From Chloroflexota bacterium (GTDB lineage Bacteria > Chloroflexota > Anaerolineae > Promineifilales > Promineifilaceae): a stretch of 48,703 nt of DNA. This document shows positions 1 to 48,703 of the stretch, one piece after another. How positions within the stretch are numbered: position 1 is the first letter of the stretch; the number at the start of each line of letters is the position of its first letter. Under the pieces are notes generated by a model. That model saw only the letters and a program-made list of their open reading frames with translations. It was not told the origin of the DNA and searched no databases. Location of the stretch: positions 1 to 48,703 of the forward strand of contig JAGNBF010000004.1 in the NCBI GenBank assembly GCA_018004935.1, in the 5' to 3' direction. A program made the translations under genes and the position numbers.

Positions 1-871
1 CGAAACTATTTGTGGTGGAAGGCGGCACTCCTGTATACAGTTCGGGTGACAGAGATACCCAAGACCCCTCAGGTGCGGTGTCAGAAATCGTTAGCCCTTC
101 TGTATTACGAATTGCTTCTCCTAACAAAGTGCCTACAACTTCAGCAATCTCGCTCGTTTCGGCTAGAAAAAAGGAAAGACCACCAGTAGCCTCAGAAATT
201 TCTTCATAGAAAAACGCAACCTCGCTTTCTGTATAAACTCCTATTACGGTAATGTTAGAATTTCTTATATCACGCAAGATATTGTCTTGCCTTAAATCAT
301 CTGAGGTTCCTAATACACCATCTACCCCGGCATCAGGATCATGAGCGATTGAGTCGCCAAAAATAATAACTATCCGGCGTGCATCTTCCCGCCAACTAAA
401 GTTTTGGGACTCATATAAAGCACGCAAATAAGCCTCTTCAAAGTCACCACCGCCACCGGTAACAATATTATCCAATGCTGTTTGGATAACGCCATTGCTT
501 GCCGTAATATCTGCATCCTGTTGCCAGGCATAGGGATCATCGTAATCACCAAAAGTACCAACAGCAAAATTTGAATCAGGGACTAGTGTACGCACATTCG
601 TCATGATGGTGTTTGCGCCTGATGTAGCACTATCAATCAACCCCTCCATACTGCCGGTAATGTCAAAAAGAAAAGCAACGTCCAACTTTGGAGCTGTAAC
701 AGATGGCGTTGTCACATTGATTGTCTCAACCGTACAGCTTCCTTGCTCTAACTCAAGCGATAATGATGATGGCGTTATAACCCCTTCTTGCGCTTGAACA
801 GGAAAAGCAAAATATATGATGGCTAGAAACAAGATTGTTAGCAAAATGCCTTTGAGTGACTTGAATGACAT
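1..871 (-). CDS. Secreted VWA-domain protein, 3' end outside window
   Basis: The reading frame is open from ATG at 871 to the left edge, about 290 residues, so the C-terminus is missing. Residues 1-28 form a signal peptide (basic start, hydrophobic stretch, cleavage near FPVQA). A VWA domain follows: LDVAFLFD ends at D70, giving a metal-ion-dependent adhesion site of the form D70-x-T72-G-S74, the DxTGS variant seen in integrin-beta-like VWA domains. A second conserved-looking acidic stretch, FGDYDDP, comes about 35 residues later, and IIFGDS near the middle fits the fourth strand. The product is expected outside the membrane, binding a ligand through a divalent cation. It is the last visible gene of the long minus-strand train and lies 154 bp after the preceding gene. 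The VWA fold is clear; the ligand is unknown. Confidence 0.85.
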   Translation of the reverse strand, partial: MSFKSLKGILLTILFLAIIYFAFPVQAQEGVITPSSLSLELEQGSCTVETINVTTPSVTAPKLDVAFLFDITGSMEGLIDSATSGANTIMTNVRTLVPDSNFAVGTFGDYDDPYAWQQDADITASNGVIQTALDNIVTGGGGDFEEAYLRALYESQNFSWREDARRIVIIFGDSIAHDPDAGVDGVLGTSDDLRQDNILRDIRNSNITVIGVYTESEVAFFYEEISEATGGLSFFLAETSEIAEVVGTLLGEAIRNTEGLTISDTAPEGSWVSLSPELYTGVPPSTTNSF

Positions 872-1025
872 GATTCAACCTCGTCATAGATTGACCACCA
901 ACCCAACAACCATGTTTTCCGCCATCGCATTACTACGTGACGAATTAGTGAAAACCTGAAACCGTAGCAGGCCAAAGCAAGGTGCAATTTTCGGAACGCA
1001 AGTGTTCATCATTCCCTACATTCCC

Positions 1026-2969
1026 TTACCGCAAGGGTTTGACCCAACTGTCCCCTTGTGCCTGAAACCCTTGTGCTGATAACAAATCAGACTCATTCAA
1101 CAAATTGGCAGGAATTAGTATCTCTGTTGCCTGTTGCTCTCGTGCCCATTGCTCAAACTTCTCAAGCATTTGTTTGCCTACTCCGGTACGATAATCGCGT
1201 TGGTTACGTAGGTTCCATTCGGTGAGATGGGCTTGCATGGTTTCAAGACTTCGTCCGGTGCGTTGGTCTTGGTGTGTAGATTTGCGTAAGGAAAGCCTGG
1301 CATCACCCATGGTCTGTTTGTCATCAGCTACCTGTAGGATTATTTGCATGTTGTTTCGTTCATCAGCTGAAGATTGGTGACGGAGAATAAGAGTTCGGTT
1401 AGATTGGTCTGAGAAAGATTCAGTAACCCAGCCATGCGCCACATCTCTTCCTACAGGTGGTTTGACAGGTTTGATACCTTTGGGATCGACACGTGGTTCA
1501 GGTCTATTTAATGGGCGAATGGTCGGTGGTGCAGGCACCTGGCCCCTACCTTGCCACCAGCGCCACAAAAGCCAGAGCAAAAGCAGGATGATGGGGATCA
1601 ATAATATCCACCAGGGGAAAGCCGCTAACAGACCAGAAACAGGAGAAACGGGAGAAACAGGTACAGCAGGGACATCTGGCAGATCTGGCACATCTACCCC
1701 TGGTATTACAACCTCATCCGGGGTTACGGTTATGGGTGGAACATTCGTAACGGGTTGTGGTTCTGTTTCTGGTTGAGCACTAATCATCTCTGGCGTTGCT
1801 GTAACTTCTGTAACGGCAGTCATGCCTACTGGTGTAGATGTTACAGTGCTGTGCGGATAACCATTACAGTCAAGCCACACAATACCGCCACTAATACCTA
1901 CGGCATCACTACCAGGTAAACGAAATCCATACTCAAGATCAAGCGAATCATCAAAGGGAAGGCGACCAATATCCCAAATGACCCTTGAACCATCAACTCG
2001 TCCGCCAGAACCAGTAACATTGAAGATTTGGGCATTACCTGCTGGTGTTAATTCTTCAATGACTTGAATCGCGGCCGCAGCCGTATCCGTATCTCCATCT
2101 GTCACCGAAAGAAATAAGTCATACATCTCTATAGGCGTAGGATCAATAAAAATTTTGTCGTCGTCTGTTAACTGCTCCGCCGTTGCCAGATCAAGTTGTG
2201 AGTCAACAGGAATGTTAAGGCTATTGATAATAAGGTAGATTGGGATCCCTTGAGATTGAAACTGCGTTATCGCAGTCTCCATTTCCAAGAAACCCGCATT
2301 ATCATGTAACATCAGCACAATAGCCTGCTCACGGGTTGGGCTTTTCACTTTTGCTAACTCGTCACTCGCCAACTGTAAACCCGCCGCTAAATTTGTATCA
2401 TCACCAGGTGTGATAGCCGTTGCCTGGTTCCGCAACAGTGAAAAATCTTCCGTCAGCGACTGTACCAATATTGGTTCAACTCCTAATGTCCCAATACGGC
2501 TACTAACTAAGCCAACACGCGACAACTCTGGTATCCCTGTCGGTGATTGATAAATGGGACGAGCCAATTGATCCAAAAAAGCCTGTGTTAATAAAAAGGT
2601 GGCTTCCCAATTGGAACCTGGGCCAATTCCTGCACTGGCCGAAATATCATATACCAACATGACATCAACCGGCTTCCCAGGAATACCCCAGCATGATGGG
2701 TTTTGAGATCCAGACAGTTGAATATTGGCAGTAATATCTTGACCAACCACCAAAGTTGAAGGGCTAATCTGTCGTTGATATGGATTTGTGATCGAATCAG
2801 ACACGGGGCCAGGAATGTACGCTGGCGTTGGCGTTGGTGTAGGTTCCACAGTCTGTGCGTAAACGGAATCAGGCAAGAATCCTATTAACATGAACAACCC
2901 TAGAAACAATAACAGTCCTACCCCAACAAAGGGTTTTATTATGTGGCTACCATGCTGACTCTTTTGCAT
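1026..2969 (-). CDS. VWA domain - TM helix - cytoplasmic GNAT-like fusion protein
   Basis: Predicted 647 residues. The ATG at 2969 is chosen because AGGAGG lies nine bases upstream; an in-frame ATG at 2996 would add nine residues. Residues 12-38 are a signal or anchor segment, followed by a PTPTPTP linker. The VWA domain has its MIDAS motif DISAS at D108. A Val/Pro-rich stalk precedes a strong TM helix at about 451-473. The last 130 residues are cytosolic and look like a GNAT N-acyltransferase: HLTEW, then the acetyl-CoA pyrophosphate loop RTGVGK (about 594-599) at the start of a long helix, then LLSAQGF and a final WVKPL strand. GNAT enzymes transfer acyl groups from acyl-CoA to amines; here an outside ligand sensor seems joined to an inside enzyme or acyl-CoA-binding domain. 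VWA and TM are certain; GNAT is a fold-level reading, and activity is unproven. Confidence 0.85.
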   Translation of the reverse strand: MQKSQHGSHIIKPFVGVGLLLFLGLFMLIGFLPDSVYAQTVEPTPTPTPAYIPGPVSDSITNPYQRQISPSTLVVGQDITANIQLSGSQNPSCWGIPGKPVDVMLVYDISASAGIGPGSNWEATFLLTQAFLDQLARPIYQSPTGIPELSRVGLVSSRIGTLGVEPILVQSLTEDFSLLRNQATAITPGDDTNLAAGLQLASDELAKVKSPTREQAIVLMLHDNAGFLEMETAITQFQSQGIPIYLIINSLNIPVDSQLDLATAEQLTDDDKIFIDPTPIEMYDLFLSVTDGDTDTAAAAIQVIEELTPAGNAQIFNVTGSGGRVDGSRVIWDIGRLPFDDSLDLEYGFRLPGSDAVGISGGIVWLDCNGYPHSTVTSTPVGMTAVTEVTATPEMISAQPETEPQPVTNVPPITVTPDEVVIPGVDVPDLPDVPAVPVSPVSPVSGLLAAFPWWILLIPIILLLLWLLWRWWQGRGQVPAPPTIRPLNRPEPRVDPKGIKPVKPPVGRDVAHGWVTESFSDQSNRTLILRHQSSADERNNMQIILQVADDKQTMGDARLSLRKSTHQDQRTGRSLETMQAHLTEWNLRNQRDYRTGVGKQMLEKFEQWAREQQATEILIPANLLNESDLLSAQGFQAQGDSWVKPLR

Positions 2970-2996
2970 TGTTGTATTTCCTCCTACCACGTTCAT

Positions 2997-4247
2997 TTAT
3001 CGTTTAGGTGGACGCGTAGATCTTCCGTGTGTTACGTTTTGCCCACTATCACCCGCTTTCTCTTCCTTACGTATAGGTTTTGTAGGCATATCTCGTTTAC
3101 GCCCTTCGGGACGTACAACCGGGCCAATACTCGGACGACGTAATCCCTGCAAGGCGCGGATCAAAAGCCAAAGTAAGGCCAGCGTAGGCGCAATAAACAG
3201 TAGCCATACGGGAAACAGAACAAGAACTCGAGGCCCATCAGGTGTCACCTGGTTAAGGGGTTGGTTTAAACTATCAATCAGGCTTATCTGACCTGCTTGG
3301 GGGCTTACCTGATGCCAACCCAATGTCTGCGGTTCTAAAATGTACCCAACGGTGCGGCCGCGTTGTCCCACAAATGGCAAATTCCAGGTAATTTCGTTCC
3401 CAACCTGTTGTGCCCGGTAAAGGCTACTGGCTAGAGTAAAGCGTTCATCGTTGTAGTACTCCACCAACGTAACGTCTGTGGCGGCACTACCCACAATTCC
3501 TGCGGCAATTTCACTATAAATTTCAATTAAGGTTGTAGGATCGCTGGCTTCATAAGCATCTGCCTCAGAAGAAGCAATTTGGGAGAGAACGGTCCGGTCT
3601 GCATCTCCCAATGCCACCGTCACAATGCGAATACCTTGACCTTTGGCGAGATCCGCGGCCGCAATAGCCGCACTAGGATTACTTTGACCATCAGAAAGCA
3701 AAATGATTAATGACTGCGTTCCGGCAGGAGGGGATTCAACTGTAAACTGTTGGGTAGCCAACGCAAGCCCGGCATCAATCGCGGTGCCTCCACCATCTTG
3801 AATCCCCTGGATGGCCCCTATCACCTGCCCACGTTCCTGCTCAAAGGGCATCAACAATCCAGCTATATCATCGAAGGCAACCACAGCCACGGCATCGCTT
3901 TCCATTTCCAGTTCTGGGTCCAGATTCATTAGGTCTGCGAAATCAGAAGCGGCGTTACGTGCTTCAACAATCGGTTGTCCCGCCATACTACCGGAACGAT
4001 CTATCACCAAAGCGGCATACACAGGCGAAATATCCGTTGTTGTAACCGGTGCAGGCAACTCTTCTGCATCCATCCGCAACTCAACATCTGTAGTTTCTCC
4101 CCAAAAAACTACTGCCGGCCGCGCCACACGCTGAACGATTCCATCTTGTACAGATGTTCGTGCACCCACTGTACGCGCCAAACCCCAAAGCCCTAGGGAT
4201 ACAACAGCCAAAACCAGCAAAATTAGCTCACCCTTATATCTAGACAT
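2997..4247 (-). CDS. BatA-like VWA protein with two TM helices
   Basis: 416 residues; the ATG at 4247 is preceded by GAGGAAAG. An N-terminal TM helix (about 7-29) and a second one (about 343-366) flank an extracytoplasmic VWA domain with a complete MIDAS, DRSGSM at D83; GGGTAID and the strand LIILLSDG fit the rest of the fold. The C-terminal tail is short, basic and probably cytosolic. The layout resembles BatA/aerotolerance-type VWA membrane proteins, but no MoxR AAA ATPase gene is nearby, so the usual MoxR-VWA partnership is not shown here. A region after the VWA domain (about 255-335) looks like a beta-sandwich. The stop is 27 bp before the chosen start of the next gene, consistent with one transcript. 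It contains two GCGGCCGC sites, encoding RGR and part of an Ala run. Confidence 0.85.
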   Translation of the reverse strand: MSRYKGELILLVLAVVSLGLWGLARTVGARTSVQDGIVQRVARPAVVFWGETTDVELRMDAEELPAPVTTTDISPVYAALVIDRSGSMAGQPIVEARNAASDFADLMNLDPELEMESDAVAVVAFDDIAGLLMPFEQERGQVIGAIQGIQDGGGTAIDAGLALATQQFTVESPPAGTQSLIILLSDGQSNPSAAIAAADLAKGQGIRIVTVALGDADRTVLSQIASSEADAYEASDPTTLIEIYSEIAAGIVGSAATDVTLVEYYNDERFTLASSLYRAQQVGNEITWNLPFVGQRGRTVGYILEPQTLGWHQVSPQAGQISLIDSLNQPLNQVTPDGPRVLVLFPVWLLFIAPTLALLWLLIRALQGLRRPSIGPVVRPEGRKRDMPTKPIRKEEKAGDSGQNVTHGRSTRPPKR

Positions 4248-4259
4248 AACTTTCCTCTT

Positions 4260-5831
4260 TTAAGTTGGAATTCCAAAAAAAACAAAAAAGATAAACAGAA
4301 AACACACTCCTAAGCAAAATAATTCTTTTGGTTTTTTTAACGCTAGATCAAAAGGATACTCACGTTTTAATAGGGCAGGTGCAAGAGGAATCAACGCAGC
4401 GAATGTAAGCCATAAGTTAGAATGCTCTCTAACGGCCAAAGGCATCATAAAACGGTGTATTTGCAAAGTTGTTTCAACAGTTTCGTCACCACAGAAAATA
4501 CTTATTTTCACATTTGGATTTCCGCTTTGTTTGCCCTTGGCTTCAAGAGAGCAAGTCAAAATATCACCATCCTTATCTATCGCACAACCATTAAATGCCA
4601 GTCCCCCATTTTCTGGTGTTTCTACTGAGGCATTACAAGAGAAATTTCTCTCTACATATATTAGTATCTCAGCCTTGTCGGCACTGAATAGCCAATCATC
4701 ATGCGATATTTTTTTTACACGGGGATTGGGAAACTCTGTGATTTGAACCTGAAGCATCAAAACCACTAAGCACACGAAAAAAAGCAGAAAACTTACCGTT
4801 GGCACTGAAGATTTTATGAATCCATTATTACTATCTGTCCTGAATTGAGGATTTAATTTGACTACCTGCCAATTGATTCCCAAAACAGCAATCAATACAG
4901 AGATGTTAAGGATACGTAGCCAATGCAAACCAACATCACCTGCTTTCATCCAGACAAGTGAATCTCCCAAATATGTAAGCAGTAACAAGGCCCAGGCAAC
5001 ATATATCAAAAGTAAGTCGTTCTTCCACAAGCTATTCAACCATAATATGAAAGACCGACCTATTCCTCTCCAATGCTTGTGAGTTAACTTCCACCAGAAA
5101 TCCCTTTCCTGAATCGCAACTTTAAGAATTTGGGCTGTTATATAGGGTTTCCCCTTAGCACGCTTGAGTAAGCCTATATCAAAAAGCATATCAGTGGCTT
5201 CTGTGTTTTTTAGTTGTCCCCCCCTAGATACAGAGTTTAATAGCTTTGTTGCTCCACAGCTTTGCAAATCATCAACAATAGCATTCAGAACAAGTGATTT
5301 GCAAACAGCCTCACGGCAATACCGATTCTTTTCAGAACACCCATCTTCTGGCAAATCGTCTCTTCTTATGCTGTCCCATTCTGTTTTGATTGGCTCAAAT
5401 CCACCATGTGTATCATTTATACCATTCCGAGGGGCAAACTTAGGTGCCCCAAATTTCGCTAGAACTTCGTTTAACTGTTTATTATGTTTAATTTTCCAAT
5501 AATTTCCGATACTGATCCAAGACGTTATGATTACGCATGCGTTATTGGTTGTAGCATCAAGCAGGCTTTTCAAATCATTTAAATCATAACAGTTGCCTTG
5601 CTCAAGAAAACTGAATAAATCTAAAATCAAAACTCTTAACGTAACTTGATTGGCCGGGATGGCATCTATTATCTCCGCAAGATAATATTTAGGACCGGGA
5701 TCTGCTTGACCCCTTCCAGCTATTGTTTTCCAGAAAAGTGCCCATCCACCCCCATCAGATGACAACTCAATATCAAACTCATTATCTGGTTTTCTGTAGC
5801 TTGCAAGGCTGATAATCAAATTGTTAGGCAT
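4260..5831 (-). CDS. Multi-pass membrane protein of unknown function
   Basis: About 523 residues. ATG at 5831 is preferred (AGGG nine bases upstream); a TTG at 5837 is the alternative. Either way the start overlaps the end of the split ATPase frame, which suggests translational coupling. I recognise no family. The first 260 residues look soluble, with a Rossmann-like stretch (LRVLILDLFSFLE, then ACVIITSW) and a possible winged-helix segment around LLKRAKGKPYITAQ. Three TM helices follow at about 275-370, then a roughly 100-residue Cys-containing extracytoplasmic beta-rich domain (cysteines before ETPENGG, GCAID, LTCSLE, IFCGDE), then two further TM helices at the C-terminus. It could be a membrane effector or signal transducer working with the adjacent ATPase. 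Codon use is AT-rich compared with the flanking genes. Confidence 0.75.
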   Translation of the reverse strand: MPNNLIISLASYRKPDNEFDIELSSDGGGWALFWKTIAGRGQADPGPKYYLAEIIDAIPANQVTLRVLILDLFSFLEQGNCYDLNDLKSLLDATTNNACVIITSWISIGNYWKIKHNKQLNEVLAKFGAPKFAPRNGINDTHGGFEPIKTEWDSIRRDDLPEDGCSEKNRYCREAVCKSLVLNAIVDDLQSCGATKLLNSVSRGGQLKNTEATDMLFDIGLLKRAKGKPYITAQILKVAIQERDFWWKLTHKHWRGIGRSFILWLNSLWKNDLLLIYVAWALLLLTYLGDSLVWMKAGDVGLHWLRILNISVLIAVLGINWQVVKLNPQFRTDSNNGFIKSSVPTVSFLLFFVCLVVLMLQVQITEFPNPRVKKISHDDWLFSADKAEILIYVERNFSCNASVETPENGGLAFNGCAIDKDGDILTCSLEAKGKQSGNPNVKISIFCGDETVETTLQIHRFMMPLAVREHSNLWLTFAALIPLAPALLKREYPFDLALKKPKELFCLGVCFLFIFFVFFGIPT

Positions 5832-6072
5832 GGTCAAAATCCCTAAATATTTCTAAAGAAGAATACGCCACAGATCCCTTGGTAAACTTCCGTATAAGCC
5901 CCAACTCAGCAAGTATCTTAGCATTTTCTTTTTTAATAGGAGCTGGATTGCTATCTGGAAGCCATTTACCAGACAGCTTACAAACTTTTTTGAGGCTTCC
6001 TTTCAGATCCTCTGTCAACAGCCCATTTCTCTCGTAAAGACTTATTAAGTTTTTTACACCACTTTGTAATGC
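5824..6072 (-). pseudogene. C-terminal part of the split ATPase, after an in-frame stop
   Basis: Directly after the TAA at 6073-6075 the same frame stays open for 82 more codons to a TAA at 5824-5826. The segment ends 8 bp inside the next gene's start, as a real gene end in this operon would. Its content looks like real protein: helices (SGVKNLISLYERNG) then KILAELGLIRKFTKGSVAYSSLEIF, which reads as the recognition helix and wing of a winged-helix domain, commonly found after STAND/ORC-like ATPase modules. A TTG at 6018 gives a possible 64-residue separate product, but with no good ribosome-binding site. I read it as the severed tail of the upstream gene. A genuinely separate small protein or stop-codon readthrough cannot be excluded. 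Confidence 0.6.
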
Positions 6073-7290
6073 TTACCCTTTTGTGTCTATGTCATTCAAC
6101 TTTCCAAGTTGGTTGTATTCATATAACCACTCTGTACTGCGAAGACCAATACAAATCAGCTCCGGGTGACCTCCTACATAGTCATGAAAAGTTCTCAGGA
6201 CTTCAGTATCAGCTAGCATGTATCCAGGAAACCCACGCGAAAAATTATTGAGAACTAAATCTTTAGTTTCTTCAAGACTTAAACCATCTAAACGCACGAC
6301 TTTTAAATTAGCATTCCAATTTTGGGCGTACAAATCTAAATCAGCCATTTGTAAACGTTTCCTGAAAGGAAGAACATCAAATACAATTAGGTTAATTGGT
6401 TTTGGCCTTACCTGATTTTTTAATGAAAGCATCAATTCAAAAACAGCATCTATTATTTCCGAATGGGGCATCTCTTTTTCGAAGAGCGACGAAAACCCAT
6501 CTAATATCAAATAAAACGGGTTTTCCAGCATCTGGGGTAATGCAAAACTAGAATCAAACCGAAACAACTTCTCAATATGGGCAGTAATCACATGTTCGCT
6601 GTAGTCATCTTCGTGTACTCCGATTTGGTTGTTGAGGGTTTTCTTGTATAAGTCACTTGTCTGGTGCAGGCCTATTGCGATCTGTGAAAAGAATTGCCAG
6701 CGAAGTTTTAAATCACTATTCGCAAGGTCCAAAAAAATAACAGGCAGTGCTTGTGATAGCCTAAGATTATTCAATAATTGTCGGGAAAACACTGTCTTGC
6801 CAAAGCGAGGGGGAGCATATACCCACACCATGTGACTTTGATCATTCCTTAAGTATTCTGTAACTTTAGTCAAGGATTGTTTCCGAAGTACATCAATACC
6901 ATGACAAGTCTGTAAGTCACTAGAATGTGTGATTGGACCAAAGGGGTTAAGCACATTTACAGTCCGAATGGCATGTGTTGTTTGTCCTAGATCTAATAAC
7001 CAGAGCTTGAATTTCAGCCGAATCGTACCTATTCGTTTAGGGCGTATTATAAAACTACATTTCGAGTTTTCTGAACCATTTTTTCTCAATAGATGCTCCT
7101 GGGCACTGATTATTTCATAAGTATTCTGCTCGCTGTTTTGTTCGAGGGAAATATTCACCTGCTGTATATCGTTGGATGTGAACGCATATAACACCTCAAT
7201 CTGTACCTCTCCCTTTCGCCAACATACGTCAGATTGGACAAGTTCAAGCTGCTTTGCAAGAACAATTGTAGATGTAGATTTTGTTTCCAT
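6073..7290 (-). CDS. STAND/ORC-like P-loop ATPase, interrupted by an in-frame TAA
   Basis: About 405 residues. ATG at 7290 is chosen over GTG at 7302 because GGTGA sits eight bases before it. Residues 1-115 look like a beta-sandwich (alternating strands ending at RTVNVLNPFGPI). Then comes a P-loop NTPase: Walker A APPRFGKT with the usual first Gly replaced by Ala, and Walker B YLILDG. Helices such as VLRTFHDYVGGHPELICIGL are typical of the helical lid of STAND or ORC/Cdc6-like ATPases. The TAA at 6073-6075 stops the frame after DTKG, but the frame continues in phase for 82 codons with a winged-helix-like tail. The original protein was probably about 488 residues. Such ATPases act as signal-triggered switches; here the likely partners are the neighbouring VWA and membrane proteins. 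The gene is AT-rich. Confidence 0.75.
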   Translation of the reverse strand: METKSTSTIVLAKQLELVQSDVCWRKGEVQIEVLYAFTSNDIQQVNISLEQNSEQNTYEIISAQEHLLRKNGSENSKCSFIIRPKRIGTIRLKFKLWLLDLGQTTHAIRTVNVLNPFGPITHSSDLQTCHGIDVLRKQSLTKVTEYLRNDQSHMVWVYAPPRFGKTVFSRQLLNNLRLSQALPVIFLDLANSDLKLRWQFFSQIAIGLHQTSDLYKKTLNNQIGVHEDDYSEHVITAHIEKLFRFDSSFALPQMLENPFYLILDGFSSLFEKEMPHSEIIDAVFELMLSLKNQVRPKPINLIVFDVLPFRKRLQMADLDLYAQNWNANLKVVRLDGLSLEETKDLVLNNFSRGFPGYMLADTEVLRTFHDYVGGHPELICIGLRSTEWLYEYNQLGKLNDIDTKG

Positions 7291-7352
7291 GACTATATTC
7301 ACCGGTTTAATAAAAATACTTCAAGGAGTCAACCTATCTCAAAAGTATGCTC

Positions 7353-8123
7353 TCAACATATACGCAAAAAAAGAATAGTTTCGAAAACAATCCTTTTTAC
7401 ATACGGCCAGTTATCGAGTGCTATACACAAACTGTCTTGGTTAAAGGTTAAGATACCATTGGCACACACAGCACCTGACAATCTTATACCTCTCTTGTTT
7501 AGCAAGTACTGAAACACAACCTTTATTTCTTCTGGGAAAGAAGTAAGATTAACATCGTTGGTCAGAAATAGAACCTGATCATGATACGCATCACTACGTG
7601 CATTTCTAGCGAGTTCCCCCATTTTTCGGATTACCATCCATAACTGAATTTCCCTACTCAATATATTATTCAACTGAGGGTGTTGAGTTTCGATGTATTC
7701 ACTAAGAGCCTTCAAGCATGCAATAGCCTGGTCAACTATTCTCAGGACTTCATTCAACTTATCCTGACGAGTAACGCTGGTAACCCGATCTGTAACCCCC
7801 CACATTAACAGATCAAGATAGCTAATCCAAACTTGCAAAGTTAATCTCTGTCCTTGCTTTGCATTCTTTATCTTTTCTGCATAGTAGTTTTTTACAACAA
7901 ATTCCAGGCCGATTGGGTACATAGACACGAGTTTTTGGTTGTTTTTATTGCAAAAAACATCTATTGGATTAAATGTGTTAGTGGGTATACAATAGTGCCA
8001 ATCAAGCACACTATAGAAAATAGCACAGGCCGCATTGCTATTGCCATTCTCTTCAGCATCTGCGAATAACCGATTCCAAACCACCTGTTTTGTTTGTTTG
8101 TTATCTAAGAACGGGTTGTGCAT
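7353..8123 (-). CDS. Hypothetical protein, mostly helical
   Basis: 256 residues; ATG at 8123 follows GGGAGG at good spacing and lies 1 bp beyond the stop of the upstream VWA gene, so the two are probably co-translated. I recognise no family. The first 70 residues contain several Trp, Tyr and Cys (CAIFYSVLDWHYC). The middle is helical with hydrophobic periodicity (LQVWISYLDLLMWG, KLNEVLRIVDQAIACLKAL), and the last 70 residues alternate short strands and helices. There is no signal peptide or convincing TM helix, so it is probably cytosolic. Its position between a VWA receptor and a STAND-like ATPase in the AT-rich module suggests a linker or adaptor, but that is inference from position only. 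Confidence 0.65.
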   Translation of the reverse strand: MHNPFLDNKQTKQVVWNRLFADAEENGNSNAACAIFYSVLDWHYCIPTNTFNPIDVFCNKNNQKLVSMYPIGLEFVVKNYYAEKIKNAKQGQRLTLQVWISYLDLLMWGVTDRVTSVTRQDKLNEVLRIVDQAIACLKALSEYIETQHPQLNNILSREIQLWMVIRKMGELARNARSDAYHDQVLFLTNDVNLTSFPEEIKVVFQYLLNKRGIRLSGAVCANGILTFNQDSLCIALDNWPYVKRIVFETILFLRIC

Positions 8124-8124
8124 A

Positions 8125-10020
8125 TTATTCCTCCCTACCTAAATGTTCCCCATATATATCTGCAAGTTCTTTACCAAAAGCACTTATTTCCGGCCACATA
8201 AATCCATAACCCCTTAATTTTTCTACCATTTGATCAACAAATTCCTCGTCAACATTTTCTGGAAATACTAATTTGTATCTATTCCTTTCTTTTATTCTCA
8301 AGAAAACGAAATGAATCAACATAATCACTAACAGAACAGATGAAATACCGAATACTCCCCATATTCCGTCAGGGATTACGGGTATTTCCTTTTCTAGTAT
8401 CTCGGTGATAGGCATCTTCTGGATCCAAAAATATGGATGGTAGACATATTCAATTTGTTTTTCCTTTGTTTGGGCCACAAACAATAGCTGCTCATTCGTA
8501 ACCCCTTCGGGTAATTGTGCCTTGAAGGTAAGTGGATTTGCACTGAACAATTGCGTTGAGCCCAGAAACACTCCATTGCCACCTGGGATTAAAGATAAAA
8601 ACTGTCCAGATTCAGCCACCTGAATAGTTGGAGTGTAAGCCCCCTGAATTGTATAAAAATTGTGAACAGTAACTGTAAAAGGAACTGTCTGCGAAAGCAC
8701 GTCTGTTTGATACGACGCTACCGTTAAATCCAAAACGGGGACGCGGCCAATTAATACCGTTTTTGTAATCTCATACATTTTTTCTATTTCGAAGTAATTT
8801 GAAATAGTTCCTGTAAACGTAATTATGTATTTACCATCCTCTAGATCGGGTAGAGTACAAGAAAAGATGCCATGTCCGTCTATTCTAAACTGACAAACAT
8901 CTGGGACTTTTGGACTAGATTGAATATGAACAGCTAAATTGGATGTATTCGAGATTATGTCACCATTCTCGGTCTGAAACTGGGCATAAAGAATAATTGG
9001 TTTACCAACTTCCTGAACAGCCGGTTGAACCTGTGCATAAAATTCTAATGAAGCAACATTCTTGGTATCTACCAAGTAATAAAGCAGTGATTCAGTAATT
9101 ACCCCTGCTACCTGTATGTTACCTGTAATAATGCCAGGATTAGGAGTCAACCACCATCGTTCGTAGTCACTGGCAATATCTGGTTGTAAAGTCCATGTAT
9201 CACTGATCGGGCTGTCTGAAAACAAAAAAACTTTTGCATATTTGAGGTATGGGGGTATTTCGATAGACAAATTGCCTTGTTGGTTTATAGACAAAACTGA
9301 TAGTCTATCAATGGCCTCGCTCAGTTGAACTGATTGCAAAATCTGACTGTAGGATTCTTGAACCGAAACTGTTTTAGGATTGAAAGGCAACACGCTTGCG
9401 CCTATTGTCTCCCATGTCGTCTTGTTCAAATCCCATCCACCTTCATAATCAAAGAGGGTAACTAGAACTTCTATACCATTATCCTCAATATTTTGGATAG
9501 TGGACGTGACATCCGCACTCGTTTCGCCACTATCAGTGAATTCGCCATCAGTAAATAAGATAATGTGACAGTTGTTTATTTCACAATCTACGGGTTCGCA
9601 AGGATGTTCATCCAAACATGTGGAAAAGAAGAGTTCTTGGGCCTTCTCTAACGCTTTGCCGAAAGCCGTCCCTGTTTGCCCTGCACGATATTCACGAATT
9701 TCGTCAAAGTCTGCTCTAGACCAGGTGGCTACAGGTGAAAGAGCAACTGATACTCTAGGTAATTCTTGTTTGCCTGCAAATGTGACTGCGCCCATATAAG
9801 TGTCAGGGTAAAATTGTTGTGCGTAAGAAACTATGAATCGGGTAAACCGTATTCTTCTTAGTTCCGTATCCGCATCATCCATGCTACTACTATTATCTAT
9901 TAACAAGACCAGATATTCTGCTTCAGGTTTTTCAGCAGAAAGTAGACGCACCCATATAACTAGCATACTGCTAGATAATGCTATAACCATGACAAGTTTA
10001 AGAAGTATTTTCCGTGACAT
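8125..10020 (-). CDS. Large extracytoplasmic VWA protein with C-terminal TM helix
   Basis: About 631 residues from ATG at 10020. A TTG at 10032 would overlap the phosphoesterase stop in a TTGA arrangement and is a real alternative. Residues 5-28 form an N-terminal signal/anchor. The VWA domain carries MIDAS DNSSSM at D42, a Thr-containing loop (GQTGTAFGKAL) and the strand IILFTDGEF. A Cys-rich insert (about 130-148, CLDEHPCEPVDCEINNC) interrupts the domain and probably holds disulfides outside the cell. After it lie three or four beta-sandwich, Ig-like segments, then a TM helix at about 553-576 and a cytosolic tail of about 55 acidic/helical residues. This is the first gene of the AT-rich module and lacks GCGGCCGC sites. 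Confidence 0.8.
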   Translation of the reverse strand: MSRKILLKLVMVIALSSSMLVIWVRLLSAEKPEAEYLVLLIDNSSSMDDADTELRRIRFTRFIVSYAQQFYPDTYMGAVTFAGKQELPRVSVALSPVATWSRADFDEIREYRAGQTGTAFGKALEKAQELFFSTCLDEHPCEPVDCEINNCHIILFTDGEFTDSGETSADVTSTIQNIEDNGIEVLVTLFDYEGGWDLNKTTWETIGASVLPFNPKTVSVQESYSQILQSVQLSEAIDRLSVLSINQQGNLSIEIPPYLKYAKVFLFSDSPISDTWTLQPDIASDYERWWLTPNPGIITGNIQVAGVITESLLYYLVDTKNVASLEFYAQVQPAVQEVGKPIILYAQFQTENGDIISNTSNLAVHIQSSPKVPDVCQFRIDGHGIFSCTLPDLEDGKYIITFTGTISNYFEIEKMYEITKTVLIGRVPVLDLTVASYQTDVLSQTVPFTVTVHNFYTIQGAYTPTIQVAESGQFLSLIPGGNGVFLGSTQLFSANPLTFKAQLPEGVTNEQLLFVAQTKEKQIEYVYHPYFWIQKMPITEILEKEIPVIPDGIWGVFGISSVLLVIMLIHFVFLRIKERNRYKLVFPENVDEEFVDQMVEKLRGYGFMWPEISAFGKELADIYGEHLGREE

Positions 10021-10028
10021 AAGAATGC

Positions 10029-11063
10029 TCAATGTCCATCAAGTAAGGTGGGAATAAGTGTTCTTTCAATCAGGTCTGGTAAAAGCTCATGGATGTTTTC
10101 CTGGACATAGCGAAGCTTTTCCCAGGGATCGGTTTGATCTTTAGTGGTATGTTCGCCACGATCCTGATCGATACTGGCGTATTTAACTTTCGTTGGCGTT
10201 GGGTATTGAATCTCGCGTAACTGTTGAACTGTTTCCCCTACCGCGTAAGGCACCCGGCGAAATTGAAATTTTCCAGGGCCATCGCCGTTTAAGGCCAGCA
10301 ACAGATAAGCCGCTTTGGGATCGTGGGGTACTTCACCGGTTGTGGCATCTTTATGGTTCGCATGACGACGTGGCTGTCCTACACTACCCGGGTTGATTAA
10401 CATGCGTTGTGCAGTTGGTAAAGGGTGCCAGGTGTTAAGAGCGAGTGGTCGCCAATTGGTTTTTGACAGGAAGCCTGTATCAATACGGTAATCTTCAGGA
10501 GGGGTGAGGTGCATGAAGTATTCCTGATATTTTCCCCTTACAAATTTTCCCTGATCACAAAAACACCCTTGATAATGCGTGTGTCCAAACAAACCATAAG
10601 ATGTTTTCAGGTGTTCCAGATTTGTCCTGGCCGATCCATCAGATTCAATACGACCCTCTACTCCAAATAAACTGCCATGAAGCAATGTGAAGTCTTTTAA
10701 TCCATCTGGAGCCACACTTTTCCATTGTGTATGTGTGCTGAGGAATTCCTGATAGCGTAACTCAAGTACATGTCTTGTCCAGAGGTGTATAGGCCAGAAA
10801 TCCGAATGAATTGTTCTGGGCGGGCCTGATGTCACCACATCTTGATCGTGGTTACCACGGATGAACAGGTTTGGCTCTACATTGTCTACAACCCATTGCA
10901 TACACTCATTGGGGCAAGGCCCATAGTCTACAACGTCGCCAAGACACACAAACTGAACTTGCGTCACCTGTGCCTTTTTAGCCTGTTGGCGGGTGTCCTG
11001 TTCCACAGCTTTTAGCGCTTCGTAGTTGCCGTGGATATCTGATAACACTGCATATAAATTCAT
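10029..11063 (-). CDS. Calcineurin-type metallophosphoesterase
   Basis: About 344 residues. The ATG at 11063 is preceded by GAGG eight bases upstream and starts right at the domain; a longer frame to 11198 would overlap the previous gene. The catalytic two-metal motifs are all present: SDIHGN (D9, H11), GDVVDYG (about 42-48), RGNHD (about 69-73), LLHG, and FGHTHYQG. These bind two divalent metals and activate water for phosphoester hydrolysis. The order resembles PP1/PP2A-like and YfcE-like enzymes of the superfamily; the C-terminal 100 residues after the domain are unassigned. No signal peptide: cytosolic. Sharing a transcript with a Ser/Thr-kinase-like gene, it may remove phosphate from proteins of this system, though a nucleotide substrate is possible. 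It starts 8 bp after the TPR-SH3 gene. Confidence 0.9.
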   Translation of the reverse strand: MNLYAVLSDIHGNYEALKAVEQDTRQQAKKAQVTQVQFVCLGDVVDYGPCPNECMQWVVDNVEPNLFIRGNHDQDVVTSGPPRTIHSDFWPIHLWTRHVLELRYQEFLSTHTQWKSVAPDGLKDFTLLHGSLFGVEGRIESDGSARTNLEHLKTSYGLFGHTHYQGCFCDQGKFVRGKYQEYFMHLTPPEDYRIDTGFLSKTNWRPLALNTWHPLPTAQRMLINPGSVGQPRRHANHKDATTGEVPHDPKAAYLLLALNGDGPGKFQFRRVPYAVGETVQQLREIQYPTPTKVKYASIDQDRGEHTTKDQTDPWEKLRYVQENIHELLPDLIERTLIPTLLDGH

Positions 11064-11071
11064 GGCTTGCC

Positions 11072-12232
11072 TCACGGAGATGGTGTAAGGGTTGCTGTAG
11101 ATAATGGTACTGGTGTGTGAGTTGGCACTCCAGGCGTCGTTAAAGCCTCGGGAAACGAACCTGGAAAGCCACGAGTAACTAGACCTGTGTCTATCCACCC
11201 CAAGGGAGTTGTACTATGACAATAATCATTGGCTACCAAATAACGACTACCCGCTTGGGCACAGAGAAATACTTGTTGCCCACTGGTTAGAATTGAAACC
11301 CTTTCATTACCAGTTGCCTCACGGTAAACATGTCCTAAACCGCTGTTATTGATAACCCCTAAATAAGGTTCCGCAGTGGCGGTTGGTGAAGGTGTAAAAG
11401 TGGGTGTGTTGGTAGGTGTGTTGGTAGGGGTGGGCGTAAAGGTTGGCGTATGAGTAGGGGTATGCGTTGGTGTAAAGGTTGGTGTATGAGTAGGGGTATG
11501 CGTTGGTGTAAAGGTTGGTGTCAGGGTTGGTGTCAGGGTGCAGATGATTTCCCCCTCGACACAGGCCCATTCTGGTTTGAGCACAGAATCACTGGTTAAA
11601 GCCCAGGCTGTTATACAGAAAATCAGAATTAACAAAATGCCGATGACAACCGAAATTGTGCGCCGAATTCTGATCTGGCGGGTAATCGTGGTTATTCTGA
11701 TTTGGGCATCGCTATCATTCGGTGCATGACTCAATAAAGCTTGATAATAACCAATAGCCTCACGACGTTGACCCTGGGTTTCGGCTTCCTGGCCTTGTTC
11801 ATACAGCAACTCTATAAGACCAGAACGTGCCTGGGCATTACCGGGATCAAACTCATCCAATTTCTCAAACAGTGTTTTAGCACGAGGGAAGTTATGTTCC
11901 TGGCGGGCGTGTTCACCTTGTTGATATAGGGTGTCAATTCTACCGGCGCGACCTTTTGCTTCATCTACAAGAGCCAGTTCATCAAAATATTGAAAAGCCG
12001 AAGAAAAATCGCGCTGAGATAAAGCATCTCGACCGGCTCGCTCTAACGTATCTAATAACCCATTCTGGGCAGTAGTTTGTTCGGAATCAACTTGAATGGC
12101 CCGCTTGAACGCAGTCACAGCATCGGCATATCTTTTACCATTTAGAGCATTGCGCCCTTCTTCTAATGCTTGAGCAAATGCGGCTCTTTTCTGTAAAGCC
12201 ATTAATTCCGCATCTTCATAATCCGATGACAT
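11072..12232 (-). CDS. TPR - TM - TP-repeat linker - SH3-like protein
   Basis: 386 residues, ATG at 12232 with AAGGAG seven bases upstream, 2 bp after the giant-protein gene. Residues about 15-180 are TPR-like helix pairs ([26 protein letters not shown] and similar), facing the cytosol. A TM helix lies at about 190-212. Outside comes a linker of about 60 residues built from repeated TPTHTP units, then a small domain (about 285-350: [18 protein letters not shown], then [16 protein letters not shown] and GWIDTGLV). That domain reads like a bacterial SH3/SH3b-type fold with two or three Cys. The tail is again Pro/Thr-rich. TPR units bind partner proteins, probably the neighbouring giant or the kinase, while the SH3b-like part may touch cell wall. 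Domain limits are approximate. Confidence 0.8.
11436..11530 (+). repeat. 36-bp tandem repeat encoding Thr-Pro-His linker
   Basis: Two 36-bp units, nearly identical (one C/T difference), start at 11436 and 11472, with a partial third from 11508. On the coding (minus) strand each unit gives 12 residues of the TPTHTP type in the extracellular linker of the TPR-TM-SH3-like protein. Such near-identical units point to recent slippage or unequal exchange, so linker length probably varies between strains. Confidence 0.85.
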
Positions 12233-12234
12233 AT

Positions 12235-15200
12235 TTATTCTCCTTCCTCATCATTCATCCAGGTTCTTGAGCGGTACGCGTCATAATCCATAGGAGTTAT
12301 ATTGTCTTCATCTAAAGTTTCCGGTGTGGATGTTGTATCCGGAACGGCTTGAGGTTTGACGGGTTCCGGCGGAGTCGTGGGCTTAGGCTTATCTTTTTGG
12401 GCATTATCTGTATCGGTTGTGCGTTTGGGCGGCGCATTATTACCCTTCGATGAATCTTCCGATTTGGGTGTGTTTGTTGGTGTATGGTGAGGTTCAGTAG
12501 CACCTGTATCGGCGGTGCGTTTGGGTGGCGCATTATTGCCACCTGATAAATCAGCCGGGTTGGGGGTATTGGTGGGTGTATTTTGTGGTTCAGCAAAGAG
12601 AGTATCATCCAGTCTTGGCTGATACTTTTTCGCGGCCGCATCCCCCTGCTCCTCAAACCGCTTCGTTGCTACTGTATCCTCACCAGGTCTACTATCAGCC
12701 GCAGTTTCCGGCCGGGATGTGCTTCTATCTGTATATGTTCTGGGACGGCTTTCTTCCTCAAAAGGCGAAGTAGCCGATAGATTCTCAGAGCGGCCGGGAT
12801 CAAATGATTCCGGTGGCGTAGCCCGATCCTGATAAAAACTGACAAAAGCATTACGCCGGGCCAAAATTCTTTTACGAAGCTCCGCCGCTTGCTGTAGGCT
12901 GGCAAAATCCGCTTTAGCGGCCGCGCTATCTTTCTGATTCGTCAGACCAATCAGCTCTTGAATCGGCCCTTTTAAGCGCACCACATCATAGACGGCCTGC
13001 CGCCGCTCTTGTTGTAACCGTGAGACAGTACCCAAAACCGAAGGCAATAGTGCCTTAGCCGCCACTCTCAAAATAGGTTCTGTCGTTTCAAGAACATTCA
13101 ACGCCTGCTGAAAACGATCTTCAGCCACATGCTTCACAACCGTATACATATTCTTGGCATAACCTTGCCATTGCCGGGCCTCCTCAAAATCAGACGCTTT
13201 TCTTCTTATCTCTTCAAAGGAGTCGGAAGCCCCGTTGTAATCTCGATTGCGAACTTTATTTAGTCCCAACTCCATAAGTCGTTTAATCTCATCTACCTGA
13301 CTATTTTTCTTATCCCACTCTTGGGCTAACTGGCGTAGCTCCTCAAACTGACTGCCTGCAAAGTCCGATAATTGCAATACTTCCAGTCGTCGTTTTCGTC
13401 CCGTTTGCTCACGCACGGCGTGACTCGCAAATAGTTGCACAGCTTGATCCAGGTAACGATTGGCACTGTCAAGCTCCCAGCCCTGTAAACTCAGGCGAAT
13501 CTGCCCCAATAAACTCTGCCACCGTTTGTCACGGCCTTCGCCCACTTCGCGTTGCAAGGCGATCAGGGTATTGTGTCTTTCATTCAGTGATAAACCCAAA
13601 GCACAGAAATGGAGTGCATCCGTATAAGCATGAGGGTCATTGGCACTTTGGTTCAATTTCTCTTGGGCTTGTTCTGCTAATACATTCTGAAACTCACCGA
13701 TGGCTTTGTCCGCGGCCGCATACCCCACCGCCTGACCCATTGCCGCCTGTAATGCATCTCTGGCCTGCACCCACGCCTTCATCTGCCGATACCGCCGGTA
13801 CTCGGCTAACTGACTATCCGCCTGACTTACTTTATGGGCCAGGTTGTTTAACTGTTGCCGCAATTCCAATAGTCGCTCATCTGATTTAGCCGTTTCCCCT
13901 GGCCCCACTGCGGCAATGGTTTCAGCTTCCCGAATGCCCTGTTCCGCTCCAACTGCATCATACCGGGCAACTGCCTGAGATGCCTGACTAAGGGCTGCTT
14001 CAAACTGCTCTTGCCGCTCTCTAAACAACCCCCGTGCATACGACAAAGCCGTTTCATTCTCCCTGTCATTCATATCCAGAAACAACTTCTCCAGATATTG
14101 GCCCAAACGAATCGCTTCACCATACTGTTTGATAGCTCGCCTGTTTTGGCTCTGTTCCAACAAATGACGCCGAGCAATTCGTTTCATCATCAACGTCACA
14201 TCGTGCTGGCCTTCTATCTCTTGTGCCTGACGTATGGACTCTACAACCTGATCATAATTGCCCTCTCCCAACACCTTTTCCATTTGTTGTTGTTTCTGGA
14301 TAAGGGTTTGTTCCAGTTGGGTGATCTTGGCCGTCTCTGCTCTGGCACGTGTTATATCTTCCTGCAACTGTTTCACCAGAGGCAGTTCTGCCGCTGGCCC
14401 ATAGAGATCCTGCAAAATGGTCACAGTTGTTTGCCAGTCACGTCGTTCCTGCCAGGCCACCGCGGCCTCTAACAGCTTTTCCCATGACCCCAATTCCTGG
14501 TCCGCTTCGCCCGGCAGGCGTCGCCGTGCTTCCCGCAAAGCGACCTGAACCTGTGCTAGATCAACTCGTGAAGAGTTAAGTTGGTTGATGGCCTGAGCCA
14601 ACCATTCAAAACTATGGGCTTTGGCTCGTAATACATTGGCCTGGGCCGCATAAGTAGAGGTAAACCAGGTCGCCTGTTCCATATCATCTAATATTTCCCG
14701 TGCTTTTTCCCAATCGGGTGGCACAAGTTCCAATGCCTGCTGGGCTTCGGCAATCACCCGCTCCATCACCTGCCGCTTGCATCGTTCGATATCACTCTCC
14801 AGAAGCAAGGCCAGGTTCGGCTCCTGTTTGATGACCGTCAGGAAATGTTTCAAGGCATCTCCCCACAACCTGTCATATTGGGCTTTTTCCGCCTGACGGA
14901 GCAGACGGACTAACTCCCGTTGCCGGTTATAGGCTTCATGGAACAAAGGTGAAATCGTATGGGAAGGCAGGCGCAGGGCCGTTTCGGCCGGTTCGAAGCG
15001 ACGTAGATTTACCTGTTCCTGGCTGAGTTTTAAGGCTTGTTCTGTCTTGTCATAAAGGGAAAGTGCTTCATTCGTCTGGTCATGTAAGGCTTTGGCACTC
15101 GTGCTTTCCTTAAACATGGGCATTGCCAGGGCATCTTCAGTCAGACGACGGGCGCGATCTAGATCCAGCCGCGTTTTTGCTTCTTTCAACAAGGTTTCCG

Positions 15201-18200
15201 CTTTTTCAAGCAAGGCCTGACCCTTGGCCATCGCCTGCGCTCGTTCCTGCTGCTCCTGTTCTTCTTGAATCTTCTCCCGGCGACGCGTCGCTTGATCAGA
15301 TATTTTCTTCAATTCCCAGCCGAGTTCCCCGGCCTCTTCAATTAAGTTATCTGCTTCGGTGGCAATACTCTCTAACAGGTTAACGGCTTCCACGACTTGT
15401 TCTTGTTTTAACATCGCTTCGGCTTGTTGCATTCGCCCCCGCAATCGTTGCGCCAGGGTGTCGTAATACAATTTGCGAATATCTCGGTATGTGGTGGCAA
15501 TTGGTTGTGGCTTCTGGGTCACCAACCATCCTAAACCCGCAATGACATCGTCCAGATCGGCCGGGCTTTGTACTTGCTTGATCAGTTTGCGGAACCGTTC
15601 CATCTCTCTGGCGGCACGACGTTCCACAATCTGTCCTTGAAGCGTCTCTAGTTTCTGGCGAATGTCAGGTGAACTGGTTTGGGACAAGGCTCCTATACAT
15701 CGCTCTAACGCTTCGCGGTAGTTCTCATCTAAAAACTCCCGTTCGATAGGTTCAATAATCTTGGCCTCTTCCTCGGCAATTAGCGTTTGTACCCGCTGTA
15801 ATTGGGCCGGGTCTGCCCCCACAACACTTTGCACCAAGAGCCGTGCTTCTTGAAACAACCCATTTCGAGTCATCTTTTCGGCTCTATCTAACTGCAACTG
15901 GCTGATGAGGGTATAGGTGCTGTCTAATTGTTGCGGCGAAGCACCCTCGACGGCCTGAACAACTTCTCTTGCCTCACGGTATTGATGATTGCGGGCCAAC
16001 TTCTCAGCCGCTTGCAGTTTCTCGGCAATGGGGCGTTCATCCTGGATCTGTTTTAACAACGTGATGGCCGGTGCATAGTTAGGCAGGGTAGTCTCGAGGA
16101 GCGACTCGATGGTAGATTGGGCACGGGCATAATGACGAGCCTGCCGGGCCGTTTCCGCTTCTTTCAACATACTTTGAGCCGTGCGGGTACGTTGAATCTC
16201 ATCCTCAAGTTTTAAGGCGTCTTCGTAGGTGGGATCTTCACTCAGAACAGTCTCCACTTTCTGCCGGGCTGTCTCGAAATCTTGCTCAGCCAACGCCCGT
16301 CGGGCGGCAATAATAGATGAACTTAACTTCCGGCGTCGCTCCTGTTCTTCTTTAACTCTGGCTTTGCCGGCTTCTCGCTCGGCCGCTTCTCGTTCCTTGC
16401 GAGCCTCGTCCTCAGCCAATGCTATTAGGCGGGCCTCTTCCGTTTCTTTAACGGCTTTTTCTTTGAGTCGTTCCACCAGCTTTTGCAAACGGTGAATATC
16501 ACGAAGCACGATTTCAGCATCCGGATTGTCCTGGGCATAACTTAACGCGTCTTCAAGATCGATAGCGGCGATTTCCCAATCTTTCTGCTTGTAAGCTTCC
16601 TGAGCATTTTGTAAGGCGATTCCAGCCTGGGCTGCATAAAGCAAAGATCTGACCTCTTCACCCATGCTTTGCGCCAGTTGTAACTCCTGACGTGCTCTAT
16701 AGAAATCACCTTGATGCAAGAAGTCACTCGCTCTTTTCATACTGTCAGCCCGATCCCGTTGTACCTGACTTCGTTCTTGGGCCTGATCAAGTAATTTTTG
16801 TATCGTCACCCGCAAGGTGGTGTCATGTCTGGGTACATTTTCGAGGGCACGCCCCAGATTCGTAACGGCAGTAGCGAATTCACCCGCATCGAACGCTTTT
16901 TTCCCTTCTTCGTACCACTGTTTACCCTGATCTAATTCCTGTAAGCGTGCCTTGACTTCATCAACTAAGTCTTTATACCGGTCTTGTTCTTCTTTCGATA
17001 GACGTTTCAACTCCTTCTTGGGAAAAGCTTGCAGTTGGGTCAGCCGTTCTTGCAACCCATCTCGATCCGAAACGCGGTTGAGATCAATCCGGGCCGCCGT
17101 CATTTCATCACTCAATTGCTGTCGGACATTTTCTTCAATGGCTGTGGCGATCTGCTTCTGTAATTGGGCAATTTCTTTTTCAAGGCTTGTTAGCCCGCTC
17201 ACATCACCTATCTGGTCCAGTTTTTGTTGAGCCTCATTCAATTTGTTCTGAGCAAACAAGTCACGTGCCGCCGCATAAAATGGTTGTGCCTTTTGATTTT
17301 TCTCTTTTAGTTTTTCCGATTTTGCAATAATGTCAGTGGCTTTATTTTGGTTTTGGGCAACTATCTCTTCACCAGAAAAAAAACCTTCAAATTCGTGAGC
17401 AACGGGACCATAGATCTTTGCTTCAACACTTTCTGCTTCTTTATGGGCACTATCAAAATCGCCATCCTCTAAGGCTTTTGCCCCCCGTTCCAGCCGGTGA
17501 GTTGCTGACTCATTCAACTGATTGATGACCATTTGCTTGGTCGCAGTAACTTGCCTTATGATTTCAGGATCATTGGGTTCTTCTTTCAAAAGAACACGTG
17601 CTGCACGATGTCCTGTTAATTTGTCTTCGATGACAGCGGTCGAGGCCACGACGCCGCGCAACGCATAAGAACGAGACGTTTCCAGCCATTGTGTAACCAG
17701 AACCAGAACCCGTTTCACCAATGGGCTATCAACACTATTGAGCTGAGTCAGCAATGTCTGCGCCTCTCTCCAGTTTCCAGTTTCGGCAAATGCAGTTCCC
17801 CCCTCGTAACTAGCGATTTGTAATAACGCTCTTAAAGCATTCTCAGCTTCTGTTGGTAATCCTGCTCCAGGCTCAAGGAAAATGTCAATGCCCTGCCGTA
17901 ACGCCGCCACCGCATCTTTATAGCTATTGGTACTTAACTTCCGCTGGTAGTCGGCGGTCACATCCTGAAGTCGCTTCTCAAGCTGTTTGCGTTGTTCGAG
18001 ACGGATATATTGTCGCCGAATGTTTTGGTCATTTGGCTCTAACACAGTAACCTGACGGAGAAGATCGAGGGCTTCGGTAATTTCCCCCGTCTGTTCTGCG
18101 ACTTCCGCTTTACCCAATAGTTGCGGAATTTGTCCCCTAACCTGTTCAATGAGGTCTTGTTCAAGCGCGGTTAACGCGGCATCTGTCCCATGCCGTTTGG

Positions 18201-20439
18201 TATACGCCTGGATTTTGACCAAACCATCACGAGCCACCGGGCTACTGGCCGCATCGTAAGCCAGGGTAGCCCGATCGCGTAAGGTCTGTATCTGTGTTTG
18301 TAAAACCAGTAGATCAGCCGGGTATCCCCCTTCAGCCTTGTTGATACGCTCCTCAATTCGTTGCCATGTTTTGGCTGCATTTTCCAGAATGGTCAGAGGG
18401 GTATCATACTTACCCGTTTGGGGGGACTCACCATACGCTTTGTGGGCATCCTCAAGAAATTGCACCAGGCGCGGTTGTTCCTTCTGGATAACATCGCGAG
18501 CACTACGCCAGGTTTTTAGTAGTTGATTCTGTTTCGCTGGCGTTTTTTCTAAGAGGGACAAGGCGGTTTCCAATTCCATCACAGTCTCGGGCCATCTACC
18601 CTGGTCCCGCATCTCTATCGCTTTTTTATAGGCAACCTCGTAAGCTTGCCAGCGCGTTTGCTGGGTTTGGACGTCCTGAAAAACCGGTTCAACTCTTTGC
18701 CGAAGAACAGGTTGTTCTGCACCCAGTTTTTCCAATAAGGTGTTCAGGCGGTTTATGAGAGGCGCAAAATCTTTCGCCTGAATATCATCATGTCTTTCGA
18801 TATCGGCTAATCCCTTCTGTGTCTCAGTCAAAGTAGATGTAACTTCTGGTTCCAGTTCCCCCTCAACCAAGATTCGTTCGCCTTCCCGATTCTTCGGATT
18901 TAACGCCAAGGCTTGATTAGCGTATTGCGCGGCCGCATCATTTTGATTTTTATCCCGCATAGCACGGGCGGCTTTCACCAAAGTAGTTTCCAGCAACCGA
19001 GCAATATCCGGGCCAGAAGGCCAAACATCATAAGCCGCCTGCAATCGGCTCACAGCATCCTGTGGATCGGTGGCTGTCTGCCCACTATTTTTATCCGCCT
19101 CAAACTGGCGCAAAATGGCATCCGCCCGGTTCAGACCATCAACCGCCTGCCTTTGTGTACTCTGTAACAGCGCATTGAGGGCGCTACGGAACTGTTCCGC
19201 GGCCGCGTCCGGTCGTTTTTGCTCTAATAAACGTTCCCCTTCTTTGATATAACCAGCTTCCTTATTAATCCGATCAACTTCACTTTGAAGGGCCGCAACC
19301 ATAGCATTGATGGTTGTAGCCACGGTGATATATTCTCGGCCCTCTTGCCTGGCATGTTCAATCCGTTTTTGGGCGCCCGCTAACGCGCTAAGGGCATCTG
19401 GCCGCTTACCCGCCCGCCAATCTTTTTCCGCTTGTTTCTCCGCGGCCGCGATCTGTATCAAATCATCCGCCTCATCATGCCAGGCCCGTGCCTCTGCATA
19501 CGTCGGATACACTTCTAAAATGCGCTTAAACGCCTTGTCACGGGCCTCTTCAAAATGACGGCGTGCCTGTTCAAATTCCCGATCCGTATTGGCCTGACGC
19601 CCGGCATCTAACTGATGTAACCCATACCGTTCGCCGATTTGTAACCACTTTTGTCGCCAATCCGGGTTTTCAGGAATATTGATACGTAATCCCTCTAATT
19701 CTTGAAAAGCGGCCCCCCACCGGCCTTCCTGATACGCCGCTTCTGCCCGATTTAACGCTGGCTCCACAAGACTCCGTTGTTGTAACTCGGCCTTACGTAA
19801 TCTTTCTACCGCCAAAGGATACTGAGCATACTGAGAGGAAATACTCTGGTACAACTCAATCGCCTCCTTAAAACAGCCTTTATCAAACGCTTCCCTTGCT
19901 TGCCGGAACTTTTGTTCATCCCCTAACTGTTCGTAAATGCGGCGGCGCGTTTGTTCTACCTCTCCACGCAGATCCGTCAGAGCACCATCCTGGGGAATCT
20001 GTGGCAGGAGCTTTTCGATTTGCTCCAGGGCCGCATCCCATTGCTGTTTCTGTTCCAACTGTTGCACCAGTTGCTGAATTTCATTAATGCGCTCGAACCA
20101 GGTTTCCAGGTAAACGGCCTGGTTACGTTTCCGCTCCAGGTCTGGTTGATGAGCCTGGATGCCGTATTGCCCTGCCAGGTTGTAGGCCTGGCTATAAAGC
20201 CCTTGCGCCTTGCGGTATTGGCGCGTGGCCAAAGCCTCATCTGCTTGCTGCTGCAATTCGCGAATCTGGGTATCAGCTGCTTCCAGCCGCTCCAATTCAA
20301 GCATTTTTTGCCGGGCGGTAGGATCATCCGGCCATTGTTGCTGTACCTTTTCGTACAGTTGACGGGCTTCAGCTAATCTGCGTTCACTTAAAGCCTTTTC
20401 GGCTTGATTGAGGCTAATTTGGCGTTCCTGGTTACTCAT
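12235..20439 (-). CDS. Giant TPR/coiled-coil scaffold protein (2734 aa)
   Basis: One uninterrupted frame of 2734 residues; ATG at 20439 is preceded by GAGGAG. Almost the whole length (1 to about 2540) is alpha-helical, made of degenerate TPR-like pairs ([47 protein letters not shown]) alternating with charged coiled-coil rich in Glu, Lys, Gln and Ala. There is no signal peptide and no TM helix, so it is cytosolic. The last 190 residues are disordered, Pro/Thr-rich, with a 32-residue unit repeated twice. Nothing catalytic is visible. It is best read as a rod-like scaffold linking cytosolic parts of the neighbouring membrane proteins; the next gene downstream also begins with TPR units. Six GCGGCCGC sites lie inside it, most encoding Ala-Ala-Ala. 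The size is exceptional; an assembly fusion is unlikely because the style is uniform. Confidence 0.9.
12400..12591 (+). repeat. Two 96-bp tandem repeats in the giant-protein tail
   Basis: Units 12400-12495 and 12496-12591 encode, on the minus strand, two diverged 32-residue copies sharing the pattern EP-x-x-TPTNTP then GNNAPPKRT-x-DT. The divergence (roughly two thirds of positions agree by eye) means the duplication is older than the 36-bp repeat in the next gene. It lies in the disordered C-terminal tail, where length changes should be tolerated. Confidence 0.75.
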
Positions 20440-20483
20440 CGTCGCTCCTCATTTCTGCTTCAAAATAATTGCCGCTATCGTTA

Positions 20484-21464
20484 TTACCGAATAGCACTCC
20501 TCGGAATTTCAGTCGGAGTTGGAGTGGAGATCGTGGGCGGTACAGAAGTAATTGTAGGTAGTATGGTTGGGGTCGGGGTTGGTGTTGGTGTTGGTGTTGG
20601 GGTTACGGCTATCACCCACCTGCTAACATTCAACGCCAGTGTGGGTTGTTGTCGCAACGACAATTCAAACGGCGCATCCAGATTGCCAGGGTTGGCCACT
20701 AAAACAACCCACTCCCAATCAATGGCTGTGCCATACAAAGATGGGTTATCCACAAAGTTTTCACTAAAATAAATAGTCAACTGAGCCGATTCGCCCGGCG
20801 GCAATGTATCAATGCGGACATTGTCACCCACCCGAAGTAGCAGGGGAGCAAAGACCGTTCCATCTTCATATGAAAGTTGTAGATTCTGCATGGGGCATGT
20901 CGTCCCGGTATTGGTAATCATCCAGGTGGCACTGATGATAGGCTCAGACTGATTACGAATTACCACTGTACCCAGGTTAGGTACCAAAGTTGGCGATGGA
21001 CTGACAGTAAAGGTGTACCGGGTAATGTCACGGCATTCGTTAGCTAAATACAACGCCGTAGCCGTACCCGCCTGCTCCGTTGCAAAAGCATTAGCCGTAG
21101 AAGTGGCTTGAACACTAATCGCTGTTCCCGCAACCGCATTCGCCTGTGCCGTTTGAGTGGCTTCGGCACTCAAACCACTGGCTGTTTGGGCATTCTGTGT
21201 TAAGAACAAAGCCGCATCACTCGTTGCTGTGGCAATTTGAGCGGCCTGTTGTGTGACCAGTACCTGGGCGTCAGCCGTGGCAGTACCACTGAATCCAGCC
21301 GACTCAATACTATTACGAGTCAGGAAAGCACCATATTCAGCCGTAGCCGTAGCCGAACGTTCGGCATCCTGTATGCCAGGGCGATAAACGCCAAACACAT
21401 ACAGAACCAGCCCCGCACACGTAACGGCTAAAATACCAACCACCATCACCATTCGTTGTTTCAC
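20484..21464 (-). CDS. Membrane-anchored NBR1/Ig-like ectodomain protein (duplicate of kinase C-terminus)
   Basis: 326 residues. GTG at 21464 is chosen because GAGG lies about six bases upstream; ATG at 21452 is in frame. A TM helix (about 6-26) is followed by an Ala/Thr/Gln-rich stalk of about 110 residues. A beta-sandwich (about 155-285) comes next, with conserved-looking SATWMITNTGTTCPMQ and LPPGESAQLTIYF, the pattern of NBR1-type Ig-like domains (W-x-x-x-N-x-G). A PTPTPT tail ends it. The protein is nearly the same, residue for residue, as the last 325 residues of the kinase encoded at 23409-29135, so it is a duplicated ectodomain freed from its kinase. It may compete with or partner the kinase ectodomain. 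It sits 44 bp before the giant scaffold gene. Confidence 0.85.
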   Translation of the reverse strand: MKQRMVMVVGILAVTCAGLVLYVFGVYRPGIQDAERSATATAEYGAFLTRNSIESAGFSGTATADAQVLVTQQAAQIATATSDAALFLTQNAQTASGLSAEATQTAQANAVAGTAISVQATSTANAFATEQAGTATALYLANECRDITRYTFTVSPSPTLVPNLGTVVIRNQSEPIISATWMITNTGTTCPMQNLQLSYEDGTVFAPLLLRVGDNVRIDTLPPGESAQLTIYFSENFVDNPSLYGTAIDWEWVVLVANPGNLDAPFELSLRQQPTLALNVSRWVIAVTPTPTPTPTPTPTILPTITSVPPTISTPTPTEIPRSAIR

Positions 21465-21526
21465 AATAACCTCGGAGTTAATGAATAACCAACCTCAACG
21501 CACTACAACGCAAATTTAGTTTTTTG

Positions 21527-21783
21527 GGCATGGTTCAAATCAGCTTTACAACTCTGGAGGACGATTTGGTAAAAGGTGTGTTTCATTTCAGTTGAAAGAA
21601 GAGGAGTGAGCATCCCCAGATGCGAACGGGTCGGCATCCTTCGGCAGGCTCAGGACAGGTTCTGGGGATGCCTTACCCCTCTAACTCATTTGAAACACAC
21701 CCTTTGGTAAATCGTCCAGTGGGCGATTTACCAAATCGCCCTACAAAGTGTTAAGCACCGTTTGCCGACTTTTGAACCATGCC
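21527..21783. mobile_element. MITE-like element, copy A, with nested insertion
   Basis: The ends are inverted repeats: GGCATGGTTCAAA at 21527 and its complement ending GAACCATGCC at 21783. Inside are two short hairpins, GACGATTT/AAATCGTC and GGCGATTT/AAATCGCC, which are also complementary to each other. The same element recurs at 47687-47805 as 119 bp. Removing the nested 129-bp insert and one copy of its 9-bp duplication brings this copy to exactly 119 bp as well. No coding capacity, so it would have to be moved by a transposase encoded elsewhere. No target duplication is seen around this copy. Confidence 0.8.
21574..21702. mobile_element. Nested 129-bp miniature insertion with 9-bp target duplication
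   Basis: This segment interrupts the first hairpin of the 119-bp element. It is flanked by TTTGGTAAA on both sides (21565-21573 and 21703-21711), a 9-bp direct repeat. Its own ends are inverted repeats (AGGTGTGTTTCA on the left, complement of GGGTGTGTTTCA on the right). Inside, GCATCCCCAGA (21610-21620) pairs perfectly with TCTGGGGATGC (21661-21671), enclosing a segment TTCGGCAGGCTCAGGACAGG. No gene is encoded. The arrangement is that of a miniature transposon that jumped into an older one. Confidence 0.8.
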
Positions 21784-21803
21784 AACAATCCTAAAAATTT
21801 AGT

Positions 21804-23393
21804 TTATGGTGCTTTTTCCACCCATACCTTCTTCAAATCTGTATAGGTGTTGTAATAGCCGTCATAGCGACTCCAGTTCTCAAAACTTACCGTAATGTCC
21901 TGACCGGCATAGTTGTTTAACAGATAGGAGAACCCACCCTCCGGGCTGGCTACCGCATAATAACCAGAACAGGTTGCCGGTTGGGTGGCGTTTCCTGTCC
22001 GCAGAATGTTGGGTGGGTTAAATGAAGAATTGACATACACATCAAAGGAATCGTAAAGGCCATTGTTGGTTCCCCCTAGCTTGTCCTGGGTATGCACAAC
22101 ATATTCAAAACGTAGCCTGTAACCCTGGGCGGAAGGCACAGACAACAAAAGCTCAGCTTTGGCCGATGTGGGGAATGGAACGCCGTTATAGCAGTTATGA
22201 ATATCTGACCCCAGGCGTAGGAACGGCTGGTTATTATTTGGGATGATGGATGCCCCCAAAGTACCACCTGTTACATTCCATCCCGTATCGATCCCATCAC
22301 GAAAGTCACCATTTTTCAGGAGATAGATTTCCAACTGAACAGTGGCAACCTGCCCACCTGCCCATTTGAAATCTATGATTAATATTTTTAACCCGTTACC
22401 ATCTGTTAATTGCCAGGGTGGGTTTGCATTGTAAGTTTCCCAGGTTCCTGCCCCAGTTTCCCTTATTTTCATTTGACTGGGTGGAGTAGCAGAATTAAAT
22501 ACCAGCCTGATATCCCTCGTAAACGCTGTCATACCTTGTTTCCGTAACGGAGAGGCAGGGTTTGATGTCCAGGAAACCGCAGGCACTGGAGCATGGTTTA
22601 AAATCAAAGGCAAGTAGACATCAGGGGGAGGAGGAAGATTCTCAATTCTCGTCACTGATTCAGCTGGCAGCGAGACGTTACTTACACTGTCACGTGCTTG
22701 CACCCGTAGGGTATAAGTGTATCCCCGTTCGCCTGTAAATATGCCGGATGTGTTCGTTGTTCCCGCGACCCAACTTGTCCAGGTAGCCTGGTCATTACGC
22801 TTGTACGCCACATCATAAGTAGCTACCCCGGAGAGGGTATCACTCCCATTCCAGGAGACGGGAAAAGTAATGGCGGTAGAACTTAGTGGGGATGTGATAA
22901 TCGCTGTTGGTGCAATGGTGTCTTTGATAAAACTCAAGTTGACTTGATACGACAATTGATGAGTATTGGTGACCACATAGGGGACATTGAGTTGATCGCC
23001 ACTTAGAGCAGGCACCGTGTAGGTGACGGGCTGTACCCATGGTGCGGTTGTGCTGGTCATTGTCCGCACCCCATTGCCAAAAGCGGCCCCCGCCGTGAAC
23101 GTAAGAGGAGCCGTCCCACTGATTGACATAGTCAAGGTGACAAGACCAGGTTGGGGTGCCCGAAAGTAAACAGTTCTTGAAATGCCTGCCCCCGGTGCAG
23201 GATCATATAAATTAATACTATTGCTATGGGTTATGGTGATCTGCGTAATCTCAGGATCCGGAGAAGCTGAACGCGCCGCCTGGAGATTACCGATATGTAA
23301 ACTGGCAAATAGCACTAAGAGGACGGTTACCCCTCCCACTATAGAAAGGGTTAGGTTAGGAATACGTGTAGAGTAAAAGACTGATTTATACAT
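21804..23393 (-). CDS. Secreted FN3/Ig-like surface protein
   Basis: About 529 residues; ATG at 23393 has GGGTGA eight bases upstream (GTG at 23405 is the alternative). An N-terminal hydrophobic segment (about 16-38) is a signal or anchor. Then come a beta-sandwich (about 50-160) and an FN3-like domain beginning DTIAPTAIITSPLSS with SGVATYDVAYKRND, a form common in bacterial surface proteins. The motif PPPPDVYLPLILN follows, a segment I associate with secreted Chloroflexota proteins. The C-terminal 200 residues resemble a carbohydrate-binding-type jelly roll (NGDFRDGIDTGWNV at its start, many aromatics, several Cys). No catalytic motif. It sits between the kinase and the duplicated ectodomain genes, 15 bp after the kinase stop, and is probably a wall- or sugar-binding partner. 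Confidence 0.8.
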   Translation of the reverse strand: MYKSVFYSTRIPNLTLSIVGGVTVLLVLFASLHIGNLQAARSASPDPEITQITITHSNSINLYDPAPGAGISRTVYFRAPQPGLVTLTMSISGTAPLTFTAGAAFGNGVRTMTSTTAPWVQPVTYTVPALSGDQLNVPYVVTNTHQLSYQVNLSFIKDTIAPTAIITSPLSSTAITFPVSWNGSDTLSGVATYDVAYKRNDQATWTSWVAGTTNTSGIFTGERGYTYTLRVQARDSVSNVSLPAESVTRIENLPPPPDVYLPLILNHAPVPAVSWTSNPASPLRKQGMTAFTRDIRLVFNSATPPSQMKIRETGAGTWETYNANPPWQLTDGNGLKILIIDFKWAGGQVATVQLEIYLLKNGDFRDGIDTGWNVTGGTLGASIIPNNNQPFLRLGSDIHNCYNGVPFPTSAKAELLLSVPSAQGYRLRFEYVVHTQDKLGGTNNGLYDSFDVYVNSSFNPPNILRTGNATQPATCSGYYAVASPEGGFSYLLNNYAGQDITVSFENWSRYDGYYNTYTDLKKVWVEKAP

Positions 23394-23408
23394 GATTATT
23401 GTCACCCT

Positions 23409-26400
23409 TTACGGCGAAGTGGTGTTTGTCGGTCGCACCGGTGGTACAGGCGTTAATATTGGTGGCACTGGTGTATCGGTAGGTGTTAGTGGCACTGGCG
23501 TTGGTGTATAGGTCGCGGTAGGTGTTGGTGTCGGCGTCACGGCTATGACCCACCGGTTGACTTTCAAAACCAGTTGGGGATGTTGCCGCAACGACAATTC
23601 AAACCCCACGTCTGCGTTGCCAGGGTTATCCACTAAAACAACCCACTCCCAGTCAATGTCTGTTCCATAAAAAGATGGGTTATCCACAAAGTTTTCACTG
23701 AAATAAATAGATAACTGAGCTGATTCTCCTGGTTGCAACGAGTCAATGCGGTCGTTATCGTCAAATCGAAGCAGAAGCGGAGCAAAAACCGTTCCATCTT
23801 CATATAGAAGCTGCAAATTCTGCATGGGGCATGTCGTCCCGGTGTTAGTAATCAGCCAGGTGGCACTGATGTTAGGATTGGACAAGTCGCCAATAACCTG
23901 TACTGTATCCAGGTTTGGTACCAAAATTGGTGATGGACTAACTGTAAAGGTGTACCTGGTAATGTCACGGCATTCGTTAGCTAAATACAACGCCGTAGCC
24001 GTAGCCGCCTGCTCCGTTGCAAAAGCATTAGCCACAGCAGTTCCTTGAACACTATTAGCTGTTGCAATAGCCGCATTCGCCTGAGCCGTTTGAGTGGCTT
24101 CCGCACTAAACCCACCAGCCGCTATTGCATTCTGTGTCAATAACAAAGCCGCATCACTGGCTGCGGTAGTCATTTGGGCGGCTTGCTGTGTTGCCAGAGC
24201 TTGGGCATCAGCAGTAGCATTCCCACTCAATCCAGCCGACTGTGTAGCCTCACGAGTCAGCAATGCAAAATATTCAGTCGTAGCGGTACCGGAACGTTCT
24301 ATCTCTTGTACTCCTGGGCGGTAAAACCCAAAAACGTAAACGATTGTGCATAGAAAAACCAGTAGAGGTACACCTATTACTGTATTTCGTATACGACGGC
24401 GTCTGATTTCTTCTGGTGATAATCCCCCCAGCGACTTATCCACTTCCTGGGCCAGGGCATGCAGGCTCTGCCAGGTCTTCACAATTTCCGGGGCCACCGG
24501 CAAAGGCGGTTTCTCTTTCAGCCAGGGTAAGGTAGCCACCCTCACATATTTGCAGTATCGGCGAATCGTAGCCCTTTCCCCTTCGCTTATTTTTGGGGGC
24601 GTTTTTTGCCCTTTCCCATTCTGCGTCTGTCCGTCTTCTACTTTTGCTCCCCCTACCCCCAACAACCGGCTTATGGCCTCATACGCTGCCTGAACAATAC
24701 TCTCACCCGCCTGCGACGCATCACGAATAAACGCCTCTAACGAAGCCACCGCCGTCTGGTCGTTTGTTACAACGGCCCGTAGCTGTTCTTCCAGGCTTTG
24801 AATCAAATCCGCCCTTAAATCAGCATAACCACGCCGCACAATATCCTGCTCTGGCCCTAACAACCACGCCCAACGGCCATCGTCCGTCTGGTATTTTTTG
24901 TCAATCTGCGCCAGATGCTGCGACAACCCGGCCATTGGTTGGGGTGGGGTCTGGCGATATGTCTCATAAGCGTTCTGTAAAGTCTGTAGACACGCTTTGA
25001 GCCGCTCGATTTCTTCAGACAGTCCCGGTTGTGTCACCTCTGTGGGCACAGCAGGCAGGCTCTCTTGTACCGCCAGGATCGTTTCCTGTGCGGCCGCGAC
25101 CCGCGACGGGCGGTACTTCCGCCCCCCATCTGTATCTGTTTTGGGTTCATCTTTCTCGGATTCGCCCCCCTCCGGGTCGGTGCGCTGTCCCGTTTCCAAA
25201 TCGTAGTCAGCCCAGCCCTTAAACTTAACCACCACGTCAGCAAATTTGTTAAGCTGCTCCCGGTCTACCGGCAACTTGACCACTTCCAAAACAACCGCAG
25301 GCAATCCGGTGGGCATACGACGACTGATCACCTCGTCAACGAGTTGGCTAACCTTTTTCAAAATAGCCTCGGTTTCAGCCAGGTCACGACCACGACGCGC
25401 TAACGATTCACCCGGTTTTTCAGATTGACTGAATTTTTTGACAGCTTGTTGCCATAATTTATCCAATAAACTTGTGGCGATAGGATCAGGGGTGTTTGTG
25501 GTTTGTGGGGCCTCATCCTGGCCCGATCCATACGGGTAATGAGCGGCTTGAATCCAGCGCGCCTGCGCGTATAAACCCAGGAAAGGTTGTATCTCACTAT
25601 CGGATTGACTTAACACGGCTTTACCACTCACCACCAGTTTTTCTACTAACGTCTCGTAAACAGTTTCCGCCCGATTTTTCAAAGCGGTACGTAAGGCACG
25701 GAGTTTGGCACTCAACTCAGCCTTTGTTTGTGGGCTTAACTTCTCGCCACTATCTATTTCATTTATGGCTTCAAAGAGGGCATTTATTACCTGGGCGTAC
25801 TCATTTTCATCAATTGGGGTGGACAGTGTCTGGGTTTCCCAGGTTTTGCCTTTCTGCCAATCCGCTAATCGTGTTTGTAAATCAGCTACCGCGACATGAC
25901 GATCTTGTTCTTGTACATCTACCGTCGCGACTTCCTGAACCGCTTCGGCAAAGGTCAGCGCGTCTTTCCCGGCCCGGTTGAGGCGATCCAAAACAGCCAT
26001 AAACTGTTCATCCGCCGTAAGGCGGCGTGTGAGAGCCGGTAACAACCGGGCAAACCCTTCTTTGCCCACATCCGCTGGCAATAAATTTTGCAAATCCGCC
26101 GGTATCTGCTCCCAAATATGTTGCGCTTCTTTTTGCGCCGCCTGAAAATCCTGTTTTTCCTGACTGAGACGGCGTGATGTCTCCAGGGAAGGTTGTAGTA
26201 AAGCCACCAGATAATCAATGAGGTTTTTAGTCCACTGGTCGGCCAGCAACGTCAACTGCGACCAATTGGGTGTCGTTCTTAACTTTAACAACCCGTCATC
26301 TTGCCCGGCCCACCGTAACAAGGTGGCATTCAGGTTGGCCGTATTCATCATCCAGTTGGGAGGGGTATCCGGCCATTCTTGCCCTGGCTCCACCAGAGCT

Positions 26401-29135
26401 TCAGCAATGTTGATCATTTGCTGAGCCTGGCCGAGGCTCAAGCGCATCTCCTGACTATCCACAAAGAGCCGCCCACCTTCCTGCAACCGGCGTACCACCT
26501 CCTGCAAATCGGCTACCTTATCAAGGGATAGTTGTTTCACCAGGCTAATCCAGGCGGTGGCTAACCGACTGCGATAGGCTCTGGAACGTGGCCCCTGTTC
26601 ATTGCCTAAACGTTGTGAATCTGCCCGTATCTGTTCAAAGGTAAGTGCATCACTAACCAGAGTAGATTCTACCTGTTGAAAATCCTCTACTTTTTGCCTG
26701 GCCCAATCAAGCAGGTCTTGCTCCTCAAATGAGAGTGATCTTTGCGCCTGTTCAGCTTCTAAAACGCTAATGATGTCTTCGACGAGCTCTTGATCGCGAT
26801 ATTCTTGCAATTGCTGATTCAGAGTGTTACGCCGTTGCTCTTCTTGTTGCTGTTGGAGAATAGCACCACTTAACGTCTGTCGTAGCGTCTCTAGCTCCTG
26901 CTTCAGGGTATCTTTCTGAACAAAAAGGCGTGACGAAATAATGGGGGCAACCTTCATGCCGGGCAAATGCGTAGTCGCCAGTTCCGCAAAAGGTCGGCGA
27001 TCCCATCCCAAAAGTTGTGTCACCAGATCACGGGCCTCACCCAAACGACGGGCGGCCTGGTTTTGTTGGGCAGTGGTCAATTGAAGATATGCCGATTCAA
27101 GCAGGCGGTTCCCGATTTCCGCTTCATCCAACAAAACCTTCGTCCTCTCGTCATCCGGAGACAAGCTGTTGGCACGGCGTGCCTGAGGCAAAGCCTGATC
27201 ATAATGTCCGTTCTGGAGCAGTTGTTGGGCTTCTTGAACGGCTTCTGTTGTTTGGCGCAACGCTTCGGCTTTACCCCGCACATCCTGCAACCGTTTCCGG
27301 CTACTTTCCTGTCGCTCCCGGTATTTGTCCTTCAGGTGGAGGGCACGACTTTGGGCCGTATCAACCTGCAAAATTTCATCCCAAAGATGAAATGCTTCAT
27401 TCAGGCGATCAACCGTTTGTTGATAGGCAGCGGCCGCGTCCGACCAGTACGCAGAGCTTTCGGCCCTTTTGCCTTCTTCCCAGGCCGCTTCAGCCGTATT
27501 CAGCAACTGATCGGTATCCTGGTATTTTTGGAGAAAGGTTTGGCGACGTTCTAATTGGGTTAGTTCACGCTGATAGAGGTCAGCAATTTCCGGCTCGTCG
27601 GGGGCCTGTTCTTGCGCTTCCTTCAATAAGGCAACCGCTTTTTCCACCTGGATTAACTTCTGCTGTTCAGAATGTGTCCAATCAGAGCGGGCCGCTTCAG
27701 CGGGCCGCGAGCGGGCTAGTTCAAGCTGTTTTACGGCATCGTTTACTTTTTTCCCGGCCAGGGCCAGAGCCAACATATCGTTGACCGGTTTACAGGTGGA
27801 AACAATTGGGTCTCTGTTTTTAGCCTGAATCAAGGCAGTATCGGCTTCATACCACTGCGACTGGCGCAAGGCGTTGTTGGCTCGATTCAGATCCCCCCAA
27901 ACCGGAGCAGAGCTGATATCCCCCATTTCCTGTGTCAGTATAAGGCCCGCTTGAGCCAGATAAAGGTAGCGGCGAGCTAATTGAGCCACTTCACTCCGGC
28001 TATCATGCTGGGCCAACGCTTTTTGAAAGCCATTAATCGCCTGGGTAAATCCGCCCGTCCCCCCGCGTGACAATTCACTGATAGCGGCACTGATAGGGAA
28101 CTGCACTTCATTTTTGATTTTTTCTTCCGCTTTATCCCGGTAGAACTGAAAGATACCGCGAGACGATTCGGGCAGGGAAAGGGCCAATGCCAGGTCGGCA
28201 ATGGCTAAGACACGTTCTTGATTACCGCTAATTTGAGCATTGTTCAGGCGATCATTGAGGCGACTCGACGCATTATGGGCAATGCTTTGTTGTACGGTTG
28301 TCAACCACCAGCTCAAATCTGCTTCCAAATCGGCGGCACTGTGATAACGACGTTTGGGATCACGATGGAGCAACCGTTGGATAATCTGGCGGCTCCCTAT
28401 ACTGAGTTTGTTCCAATTGCCTTCGATGCCTAAACTGAGATTGGCCGGTGGTTCATTGTTATTAAGGATGAGGTAGTGCCCCAATAGAAGATAATAAAGA
28501 TGACCACCAAAGAGAATGAGGTCTTGAGAGAAATCGGCGGCTGTTCCGGTAATATTCCAGTCGGTTACTTTAAATTCCAACTCCGTTTGCGCTTCATCCA
28601 ACCACCGCACACGGAGGCGATCCCCTTTTGTTTGGGGTTCAAAATCTTTGAAGGCCAAACCATTTTGGTGCGCCAGAGCCAGGGCACGGCTCAGAGCATG
28701 AACTACCGTGAGCATCCGTATCTCATCAGAACGTTCACGAATATCAAAGCGATCAAATTCGGGTGGGGCAAATTCCTGGACAATGTAGGGTTGGTCGGTA
28801 CTGAGTAAGCCACTGTCCAAATTAACAATAATCAGACGTCGGGAGGCTGTCTCTTGTGCTAATTGCAATCGTTCTGATAAATCTGTCGTCGTTGCCCAGA
28901 ACGCAGGCATTTCACCCCGATTAAGAATATCCAGGGCTTCAATTTCACGTTTTACTTGTGTAATGATGTCGGGTTCATCATTAACCGGTGTTTTGATAAC
29001 AACGGGTGGTGTATCACCTTCGTTTAGAAGGGGGATGGCCTGATAGGCATCAGTAATAGCCCCTTGTCCTAAGCGACGCTGAATGGTGTATTGATAATTA
29101 CCCAGCGTAATGGTTTCGTCAGGCTGAAATTTCAT
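23409..29135 (-). CDS. Ser/Thr-kinase-like receptor with long helical rod and NBR1-like ectodomain
   Basis: About 1908 residues from ATG at 29135 (GAGGG upstream; the longer frame to 29192 would overlap the previous gene). Residues 10-300 are a protein-kinase fold: glycine loop RLGQGAITDAY, Lys48 in VVIK, the alpha-C Glu near 64-66, a catalytic-loop equivalent FKDFEP with D164, and D192 in DWN in place of DFG. His of HRD, Lys and Asn of the usual HRDxKxxN and the DFG glycine are changed, so activity is doubtful. A helical rod of TPR-like and coiled-coil segments spans about 300-1575. A TM helix lies at about 1585-1604, then an Ala/Thr stalk, an NBR1-like Ig domain (about 1740-1860) and a Pro/Thr tail outside. 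It begins 10 bp after the propeller gene and likely transduces an outside signal to the scaffold proteins. Confidence 0.88.
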   Translation of the reverse strand: MKFQPDETITLGNYQYTIQRRLGQGAITDAYQAIPLLNEGDTPPVVIKTPVNDEPDIITQVKREIEALDILNRGEMPAFWATTTDLSERLQLAQETASRRLIIVNLDSGLLSTDQPYIVQEFAPPEFDRFDIRERSDEIRMLTVVHALSRALALAHQNGLAFKDFEPQTKGDRLRVRWLDEAQTELEFKVTDWNITGTAADFSQDLILFGGHLYYLLLGHYLILNNNEPPANLSLGIEGNWNKLSIGSRQIIQRLLHRDPKRRYHSAADLEADLSWWLTTVQQSIAHNASSRLNDRLNNAQISGNQERVLAIADLALALSLPESSRGIFQFYRDKAEEKIKNEVQFPISAAISELSRGGTGGFTQAINGFQKALAQHDSRSEVAQLARRYLYLAQAGLILTQEMGDISSAPVWGDLNRANNALRQSQWYEADTALIQAKNRDPIVSTCKPVNDMLALALAGKKVNDAVKQLELARSRPAEAARSDWTHSEQQKLIQVEKAVALLKEAQEQAPDEPEIADLYQRELTQLERRQTFLQKYQDTDQLLNTAEAAWEEGKRAESSAYWSDAAAAYQQTVDRLNEAFHLWDEILQVDTAQSRALHLKDKYRERQESSRKRLQDVRGKAEALRQTTEAVQEAQQLLQNGHYDQALPQARRANSLSPDDERTKVLLDEAEIGNRLLESAYLQLTTAQQNQAARRLGEARDLVTQLLGWDRRPFAELATTHLPGMKVAPIISSRLFVQKDTLKQELETLRQTLSGAILQQQQEEQRRNTLNQQLQEYRDQELVEDIISVLEAEQAQRSLSFEEQDLLDWARQKVEDFQQVESTLVSDALTFEQIRADSQRLGNEQGPRSRAYRSRLATAWISLVKQLSLDKVADLQEVVRRLQEGGRLFVDSQEMRLSLGQAQQMINIAEALVEPGQEWPDTPPNWMMNTANLNATLLRWAGQDDGLLKLRTTPNWSQLTLLADQWTKNLIDYLVALLQPSLETSRRLSQEKQDFQAAQKEAQHIWEQIPADLQNLLPADVGKEGFARLLPALTRRLTADEQFMAVLDRLNRAGKDALTFAEAVQEVATVDVQEQDRHVAVADLQTRLADWQKGKTWETQTLSTPIDENEYAQVINALFEAINEIDSGEKLSPQTKAELSAKLRALRTALKNRAETVYETLVEKLVVSGKAVLSQSDSEIQPFLGLYAQARWIQAAHYPYGSGQDEAPQTTNTPDPIATSLLDKLWQQAVKKFSQSEKPGESLARRGRDLAETEAILKKVSQLVDEVISRRMPTGLPAVVLEVVKLPVDREQLNKFADVVVKFKGWADYDLETGQRTDPEGGESEKDEPKTDTDGGRKYRPSRVAAAQETILAVQESLPAVPTEVTQPGLSEEIERLKACLQTLQNAYETYRQTPPQPMAGLSQHLAQIDKKYQTDDGRWAWLLGPEQDIVRRGYADLRADLIQSLEEQLRAVVTNDQTAVASLEAFIRDASQAGESIVQAAYEAISRLLGVGGAKVEDGQTQNGKGQKTPPKISEGERATIRRYCKYVRVATLPWLKEKPPLPVAPEIVKTWQSLHALAQEVDKSLGGLSPEEIRRRRIRNTVIGVPLLVFLCTIVYVFGFYRPGVQEIERSGTATTEYFALLTREATQSAGLSGNATADAQALATQQAAQMTTAASDAALLLTQNAIAAGGFSAEATQTAQANAAIATANSVQGTAVANAFATEQAATATALYLANECRDITRYTFTVSPSPILVPNLDTVQVIGDLSNPNISATWLITNTGTTCPMQNLQLLYEDGTVFAPLLLRFDDNDRIDSLQPGESAQLSIYFSENFVDNPSFYGTDIDWEWVVLVDNPGNADVGFELSLRQHPQLVLKVNRWVIAVTPTPTPTATYTPTPVPLTPTDTPVPPILTPVPPVRPTNTTSP

Positions 29136-29145
29136 GAAACCCTCG

Positions 29146-30093
29146 TTAAAACAAACTGTGCGCCTGGTAGTTGAGGAAGAAGAGAGTGCCATCTTCGGTT
29201 GCGGCCGCGATCGAACTCCCTTTGCTCATTGCCAGATCATTAACATAGGATTGAACCGCTACCGGTTCAGTCAACACCCGTCCAGTTTCCGTGTCTAACA
29301 CAGAAACATCACCCTGATAGCCACTGGCTATCGCTAAAAGATGGCGACTCCGATCCGCCGCCAAAGCGGTCACCGGTTCGCCATACTCAACTTCCCACAA
29401 AAGATCCGTCAGATCGGCACTATAAGCCTGTAGCCAATAGCTGTACCCATCGTTGAAGACAATGGCAATACCTGCCTTTTTGGGGAAAACGGCAAAACGT
29501 GTAATACGCCCTTTGAAGGAACGACCATTTTGCCATTCTCCACTCAGCGCATCCAACACAACCAATCGGTTGGTCCCGGATCCGGCACTGGCTATATACA
29601 GATGATGACCCGCTTCATCAAATCCAACTGACCAATTAGAACCATCCGTTGCATTACCGTTATCCGAATGCCGTTGCCAAACAATATCTCCCTGAATATT
29701 GGCAACCGCTAAGGCTGACCCATAGTGACCAATCCCCAATAATTCGCCTTGTTCAGCAAGGGAAATCGTGTTCAGGTCATTATCAGCAAAATACAACACT
29801 TGTTCCTGGAACGAGAAACCTTCTCCTTCTCGTTCCAGGTTCAAACGTGTAACAGCCCCGCGACGCGCGCCCACAAGGAGATACGAAAAATTAGCGGATC
29901 CTACAACCAGATGCATGGGCCAAGCCTGCGGTGGGTAGCGCAAAAGCACTTTGCCACTGGTATCAAAGAGAAGTAAACCATTGTCTGTAACAACGGCCGT
30001 ATACTGTCCATTAGCCGATTGGGCAACCCCATAAGCGGGTTCCCCTGGTCTACTTATAACCAATCCGCGTTTAACTTCCAGGCTCTGGCTCAT
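29146..30093 (-). CDS. Beta-propeller (WD40/PQQ-like) protein
   Basis: 315 residues; ATG at 30093 follows AGGAG. The sequence is a series of about seven blade-like units of 40-45 residues: strands such as YTAVVTDNGLLLFDTSGKVLL, LLGIGHYGSALAVANIQGDIVW, LYIASAGSGTNRLVVLDALSG and LLAIASGYQGDVSVLDTETGRVL, each ending in a hydrophobic-D-x-x-(S/T)-G turn. There is no signal peptide, so it is cytosolic and probably a protein-protein platform. It lies between the tubulin-like and kinase genes with 10-15 bp gaps. Whether it should be called WD40 or PQQ-like cannot be decided by eye. Confidence 0.82.
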   Translation of the reverse strand: MSQSLEVKRGLVISRPGEPAYGVAQSANGQYTAVVTDNGLLLFDTSGKVLLRYPPQAWPMHLVVGSANFSYLLVGARRGAVTRLNLEREGEGFSFQEQVLYFADNDLNTISLAEQGELLGIGHYGSALAVANIQGDIVWQRHSDNGNATDGSNWSVGFDEAGHHLYIASAGSGTNRLVVLDALSGEWQNGRSFKGRITRFAVFPKKAGIAIVFNDGYSYWLQAYSADLTDLLWEVEYGEPVTALAADRSRHLLAIASGYQGDVSVLDTETGRVLTEPVAVQSYVNDLAMSKGSSIAAATEDGTLFFLNYQAHSLF

Positions 30094-30108
30094 CGCTCAC
30101 TCCTGCTC

Positions 30109-33100
30109 TTACACAGCAACCCCTTCCGATTTCCGATTCAGTTCTCGAATCTCTTCCTGCAAAATAAGGTGCATAACCGTTCCCATATCCACCACCGCCG
30201 ACGAAGGGCTTGTTTCAAACATACTGACCTTATTTTCTAGAAATGGAAGCAAATATCGTTTCAATCTATTCTGGGCATTCACTGCTTCACGTCTACGGAT
30301 ATCTGGTTGTTCCTCATCTGTTGGCCCAAGTTGTTCCGTCAAATCACGAATCGCCTGGTTTATATCGCGCAAACGAACCGTGAATGGATTTTGAATATGC
30401 CCTAATGAAACACCGCGACGATTAAGTGTATCTACCAAAGTGGCAACCATTTGTGTAGCCACTCCCTGCTTTTCGATCACCTTCAGGTTGAAGTTTTGTA
30501 AAGCGTTCAGATATAAACGAGCAATCTGATCGCCCGCCCCAACATCTGTAAAACGGGGATCAATTTCCCGCACAACACGGCTTTGACTCAAAGGCAATTC
30601 CCGTTTGTTACCATTTACCATTAAGGTGAGAATAATCTCTGTCGTTTCGGCCCCTGTATCCGGATCAAAGAAAGAGCCATCTTTTATCAACCCATAACCA
30701 CAGGCCAGCGTAAAGGCCTTGATAATAGTTTCATTACTCATGGTAACAACAACTTGAGGGGATAAAGGTCGTTGCCGGTTGTTAGGATCACCTAATCCTT
30801 CAATTCGTCCTTCATAATCAGTGGCTACCTGCTCTTCTGGAAAGAGATGGATACTTTCCCGTCCCTTAAAGAGCTTGGTTCGATAATCCGGTTCACAAGC
30901 CACAAATTGATCCACTGCTTTTAACGCTACACCCCGTGCTACCTCAACAACCGTACAAGCGACTAAACTTTCAGCCCGGTTATCTACATTGAAGCCGTTA
31001 TCCCCTAAGGTTGTACCGGCTTCACTCAGGAACTTACGAGCCTGATCCGTTGCTTTCCCCACATTGAATGACACATACCGCTCGTGGAACATTTCCTTAC
31101 CATTACCCGCCGGGTTATAGCGTAAAAATGGCTCCACAATCTGTTGCGAGATGTTGACAAAATGTGAAGAGGATGTAAACATTTGACCGATCCGGTCTGC
31201 GGCCGTAACACTTTGGCGTACCACCTGGAACAGGTCTTTCACACCGACAAAAAACTTCTCGGCAATTTCTTTGGCACCTTTGGCCTCTTCCCCCCAGGTA
31301 GTAATTAGCTTGTATTGCAATGACTCGGTGTCATCGGTTCGTTGCCAGTTCATCCCCCGTTGCCCACGAACCTGCCCCATGACGCGAGGATAAACCGTAC
31401 CCCAATGGGCCCGTTGTTGATAAAGTTGTTTCTCAAACTCATCATCTGTCAGATAACGACGCACCCGAACGCGTTTCTTGGCTTCGCGGTTGTCGTTATG
31501 CTGTTGTTCCCATTTCCGTACGATTCCTTGCACTTCAGTAAAGGTAGCCTGCCAGTTTTCTAATTCCAGTGCCACCCGATCCACAATACTCAAATTGCCA
31601 TCTTTGTCTTGGTCGGCCGCTCCCAAAGCATCTAAAATATCCAACACGGTTCTAAATATCCGTTGGTGCAACACCAATTCCATTCTATGCACAAAAGCGC
31701 CCACATAAGCTTCTTGCGCCTTGATCGCATCCGCTTTACCAAAAAGAGGTTTACGTTGATCCTTGGTGTTTTGCATCCAGGTTATGCAATCGCGTACTTC
31801 TTCACTCGTCTGGCGAATACGTCCATCTAACCCAACCTCGCGATATCTCTCTTCCAACAAAACGCGAAATTTTACGAGACGGTTTTTTAGCGTTGCCACA
31901 ACACGTCGCGCATAGGGCAGACGGGCTGGCTCCAGTAGTTTGGTTTCGGGATTACGGCGATTAAGAATGTCCAATAAAGCCCCATCAAGGGCTTCAGAAA
32001 ATCGTAAGACCAACGCATCACGATAAGGGGCCAAAATCTTGTCCCATTCGCCACCCAAACGGGAGTTTTCATCATCGGGATCAAGTTGTGGTCCCAAAAA
32101 ATCATCCATGAATTGCTCACCAAAATTCGACAAACGGACATACCCTTCACCATAAACTTCCTTCTTATAATCTCCATCTCCCGAAGGGATCATATTGCCG
32201 GAAAGGTATGCCAGTGATTGGTCTAAATCCTGGTAATCTTGAGCAAAGGCACTATCAGATAAGGCAATCATGCCAAAAAGTCCTTGCCAATCCATGGCTG
32301 GGCGTTCTGGCTCTACACGACGTGTGGCGGCAATTGCTTTTTGAATTAGCCCTGGGTTTACTCGTTCTCCGATGCTATTTTGGGAGAAGACACGATCTGA
32401 TTCTTTGAGAGCCATTTGCTCCAGTTGACCTTCTTCTTTTTTATCTTTGAGAGGCAGGAATTGTTCTCCCAACATCTCTTGCAAAAACCGATAGGTAAAA
32501 CTCTCGATCACATCGGCTACCGGGAAAATATAGGTCATCACATTAAAGCCACTATAAATCCAGCCTTCACCTTTGTCGTAATGTAAACCGGCATTGGAAC
32601 GCAACGTGGCTAAGGCATCGCCCAGACTTTGATCAACATGAGCCATCACAAAATCAGCCACAGCCGGAAATACACCCCGCATGGGATTACCTGTTAATGC
32701 TGTATCCGAACTGGCACTACGGCTGGCCGTATCTACAAGATAAACATGATCCATAGGCTGATTCGTACTCCAGGTGATGGAGCGAATATCTAAGCCATAA
32801 CGAATCATGTAGGGGAATTGATTGCTGTGGACACGATTAAAGCGATCCAATTCACGAAGCGCGGCATAAGAATTGGGTTTGAGATTCGTGGGATCGTCCA
32901 TCGTACTGGTGTACGAGCTGAACGCATCAGGTAACACGATGATTCCGGATACATCTATGGACTGCCAGTTATTGTTAGAATGAATAGCATGACGCACCAG
33001 ATTGGCTACATCAATAAAAAAGCCAGAGCCTGTTCCACCGGCCACAGAGCCAATAATGAAGACCATCCGTTTGCTCTTTTCAATGTCAACCGTATCAACG

Positions 33101-33579
33101 GGGCGATCGTCATCATCCGGATTTCCATACATACGACGTATCGCCGCCTCGATTGAATCATAAACCGGGGAAGACCATTTCTGGTATAAGGCAGTCCGAC
33201 CGATGGGGCGACGTTGTTGAGCACCACCACGAATGTCACGTTCTGTTTGGGTCAGGATACGTTCCAGTTTTTCTTTTTCCATCCAGTACATATAGGGGGC
33301 GGTGCGGCCGCTGGCAATATCAGCAAAAATCGTATCCATCGTAATGCCGGGCGGGCTAACCACATGCCTGAATTCTGGTTCTCTTCCTCGTTTATCAAAC
33401 TGTGGTTCAAGCCGAACACCGGCGAATTTATCCACTTCACGAAGATCATCCGTATCCAAAGACAACAACACCACATTATCCGGCGTCTGCCCGTAGGTTT
33501 CGATCAGACGTTCTTTCAGTACCGTCAGGGCCGCCTTACCGGACCCTCCTACACCAATCGCTAACATTCGTTTCGGCAT
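30109..33579 (-). CDS. Tubulin/FtsZ-like GTPase (Tubulin_2-type), 1156 aa
   Basis: ATG at 33579 is chosen because GGAGG lies eight bases upstream (a TTG at 33594 is in frame). The N-terminal 350 residues carry tubulin-superfamily marks: MLAIGVGGSGKAAL at the start (first GTP-contact loop, compare FtsZ GVGGxGxNAV), LLSLDTDDLREV (compare NTDxxxL), and SVAGGTGSGF, the tubulin signature loop GGTG(S/T)G that holds phosphate. NSYAALRELDRF follows, a stretch I associate with the Pfam Tubulin_2 family. The other 800 residues are helical and charged, with no TM helix, and unlike FtsZ (350-400 residues). Known relatives were predicted by Makarova and Koonin to act with VWA proteins in membrane remodelling; here the next gene upstream is a VWA protein, 23 bp away. 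Polymer formation is inference. Confidence 0.88.
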   Translation of the reverse strand: MPKRMLAIGVGGSGKAALTVLKERLIETYGQTPDNVVLLSLDTDDLREVDKFAGVRLEPQFDKRGREPEFRHVVSPPGITMDTIFADIASGRTAPYMYWMEKEKLERILTQTERDIRGGAQQRRPIGRTALYQKWSSPVYDSIEAAIRRMYGNPDDDDRPVDTVDIEKSKRMVFIIGSVAGGTGSGFFIDVANLVRHAIHSNNNWQSIDVSGIIVLPDAFSSYTSTMDDPTNLKPNSYAALRELDRFNRVHSNQFPYMIRYGLDIRSITWSTNQPMDHVYLVDTASRSASSDTALTGNPMRGVFPAVADFVMAHVDQSLGDALATLRSNAGLHYDKGEGWIYSGFNVMTYIFPVADVIESFTYRFLQEMLGEQFLPLKDKKEEGQLEQMALKESDRVFSQNSIGERVNPGLIQKAIAATRRVEPERPAMDWQGLFGMIALSDSAFAQDYQDLDQSLAYLSGNMIPSGDGDYKKEVYGEGYVRLSNFGEQFMDDFLGPQLDPDDENSRLGGEWDKILAPYRDALVLRFSEALDGALLDILNRRNPETKLLEPARLPYARRVVATLKNRLVKFRVLLEERYREVGLDGRIRQTSEEVRDCITWMQNTKDQRKPLFGKADAIKAQEAYVGAFVHRMELVLHQRIFRTVLDILDALGAADQDKDGNLSIVDRVALELENWQATFTEVQGIVRKWEQQHNDNREAKKRVRVRRYLTDDEFEKQLYQQRAHWGTVYPRVMGQVRGQRGMNWQRTDDTESLQYKLITTWGEEAKGAKEIAEKFFVGVKDLFQVVRQSVTAADRIGQMFTSSSHFVNISQQIVEPFLRYNPAGNGKEMFHERYVSFNVGKATDQARKFLSEAGTTLGDNGFNVDNRAESLVACTVVEVARGVALKAVDQFVACEPDYRTKLFKGRESIHLFPEEQVATDYEGRIEGLGDPNNRQRPLSPQVVVTMSNETIIKAFTLACGYGLIKDGSFFDPDTGAETTEIILTLMVNGNKRELPLSQSRVVREIDPRFTDVGAGDQIARLYLNALQNFNLKVIEKQGVATQMVATLVDTLNRRGVSLGHIQNPFTVRLRDINQAIRDLTEQLGPTDEEQPDIRRREAVNAQNRLKRYLLPFLENKVSMFETSPSSAVVDMGTVMHLILQEEIRELNRKSEGVAV

Positions 33580-33602
33580 CTTGGTATCCTCCAAATCTTA
33601 GA

Positions 33603-36095
33603 TCAATTTCTTCCAGTAGGTTTTGTAGGTCTCGTAGGTCTGGGTGCCCCAGATGAGCCTGTTTTCTGCTCAGCAACGCTCACTATCAAAACAACATCAT
33701 CGTTACTTGTAGTAAATTCTTCTTTTTGTTCCGAAGAAACATTTCTCCCCCCAGTTCCAATCGCCTTCCCCTTATCATCGGTCTTGTAAACCCTGACACG
33801 GCCTGTACTTTCCCGTGTAACCACATACTCAAATGGCTTTAAACCCGCCACTTGAACCACCGCCTTTTTATCACTTCCAATCGTGATCTCTCGTTTGCGT
33901 TTATCTATTCCTGCCTGCTGTAAATTGCGGCTGGGTTCCAATTTTCCACCCCTTTTTACCTCCAAAGAAGCTTTGGGTGGTTTGTTCATCCGGACATTGA
34001 TGAATGGAATCAAGTAAAAAACTAAAAAGGCTCCAAAACTCAATGCGAGTAACGCCAATACAACCCAAACCCACCATGGTATAGGACACCAATCAAGCCC
34101 AGCAATTCCAGGTACATTTACACATTGATCAACCAAATCGTTACCACCATCTTGATCACTATCAGGAATAGGGGTAGGGGTTGGCGTAGGGGTTGGTGTT
34201 GGCACAAGAGTAGCAGTTGGAGAAGGAGTAGGAGTGGCGGTACAGGGGGGCGCCTGTATCTGCGCGACAACATTTTGCTGCGATTGAACAGGATATCCTT
34301 CTAACGTTTGTGCAACTAAACTTACTATCCATGACGCATCGGCTCCCGTTGAACAGGTTAAACTTGCCAATAACGGTACACATAAATCTGTTACATCAGC
34401 ACTAAAAGTACCTGTGGCAATTTCACCCAACAGAATTTCCTGCGATCCGTCAAAAAGGCGCACCCGCATTGTTGTCGGGTCACTGTATTCATAATCCCCA
34501 ATGTTCACTTCAATCTCAGTAACCTGTCCGGTCGCACAAGTTATGGGAGTCACCTGATCGATGTACGCCCCCCGCCCCACATCTACAAACAGCCGCGATG
34601 TAGCGATTGGGCTATAAGTAACTAGTGGAGATTCGGTTGAGCCGCCTCTAATTTCAGAAGCACCGGCCTCAAGAACAAAAGTGAAACGATTTATGCCTTC
34701 CAAAGAACCAGTATATGTACTGGCATAGTCATAAAGAATCTGATAAGTCCCGCTTCCATCGGGAACAATATCACTAGGAATACGTAATTCAGACTCACTA
34801 CCATCAGGATGTAATACTTTGCCTGTGAGTGGTTGAGGGTCAAAAATTATGTTGTTGTTCTTATCCAGCAGGTTAAACCGAATTATTAAACTTTTAACTG
34901 GTGATTGACGATTAAGCGCCAGGTAAACATTGGGAACGCCTACATCTACCAAGGTAACTTCTGGTTCTAAAAAATTGAACCGATAAGCATCTCGCAAATC
35001 AATAAAGACGGAAACCGGTTTATCAGACTCAATTTGCCAAAAATCATCTTTCAAATCAAAAACCCCATCCCCATTACTGTCCCAATCTAATCTTTCCGAA
35101 CTAACAACAATTGTTTCCCAGGGATTAGCCGGATCGTTATAGTGATCTACCCCAATATCACTATCTGATATGGCATTTCCTTTGGGATCAGTAATTAACA
35201 CATTTCCTCGTGGTAAAGAAAGATCAGCTCCGTGGTCAATTTTGATTACCAGGCGTTGCACATATTGACCGACAAAAACTTTTAACGGTTCACCTGGGGC
35301 CACTGGCAAGCCAGGTGTGGAGGCTGTATTTTGCAACTGAGAAATAATCTCATTGTATGTTTCATCAATTTGTGCGGCATCTTCAATCAAGTAAACAAAA
35401 ATCTGATCGTTTTCGTTTCGTATGTCTTGCCAAAAATTTATGTATTCATCGTACAGCGTTATATAATCCCCCCCTTCATTACCCTTCAAAAGCATAATGA
35501 ATAAAGGTATATCGGGATTGTTTTCGACTATCTGACCAATTTCAGTTCGGGAATCAGATAGGGGATCTACACCGCTAAAATCTGACTTATCGGGAATGCC
35601 ATCAGTAATCAAAACAACCGCGGGTAAATTTGTGGGTCTACGGTTTGGTGAAGTTCGTAAAGTCTCATATGCAAGAGTTAATGCTTCAGCCATATCTGTA
35701 TAGGGTATGGGAGCAGGAGCAGCAATGATACGAGCCCAATTCCCTCTTGTTGTATCAGTCAATGGCTGCAACGGAGCAATCACTCTTGCCGTATCACCAA
35801 ATTCAATAATCCCTACCTGATATTCACTCTCATTTGTTTCACCTTGCCCTAATGCAGACAAAAAGAGATTTGTCCCATGAATCCGCAGGTTACCAGCATC
35901 ATTTCCCGGGGGCGAATAACAAACATCCTCTGGAGCTACCCCAACAGGAAACATACTGCAAGAATTATCTAAAACCACCATCATATCTATAGGTCGGCGC
36001 AAATCATCGGCTGATTGAGCTAGCCCAGGCAAAAAAGAAACCAGCAGTGTCAAGAAGAGTATGCCGAAGATCATTCGACCTTTTTGATTTTTCAT
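33603..36095 (-). CDS. VWA receptor with Ca-binding-like motifs, TM helix and FHA-like tail
   Basis: About 830 residues. ATG at 36095 is preferred (AGGT nine bases upstream, and a canonical signal peptide follows); ATG at 36113 is in frame. After the signal peptide (about 1-27) comes a VWA domain with MIDAS DNSCSM at D43 and strand VVLITDGIPDKSD. Beta-sandwich segments follow. DSNGDGVFDLKDDF (about 339-352) resembles an EF-hand-like Ca loop, and after a PTPTPT linker DSDQDGGNDLVDQC (about 645-658) resembles a thrombospondin type-3 repeat. A TM helix lies at about 674-700. The cytosolic tail (about 730-805; REITIGSDKKAVVQV, VVTRESTGRVRVYK) has the look of an FHA domain, which binds phosphothreonine and would suit the kinase-like neighbour. 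It precedes the tubulin-like gene by 23 bp. FHA assignment is tentative. Confidence 0.85.
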   Translation of the reverse strand: MKNQKGRMIFGILFLTLLVSFLPGLAQSADDLRRPIDMMVVLDNSCSMFPVGVAPEDVCYSPPGNDAGNLRIHGTNLFLSALGQGETNESEYQVGIIEFGDTARVIAPLQPLTDTTRGNWARIIAAPAPIPYTDMAEALTLAYETLRTSPNRRPTNLPAVVLITDGIPDKSDFSGVDPLSDSRTEIGQIVENNPDIPLFIMLLKGNEGGDYITLYDEYINFWQDIRNENDQIFVYLIEDAAQIDETYNEIISQLQNTASTPGLPVAPGEPLKVFVGQYVQRLVIKIDHGADLSLPRGNVLITDPKGNAISDSDIGVDHYNDPANPWETIVVSSERLDWDSNGDGVFDLKDDFWQIESDKPVSVFIDLRDAYRFNFLEPEVTLVDVGVPNVYLALNRQSPVKSLIIRFNLLDKNNNIIFDPQPLTGKVLHPDGSESELRIPSDIVPDGSGTYQILYDYASTYTGSLEGINRFTFVLEAGASEIRGGSTESPLVTYSPIATSRLFVDVGRGAYIDQVTPITCATGQVTEIEVNIGDYEYSDPTTMRVRLFDGSQEILLGEIATGTFSADVTDLCVPLLASLTCSTGADASWIVSLVAQTLEGYPVQSQQNVVAQIQAPPCTATPTPSPTATLVPTPTPTPTPTPIPDSDQDGGNDLVDQCVNVPGIAGLDWCPIPWWVWVVLALLALSFGAFLVFYLIPFINVRMNKPPKASLEVKRGGKLEPSRNLQQAGIDKRKREITIGSDKKAVVQVAGLKPFEYVVTRESTGRVRVYKTDDKGKAIGTGGRNVSSEQKEEFTTSNDDVVLIVSVAEQKTGSSGAPRPTRPTKPTGRN

Positions 36096-36119
36096 TGTTA
36101 CATTACCTATCATTGGTGA

Positions 36120-36140
36120 TTTGTATAATGCATGTACAAA
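36120..36140. promoter_or_regulatory. Candidate operator: TTTGTA-N9-TACAAA inverted repeat
   Basis: A 6-bp inverted repeat with a 9-bp AT-rich spacer lies between the HTH gene and the VWA-tubulin gene train, 24 bp before the chosen VWA start. The spacing would fit a dimeric repressor site, perhaps for the HTH protein encoded just upstream, but no second copy was found. Confidence 0.3.
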
Positions 36141-36168
36141 AACTACCGGTTGGCTTAACCTGAATAAG

Positions 36169-36384
36169 TTATCCCTGTTTACTTGGTAGGAGCATGTTTT
36201 GTTCTATTTTGGTTTCAGCCAGCCATTTATCTAGCCCTTTCCGCGAAAAGCGCCAATTTCCTCCCAGTTTCCGTCCCGGTAGTGAACCTTTCTTCACCAA
36301 TCGGTATACCGTTGATTCAGCCAAACGCAGGTAGTCTGCTACTTCTTTGACAGTCATCACTTCATCTGGAGTCATTTCATTCAT
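36169..36384 (-). CDS. Excisionase/MerR-type HTH DNA-binding protein
   Basis: 71 residues; ATG at 36384 has GGGAG at good spacing (ATG at 36411 is in frame but lacks one). The core VMTVKEVADYLRLAESTVYRLVKKGSLPGRKLGGNWRF is split here in sense: helix-turn-helix (VKEVADYLRL, STVYRLVKKG) followed by a wing (PGRKLGGNW) and a final helix ending DKWLAE. This is the HTH_17/excisionase family, which includes phage excisionases and small transcription regulators. It is the first gene of the long minus-strand train, 73 bp before the VWA gene, so it may regulate the train. No integrase is present, so a recombination role is unlikely here. Confidence 0.85.
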   Translation of the reverse strand: MNEMTPDEVMTVKEVADYLRLAESTVYRLVKKGSLPGRKLGGNWRFSRKGLDKWLAETKIEQNMLLPSKQG

Positions 36385-36411
36385 TGGTTCACTCCCTGTA
36401 TTAGCAAGCAT

Positions 36412-36928
36412 TTGAAATTAGCCCGGGGTGGCGTGCAACCTCATACAGAATTACTTATGCCCGTTAAAAACAGAAATCTTTCCCTTTTAGTCATTTTTGG
36501 TACTAAAGATTATTATTTGGTGTCCATCAGCAGGCGTGTGCGCTGGAACGCTTTTTCCATCATCCATTGATTATTTATAGCCTTTGCTCCTGTTTTCTTA
36601 CCCACGCTTACTAGGAATATCGGATTCTGTTTTTTCTTGTTTCTTTTCGCTTTTCCCTCTTATAATTCGCCCGTTTATTATCCGTGCCATCCAGTCCCTT
36701 GTTCTTTTCACCTCAAATGGAGTTATTAGCTCCACGATCATGACTGGAGTGGTTTTGTTTGGTCTTATCTGAATATAGGCTCTACGGGAGTTCATTGGGC
36801 TAACATCTAAAGTAGAGAAGGTAGAGATGTTTTTAAAATGATTGCTACCAGATGTGCCAATTTGCCCTGTAAAATTCCAAAGAACCCTTAAAAATTTGTC
36901 GCCTGGAGTTGAGGAGGTTGACGTGAAG
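36412..36928. other. Intergenic region between divergent HTH and sigma-like genes
   Basis: About 517 bp, AT-rich and T-rich around 36625-36665. It must hold the promoters for both flanking genes, but no convincing -35/-10 pair stood out. A minus-strand frame ending at 36598 could give a short basic protein of about 65 residues from an ATG near 36794 (MNSRRAYIQIRPNK), without a ribosome-binding site; I do not call it a gene. Confidence 0.5.
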
Positions 36929-37687
36929 ATGGATCGGCAGGAATTTATGGAAGAGGTGAACCGTGCTCTTGAAGCTGTAGCCCAAAAACATGGCGTATTG
37001 TTTGCCAACCAGATTCGCCCAATTGTCGAGGCCAATAGGGTGAAGGAACGGCTGGATCATTTTCTGGAAGGAGATTCAACTAAAACTATTAGTGATTATG
37101 TCTGGTTGATCGTAGAGGGTTATTTAAAATGGCATGACTGTGTTTTTCAAATACAACAGGTAAGGTCAGATGATGTATGGGAACTTCTGGCAGTGAAAAT
37201 AGAGCAATGGGCTTATCATTTTCTTGTGCGTAAAGGATTACATCCCGGGAAAGAAACACAAAAAATAGCTCAAGATTATGCCAGTGAAGCGGCGGTTGCT
37301 ATCTTACAAGCTCATTTTACCTATGACACGGATCTGGATGCCTGGCTCCAACAAATTGTTATTTATACATGCTGTAATCAAACAGAAATTTGGAAGAGAC
37401 AACAAGAGCTTGAAAAAAAGCTGGCTCAAGCCCTGAAAAATGAGAGACCCCTAAAAACTGGTGGGGACGGCATTGAACATCATGTATCCTCTCAGGAAGA
37501 AGCCGATGTGCTCAATCAGGCTATTCAGCAGTTAAAAAATCCTAAAATGCGCCAGGTGGTTTGGTTGCGCTATTATGGGGAGCTTTCGTCACAGGAAATT
37601 GCTCAGGCGATTGGTTCTAGTTATCGTTACGTGGACAAGTTGCATTGGCAAGCAAAGCACAAACTGGGAAAGATTTTGGGAGGTTAA
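36929..37687 (+). CDS. Sigma-70-family (ECF-like) sigma factor
   Basis: 252 residues from ATG at 36929; GAGGAGG lies about 11 bases upstream and an in-frame GTG at 36923 is equally possible. A 100-residue N-terminal extension without recognised domain precedes a region-2-like helix set (about 112-170: HPGKETQKIAQDYASEAAVAILQAH is the front half, with TDLDAWLQQIVIYTCCNQ after it). Region 4 is clear near the C-terminus: LNQAIQQLKNPKMRQVVWLRYYG, then the HTH LSSQEIAQAIGSS-YRYVDKLHWQAKHKL. ECF-type sigma factors direct RNA polymerase to a small regulon, usually held back by an adjacent anti-sigma protein; the next gene, 8 bp on, is the obvious partner candidate. Function is strongly suggested by region 4; the regulon is unknown. 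Confidence 0.8.
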   Translation: MDRQEFMEEVNRALEAVAQKHGVLFANQIRPIVEANRVKERLDHFLEGDSTKTISDYVWLIVEGYLKWHDCVFQIQQVRSDDVWELLAVKIEQWAYHFLVRKGLHPGKETQKIAQDYASEAAVAILQAHFTYDTDLDAWLQQIVIYTCCNQTEIWKRQQELEKKLAQALKNERPLKTGGDGIEHHVSSQEEADVLNQAIQQLKNPKMRQVVWLRYYGELSSQEIAQAIGSSYRYVDKLHWQAKHKLGKILGG

Positions 37688-37695
37688 GGGTATAT

Positions 37696-38457
37696 ATGGA
37701 TGAAGGTTTGGCAAAAAATAAGCCGAGCCGTAGTACAGGGTGGCAAGAAAGGTTGATGGCCCTGCCATCAGGTCAGTCTGAAATCCCGGCTCCAGAGGAT
37801 ATGGCGATGCTTTCATTCATGGTATCTGCGGCTTATCAAGGAATTGATATTGCAGTTCGTTACCCCACGTTTTATAGCAAGTTACAGACTAATCAAAAGT
37901 TACGAGAGCATTTCTTGGATGCACTTGATTTGATAGAGCATAGCAAGGCTGGAACACTCACCCCCTTACCCGGCCCGCCGCGCCGCGATTTGAGTTTTCT
38001 CCATAAGACAAAAACGAAACCTATTATTGAGCAAAATTCAAAACAGGAATGGCGTACTACCTGGAAACAAACGAGCAGGCAGATACAGCATCTTTTGTCA
38101 AAACCAGAAATGTCTTACCGGGGAGAAGATGATTGGTATGAAAGTGATTGGGGCTTGTTATTGCGTGATCATGTGAAAATAGGTCACTTGAACGTGGAAA
38201 TTATTTTAGAAGCAACCGTGAACGAAGAAGGTGGCTATGCCCCTTCATTGACAGTTATGCCATTAGATGAAGATTCGTCTCTCCCCTCACTAAATGCCAG
38301 CTTGAATTGGGGCGATTATCAAGAAAAGGTTATGCTGGATGCCCGCGGCCGCGCTACTTTCCCCCCTCTCCCTCTCACCACCTTCTACGACCCGGCCCAT
38401 AACCTGATCACCGCTGACCTGCATTTCAGCCTCGAATCCATCGCCAGTCCAGCTTAA
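37696..38457 (+). CDS. Hypothetical sigma-factor partner with C-terminal beta domain
   Basis: 253 residues from ATG at 37696, preceded by AAGGG; an overlapping longer frame from 37645 is unlikely. It starts 8 bp after the sigma-like gene, so the two are almost surely co-expressed. The N-terminal half is polar and helical (PEDMAMLSFMVSAAYQGIDIAV, LREHFLDALDLIEH). The C-terminal 90 residues look like a beta-sandwich (LNVEIILEATVNEEGG, then YQEKVMLDARGRATFPPLPL), the pattern of carboxypeptidase-regulatory-like domains. There is no TM helix and no zinc-finger CxxC, so it is not a classical membrane anti-sigma factor. A cytosolic regulator of the sigma factor is a guess from position. A GCGGCCGC site encodes part of RGRA near its end. 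Confidence 0.65.
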   Translation: MDEGLAKNKPSRSTGWQERLMALPSGQSEIPAPEDMAMLSFMVSAAYQGIDIAVRYPTFYSKLQTNQKLREHFLDALDLIEHSKAGTLTPLPGPPRRDLSFLHKTKTKPIIEQNSKQEWRTTWKQTSRQIQHLLSKPEMSYRGEDDWYESDWGLLLRDHVKIGHLNVEIILEATVNEEGGYAPSLTVMPLDEDSSLPSLNASLNWGDYQEKVMLDARGRATFPPLPLTTFYDPAHNLITADLHFSLESIASPA

Positions 38458-38903
38458 TCCCCAGCTTCAAATTTTGGTCTGGATGCGCCCTTCGTCTGCT
38501 CTGGTAGATAAGGTTGAGTTTTTTTCCCTTTTGGCTTTACCCATGTGGTGATTTCCCGCGGCCGCATCCCCTCCCACCTGTTCATCTCCGTCCCCTGCTC
38601 CTCACACGGCTCCCAGCTTGATACATTGCCCACCGAAACCGTTGTTTATCGTTCCCTAGTTCCACCGCTTATCGTGGTCTTGACATTGGGGTCAACGATA
38701 TTCAGCGGTTGCCCCGCCGCACTGACCCGCACAAAGGCCAATGATGTTTGATAATAGAACCTGGCGATGGTATAACTTTCAAACATTACCAGCCAGTTAC
38801 TACCGTTCCAGGCTACCGGGGGGTTCTCTTGAGAGGCCAGTGCGGCCGCAATCTACTCGCTGTTTTCATCCTTCTTGGTGCGCATCCCGCCCATGGGCAA
38901 CTC
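38458..38903. other. Gene-poor region with three GCGGCCGC sites and a protein remnant
   Basis: About 446 bp between the convergent sigma-partner gene and the hydrogenase protease gene. It contains the decayed fragment annotated separately and octamers at 38558 and 38842 (a third, 38950, lies just inside the protease gene). No clear terminator hairpin was seen. Confidence 0.5.
38646..38852 (-). pseudogene. Remnant of a secreted beta-propeller-type protein
   Basis: On the minus strand the frame between TAG (38853-38855) and TAA (38646-38648) is open for 68 codons with no start. It contains NPPVAWNGSNWLVMFESY and, 25 residues later, VRVSAAGQPLN. That is the recurring blade pattern P-x-VAWNGSN(Y/W)LVV...RVSxxGxxL known from secreted bacterial beta-propeller repeats. 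Nothing recognisable continues on either side, so this is read as a single surviving blade of a lost gene. Confidence 0.45.
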
Positions 38904-39359
38904 CTACGCACTTAACTCGGACAGCACCGCTTTTACAGCCTGGGGGACTGCGGCCGCGACATCCGGGGAACACCCCTCGACAAAATCAAGCGTGTTTTCT
39001 GCCTCAATGGCAATAATCCGAATATCATCAGGCATTTTGATACCGATGGTTTTGCCGAGCTGAATAGCGGTCGGCAGATTGACATCATGCACAGACGCCG
39101 AATGTTGGGTATTGATGTCGTTAAGTTTAAGGTGATGGAGTGTTCCCGGCGGATGTGTGCCGGTGTGAATTGCATCCACAATGATCGCCTTGTCAAAACC
39201 GGCCAGGCGTTCCATCAGGCGCAAACCACCACACGTCTCCTGCCCAACTTCAATCAACATATTCGGTGGCAGTTGTTTGCCAACCAGACCGGCAATGAGT
39301 AGCCCCACCCCATCATCCCCCAAAATCGGATTGCCCAACCCCAAGATCAATGTTTTCAT
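38904..39359 (-). CDS. [NiFe]-hydrogenase maturation endopeptidase
   Basis: About 151 residues; ATG at 39359 (AGG nine bases upstream) is preferred to ATG at 39377, which would overlap the large-subunit stop. The HycI/HyaD/HoxW family mark GLGNPILGDDGVG opens the protein and supplies the nickel-sensing Glu/Asp position (first D of GDD), with a further conserved Asp in VDAIHTG and His in SVHDVNL. These proteases clip the C-terminal tail from the large subunit after nickel insertion. The substrate is evidently the adjacent large subunit, which carries a 29-residue tail after its last ligand motif. Length is typical of the family. It is the last gene of the operon. Confidence 0.93.
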   Translation of the reverse strand: MKTLILGLGNPILGDDGVGLLIAGLVGKQLPPNMLIEVGQETCGGLRLMERLAGFDKAIIVDAIHTGTHPPGTLHHLKLNDINTQHSASVHDVNLPTAIQLGKTIGIKMPDDIRIIAIEAENTLDFVEGCSPDVAAAVPQAVKAVLSELSA

Positions 39360-39369
39360 CGTTTGTCGC

Positions 39370-40878
39370 CTAATCATTCACGCCGCGACTGAGCCGTTGC
39401 ACGATGTCCCCCGCCGGATCGCGGATGACAACTTCGAGTGGCATGTGGCCGGGTAATGAATGGGTAGCACAGCCAAAGCAGGGATCATAAGCCCGGAACG
39501 CCATCTCCACCCGGTTCAGCAACCCTTCGGTGATGACTGTGCCTTTGTGGATGAGGCTCTGGGCCGCTTTTTTGATAGACATGCTGATGGGGGCGTAGTT
39601 GTTGGTTGTACCGACGATGAGATTGACGCGGGTAACGCGGCCGCGTTCGTCCGTCCAATAATGATGGGTCAACGTCCCACGCGGGGCCTCCACAATCCCA
39701 ATCCCCTCAGTCGGTTTCGCCGTCGGCACGGTGCGGAACTGATCCGAGGTGATCTCCGGGTCTGTTGCCAGTTCCACCCACCGCTCCGCCGCATACAACA
39801 TCTCAATCAGCCGCGCCCAATGGGTCGCCAGCCGATAATGCACGACTTTCCGGTCCGTCGTACTGGCATAACGGGCATCATCCGCCTCAAAGAACGATTC
39901 ATAAAACCGTTCATACTCCTCTTGCGCCAGCGGCGTCGCCATCCGATCCGCCGCATTCAGGCGCGATAGCGGCGTAGCACAATACACCCCCGAATCCCGG
40001 CCATCCACAAACCCCTTCCACCCCACTTTCTTGAGGTAAGGAAACTTCAGGTAGGTCCACGGCTCCACCCGCTCACTGATCCATTCCGGGTATTCATCCG
40101 GCGCATACTTGCCGATGCGCTCCCCATCTGGCGACATCACACTGACTTTGCCATCATAAAAGTTCACCTGATTTTGCTCATCCACCAGACCAATGTAATA
40201 CGTGCGATCAGCGTAGGTGTCCCCCAAAATCATCTCCAGGTATTGCGGATTTTTGAGCACGACATCATTGAACAACTTAAGGCTAAAGCGGGCGAAATCT
40301 ACCGCCCAGCGCCCCAACTTTTCGATTTCCTGCCGTTGTGCCTCACTGATCCCTTTGGTCAGCCCGCCGGGAATGGCCGTGCAGGGATGAACCTGCCGCC
40401 CCCCGATCATCTCGATGACGGTGTGACCAGCCTTGCGGGCCTGGATCACCTGGCTGGCGACTTCCAGCCCCACTTTGTGAATGACGCCCAGGATGTTCCG
40501 CTCGGCTACCGGCGCGTCTGGCCCCATGATGAAGTCCGGGCCACCCAACGCATAAAAATGGGTGGCATGATCGGTGACGTAGAAGGCACTGTAGAGCAGT
40601 TCGCGCAACTTTTTGGCGGTGGGGGGCGGGTCAACGTGATAAACGGCATCGGCGGCTTTCGCGGCCGCCATATGATGCGCTTCCGGGCAGACACCACAGA
40701 TGCGATTGGTCAGAATGGGCATTTCCTCGACCGGGCGGCCCACGCAAAAGCGCTCAAAGCCACGCAGTTCGGGAATTTGAAAGTAGGTGTTGGCAACCTC
40801 TCCCGCATCATCCAGGAAAATCTCAATTTTGCCGTGACCTTCCAGCCGCGTAATAGGATCAATCGTGATGCGTGGCAT
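39370..40878 (-). CDS. mvhA: [NiFe]-hydrogenase large subunit, MvhA-type (group 3)
   Basis: 502 residues; ATG at 40878 follows AAGGAG. It holds the Ni-Fe(CN)2CO active site that splits or forms H2. The N-terminal ligand motif RICGVC gives C61 and C64; the C-terminal motif DPCFGCATH gives C467 and C470, with H473 as the expected cleavage point, leaving a 29-residue tail for the protease encoded next. RLEGHGKIEI near residue 11 is the usual opening of group 3 large subunits. Neighbouring small subunit, MvhD and HdrABC place it with group 3c (MvhADG-Hdr) hydrogenases. Cytosolic, no signal. It is separated from the small-subunit gene by an SRPBCC gene, which is unusual. Confidence 0.95.
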   Translation of the reverse strand: MPRITIDPITRLEGHGKIEIFLDDAGEVANTYFQIPELRGFERFCVGRPVEEMPILTNRICGVCPEAHHMAAAKAADAVYHVDPPPTAKKLRELLYSAFYVTDHATHFYALGGPDFIMGPDAPVAERNILGVIHKVGLEVASQVIQARKAGHTVIEMIGGRQVHPCTAIPGGLTKGISEAQRQEIEKLGRWAVDFARFSLKLFNDVVLKNPQYLEMILGDTYADRTYYIGLVDEQNQVNFYDGKVSVMSPDGERIGKYAPDEYPEWISERVEPWTYLKFPYLKKVGWKGFVDGRDSGVYCATPLSRLNAADRMATPLAQEEYERFYESFFEADDARYASTTDRKVVHYRLATHWARLIEMLYAAERWVELATDPEITSDQFRTVPTAKPTEGIGIVEAPRGTLTHHYWTDERGRVTRVNLIVGTTNNYAPISMSIKKAAQSLIHKGTVITEGLLNRVEMAFRAYDPCFGCATHSLPGHMPLEVVIRDPAGDIVQRLSRGVND

Positions 40879-40900
40879 GGCTTAACTCCTTCGGAAATAG

Positions 40901-40937
40901 CCGGTCAGCTAGTCAGCCGGTCAGCACAAAAGCTGAC
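40901..40937 (+). repeat. Short repeats and hairpin upstream of mvhA
   Basis: The 105-bp gap before mvhA contains CCGGTCAGC twice (40901 and 40917) and a 6-bp hairpin GTCAGC (40920-40925) / GCTGAC (40932-40937) with a 6-base loop. It may be an mRNA processing or stabilising element between the SRPBCC and mvhA cistrons, or just replication slippage. Confidence 0.4.
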
Positions 40938-40983
40938 AAGCTGAAATGCTCATCTCCTCACCCAAGTTGATTTTGAGCGAACC

Positions 40984-41418
40984 CTAATTAATTGCTTCTG
41001 CTCTCGCCTTAAGGGCTTTGTCCATGGCTTCAAAACCGAGCTTTGAATGAGTATCAATGTCTTTTGCCTGTAAAGGAACGAACAACCCATTGAACACCTC
41101 GCGGTCAATGAAGCGAACTTGATTACTCCCCATTGGTTCAATGGTGAAGTGATGTTCTCCCCTGAAAAGGCTGGGGTGAATGACATGATATTTCCAGCAT
41201 AACTCTTTACTGGGCGTCACTGCCAAGACTTGGCAATGCAGGGTCATTTCTTTTGAGCCTGACTGGAAAGTAATATCTACTTTTTCACCTACTTGTGCCT
41301 TTCCGGACGCATGGTGAATAAAGGGATTCCATTCAGGATATTTGTCCAAATCCGTCAAAATCTGCCAGACTTGTTCAGGGGATGCTTGAATTTCAATCTC
41401 TGTCCGAAGTTCCTTCAT
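40984..41418 (-). CDS. SRPBCC/polyketide-cyclase-like domain protein
   Basis: 144 residues; ATG at 41418 is preceded by AAGGAG. The whole protein is one SRPBCC (START-like, Bet v 1 fold) domain: TEIEIQASPEQVWQILTDLDKYPEWNPFI is its standard opening (broken here at Q), followed by VGEKVDITF and ending in the long helix KLGFEAMDKALKARAEA. The fold forms a hydrophobic cavity that binds lipids or small aromatic ligands. It stands between mvhG and mvhA, 12 bp after mvhG. No role of this family in hydrogenases is known to me; it may help assembly or be a passenger. Confidence 0.9.
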   Translation of the reverse strand: MKELRTEIEIQASPEQVWQILTDLDKYPEWNPFIHHASGKAQVGEKVDITFQSGSKEMTLHCQVLAVTPSKELCWKYHVIHPSLFRGEHHFTIEPMGSNQVRFIDREVFNGLFVPLQAKDIDTHSKLGFEAMDKALKARAEAIN

Positions 41419-41430
41419 GGCCTACTCCTT

Positions 41431-42432
41431 TTATGACAACCGATGATTCCCTCCAGACGGATTTCCCCGGTGCAACAATGAACCGGCCAGGTTGAAACGG
41501 TAGAACATGCCCGCCGGGTCGGGAATGCCGTCCAGGATGCGTTCGATTTCGTTGGGGTCGTTGCTGTCTATGACCGAAGCGACGGCACTCATTAGCTTTG
41601 CGCCGTAATCCACAACGCCATCGGCCGGGCCGTAACAACCGACACAGGGCGCACCCGCCAATGGGCACAGCGCCCCGCAACCGCTACGGGTGGCCGGGCC
41701 ATTGCACAAAATGCCTTGCTCCAGGAGACAAAGGGCAGGATCGGGTTGAATCTCTTGTATACGCACAAAGGCGTTGATCTTTTTCTCATGCCGTTGGCGC
41801 AGACATTCCTCGCAGACGGTGGAGTGGCCTGCCCCCAGAACCGTGCCGGGGGGTGGCAAGGTGGCTTTGCCCTGCAAAACGGCGATCACCACATCAATCA
41901 CCGCCCCGATCTGTTTCGCTTCGGGGGGACAGCCGGGGATGTAATAATCCACGGGAACCACCTGATCCAGGGTGCGGATGATGGGATAGAACGCCGGAAT
42001 GTGGAGTTCGCCTTCGGGGACGGTGTAGCTGTCCCGCGGCCGCAATCCCTGTGGATTTTCCGTCGAAGGGCCAGCATAAACCGTATCAAAGATGGCCTCG
42101 CGGGTGGACAGGTTCGCCAGGGCCGGGATACACCCCTCACAGGCACACGAGCCAAACGCCACCAAAATCTGAGCTTTGCGCCGCAAAAGCCGGGCCATGT
42201 GCTCATTTTCGCTGTTGCGGATAGAGCCATTAAACAAACACAAGGTGATGGAGCCATCGGGCATGGCTTCCACATCTGCATACTTGGCATCCATCGCCAC
42301 CGGCCAGAAAACCACCTCAAAATTGGCATCCACAGCCAAAATTTTCTCGTGGATGTTCAAGACGGCGATCTCACAACCACCACAGGCGGCCGCCCAATAC
42401 ATGGCGAATTTGGGTTTGCCGTTCTCGTTCAT
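41431..42432 (-). CDS. mvhG: [NiFe]-hydrogenase small subunit, MvhG-type
   Basis: 333 residues. The ATG at 42432 overlaps the mvhD stop by 4 bp (ATGA type), so translation is coupled. It carries the Fe-S chain that takes electrons from the active site: proximal-cluster motif AACGGCE (C17, C20), then GSCACEGC and PGCPPE, and C-terminal cysteines CEECLRQRH, CNGPATRSGCGALCP and CVGCYGP for the medial and distal clusters. There is no Tat signal, so it is cytosolic, as in group 3. It pairs with the large subunit encoded at 39370-40878 and passes electrons to MvhD. Confidence 0.94.
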   Translation of the reverse strand: MNENGKPKFAMYWAAACGGCEIAVLNIHEKILAVDANFEVVFWPVAMDAKYADVEAMPDGSITLCLFNGSIRNSENEHMARLLRRKAQILVAFGSCACEGCIPALANLSTREAIFDTVYAGPSTENPQGLRPRDSYTVPEGELHIPAFYPIIRTLDQVVPVDYYIPGCPPEAKQIGAVIDVVIAVLQGKATLPPPGTVLGAGHSTVCEECLRQRHEKKINAFVRIQEIQPDPALCLLEQGILCNGPATRSGCGALCPLAGAPCVGCYGPADGVVDYGAKLMSAVASVIDSNDPNEIERILDGIPDPAGMFYRFNLAGSLLHRGNPSGGNHRLS

Positions 42433-42905
42433 GCGGGCACCTCCAGGAGTGAGGGCAGAGGAGTGAGCGTTGCGTTCCCATTGGTATAGGTGTTAGCACC
42501 CCAGTTTAGCGGGCCAAGCGCACGGATTTCCTCCACCATTGTCGTGATTTCCTCAGTGAGCCTGACCCCTTCGGCCGCGCTGGCCCAGACCAGTTTGATC
42601 CGTTGCGGTTCTAGCCCCATTTGGGTTAAAGTGCGCCGCAGGAGCAAGAAGCGCCGCAACGCTTTGTAATTTTGCTCCAGGTAATGGCATTCGCCGGGAT
42701 GACAGCCGGTGATTAAGACGCCATCGGCCCCGTTGGCTAAGGCTTTCAGCACAAAGGCCGGGTCTAAACGCCCCGAACACATCAGCCGGATGAGGCGAAT
42801 GTTGGGCGGGTATTTCATCCGGGCCGTACCGGCCAGGTCGGCGGCGCGATAACTACACCAGTTGCAGGTGAAGCCAATGATGACTGGCTCGAATGTTCCT
42901 TCCAT
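42429..42905 (-). CDS. mvhD: MvhD/FlpD-type hydrogenase delta subunit
   Basis: 158 residues, ATG at 42905. The family marks are CNWCSYRAADLAG near residue 15, RLMCSGRLDP near 42 and GVLITGCHPGECHY near 63, whose cysteines bind a [2Fe-2S] cluster. MvhD is the bridge that hands electrons from the hydrogenase to HdrA. Here it lies exactly between hdrA (18 bp upstream) and mvhG (4-bp overlap), the classical order. Length is normal for the stand-alone subunit. Confidence 0.94.
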   Translation of the reverse strand: MEGTFEPVIIGFTCNWCSYRAADLAGTARMKYPPNIRLIRLMCSGRLDPAFVLKALANGADGVLITGCHPGECHYLEQNYKALRRFLLLRRTLTQMGLEPQRIKLVWASAAEGVRLTEEITTMVEEIRALGPLNWGANTYTNGNATLTPLPSLLEVPA

Positions 42906-42923
42906 GATCTGCCTCCAACTTTG

Positions 42924-44975
42924 TCAGGCGGGCACGGCCACCGGCGTTAGTTTTTTGCCATTTGTCAGATTGAGTAACAGCAAACCTTCGATTTGGGCCA
43001 TGATCTGGTCGTTGCTGAATACGGTGCCGCTAATCGCTCCGGCGGGGCAGGCCGCCACACAGGTTCCGCACCCCTGGCACAGGGCCGGGTTAATTTCGGA
43101 AACCTGCTGATCCTCGTGGAAGAGGATGGCGTTGAACGGGCACAGGTTGTTGCAGATGCGACAGCCGGAGCATTTTTCGCTGGTGATGCTGGCCCGAACC
43201 GGCTCCAGAGCAATCTCTTTTTGCTGAATGCGGCTGAGAACCCGCGCGGCCGCGGCCGCGCCCTGGGCCACACTGTTGGGAATATCCTTCGGCCCCTGCA
43301 CACATCCGGCAATAAAAATGCCTTCCGTCATCGTGGCTACCGGGTCCAACTTGGGATGCCGTTCGATAAACCAACCATCGGCACTGCACGAGATACCGAA
43401 CAGCCGCGCCAACTCCTTCGCATCATGGCGTGGTTCCAGGCCCGCCGAGAGGATGACCATATCCACCGGGATACGCCGCTGTTTACCGGCCAATGTGTCC
43501 TCAACCTGAATGATGATTTTGCCCTCTTCACCGGCCAGACGGGCCGCATCGGTGACTTCGGCGACGCGGCCGCGGACAAACAACGTCCCTTCTTCTAGCA
43601 CCCGCTGGTAAAACTCATCATACGCTTTGGCCGGTGTCCGCATGTCAATGTAAAAGTTGTAGACCGTGGCGCCCGTGCGCTCCTTGACCAGATGGGCAAA
43701 TTTCAGGCTCTGCATACAGCAGATGACCGAGCAATAGTTGTTGTAGTTGCGGTCGCGGCTCCCCACACAATGAATGATGCCCACCGAGCGCGGTTCCGTA
43801 ACCCCATCACGCAGGACGATTTTGCCAGAGGTAGGGCCAGCCGCATTCGAGAGCCGCTCAAACTCCAGATTGGTAAACACATTAGCCAGACGACCATACC
43901 CATATTGCGGCACACGCCGCGCATCGAACAAATCGTAGCCGGTCGCCAGGATGATGTTGCCGACCTGGAAGGTGATAAATTGATCCTCTTGCGTGAAATC
44001 AATCGCGCCGATGGAACAGAATTTTTCACAGGCGCGGCAAGTCCCTTTTTTGAAGTAGGTGCAATTTTCACGATCCAGCACCGGGTACTTGGGCACAGCC
44101 TGGGCGAAGGGGGTGTAAATCGCCTTGCGATACCCCAATCCCGCTTCGTACTCCTCATCCACCACCTTCTGCGGGCATTTTTCCTGGCAGATGCCACAGC
44201 CGGTACACAGATCGGTGTTCACGTAACGGGCTTTCTGGCGCACCGTCACCGTGAAGTTACCCACATAACCATCCACCCGTGTGACCTCGCTCCAGGTGAG
44301 CAGGGTAATATGGGGATGGGTTCCGGCGGAAACCATGCGCGGCGTCAGGATGCAGGCGGCGCAGTCCAGGGTGGGGAAGGTTTTGTCGAATTGGGCCATG
44401 TGGCCGCCGATGGACGGCTCACGCTCGACCAGGTAGACCGGGAAGCCGCTGTCGGCAATTTCCAGGGCCGCCTGGATACCGGCGATGCCGCCCCCGACGA
44501 CCAGGGTGGCGGGGTGAATAGGGACGTGCAGGGGTTCTAATGGTTCATGTTGCCGCACCCGCTCGATACCCCCGGAAACGACTGTTTTGGCTTTTTCGGT
44601 CGCGGCCGCTTTGTCGGTATGCACCCAGGAAACCTGCTCCCGGATGGAGACCAGTTCGCACAGGTACGGGTTGAGACCGGCCCGCTGGCAGGCGATGCGA
44701 AAAGTTTGTTCGTGCAGGTGGGGTGAACAGGCGGCGACGACAACACGTGTCAGCCCCAACTGGCGGATGTCCTCTTCGATCATCTCCTGGCCGAGGCTGG
44801 AGCACATAAATTTGTAGTCGCGGGCGATGACGACGCCGCGATGTTTGAGCCGACCGGCGGCCCATTGGGCGACCTCGGCGACGTTGACGGTTCCGGCGAT
44901 GTTACTGCCGCAGTGGCAGACATAAACGCCGATCCGTTCTTCTGGGGCCTGGGGAGATGAGTTTGGCACCGTCAT
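42924..44975 (-). CDS. hdrA: Heterodisulfide reductase subunit A-like flavoprotein
   Basis: 683 residues; its ATG overlaps the hdrB stop by 4 bp. Residues 16-30 hold the HdrA opening VCHCGSNIAGTVNV. A Rossmann FAD motif follows (VVGGGIAGIQAALEIADSG, about 160-180) with IGGHMAQFDKTFPTLDC. There are four ferredoxin-like motifs: CTGCGICQEKCP, CRACEKFC, CSGCRICNNLCP and CQGCGTCVAACP. HdrA carries the FAD that, in methanogens, splits an electron pair between a low-potential ferredoxin and HdrB. The C-terminal ferredoxin-type domain and cytosolic location match. In bacteria the disulfide substrate is unknown. Five GCGGCCGC sites lie in it, two overlapping at 43246-43259. Confidence 0.95.
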   Translation of the reverse strand: MTVPNSSPQAPEERIGVYVCHCGSNIAGTVNVAEVAQWAAGRLKHRGVVIARDYKFMCSSLGQEMIEEDIRQLGLTRVVVAACSPHLHEQTFRIACQRAGLNPYLCELVSIREQVSWVHTDKAAATEKAKTVVSGGIERVRQHEPLEPLHVPIHPATLVVGGGIAGIQAALEIADSGFPVYLVEREPSIGGHMAQFDKTFPTLDCAACILTPRMVSAGTHPHITLLTWSEVTRVDGYVGNFTVTVRQKARYVNTDLCTGCGICQEKCPQKVVDEEYEAGLGYRKAIYTPFAQAVPKYPVLDRENCTYFKKGTCRACEKFCSIGAIDFTQEDQFITFQVGNIILATGYDLFDARRVPQYGYGRLANVFTNLEFERLSNAAGPTSGKIVLRDGVTEPRSVGIIHCVGSRDRNYNNYCSVICCMQSLKFAHLVKERTGATVYNFYIDMRTPAKAYDEFYQRVLEEGTLFVRGRVAEVTDAARLAGEEGKIIIQVEDTLAGKQRRIPVDMVILSAGLEPRHDAKELARLFGISCSADGWFIERHPKLDPVATMTEGIFIAGCVQGPKDIPNSVAQGAAAAARVLSRIQQKEIALEPVRASITSEKCSGCRICNNLCPFNAILFHEDQQVSEINPALCQGCGTCVAACPAGAISGTVFSNDQIMAQIEGLLLLNLTNGKKLTPVAVPA

Positions 44976-45961
44976 GGGCGCACCTCCTCATGTTCGGGCA
45001 TACGGGGCATGGGCAGGGCTTCTTTGGCGCGGCGGGGTTTGTGGGCAACGGGCGCGGCCGCGGCCTCTGCCACCGGTTCACGCAAACGAGCCAGGGCTGG
45101 GCGTGCATCCACCATCTCGCGGCCAATCCCCAACCGCTCCGGCTCCAGACCAAAGGCCAGCCCCATGAGCTGGGTGAAGAATAGCACTGGCATGTTGTAG
45201 TGGGTGCCAAAGTGACGATTGGTGTCGTTTTGGTAGGCGTCCAGGTTCAACTGGCACATGGGGCAGAGGGTGACGAGCATGTCGGCGTGATATTCTGCGG
45301 CCGCGTGGAGCAACCGTCGTATCAGTTCATAAGCCGTTGGGGGGCTGATCTGCGTCATGTGCCCGCCACAGCAATGGGTCTTGAGCGGGAAATCAATCAC
45401 CTCGGCCCCCAACATTTTCAGCAGATGATCTAGCTCATTGGGGTACTCGGGATTGCTCCAGCGGTGCTCATAGTCGGGGCGCGGCAACATACAGCCGTAA
45501 TAGGGGGCGATGCGTAACCCATTGAGCGGTTTCACCACATGCTCCCGGATAACACGCTCATCCAGATCATGCACGATGACATCCAGCAGGTGGCGAATCT
45601 CCAGTGAACCGGGATCGTAAGACAGCCCACCCGCCGCCAGCGCACCGTTCACTTTTTGGTTCAGGGTTGAACTTTCCTGCATGTAATGATCGGCTTTGCT
45701 GAGATTGACATAGCAGGCACTACACGGTGCGATCAGGGTATGGGAGCCATTGGCTTGTGCGGCCGCTAACGCCAGGTTCCTCGCAATGAGGGCATAAGCC
45801 GGAACCAGACTAATCGCCACATATTCCGTGGCCCCACAGCAGTTCCAATCATGCACTTCTTCCAAATCCAGGCCGAGCGGTTCGCAGATCGCCATCATGG
45901 AATCGAGGTAGGATCGGGAGACACGTTCCATCGAACAACCGGGATAAAGCAGATATTTCAT
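44972..45961 (-). CDS. hdrB: Heterodisulfide reductase subunit B-like protein
   Basis: 329 residues, with 4-bp overlaps at both ends. It has two CCG domains: first YPGCSMER, WNCCGATEY, PCSACYVN; second YYGCMLPRP, THCCGGHMT, CPMCQLN. In HdrB these cysteines bind the two non-cubane [4Fe-4S] clusters at which a disulfide is reduced. The fold normally ends near residue 290; here about 40 residues follow (Ala run, then HKPRRAKEALPMPRMPEHEE), a basic/proline tail not usual in the family. It works with HdrA and HdrC in the cytosol. Confidence 0.94.
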   Translation of the reverse strand: MKYLLYPGCSMERVSRSYLDSMMAICEPLGLDLEEVHDWNCCGATEYVAISLVPAYALIARNLALAAAQANGSHTLIAPCSACYVNLSKADHYMQESSTLNQKVNGALAAGGLSYDPGSLEIRHLLDVIVHDLDERVIREHVVKPLNGLRIAPYYGCMLPRPDYEHRWSNPEYPNELDHLLKMLGAEVIDFPLKTHCCGGHMTQISPPTAYELIRRLLHAAAEYHADMLVTLCPMCQLNLDAYQNDTNRHFGTHYNMPVLFFTQLMGLAFGLEPERLGIGREMVDARPALARLREPVAEAAAAPVAHKPRRAKEALPMPRMPEHEEVRP

Positions 45962-46569
45962 GGCGTCGCCTCCAGTTCCCTGGCGCGGGCCAGGATCGCT
46001 CTGAGTTCATGGACGCCCTCAATGCGGGTGGGCGTGAGGTCCATCCGTCCCCGGCTCAACATACCCAGCCCTAACGGGGCCAGCCCTGGTACACGCAGGG
46101 GAAAATGGCGAAGATAATGGCGTGTTGCCAGCCCCAATTCAAAGCTACGGCCATAATTTTCGACCAGTTGTACAAAGGTGCGGGCGAAGTCTGGGGCTGT
46201 GGCGTCCTGATATAACTTCGCCTGAATGGCCATGCTCTTGAGGGTGTACATGACATCGGTGATGTGGACGTTTTGGGGGCAGCGCACAACACAGTGATAA
46301 CAGGAGACACAAATCCAGGGGGTATTACTGCTCAAGGCTTCCTCGCGCATACCGGCCCGGATCATGGCGAAGAGCTGGCGCGGGGTATGATCCATGTCAG
46401 CCGATACGGGGCAGGAGCCGCCGCAAGTGCCACATTGGATACACATCTCCAGCCGGGAGACTCCGGCGGTAGCCGCGCTCACTTCTTCCAAAAATTGTAA
46501 GTCAGCGATAGGGGCAGGCGGTAAGGGGGGAATGGTGGCCTGCTCAGTTTCAGGGGCGAATAGGGTCAA
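45958..46569 (-). CDS. hdrC: Heterodisulfide reductase subunit C-like ferredoxin
   Basis: 203 residues from ATG at 46569, which has GGAGG nearby upstream. Two [4Fe-4S] motifs: CIQCGTCGGSCP (C43, C46, C49, C53) and CVSCYHCVVRCP (C87, C90, C93, C97). The rest is helical. HdrC relays electrons from HdrA to HdrB. No TM helices are present, so this is the soluble HdrC form rather than the membrane HdrE/DsrM kind. It is the first gene of the operon and starts about 160 bp after the regulator gene's end, a gap holding a palindrome and a candidate promoter. Confidence 0.94.
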   Translation of the reverse strand: MTLFAPETEQATIPPLPPAPIADLQFLEEVSAATAGVSRLEMCIQCGTCGGSCPVSADMDHTPRQLFAMIRAGMREEALSSNTPWICVSCYHCVVRCPQNVHITDVMYTLKSMAIQAKLYQDATAPDFARTFVQLVENYGRSFELGLATRHYLRHFPLRVPGLAPLGLGMLSRGRMDLTPTRIEGVHELRAILARARELEATP

Positions 46570-46651
46570 GTTGCACCTCCTACACCTGGGCCAGAAATCC
46601 GGGGGATGCGGCCGCGTGGATGGCTACAACGAACGGTTCCCACTTTGATAC

Positions 46652-46680
46652 AGTTTACGATGGAGCAGGGGGCGCAAGAA
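46652..46680 (-). promoter_or_regulatory. Candidate promoter for the hdr-mvh operon
   Basis: On the minus strand TTCTTG (46675-46680) and TAAACT (46652-46657) are 17 bp apart and lie about 85 bp before hdrC. The -10 box matches consensus at four of six positions; the -35 box is poor, as expected for a promoter that needs an activator. Confidence 0.3.
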
Positions 46681-46681
46681 A

Positions 46682-46717
46682 GATACAACTACATCACCCG
46701 GGTAATGTAGTTGCATC
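46682..46717. promoter_or_regulatory. 36-bp near-perfect palindrome, candidate operator
   Basis: Arms GAT-A-CAACTACAT and ATGTAGTTG-C-ATC surround the centre ACCCGGGT. Only two base pairs of the 18 mismatch. It lies directly upstream of the candidate -35 box of the hdr-mvh operon and 15 bp past the end of the PAS-LuxR gene. No T-run follows on either strand, which argues against a simple terminator. The placement suits an activator such as the adjacent LuxR-type protein. Confidence 0.6.
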
Positions 46718-46731
46718 ATTTGTGCGGAATT

Positions 46732-47436
46732 TCACAATTGATCAGGTTCGGCTTCGATCAGGTGATGTTGCAGGGCATAAAGAACGGCCTGGAGCCGACT
46801 GTGGACATGGAGTTTGCTGAGGATGTTTTGGATGTGGTTGCGGGCGGTGGTGTTGCTGATGGTTAAGGCGTCGGCGATGGTGTTGGTGTTTAACCCTTGT
46901 GCCAACAGGGTGAGGACTTCACGTTCACGGTCACTCAGTTCAATATCATCGGGGGGGGTGACTGCCTGCCACAGCTCTGTGACGATATTGTTGACCGGGG
47001 CAGGCGTTTGCAGGAGAGACAGGGCCGCAGAAACCTGGGCCAGGGCTTCTTCCTGCCGTTTCTTTTGGCTGGCATCGCGTAGGAGATGTACAACGAGGGG
47101 GGATTTTTGTTCCTGGGGTAAGGTGAGGATGCTCAAGTTGACCCAACATCGTTGGCCGGTACTGGTTTGCACCCAGAGATCGAAGCCAGGGACGGTCTGG
47201 TCGGCTTCCGCCCTGATGACGACCTGGCATTGTAAACGACAGAAGGGGCAACCTTGATCGTCCTGGCCCTGTAGGATATTGCAACAGGGGCGGCCCAGGA
47301 CTTCGGACGCGGTGTAGCCTAGAAGTTCTTGCGCGGCCGCGTTCCAAAAAAGAACCCGCTGATTTTCACCCACCACAAAAGCTCCATCAGCCGTATGGGT
47401 CAGTAGGGTGAACAGGTTAGATGGTTCGCTTTTCAT
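46732..47436 (-). CDS. PAS-domain LuxR-family transcription regulator
   Basis: 234 residues; ATG at 47436 (AGGT six bases upstream) is chosen because the longer frame to 47535 runs into a palindromic repeat. Residues about 10-130 form a PAS domain (FTLLTHTADGAFVVGENQRVLFWNAAAQ is its first half; WVNLSILTLP its end). It contains a Cys-rich insert CCNILQGQDDQGCPFCRLQC with five Cys, which could bind a metal/Fe-S cluster or act as a thiol switch. The C-terminal 65 residues are a LuxR/NarL-type HTH: ELSDREREVLTLLAQGLN, then TIADALTISNTTARNHIQNI. There is no receiver domain, so it senses directly. It lies upstream of the hdr-mvh operon on the same strand and probably controls it by redox state. 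Confidence 0.88.
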   Translation of the reverse strand: MKSEPSNLFTLLTHTADGAFVVGENQRVLFWNAAAQELLGYTASEVLGRPCCNILQGQDDQGCPFCRLQCQVVIRAEADQTVPGFDLWVQTSTGQRCWVNLSILTLPQEQKSPLVVHLLRDASQKKRQEEALAQVSAALSLLQTPAPVNNIVTELWQAVTPPDDIELSDREREVLTLLAQGLNTNTIADALTISNTTARNHIQNILSKLHVHSRLQAVLYALQHHLIEAEPDQL

Positions 47437-47486
47437 GGCACACCTGACCTGCGTTTTATAGACATTCAGAAAATCATTCTGAGTCT

Positions 47487-47546
47487 GGTTCGTCGTAACT
47501 GCTTTAGCAGTCCAGCATTGGACGACTAAAGTCATTGCTACGAACC
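47487..47546. repeat. 60-bp imperfect palindrome
   Basis: GGTTCGTCG at 47487 pairs with the complement of CTACGAACC ending at 47546, and the inner arms GCTTTAGCAGTCCA / TGGACGACTAAAGT pair with several mismatches around a short loop. It has the form of a REP-like intergenic hairpin. It overlaps the upstream extension of the PAS-LuxR frame. Confidence 0.65.
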
Positions 47547-47664
47547 CACAATATTTTCTTGAACGCTATAGGACGTTAGAACAACAGCTTTAGCATAACA
47601 TTATTGGTGGTGAAAACTCAAGGGGATTAGAATAAGAGCATATACCCATAAATCGTGGGGCACA

Positions 47665-47822
47665 GACCTGACAGGTTTCTAAAACCGGCATGGTTCAGGT
47701 CAGCTTTACAAATTTGTAGGACGATTTGGTAAATCGTCTCGTGGGCGATTTACCAAATCGCCCTACAAAGTGTTAAGCACAGCTTGCGGACTTTTGAACC
47801 AGGCCCTAAAACCTGTCAGGTC
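47665..47822. repeat. Older palindromic repeat split by MITE copy B
   Basis: GACCTGACAGGTTT (47665-47678) and its exact complement AAACCTGTCAGGTC (47809-47822) flank the MITE-like element. Without the insertion they would form one hairpin with a 2-base loop. The flanks repeat CTAAAACC on both sides (47679-47686 and 47806-47813), as expected from an 8-bp target duplication. Confidence 0.75.
47687..47805. mobile_element. MITE-like element, copy B (119 bp, intact)
   Basis: Starts GGCATGGTTCA and ends in the near-complement TGAACCAGGCC. Contains the two complementary hairpins GACGATTTGGTAAATCGTC (47720-47738) and GGCGATTTACCAAATCGCC (47744-47762). It matches copy A along its whole length apart from scattered changes. 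It is bounded by the 8-bp direct repeat CTAAAACC, evidence that it moved by transposition. No gene inside. Confidence 0.82.
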
Positions 47823-47894
47823 TCCCACAAAACGTGGATATACTCAGAATAAGAGGGGTTTCTCCCTTCCCTAATCCATACCGAGGTCAAACAT

Positions 47895-48575
47895 ATGTCT
47901 GGAAATCTGCACGGTAAACGAATCCTGGTCACACAAGCGGGTGAGTTCATGGGGCCAATGCTTTGTGAACTGCTAACCGAACAGGGGGCGGAAGTGATTG
48001 CCAGTAACGACTCTTTGGTGGAACGGAACGCGGCCGCGAACCTGATCGCCGCCGCAGGTGAAGTGGACATCCTGGTCGCCAACCTGGCCCTGCCCGCCCC
48101 CACCACCCACGCCGTTGACGTGACGGACGATGAGTGGGAGCAGACTTTTGCCGTCCTGGTTGATCCGTTGCCCCGGCTGGTGCGGGCGATTGTGCCCCAG
48201 ATGAGGGAACGCGGCCGCGGTAAGATCATCGTCATCGGGAGTGCTTCTGCCCTGCGCGGCATACGCCGGACATCAACCTACAGTGCGGCACGGGGGGCAC
48301 AACTCGCCTACGTGCAGGCGATTGGGGTAGAACTTGCCCCCCACAACATCAAAGTCAACGCCATCGCCCAGAATTTCGTGGACAACCCCACCTATTTCCC
48401 GGCAGATGTTCAGCAAAATCCCCGCTTTCAGGAGCGGCTACAGCGCGAAGTGCCGCTAGGCCGTCTCGTTTCGGCGCGGGAAGATGCGGCGCTTGTCGCT
48501 TATCTGTGCAGTGATGCTGCCGATTGTTTTGTGGGGCAGGTTTTCCCGGTTTGTGGGGGATGGGTGACACGCTGA
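47895..48575 (+). CDS. Halohydrin dehalogenase-like SDR-fold protein
   Basis: 226 residues; ATG at 47895 follows GAGG at eight bases. The fold is short-chain dehydrogenase/reductase, but key residues differ. The cofactor glycine motif TGxxxGxG is replaced by T13-QAGE-F18-M-G20, which is exactly T-x4-(F/Y)-x-G. The catalytic set is S116-x12-Y129-x3-R133, with Arg where SDRs have Lys. Both patterns are the published signatures of halohydrin dehalogenases, which use Ser-Tyr-Arg and a halide pocket in place of NAD(P) to turn vicinal halohydrins into epoxides, or open epoxides with small anions. Length fits the family (about 225-255). No halogen-related gene is nearby, so the natural substrate is unknown. 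It is transcribed away from the regulator. Two GCGGCCGC sites lie inside it. Confidence 0.82.
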   Translation: MSGNLHGKRILVTQAGEFMGPMLCELLTEQGAEVIASNDSLVERNAAANLIAAAGEVDILVANLALPAPTTHAVDVTDDEWEQTFAVLVDPLPRLVRAIVPQMRERGRGKIIVIGSASALRGIRRTSTYSAARGAQLAYVQAIGVELAPHNIKVNAIAQNFVDNPTYFPADVQQNPRFQERLQREVPLGRLVSAREDAALVAYLCSDAADCFVGQVFPVCGGWVTR

Positions 48576-48703
48576 GGGAATGGCTGCACTAGATTGATGG
48601 GTTGCGGCCGCGTGTCCCGTTCCCTCGCTCATTGACAGAGAACCGGGGTGGGGGTTGCGGCCGCGAACACCCTACCGATTGCCACACTTGCATCTTTCTA
48701 TCC

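Follow-up and report, generated by a model that had tools for sequence, protein, structure and literature searches.

A VWA protein with a predicted transmembrane helix and a diverged GNAT tail in a vWA/FtsZ-like gene cluster of a Chloroflexota bacterium

Operons that combine vWA and FtsZ-like genes were described in 2010 as uncharacterized complexes in which vWA is fused to varied domains (Makarova and Koonin; PMC2875224). A later account of vWA/GTPase-centred conflict systems (eLife 2020, PMC7159879) places a GCN5-like acetyltransferase among the vWA-associated effectors. Given these precedents, the union of a VWA receptor with a GNAT-like domain, which the first-pass annotation of the present locus put down as an unrecognized combination, is less isolated than it appeared. 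With respect to the specific arrangement, searches of the open PMC literature returned no paper on an outside VWA joined via a transmembrane (TM) helix to a GNAT, none on membrane-anchored GNAT fusions or on acetylation of FtsZ, and no relevant paper on Tubulin_2 with vWA in Chloroflexi.

The window, that is, the whole stretch of 48,703 nucleotides that was analyzed, forms the first part of a 154-kb contig in an 8-Mb, 229-contig genome. From position 36113 down, the genes of the cluster all lie on the minus strand (Table 1); four VWA genes besides the one of interest (product P0002) share this strand with the Tubulin_2 gene, whose Pfam family, PF13809, we take to be FtsZl1. Also present are a weakly matched ATPase, encoded between the 635-aa and 416-aa VWA-TM proteins, and further proteins with an N-terminal hydrophobic segment. 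The cluster matches the published vWA/FtsZl1 operons, with which it shares a tubulin/FtsZ-like gene, membrane or secreted vWA proteins with a mostly intact MIDAS, kinases and lineage-specific membrane proteins; it differs in its GNAT, acetyltransferases being absent from the main text of the paper by a term search (PMC2875224). With the vWA/GTPase-centred conflict systems it shares a GNAT and a tubulin system with a vWA that is predicted to be extracellular; in that source (PMC7159879) the GNAT is listed as an effector with MoxR-centred vWA ternary systems, whereas no MoxR-type AAA+ ATPase was found among the cluster genes scanned here (all but 7353-8123 and 12235-20439, in a cluster cut by the contig end).

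The genes for Tubulin_2, the propeller-like protein and the long protein with a kinase-like start occur in the same order in the genomes G683 and G548 (L072, L073) and constitute a conserved cluster core, the kinase match being weak and coming from G548. An FHA-like tail of the 836-aa VWA protein (33606-34100), suggested by inspection by eye, was dismissed, Pfam giving nothing there at E<=1. A known anti-phage defense system was likewise dismissed: PADLOC, run on seven cluster proteins, gave weak matches for two and none that was convincing, and at E 0.01 it returned 0 families for P0002, its VWA neighbor (2997-4247) and the Tubulin_2 protein. Elsewhere in the window, at 38904-46569, genes for a maturation protease, the NiFe large subunit, the Oxidored_q6 small subunit, FlpD, a flavin/Fe-S protein and CCG and Fer4 proteins make up a nickel hydrogenase cluster, and a gene of the polyketide-cyclase type is embedded in it.

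Table 1. P0002, its features and the neighboring cluster genes, in order of window position.
Feature	Position	Strand	Basis
VWA protein cut by contig end, 35% identical to a VWA protein of G417	2..871	-	Pfam, homologue
P0002, whole gene of the VWA-TM-GNAT protein, 656 aa from ATG	1026..2996	-	ORF reading
GNAT-like, predicted cytosolic domain, residues 524-656 (profile match 545-634)	1029..1427	-	Profiles, shuffles, model, fold search
Putative acyl-CoA loop RTGVG, residues 603-607 (YRTGVG; Y at motif-A first position, not Q/R)	1176..1190	-	Residue reading
Predicted TM helix, residues 452-482	1551..1643	-	Hydropathy, charge bias
C377 of invariant DCNG motif (partner candidate C102 at 2691-2693)	1866..1868	-	Alignment
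VWA domain, residues 112-257	2226..2663	-	PF13519/PF00092, homologues
MIDAS D232	2301-2303	-	
MIDAS T201	2394-2396	-	
MIDAS DxSxS, D117-S121	2634..2648	-	Alignment, residue reading
N-terminal hydrophobic segment, residues 18-47 (..VYAQ), probable signal peptide	2856..2945	-	Hydropathy
Second VWA-TM protein, 416 aa, short tail; stop abuts P0002 ATG	2997..4247	-	Pfam, hydropathy
VWA-TM protein, 635 aa	8125..10032	-	Pfam, hydropathy
Metallophosphoesterase (PF00149)	10029..11198	-	Pfam
TPR protein, beside 2734-aa gene	11072-12232	-	Pfam
2734-aa protein, TPR-like repeats by eye	12235..20439	-	
1927-aa protein, N-terminus weakly kinase-like (PF00069 E 0.0044, below cut-off)	23409..29192	-	Pfam
Beta-propeller protein, matches all below cut-offs	29146..30093	-	Pfam
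Tubulin_2 (FtsZ/tubulin-like) protein, 1161 aa (PF13809 E 2.3e-45)	30109..33594	-	Pfam
VWA-TM protein, 836 aa (37% homologue adjoins P0002 homologue in G548)	33603..36113	-	Pfam, hydropathy, homologue

The plus-strand frame at 1026-2996 contains stops throughout. Of the limits given by the first-pass annotation, 1026-2969, the end at 1026 stands, and 2969 is an in-frame internal Met (residue 10), residue numbers in that annotation being 9 below those used here. P0002 consists of a probable signal peptide, a VWA domain with an intact MIDAS, a linker, one TM helix and a predicted cytosolic tail. Third-position GC (GC3) is 0.446 in the GNAT part vs 0.372 in the VWA part and does not indicate loss of the frame.

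By Pfam, the VWA domain of P0002 falls below the cut-offs, both for PF13519 (E 7e-5, 23.8 bits vs a cut-off of 27) and for PF00092 (E 0.0035); the assignment is made because homologues align over 290-470 residues and because the MIDAS is complete. The homologues share 35% identity (G553, over residues 29-478), 29% (G548, over 25-522), 27-29% (G454, G594 and G457, over 42-487) and 28% (G318, over 42-433) with P0002, and the G553 protein itself passes PF00092 (33.1 bits vs a cut-off of 23.8). All MIDAS positions, DxSxS...T...D, are present in P0002 as D117, S119, S121, T201 and D232; in a four-row alignment that counts P0002, the first three are invariant, T201 is kept in two rows and D232 in three. 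The only cysteines of P0002, C102 and C377, both lie in the ectodomain and are invariant in four aligned homologues, and probably form a disulphide that closes the VWA ectodomain.

Two hydrophobic segments were detected in P0002. The first, residues 18-47, is a probable signal peptide that would be cleaved. The second, residues 452-482, is flanked by a net charge of -5 over 420-452 and of +5 over 484-520; because of this bias and the positive-inside rule, the VWA domain is predicted to lie outside and the tail inside.

A profile of the VWA and TM parts was run against 396 genomes of the class and, at E<=1e-8, found matches in 41. Among the 30 loci returned, a tubulin-like match occurred in the same ORF in nine, a GNAT in one (P0002) and neither in 20; most of these ORFs run off the locus, so that tails may be missed, and no TM is seen in many of the 20, which may represent different VWA proteins. 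P0002 is the sole VWA-TM-GNAT protein seen in these 30 loci, and no second one was found in the family, in the class (by the 396-genome profile) or in the contig searches. A tree built from 13 ectodomains places P0002 in one group with two Tubulin_2-tailed homologues, those of G318 and G553, and with that of G548, whose tail is unassigned (support 100/100); branching inside this group is weaker (89/88, 66/55), and long branches were flagged. In G318 and G747, one TM separates the VWA part from the tubulin part. These and other VWA-TM-Tubulin_2 fusions, including that of G553, share a homologous ectodomain and TM with P0002 but possess Tubulin_2 as the cytosolic domain where P0002 has GNAT. The tail of the G548 homologue (L081:9365-11386), about 200 residues, returned nothing from Pfam at E<=1 and matched neither GNAT nor tubulin. 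The gene that comes after it in G548 encodes a homologue (37%) of the 836-aa VWA protein of the window, and a Tubulin_2 protein encoded on another contig is 56% identical to that of the window. Given the grouping of the P0002 ectodomain with two Tubulin_2-tailed homologues and one with an unassigned tail, GNAT appears to occupy the place of tubulin. Thus, as judged from sequence comparison, the cytosolic part of the VWA-TM subunit changes between relatives, and this membrane subunit is modular, with the GNAT as a new kind of tail.

Several other features of the relatives were observed. A CAP-domain (PF00188) protein is encoded just before the VWA-TM gene in G548 (L081:8184-9380), and a similar secreted domain is seemingly present, by eye, at the start of the VWA-tubulin fusions of L083 and L084. 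Single chains of about 1850-2140 aa (L080:6271-11829, L083:7745-14155) combine VWA, several TM helices, an intervening stretch and Tubulin_2; in L080, this intervening stretch is a PD40 propeller by Pfam.

The tail of P0002 is a diverged GNAT. This identity is carried by profiles, shuffle and ORF controls and a steered model, and is weakened by the fact that each GNAT score is weak when taken alone. The tail matches PF00583 (Acetyltransf_1) at E 0.017, with 15.9 bits vs a gathering threshold of 20.7, so that membership in PF00583 is not claimed, and among the 62 PF00583 matches at E<=1 in its own genome it is one of the weakest (E 0.081). It further matches the acetyltransferase family phrog_1249 (PHROG 1249) at E 2.5e-4 and the sequence of a putative acetyltransferase, PDB 1vkc, at E 0.49. 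The best curated NCBIfam match is the AAC(6') family NF043067 (E 3.2e-4), aligned through motif A, with 20.6 bits, which is far below the 140-bit cut-off. Across the libraries, acetyltransferases thus rank first for the tail.

A profile of 37 GNATs, ten of them AAC(6')-like from the same genome family and 27 from the same genome as P0002, matched P0002 at E 8.4e-5 among 2256 ORFs (about 20 bits); apart from three P0002 copies, all of its 80 matches lay within loci fetched by the GNAT search or by the tail, and it had no match at E<=10 in 1362 control ORFs from 72 loci fetched for other reasons. With the own-genome profile (B), the tail scored 14.0 bits vs 10.6 for the best shuffle, and with the combined profile (AB) 22.9 bits vs 13.1, scores that none of the 2000 shuffles attained. 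The AAC(6')-like rows of profiles A and AB were picked by the tail's match to that family, which biases both profiles in its favor, and both included one wrong-frame row (L128) that was taken out before the 37-GNAT run; B is free of this bias and of that row.

Descent of the tail from Elp3 was considered and rejected: when 30 Elp3 domains of the class were made into a profile, the tail scored 7.8 bits, with the best shuffle at 6.5, vs about 20 bits for the general GNAT profile. The likeness to Elp3, by which the tail is the second match of an Elp3 probe in its own genome (E 0.021) and an Elp3 domain is the best PDB match of its model, probably stems from the reduced N-terminal helices of the tail. 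A search for tail orthologues in the family (52 genomes, E<=1) and the class (298 genomes, E<=0.1) repeatedly matched residues 20-74 of the 160-aa tail to ORFs some 460-580 aa long, matches that were attributed to chance; those whose frames were read (L023, L029, L030, L033) are, by eye, Der-type GTPases. Among matches that span motif A, those read were mostly ordinary soluble GNATs. No close relative of the tail was detected in the family search, the class search or scans of genome contigs.

Structure prediction and a fold search, proposed in the first-pass annotation as checks of the GNAT assignment, were run on residues 505-656. An AlphaFold model steered by 48 GNATs has a mean pLDDT of 76.5, with ten-residue blocks from model residue 61 onward at 83-95 (one at 67), and consists of five strands, a helix, a strand, a helix and two strands. 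The GNAT core is confidently modeled; given the steering, the model attests to compatibility with this fold and is not independent of the profile evidence. The whole protein predicted as a single sequence, with no GNAT rows, yielded no usable fold (pLDDT 38.7). The top 50 Foldseek matches of the steered model are nearly all acetyltransferases by title, and the best PDB matches by VIA-align are the GNAT domain of Dehalococcoides Elp3 (Z 12.7) and AAC(2')-Ia (Z 12.0). Thus, profiles, topology and model bear out the proposed order of an outside VWA, one TM and an inside GNAT fold, the topology being a prediction.

The RTGVG, QGF (642-644) and WVKPL (651-655) motifs singled out in the first-pass annotation are all present. 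Within motif A, Q/R-x-x-G-x-G/A, the tail keeps GVG and has Y at the first position, where, by a rough regular-expression count, 27 of the 37 reference GNATs have R or Q and ten have another residue; by the same kind of count, the alpha-4 position occupied by Y or H in 27 of the 37 is L in the tail. A Glu conserved in ten AAC(6')-like relatives (YLEGW/YVEGW) is replaced by Thr (HLTEW) in a hand alignment, and the alpha-4 His of this group is not kept. Ordinary GNATs have two helices ahead of the core, whereas the model shows strands in this region, with the acceptor-side helices reduced. Binding of acyl-CoA by the tail looks possible; catalysis is doubtful because the acceptor-side helices are reduced and the usual active-site positions differ.

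We tentatively propose, with a confidence that falls somewhat short of even, that P0002 crosses the membrane once and belongs, as a subunit, to a surface machine of the vWA/FtsZ-like (Tubulin_2) kind, with the GNAT tail as an acyl-CoA-binding docking or gauge module. The MIDAS-type VWA would bind a partner or surface ligand outside, one helix would span the membrane, and the reduced GNAT, placed inside where close relatives have Tubulin_2, would most likely bind acetyl-CoA or another acyl-CoA. As a docking or gauge module, it could link the outside VWA with the tubulin, kinase-like and TPR components that the cluster has in the cytosol; the partner and the direction in which a signal might run are presumed. 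It could acylate a partner from the cluster at the membrane, or it could act without catalysis, in the manner of PanZ, which, according to PMC3496974, binds CoA and activates PanD non-catalytically rather than by acetylating it. PanZ/PanM (YhhK) is a small GNAT of 128 residues (2k5t), of which 102 align to the tail model at Z 10.7 and rmsd 2.5; it differs from P0002 in having no VWA or membrane part, in its partner, PanD, and in being confined to some gamma-proteobacteria, according to the same source. This analogy is weakened because many other GNATs also match at a Z of about 10. The adaptor reading as a whole is weakened because it rests on a single instance, with no second VWA-TM-GNAT protein or close tail relative, and because the gene lies 27 kb downstream of the tubulin gene within the cluster.

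Conceivably, P0002 could instead be an active membrane-tethered N-acyltransferase, with VWA occupancy controlling the acylation of a cytosolic partner, for example a Tubulin_2 lysine. The GNAT core and GxG loop are present, the nearest profiles by sequence are those of AAC(6')-like enzymes, and GNATs can act on tubulin, the tubulin acetyltransferase 4h6u being among the Foldseek matches of the tail, outside the best; nevertheless, the replacements at motif A, alpha-4 and the AAC(6')-like Glu, together with the reduced acceptor helices, make this unlikely. We assign the same likelihood to a decayed or accidental fusion, in which a GNAT fragment captured behind the TM helix persists as a neutral appendage that does nothing with acyl-CoA: the fusion occurs in one genome only, no orthologue attests to its conservation and several usual GNAT positions are changed, but the frame is open to the natural C-terminal strand WVKPL, GC3 bears no sign of frame loss, and all strands and helices of the GNAT core are modeled. 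An assembly artefact, by which two unrelated genes, one VWA-TM and one GNAT, became joined near a contig end of this draft genome, is very improbable. The gene does end 1 kb from the contig start and has no independent copy; however, the join is inside an open frame, and the next gene past it (2-871), which has the same orientation, again encodes a VWA protein, one that is related to those of the relatives. Least probable among these alternatives is that the tail is another alpha/beta or beta-rich domain, perhaps resembling that of the G548 homologue, which has no GNAT match. This would accommodate the failed single-sequence prediction and the Pfam score below the cut-off, but it is at odds with the agreement of three libraries and our own profile on GNAT, with the empty controls (0/1362 ORFs, 0/2000 shuffles) and with GNATs being the best PDB matches of the model.

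A bolder version, which we regard as rather improbable, is that an outside, metal- and ligand-dependent VWA switch sets the state of a cytosolic GNAT that acylates the Tubulin_2 of the cluster or, with acyl-CoA bound, docks to it. If true, such transmembrane, acyl-CoA-dependent control of a tubulin-like machine would be the bacterial equivalent of tubulin acetylation, governed from outside the cell. The GNAT tail is a small soluble domain that could be assayed for binding of CoA and tubulin. Furthermore, the occurrence of an inner domain that is tubulin in some species, GNAT in one and unassigned in another suggests that the inner side docks to, or acts on, the tubulin machine. The apparent picture that emerges from GNAT and tubulin tails on the same surface part is that of one machine with interchangeable inner parts.

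Follow-up and report, generated by a model that had tools for sequence, protein, structure and literature searches.

The stretch of DNA analysed here, 48,703 nucleotides in length and referred to as the window, carries an uninterrupted open reading frame (ORF) with an ATG start that is assigned to the halohydrin dehalogenases (HHDHs). Its features and the adjacent genes are listed in Table 1. A GAGG sequence about 10 bases 5' of the ATG is a plausible ribosome-binding sequence. Comparison with the nearest homologue gave dN of ~0.12 and dS of ~1.5 (near saturation), indicating purifying selection on the ORF. The genes to its left lie on the opposite strand. The hydrogenase and heterodisulfide-reductase-like cluster (38904–47535 when the regulator is included) encodes a NiFe large subunit, a 20-kDa subunit, FlpD, an HdrA-like protein of 683 residues, a CCG protein, a ferredoxin-type protein and a HycI protease, followed by the PAS-LuxR regulator. 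Positions 2–36113, also on the minus strand, encode a series of VWA-domain proteins, a metallophosphoesterase, a NACHT-like P-loop protein and a tubulin-like protein (PF13809), and include very large ORFs of 2,734 and 1,927 residues.

Table 1. Features of the HHDH ORF and of the genes to its left.
Feature	Position	Strand	Evidence or remark
D-type halohydrin dehalogenase CDS, 226 aa	47895..48575	+	sequence, homology, tree, fold
HHDH motif 1 (T-x4-F/Y-x-G), TQAGEFMG, codons 13-20	47931..47954	+	motif match
HHDH motif 2 (S-x12-Y-x3-R), SASALRGIRRTSTYSAAR, codons 116-133	48240..48293	+	motif match; predicted catalytic Ser116, Tyr129, Arg133
Predicted anion pocket, second loop, AQNFVDNPTYFP, codons 158-169	48366..48401	+	alignment, D-type homologues
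PAS-LuxR regulator	46732-47535	-	left of HHDH gene, opposite strand
Hdr/Mvh-type hydrogenase cluster	~38904-46569	-	left of HHDH gene

Between the end of the window (48703) and about position 49790, the contig (C196) contains a gap of 100 N flanked on both sides by an identical 127 bases; this duplication has the appearance of overlapping contig ends that were left unmerged. Past the gap, an AT-rich stretch of 578 bp (34% GC) contains a 147-residue ORF and is followed by a second, truncated copy of the 3' end of the HHDH gene (residues 172–226, 93% identical) with its flank. This 3' end and flank form a 290-bp direct repeat (94% identical).

HHDHs, which interconvert halogenated alcohols and epoxides, are diagnosed by two motif fingerprints, which have served as the basis for mining the family (PMC4989007; the definition is also given in PMC11976700), and HHDH activity was confirmed for 19 mined enzymes, a representative selection (PMC4989007). 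The original prediction had described both signatures as exact in the 226-residue ORF, and a motif check verified them at residues 13–20 (T13-QAGE-F18-M-G20) and 116–133 (S116, Y129 and R133). It had also described the NAD glycine motif as missing; the short-chain dehydrogenase/reductase (SDR) cofactor motif T[GA]xxx[GA]xG is indeed absent from the ORF. Y-x3-K is absent as well, its lysine being replaced by arginine (R133). Three ordinary SDRs encoded elsewhere in this genome could be read whole (L004–L006); all have T[GA]xxx[GA]xG and Y-x3-K and neither HHDH motif. Residues S116, Y129 and R133 are invariant among 30 aligned homologues. The AQNFVDNPTYFP loop, the counterpart of GPNYLHSEDSPYFYP in HheC, is nearly invariant in the aligned D-type homologues. 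In the homologue set of 82 rows, which counts the window copy, 80 keep both motifs, and the protein shares 67% sequence identity with HheD2; the motif match is thus not due to chance. Motif 1 is broken in two D-type homologues, L043 8001–8678 (LQADAFMG, Thr to Leu) and L075 352–1026 (TQASELMG, Phe to Leu), and motif searches would therefore miss both.

Sequences of all solved structures were ranked against the window protein. HheD2 (PDB entry 7b73; E 1.5e-96) was followed by HheD8 (8xxb; E 1.4e-86) and HheB (4zd6; E 5.8e-54). After HheB, E values drop to ~1e-30 and below, with A-type HHDHs intermixed with ordinary SDRs; the latter have E values of 1.9e-23 or worse. Pfam and NCBIfam return generic SDR families only (adh_short_C2 and adh_short), and among the NCBIfam models listed the window protein reached no cut-off. 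The HHDH identification of the original prediction is more specific than this library annotation. A tree was calculated from 80 homologues, reference sequences of types A, A2, B, C, D2 and D8 (without E, F and G) and the same-genome SDRs; the HheC and HheA2 queries match 1pwx and 1zmo letter by letter. In this tree, which was made by a quick method and has many unresolved forks, references on long branches and weakly supported inner branches, the window protein is nested among the D-type rows beside two copies from Burkholderiales MAGs, L010 and L011 (SH-aLRT 84 for the window protein with L010 and 93 with L011). L010 is the closest homologue among the matches listed, at 82% identity. Phylogeny, proposed earlier as a check, thus places the protein inside the D-type HHDHs and not among ordinary SDRs. 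D-type members listed in the literature are 57–95% identical to verified enzymes (PMC4989007), and the window protein shows both high identity to, and clustering with, the verified D-type enzymes.

An AlphaFold2 model was generated from 30 homologues (mean pLDDT 83, pTM 0.84); its last ten residues are poorly predicted (pLDDT below 50). Foldseek ranks 1–10 for the model are occupied by HheD2, HheD8, HheB and the dehalogenase 6a41. Alignment with VIA-align gave the best fold match with HheD2 (Z 30.6, rmsd 2.1, 218 residues), then HheD8 and HheB (Z 29.1–29.5), and a Z of 25.5 for the best ordinary SDR. Residues 13–20 are expected to line a nucleophile or halide pocket that replaces the TGxxxGxG cofactor loop of SDRs, and by homology an anion pocket would be formed by these residues together with residues 158–169. 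Both loops are conserved among the homologues, and HheD8 has been crystallized with bound chloride (8xxb), which lends support by homology to the predicted halide pocket of the window protein. From the solved homologues, Ser116 would hold the substrate hydroxyl or epoxide oxygen and Tyr129 would take or give the proton, its pKa being lowered by Arg133. Acid–base catalysis by Ser116, Tyr129 and Arg133 would then proceed without a cofactor, and the net reaction, which is reversible, would convert a vicinal halohydrin to an epoxide and a halide. The activity and substrate range of the window enzyme are likewise inferred.

Could the gene encode an ordinary NAD(P)-dependent short-chain dehydrogenase in which the HHDH motifs are coincidental? 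The generic family assignments are compatible with this, as is the overall fold, which HHDHs and SDRs have in common. Against it stand the absence of both classical SDR features (TGxxxGxG and Y-x3-K), and the identity of 60–67% to crystallized HHDHs compared with ~30% or less to the SDRs of its own genome; we consider this reading very unlikely. The protein has motif 1 and motif 2, lacks the SDR glycine motif and groups with HHDHs over SDRs, and HHDHs come first both by sequence and by modelled fold, which bears out the predicted halohydrin dehalogenase identity. We therefore conclude with high confidence that the gene encodes a cofactor-independent D-type HHDH of the SDR superfamily. The gene stands alone in an Anaerolineae genome, and its probable source is a D-type lineage with its centre in the Pseudomonadota, the donor and direction of transfer being inferred.

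A scan of GTDB representatives found at least 80 homologous loci with 68–82% identity, mostly in Pseudomonadota. A few of the matches listed are from Acidobacteriota, Ignavibacteriota, Thermodesulfobacteriota and Myxococcota, and two are from Chloroflexota MAGs. The total of 457 loci includes relatives down to E 1e-3 and is not equated with the number of HHDHs. A D-type gene was found in none of the 58 nearest relatives of the window genome, in two of 396 genomes of the class and in one of 400 genomes of the phylum (the window genome being counted in both of the latter). The second genome of the class is that of Anaerolineae bacterium AQU-02 (L042), which fixes the class as Anaerolineae and supports the phylum given in the original prediction. 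Both L042 and the other named Chloroflexota MAG carrier, L068, sit on short MAG contigs and could be mis-binned. The window copy and the other Chloroflexota copies fall in different regions of the tree. The rarity of Chloroflexota copies suggests horizontal acquisition from Pseudomonadota, and repeated horizontal transfer is the simplest reading. None of the papers searched describes an HHDH from Chloroflexi. The original emphasis on novelty does not hold: this is a routine member of a large, characterized subfamily, two more named Chloroflexota MAG contigs carry one, and it is the sequence alone that is 'new'. The Chloroflexota host alone is a little unusual for a D-type enzyme.

A search for plasmid carriage found one homologue, with 44% identity, on the conjugative megaplasmid pSA2 of Novosphingobium resinovorum (L092 6001–6678). 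Its tree partner is HheB, apart from the D set, and its motif 1 reads SMAELYMG, with serine replacing the first threonine. It directly follows an epoxide hydrolase family gene and is annotated only as an SDR family oxidoreductase.

The Burkholderiales origin of the 82% identical homologue and the absence of the gene from all 58 nearest relatives might also point to mis-binning, with a contig of proteobacterial origin assigned to a Chloroflexota MAG. The gene lies on a contig of 154 kb, however, and the nearby HdrA-like gene is 70–80% identical to genes in seven genomes of the same family. A further argument comes from the octamer GCGGCCGC, an iterated palindrome (the NotI site) with 34 sites in the window compared with ~0.6 expected from composition. 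The genome of ~8 Mb contains 12,040 copies (one per ~660 bases), against two for the reversed control word, and the counts in sampled relatives of the same family, order and class range from 41 to 1,959. The octamer is dense along the contig of the window and along others of this genome, with no sampled relative being similar. It occurs twice inside the HHDH ORF, which argues that the gene is resident and not a contaminant; L010 has none. Mis-binning is thus highly improbable, and the HHDH gene most likely belongs to this genome. Since it already carries the signature octamer of its host, the acquisition would have taken place long ago.

The octamer GCGGCCGC may exceed the HHDH finding in interest. 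It resembles the HIP1 element (GCGATCGC) of cyanobacteria. No report of such an iterated octamer for Chloroflexota was found in a literature search.

No halogen- or epoxide-related gene was found among the scanned neighbours within the window, and a search of the genome for the epoxide hydrolase N-terminal family PF06441, this family only, found no member. One weak match to the halogenase family PF04820 (22.1 bits) elsewhere in the genome was rejected because the family also gives matches in Escherichia coli and archaea. Conservation of the neighbourhood was examined by comparing all ORFs in the flanks (up to 8 kb) of the D-type loci and the window gene with one another. Apart from the gene's own shadow or partial ORFs, no neighbour family was common to more than seven D-type loci, and the orphan placement is therefore typical and not special to the window copy. 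The absence of halogen context noted in the original prediction thus stands for this gene but does not set it apart, as no conserved neighbour is common to the D-type loci that were compared.

These neighbourhoods bear on the natural role. The reaction of a D-type enzyme in its host might be the opening or closing of an endogenous epoxide by a small anion other than halide, dehalogenation being a side activity. The lack of both a conserved neighbour family and halogen context here is in keeping with this, as are the statements in the literature that just two HHDH genes lie in one operon with an epoxide hydrolase gene and that HHDHs may have other physiological functions (PMC4989007). No specific endogenous substrate is positively indicated, however, and those mined HHDHs with reported testing do dehalogenate (PMC4989007), so that we regard a non-halide physiology as possible but not the likelier case. 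More speculative still, and rather doubtful in our judgement, is the broader proposal that D-type HHDHs are widely transferred stand-alone enzymes that normally act on an endogenous epoxide or product of a non-halide anion, and that Anaerolineae recruited one for that purpose and not for the degradation of halogenated compounds.

HHDHs have industrial uses and their natural role is unsettled. With the D-type HHDH described here, a well sampled subtype gains a member from Chloroflexota and thereby one more biocatalyst candidate. The interest of the finding lies in the cross-phylum distribution and natural role of the D-type enzymes. Their genes seem to have moved between phyla on more than one occasion and without any conserved operon, in which case a host would benefit from the gene by itself.

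Of the known systems, HheD2 is closest to the window protein: the two align over 220 residues with zero gaps, and they share the motifs and the AQNFVDNPTYFP loop. About one third of the residues differ, including I123 and T126 of the window protein, which are Met and Ala in HheD2. HheD8 has the same motifs, and its structure is that of the triple mutant A69F/M124P/R127G, to which the window protein is 60% identical; wild-type A69, M124 and R127 correspond to A68, I123 and T126 in the window protein. As residues 123 and 126, at sites mutated in the HheD8 structure, differ from those of HheD2 and wild-type HheD8, the selectivity may also differ. The B-type enzyme HheB (~41% identity) has the same length and motif layout, but the aromatic residue of motif 1 is Tyr in place of Phe and the second pocket loop differs (AQHWTQNKEYFW). 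The HheA and HheC types (1zmo and 1pwx) share both motifs and the SDR-derived fold with the window protein, but their similarity is low (E ~1e-25 to 1e-19) and their chains are longer, with a C-terminal extension in HheC.
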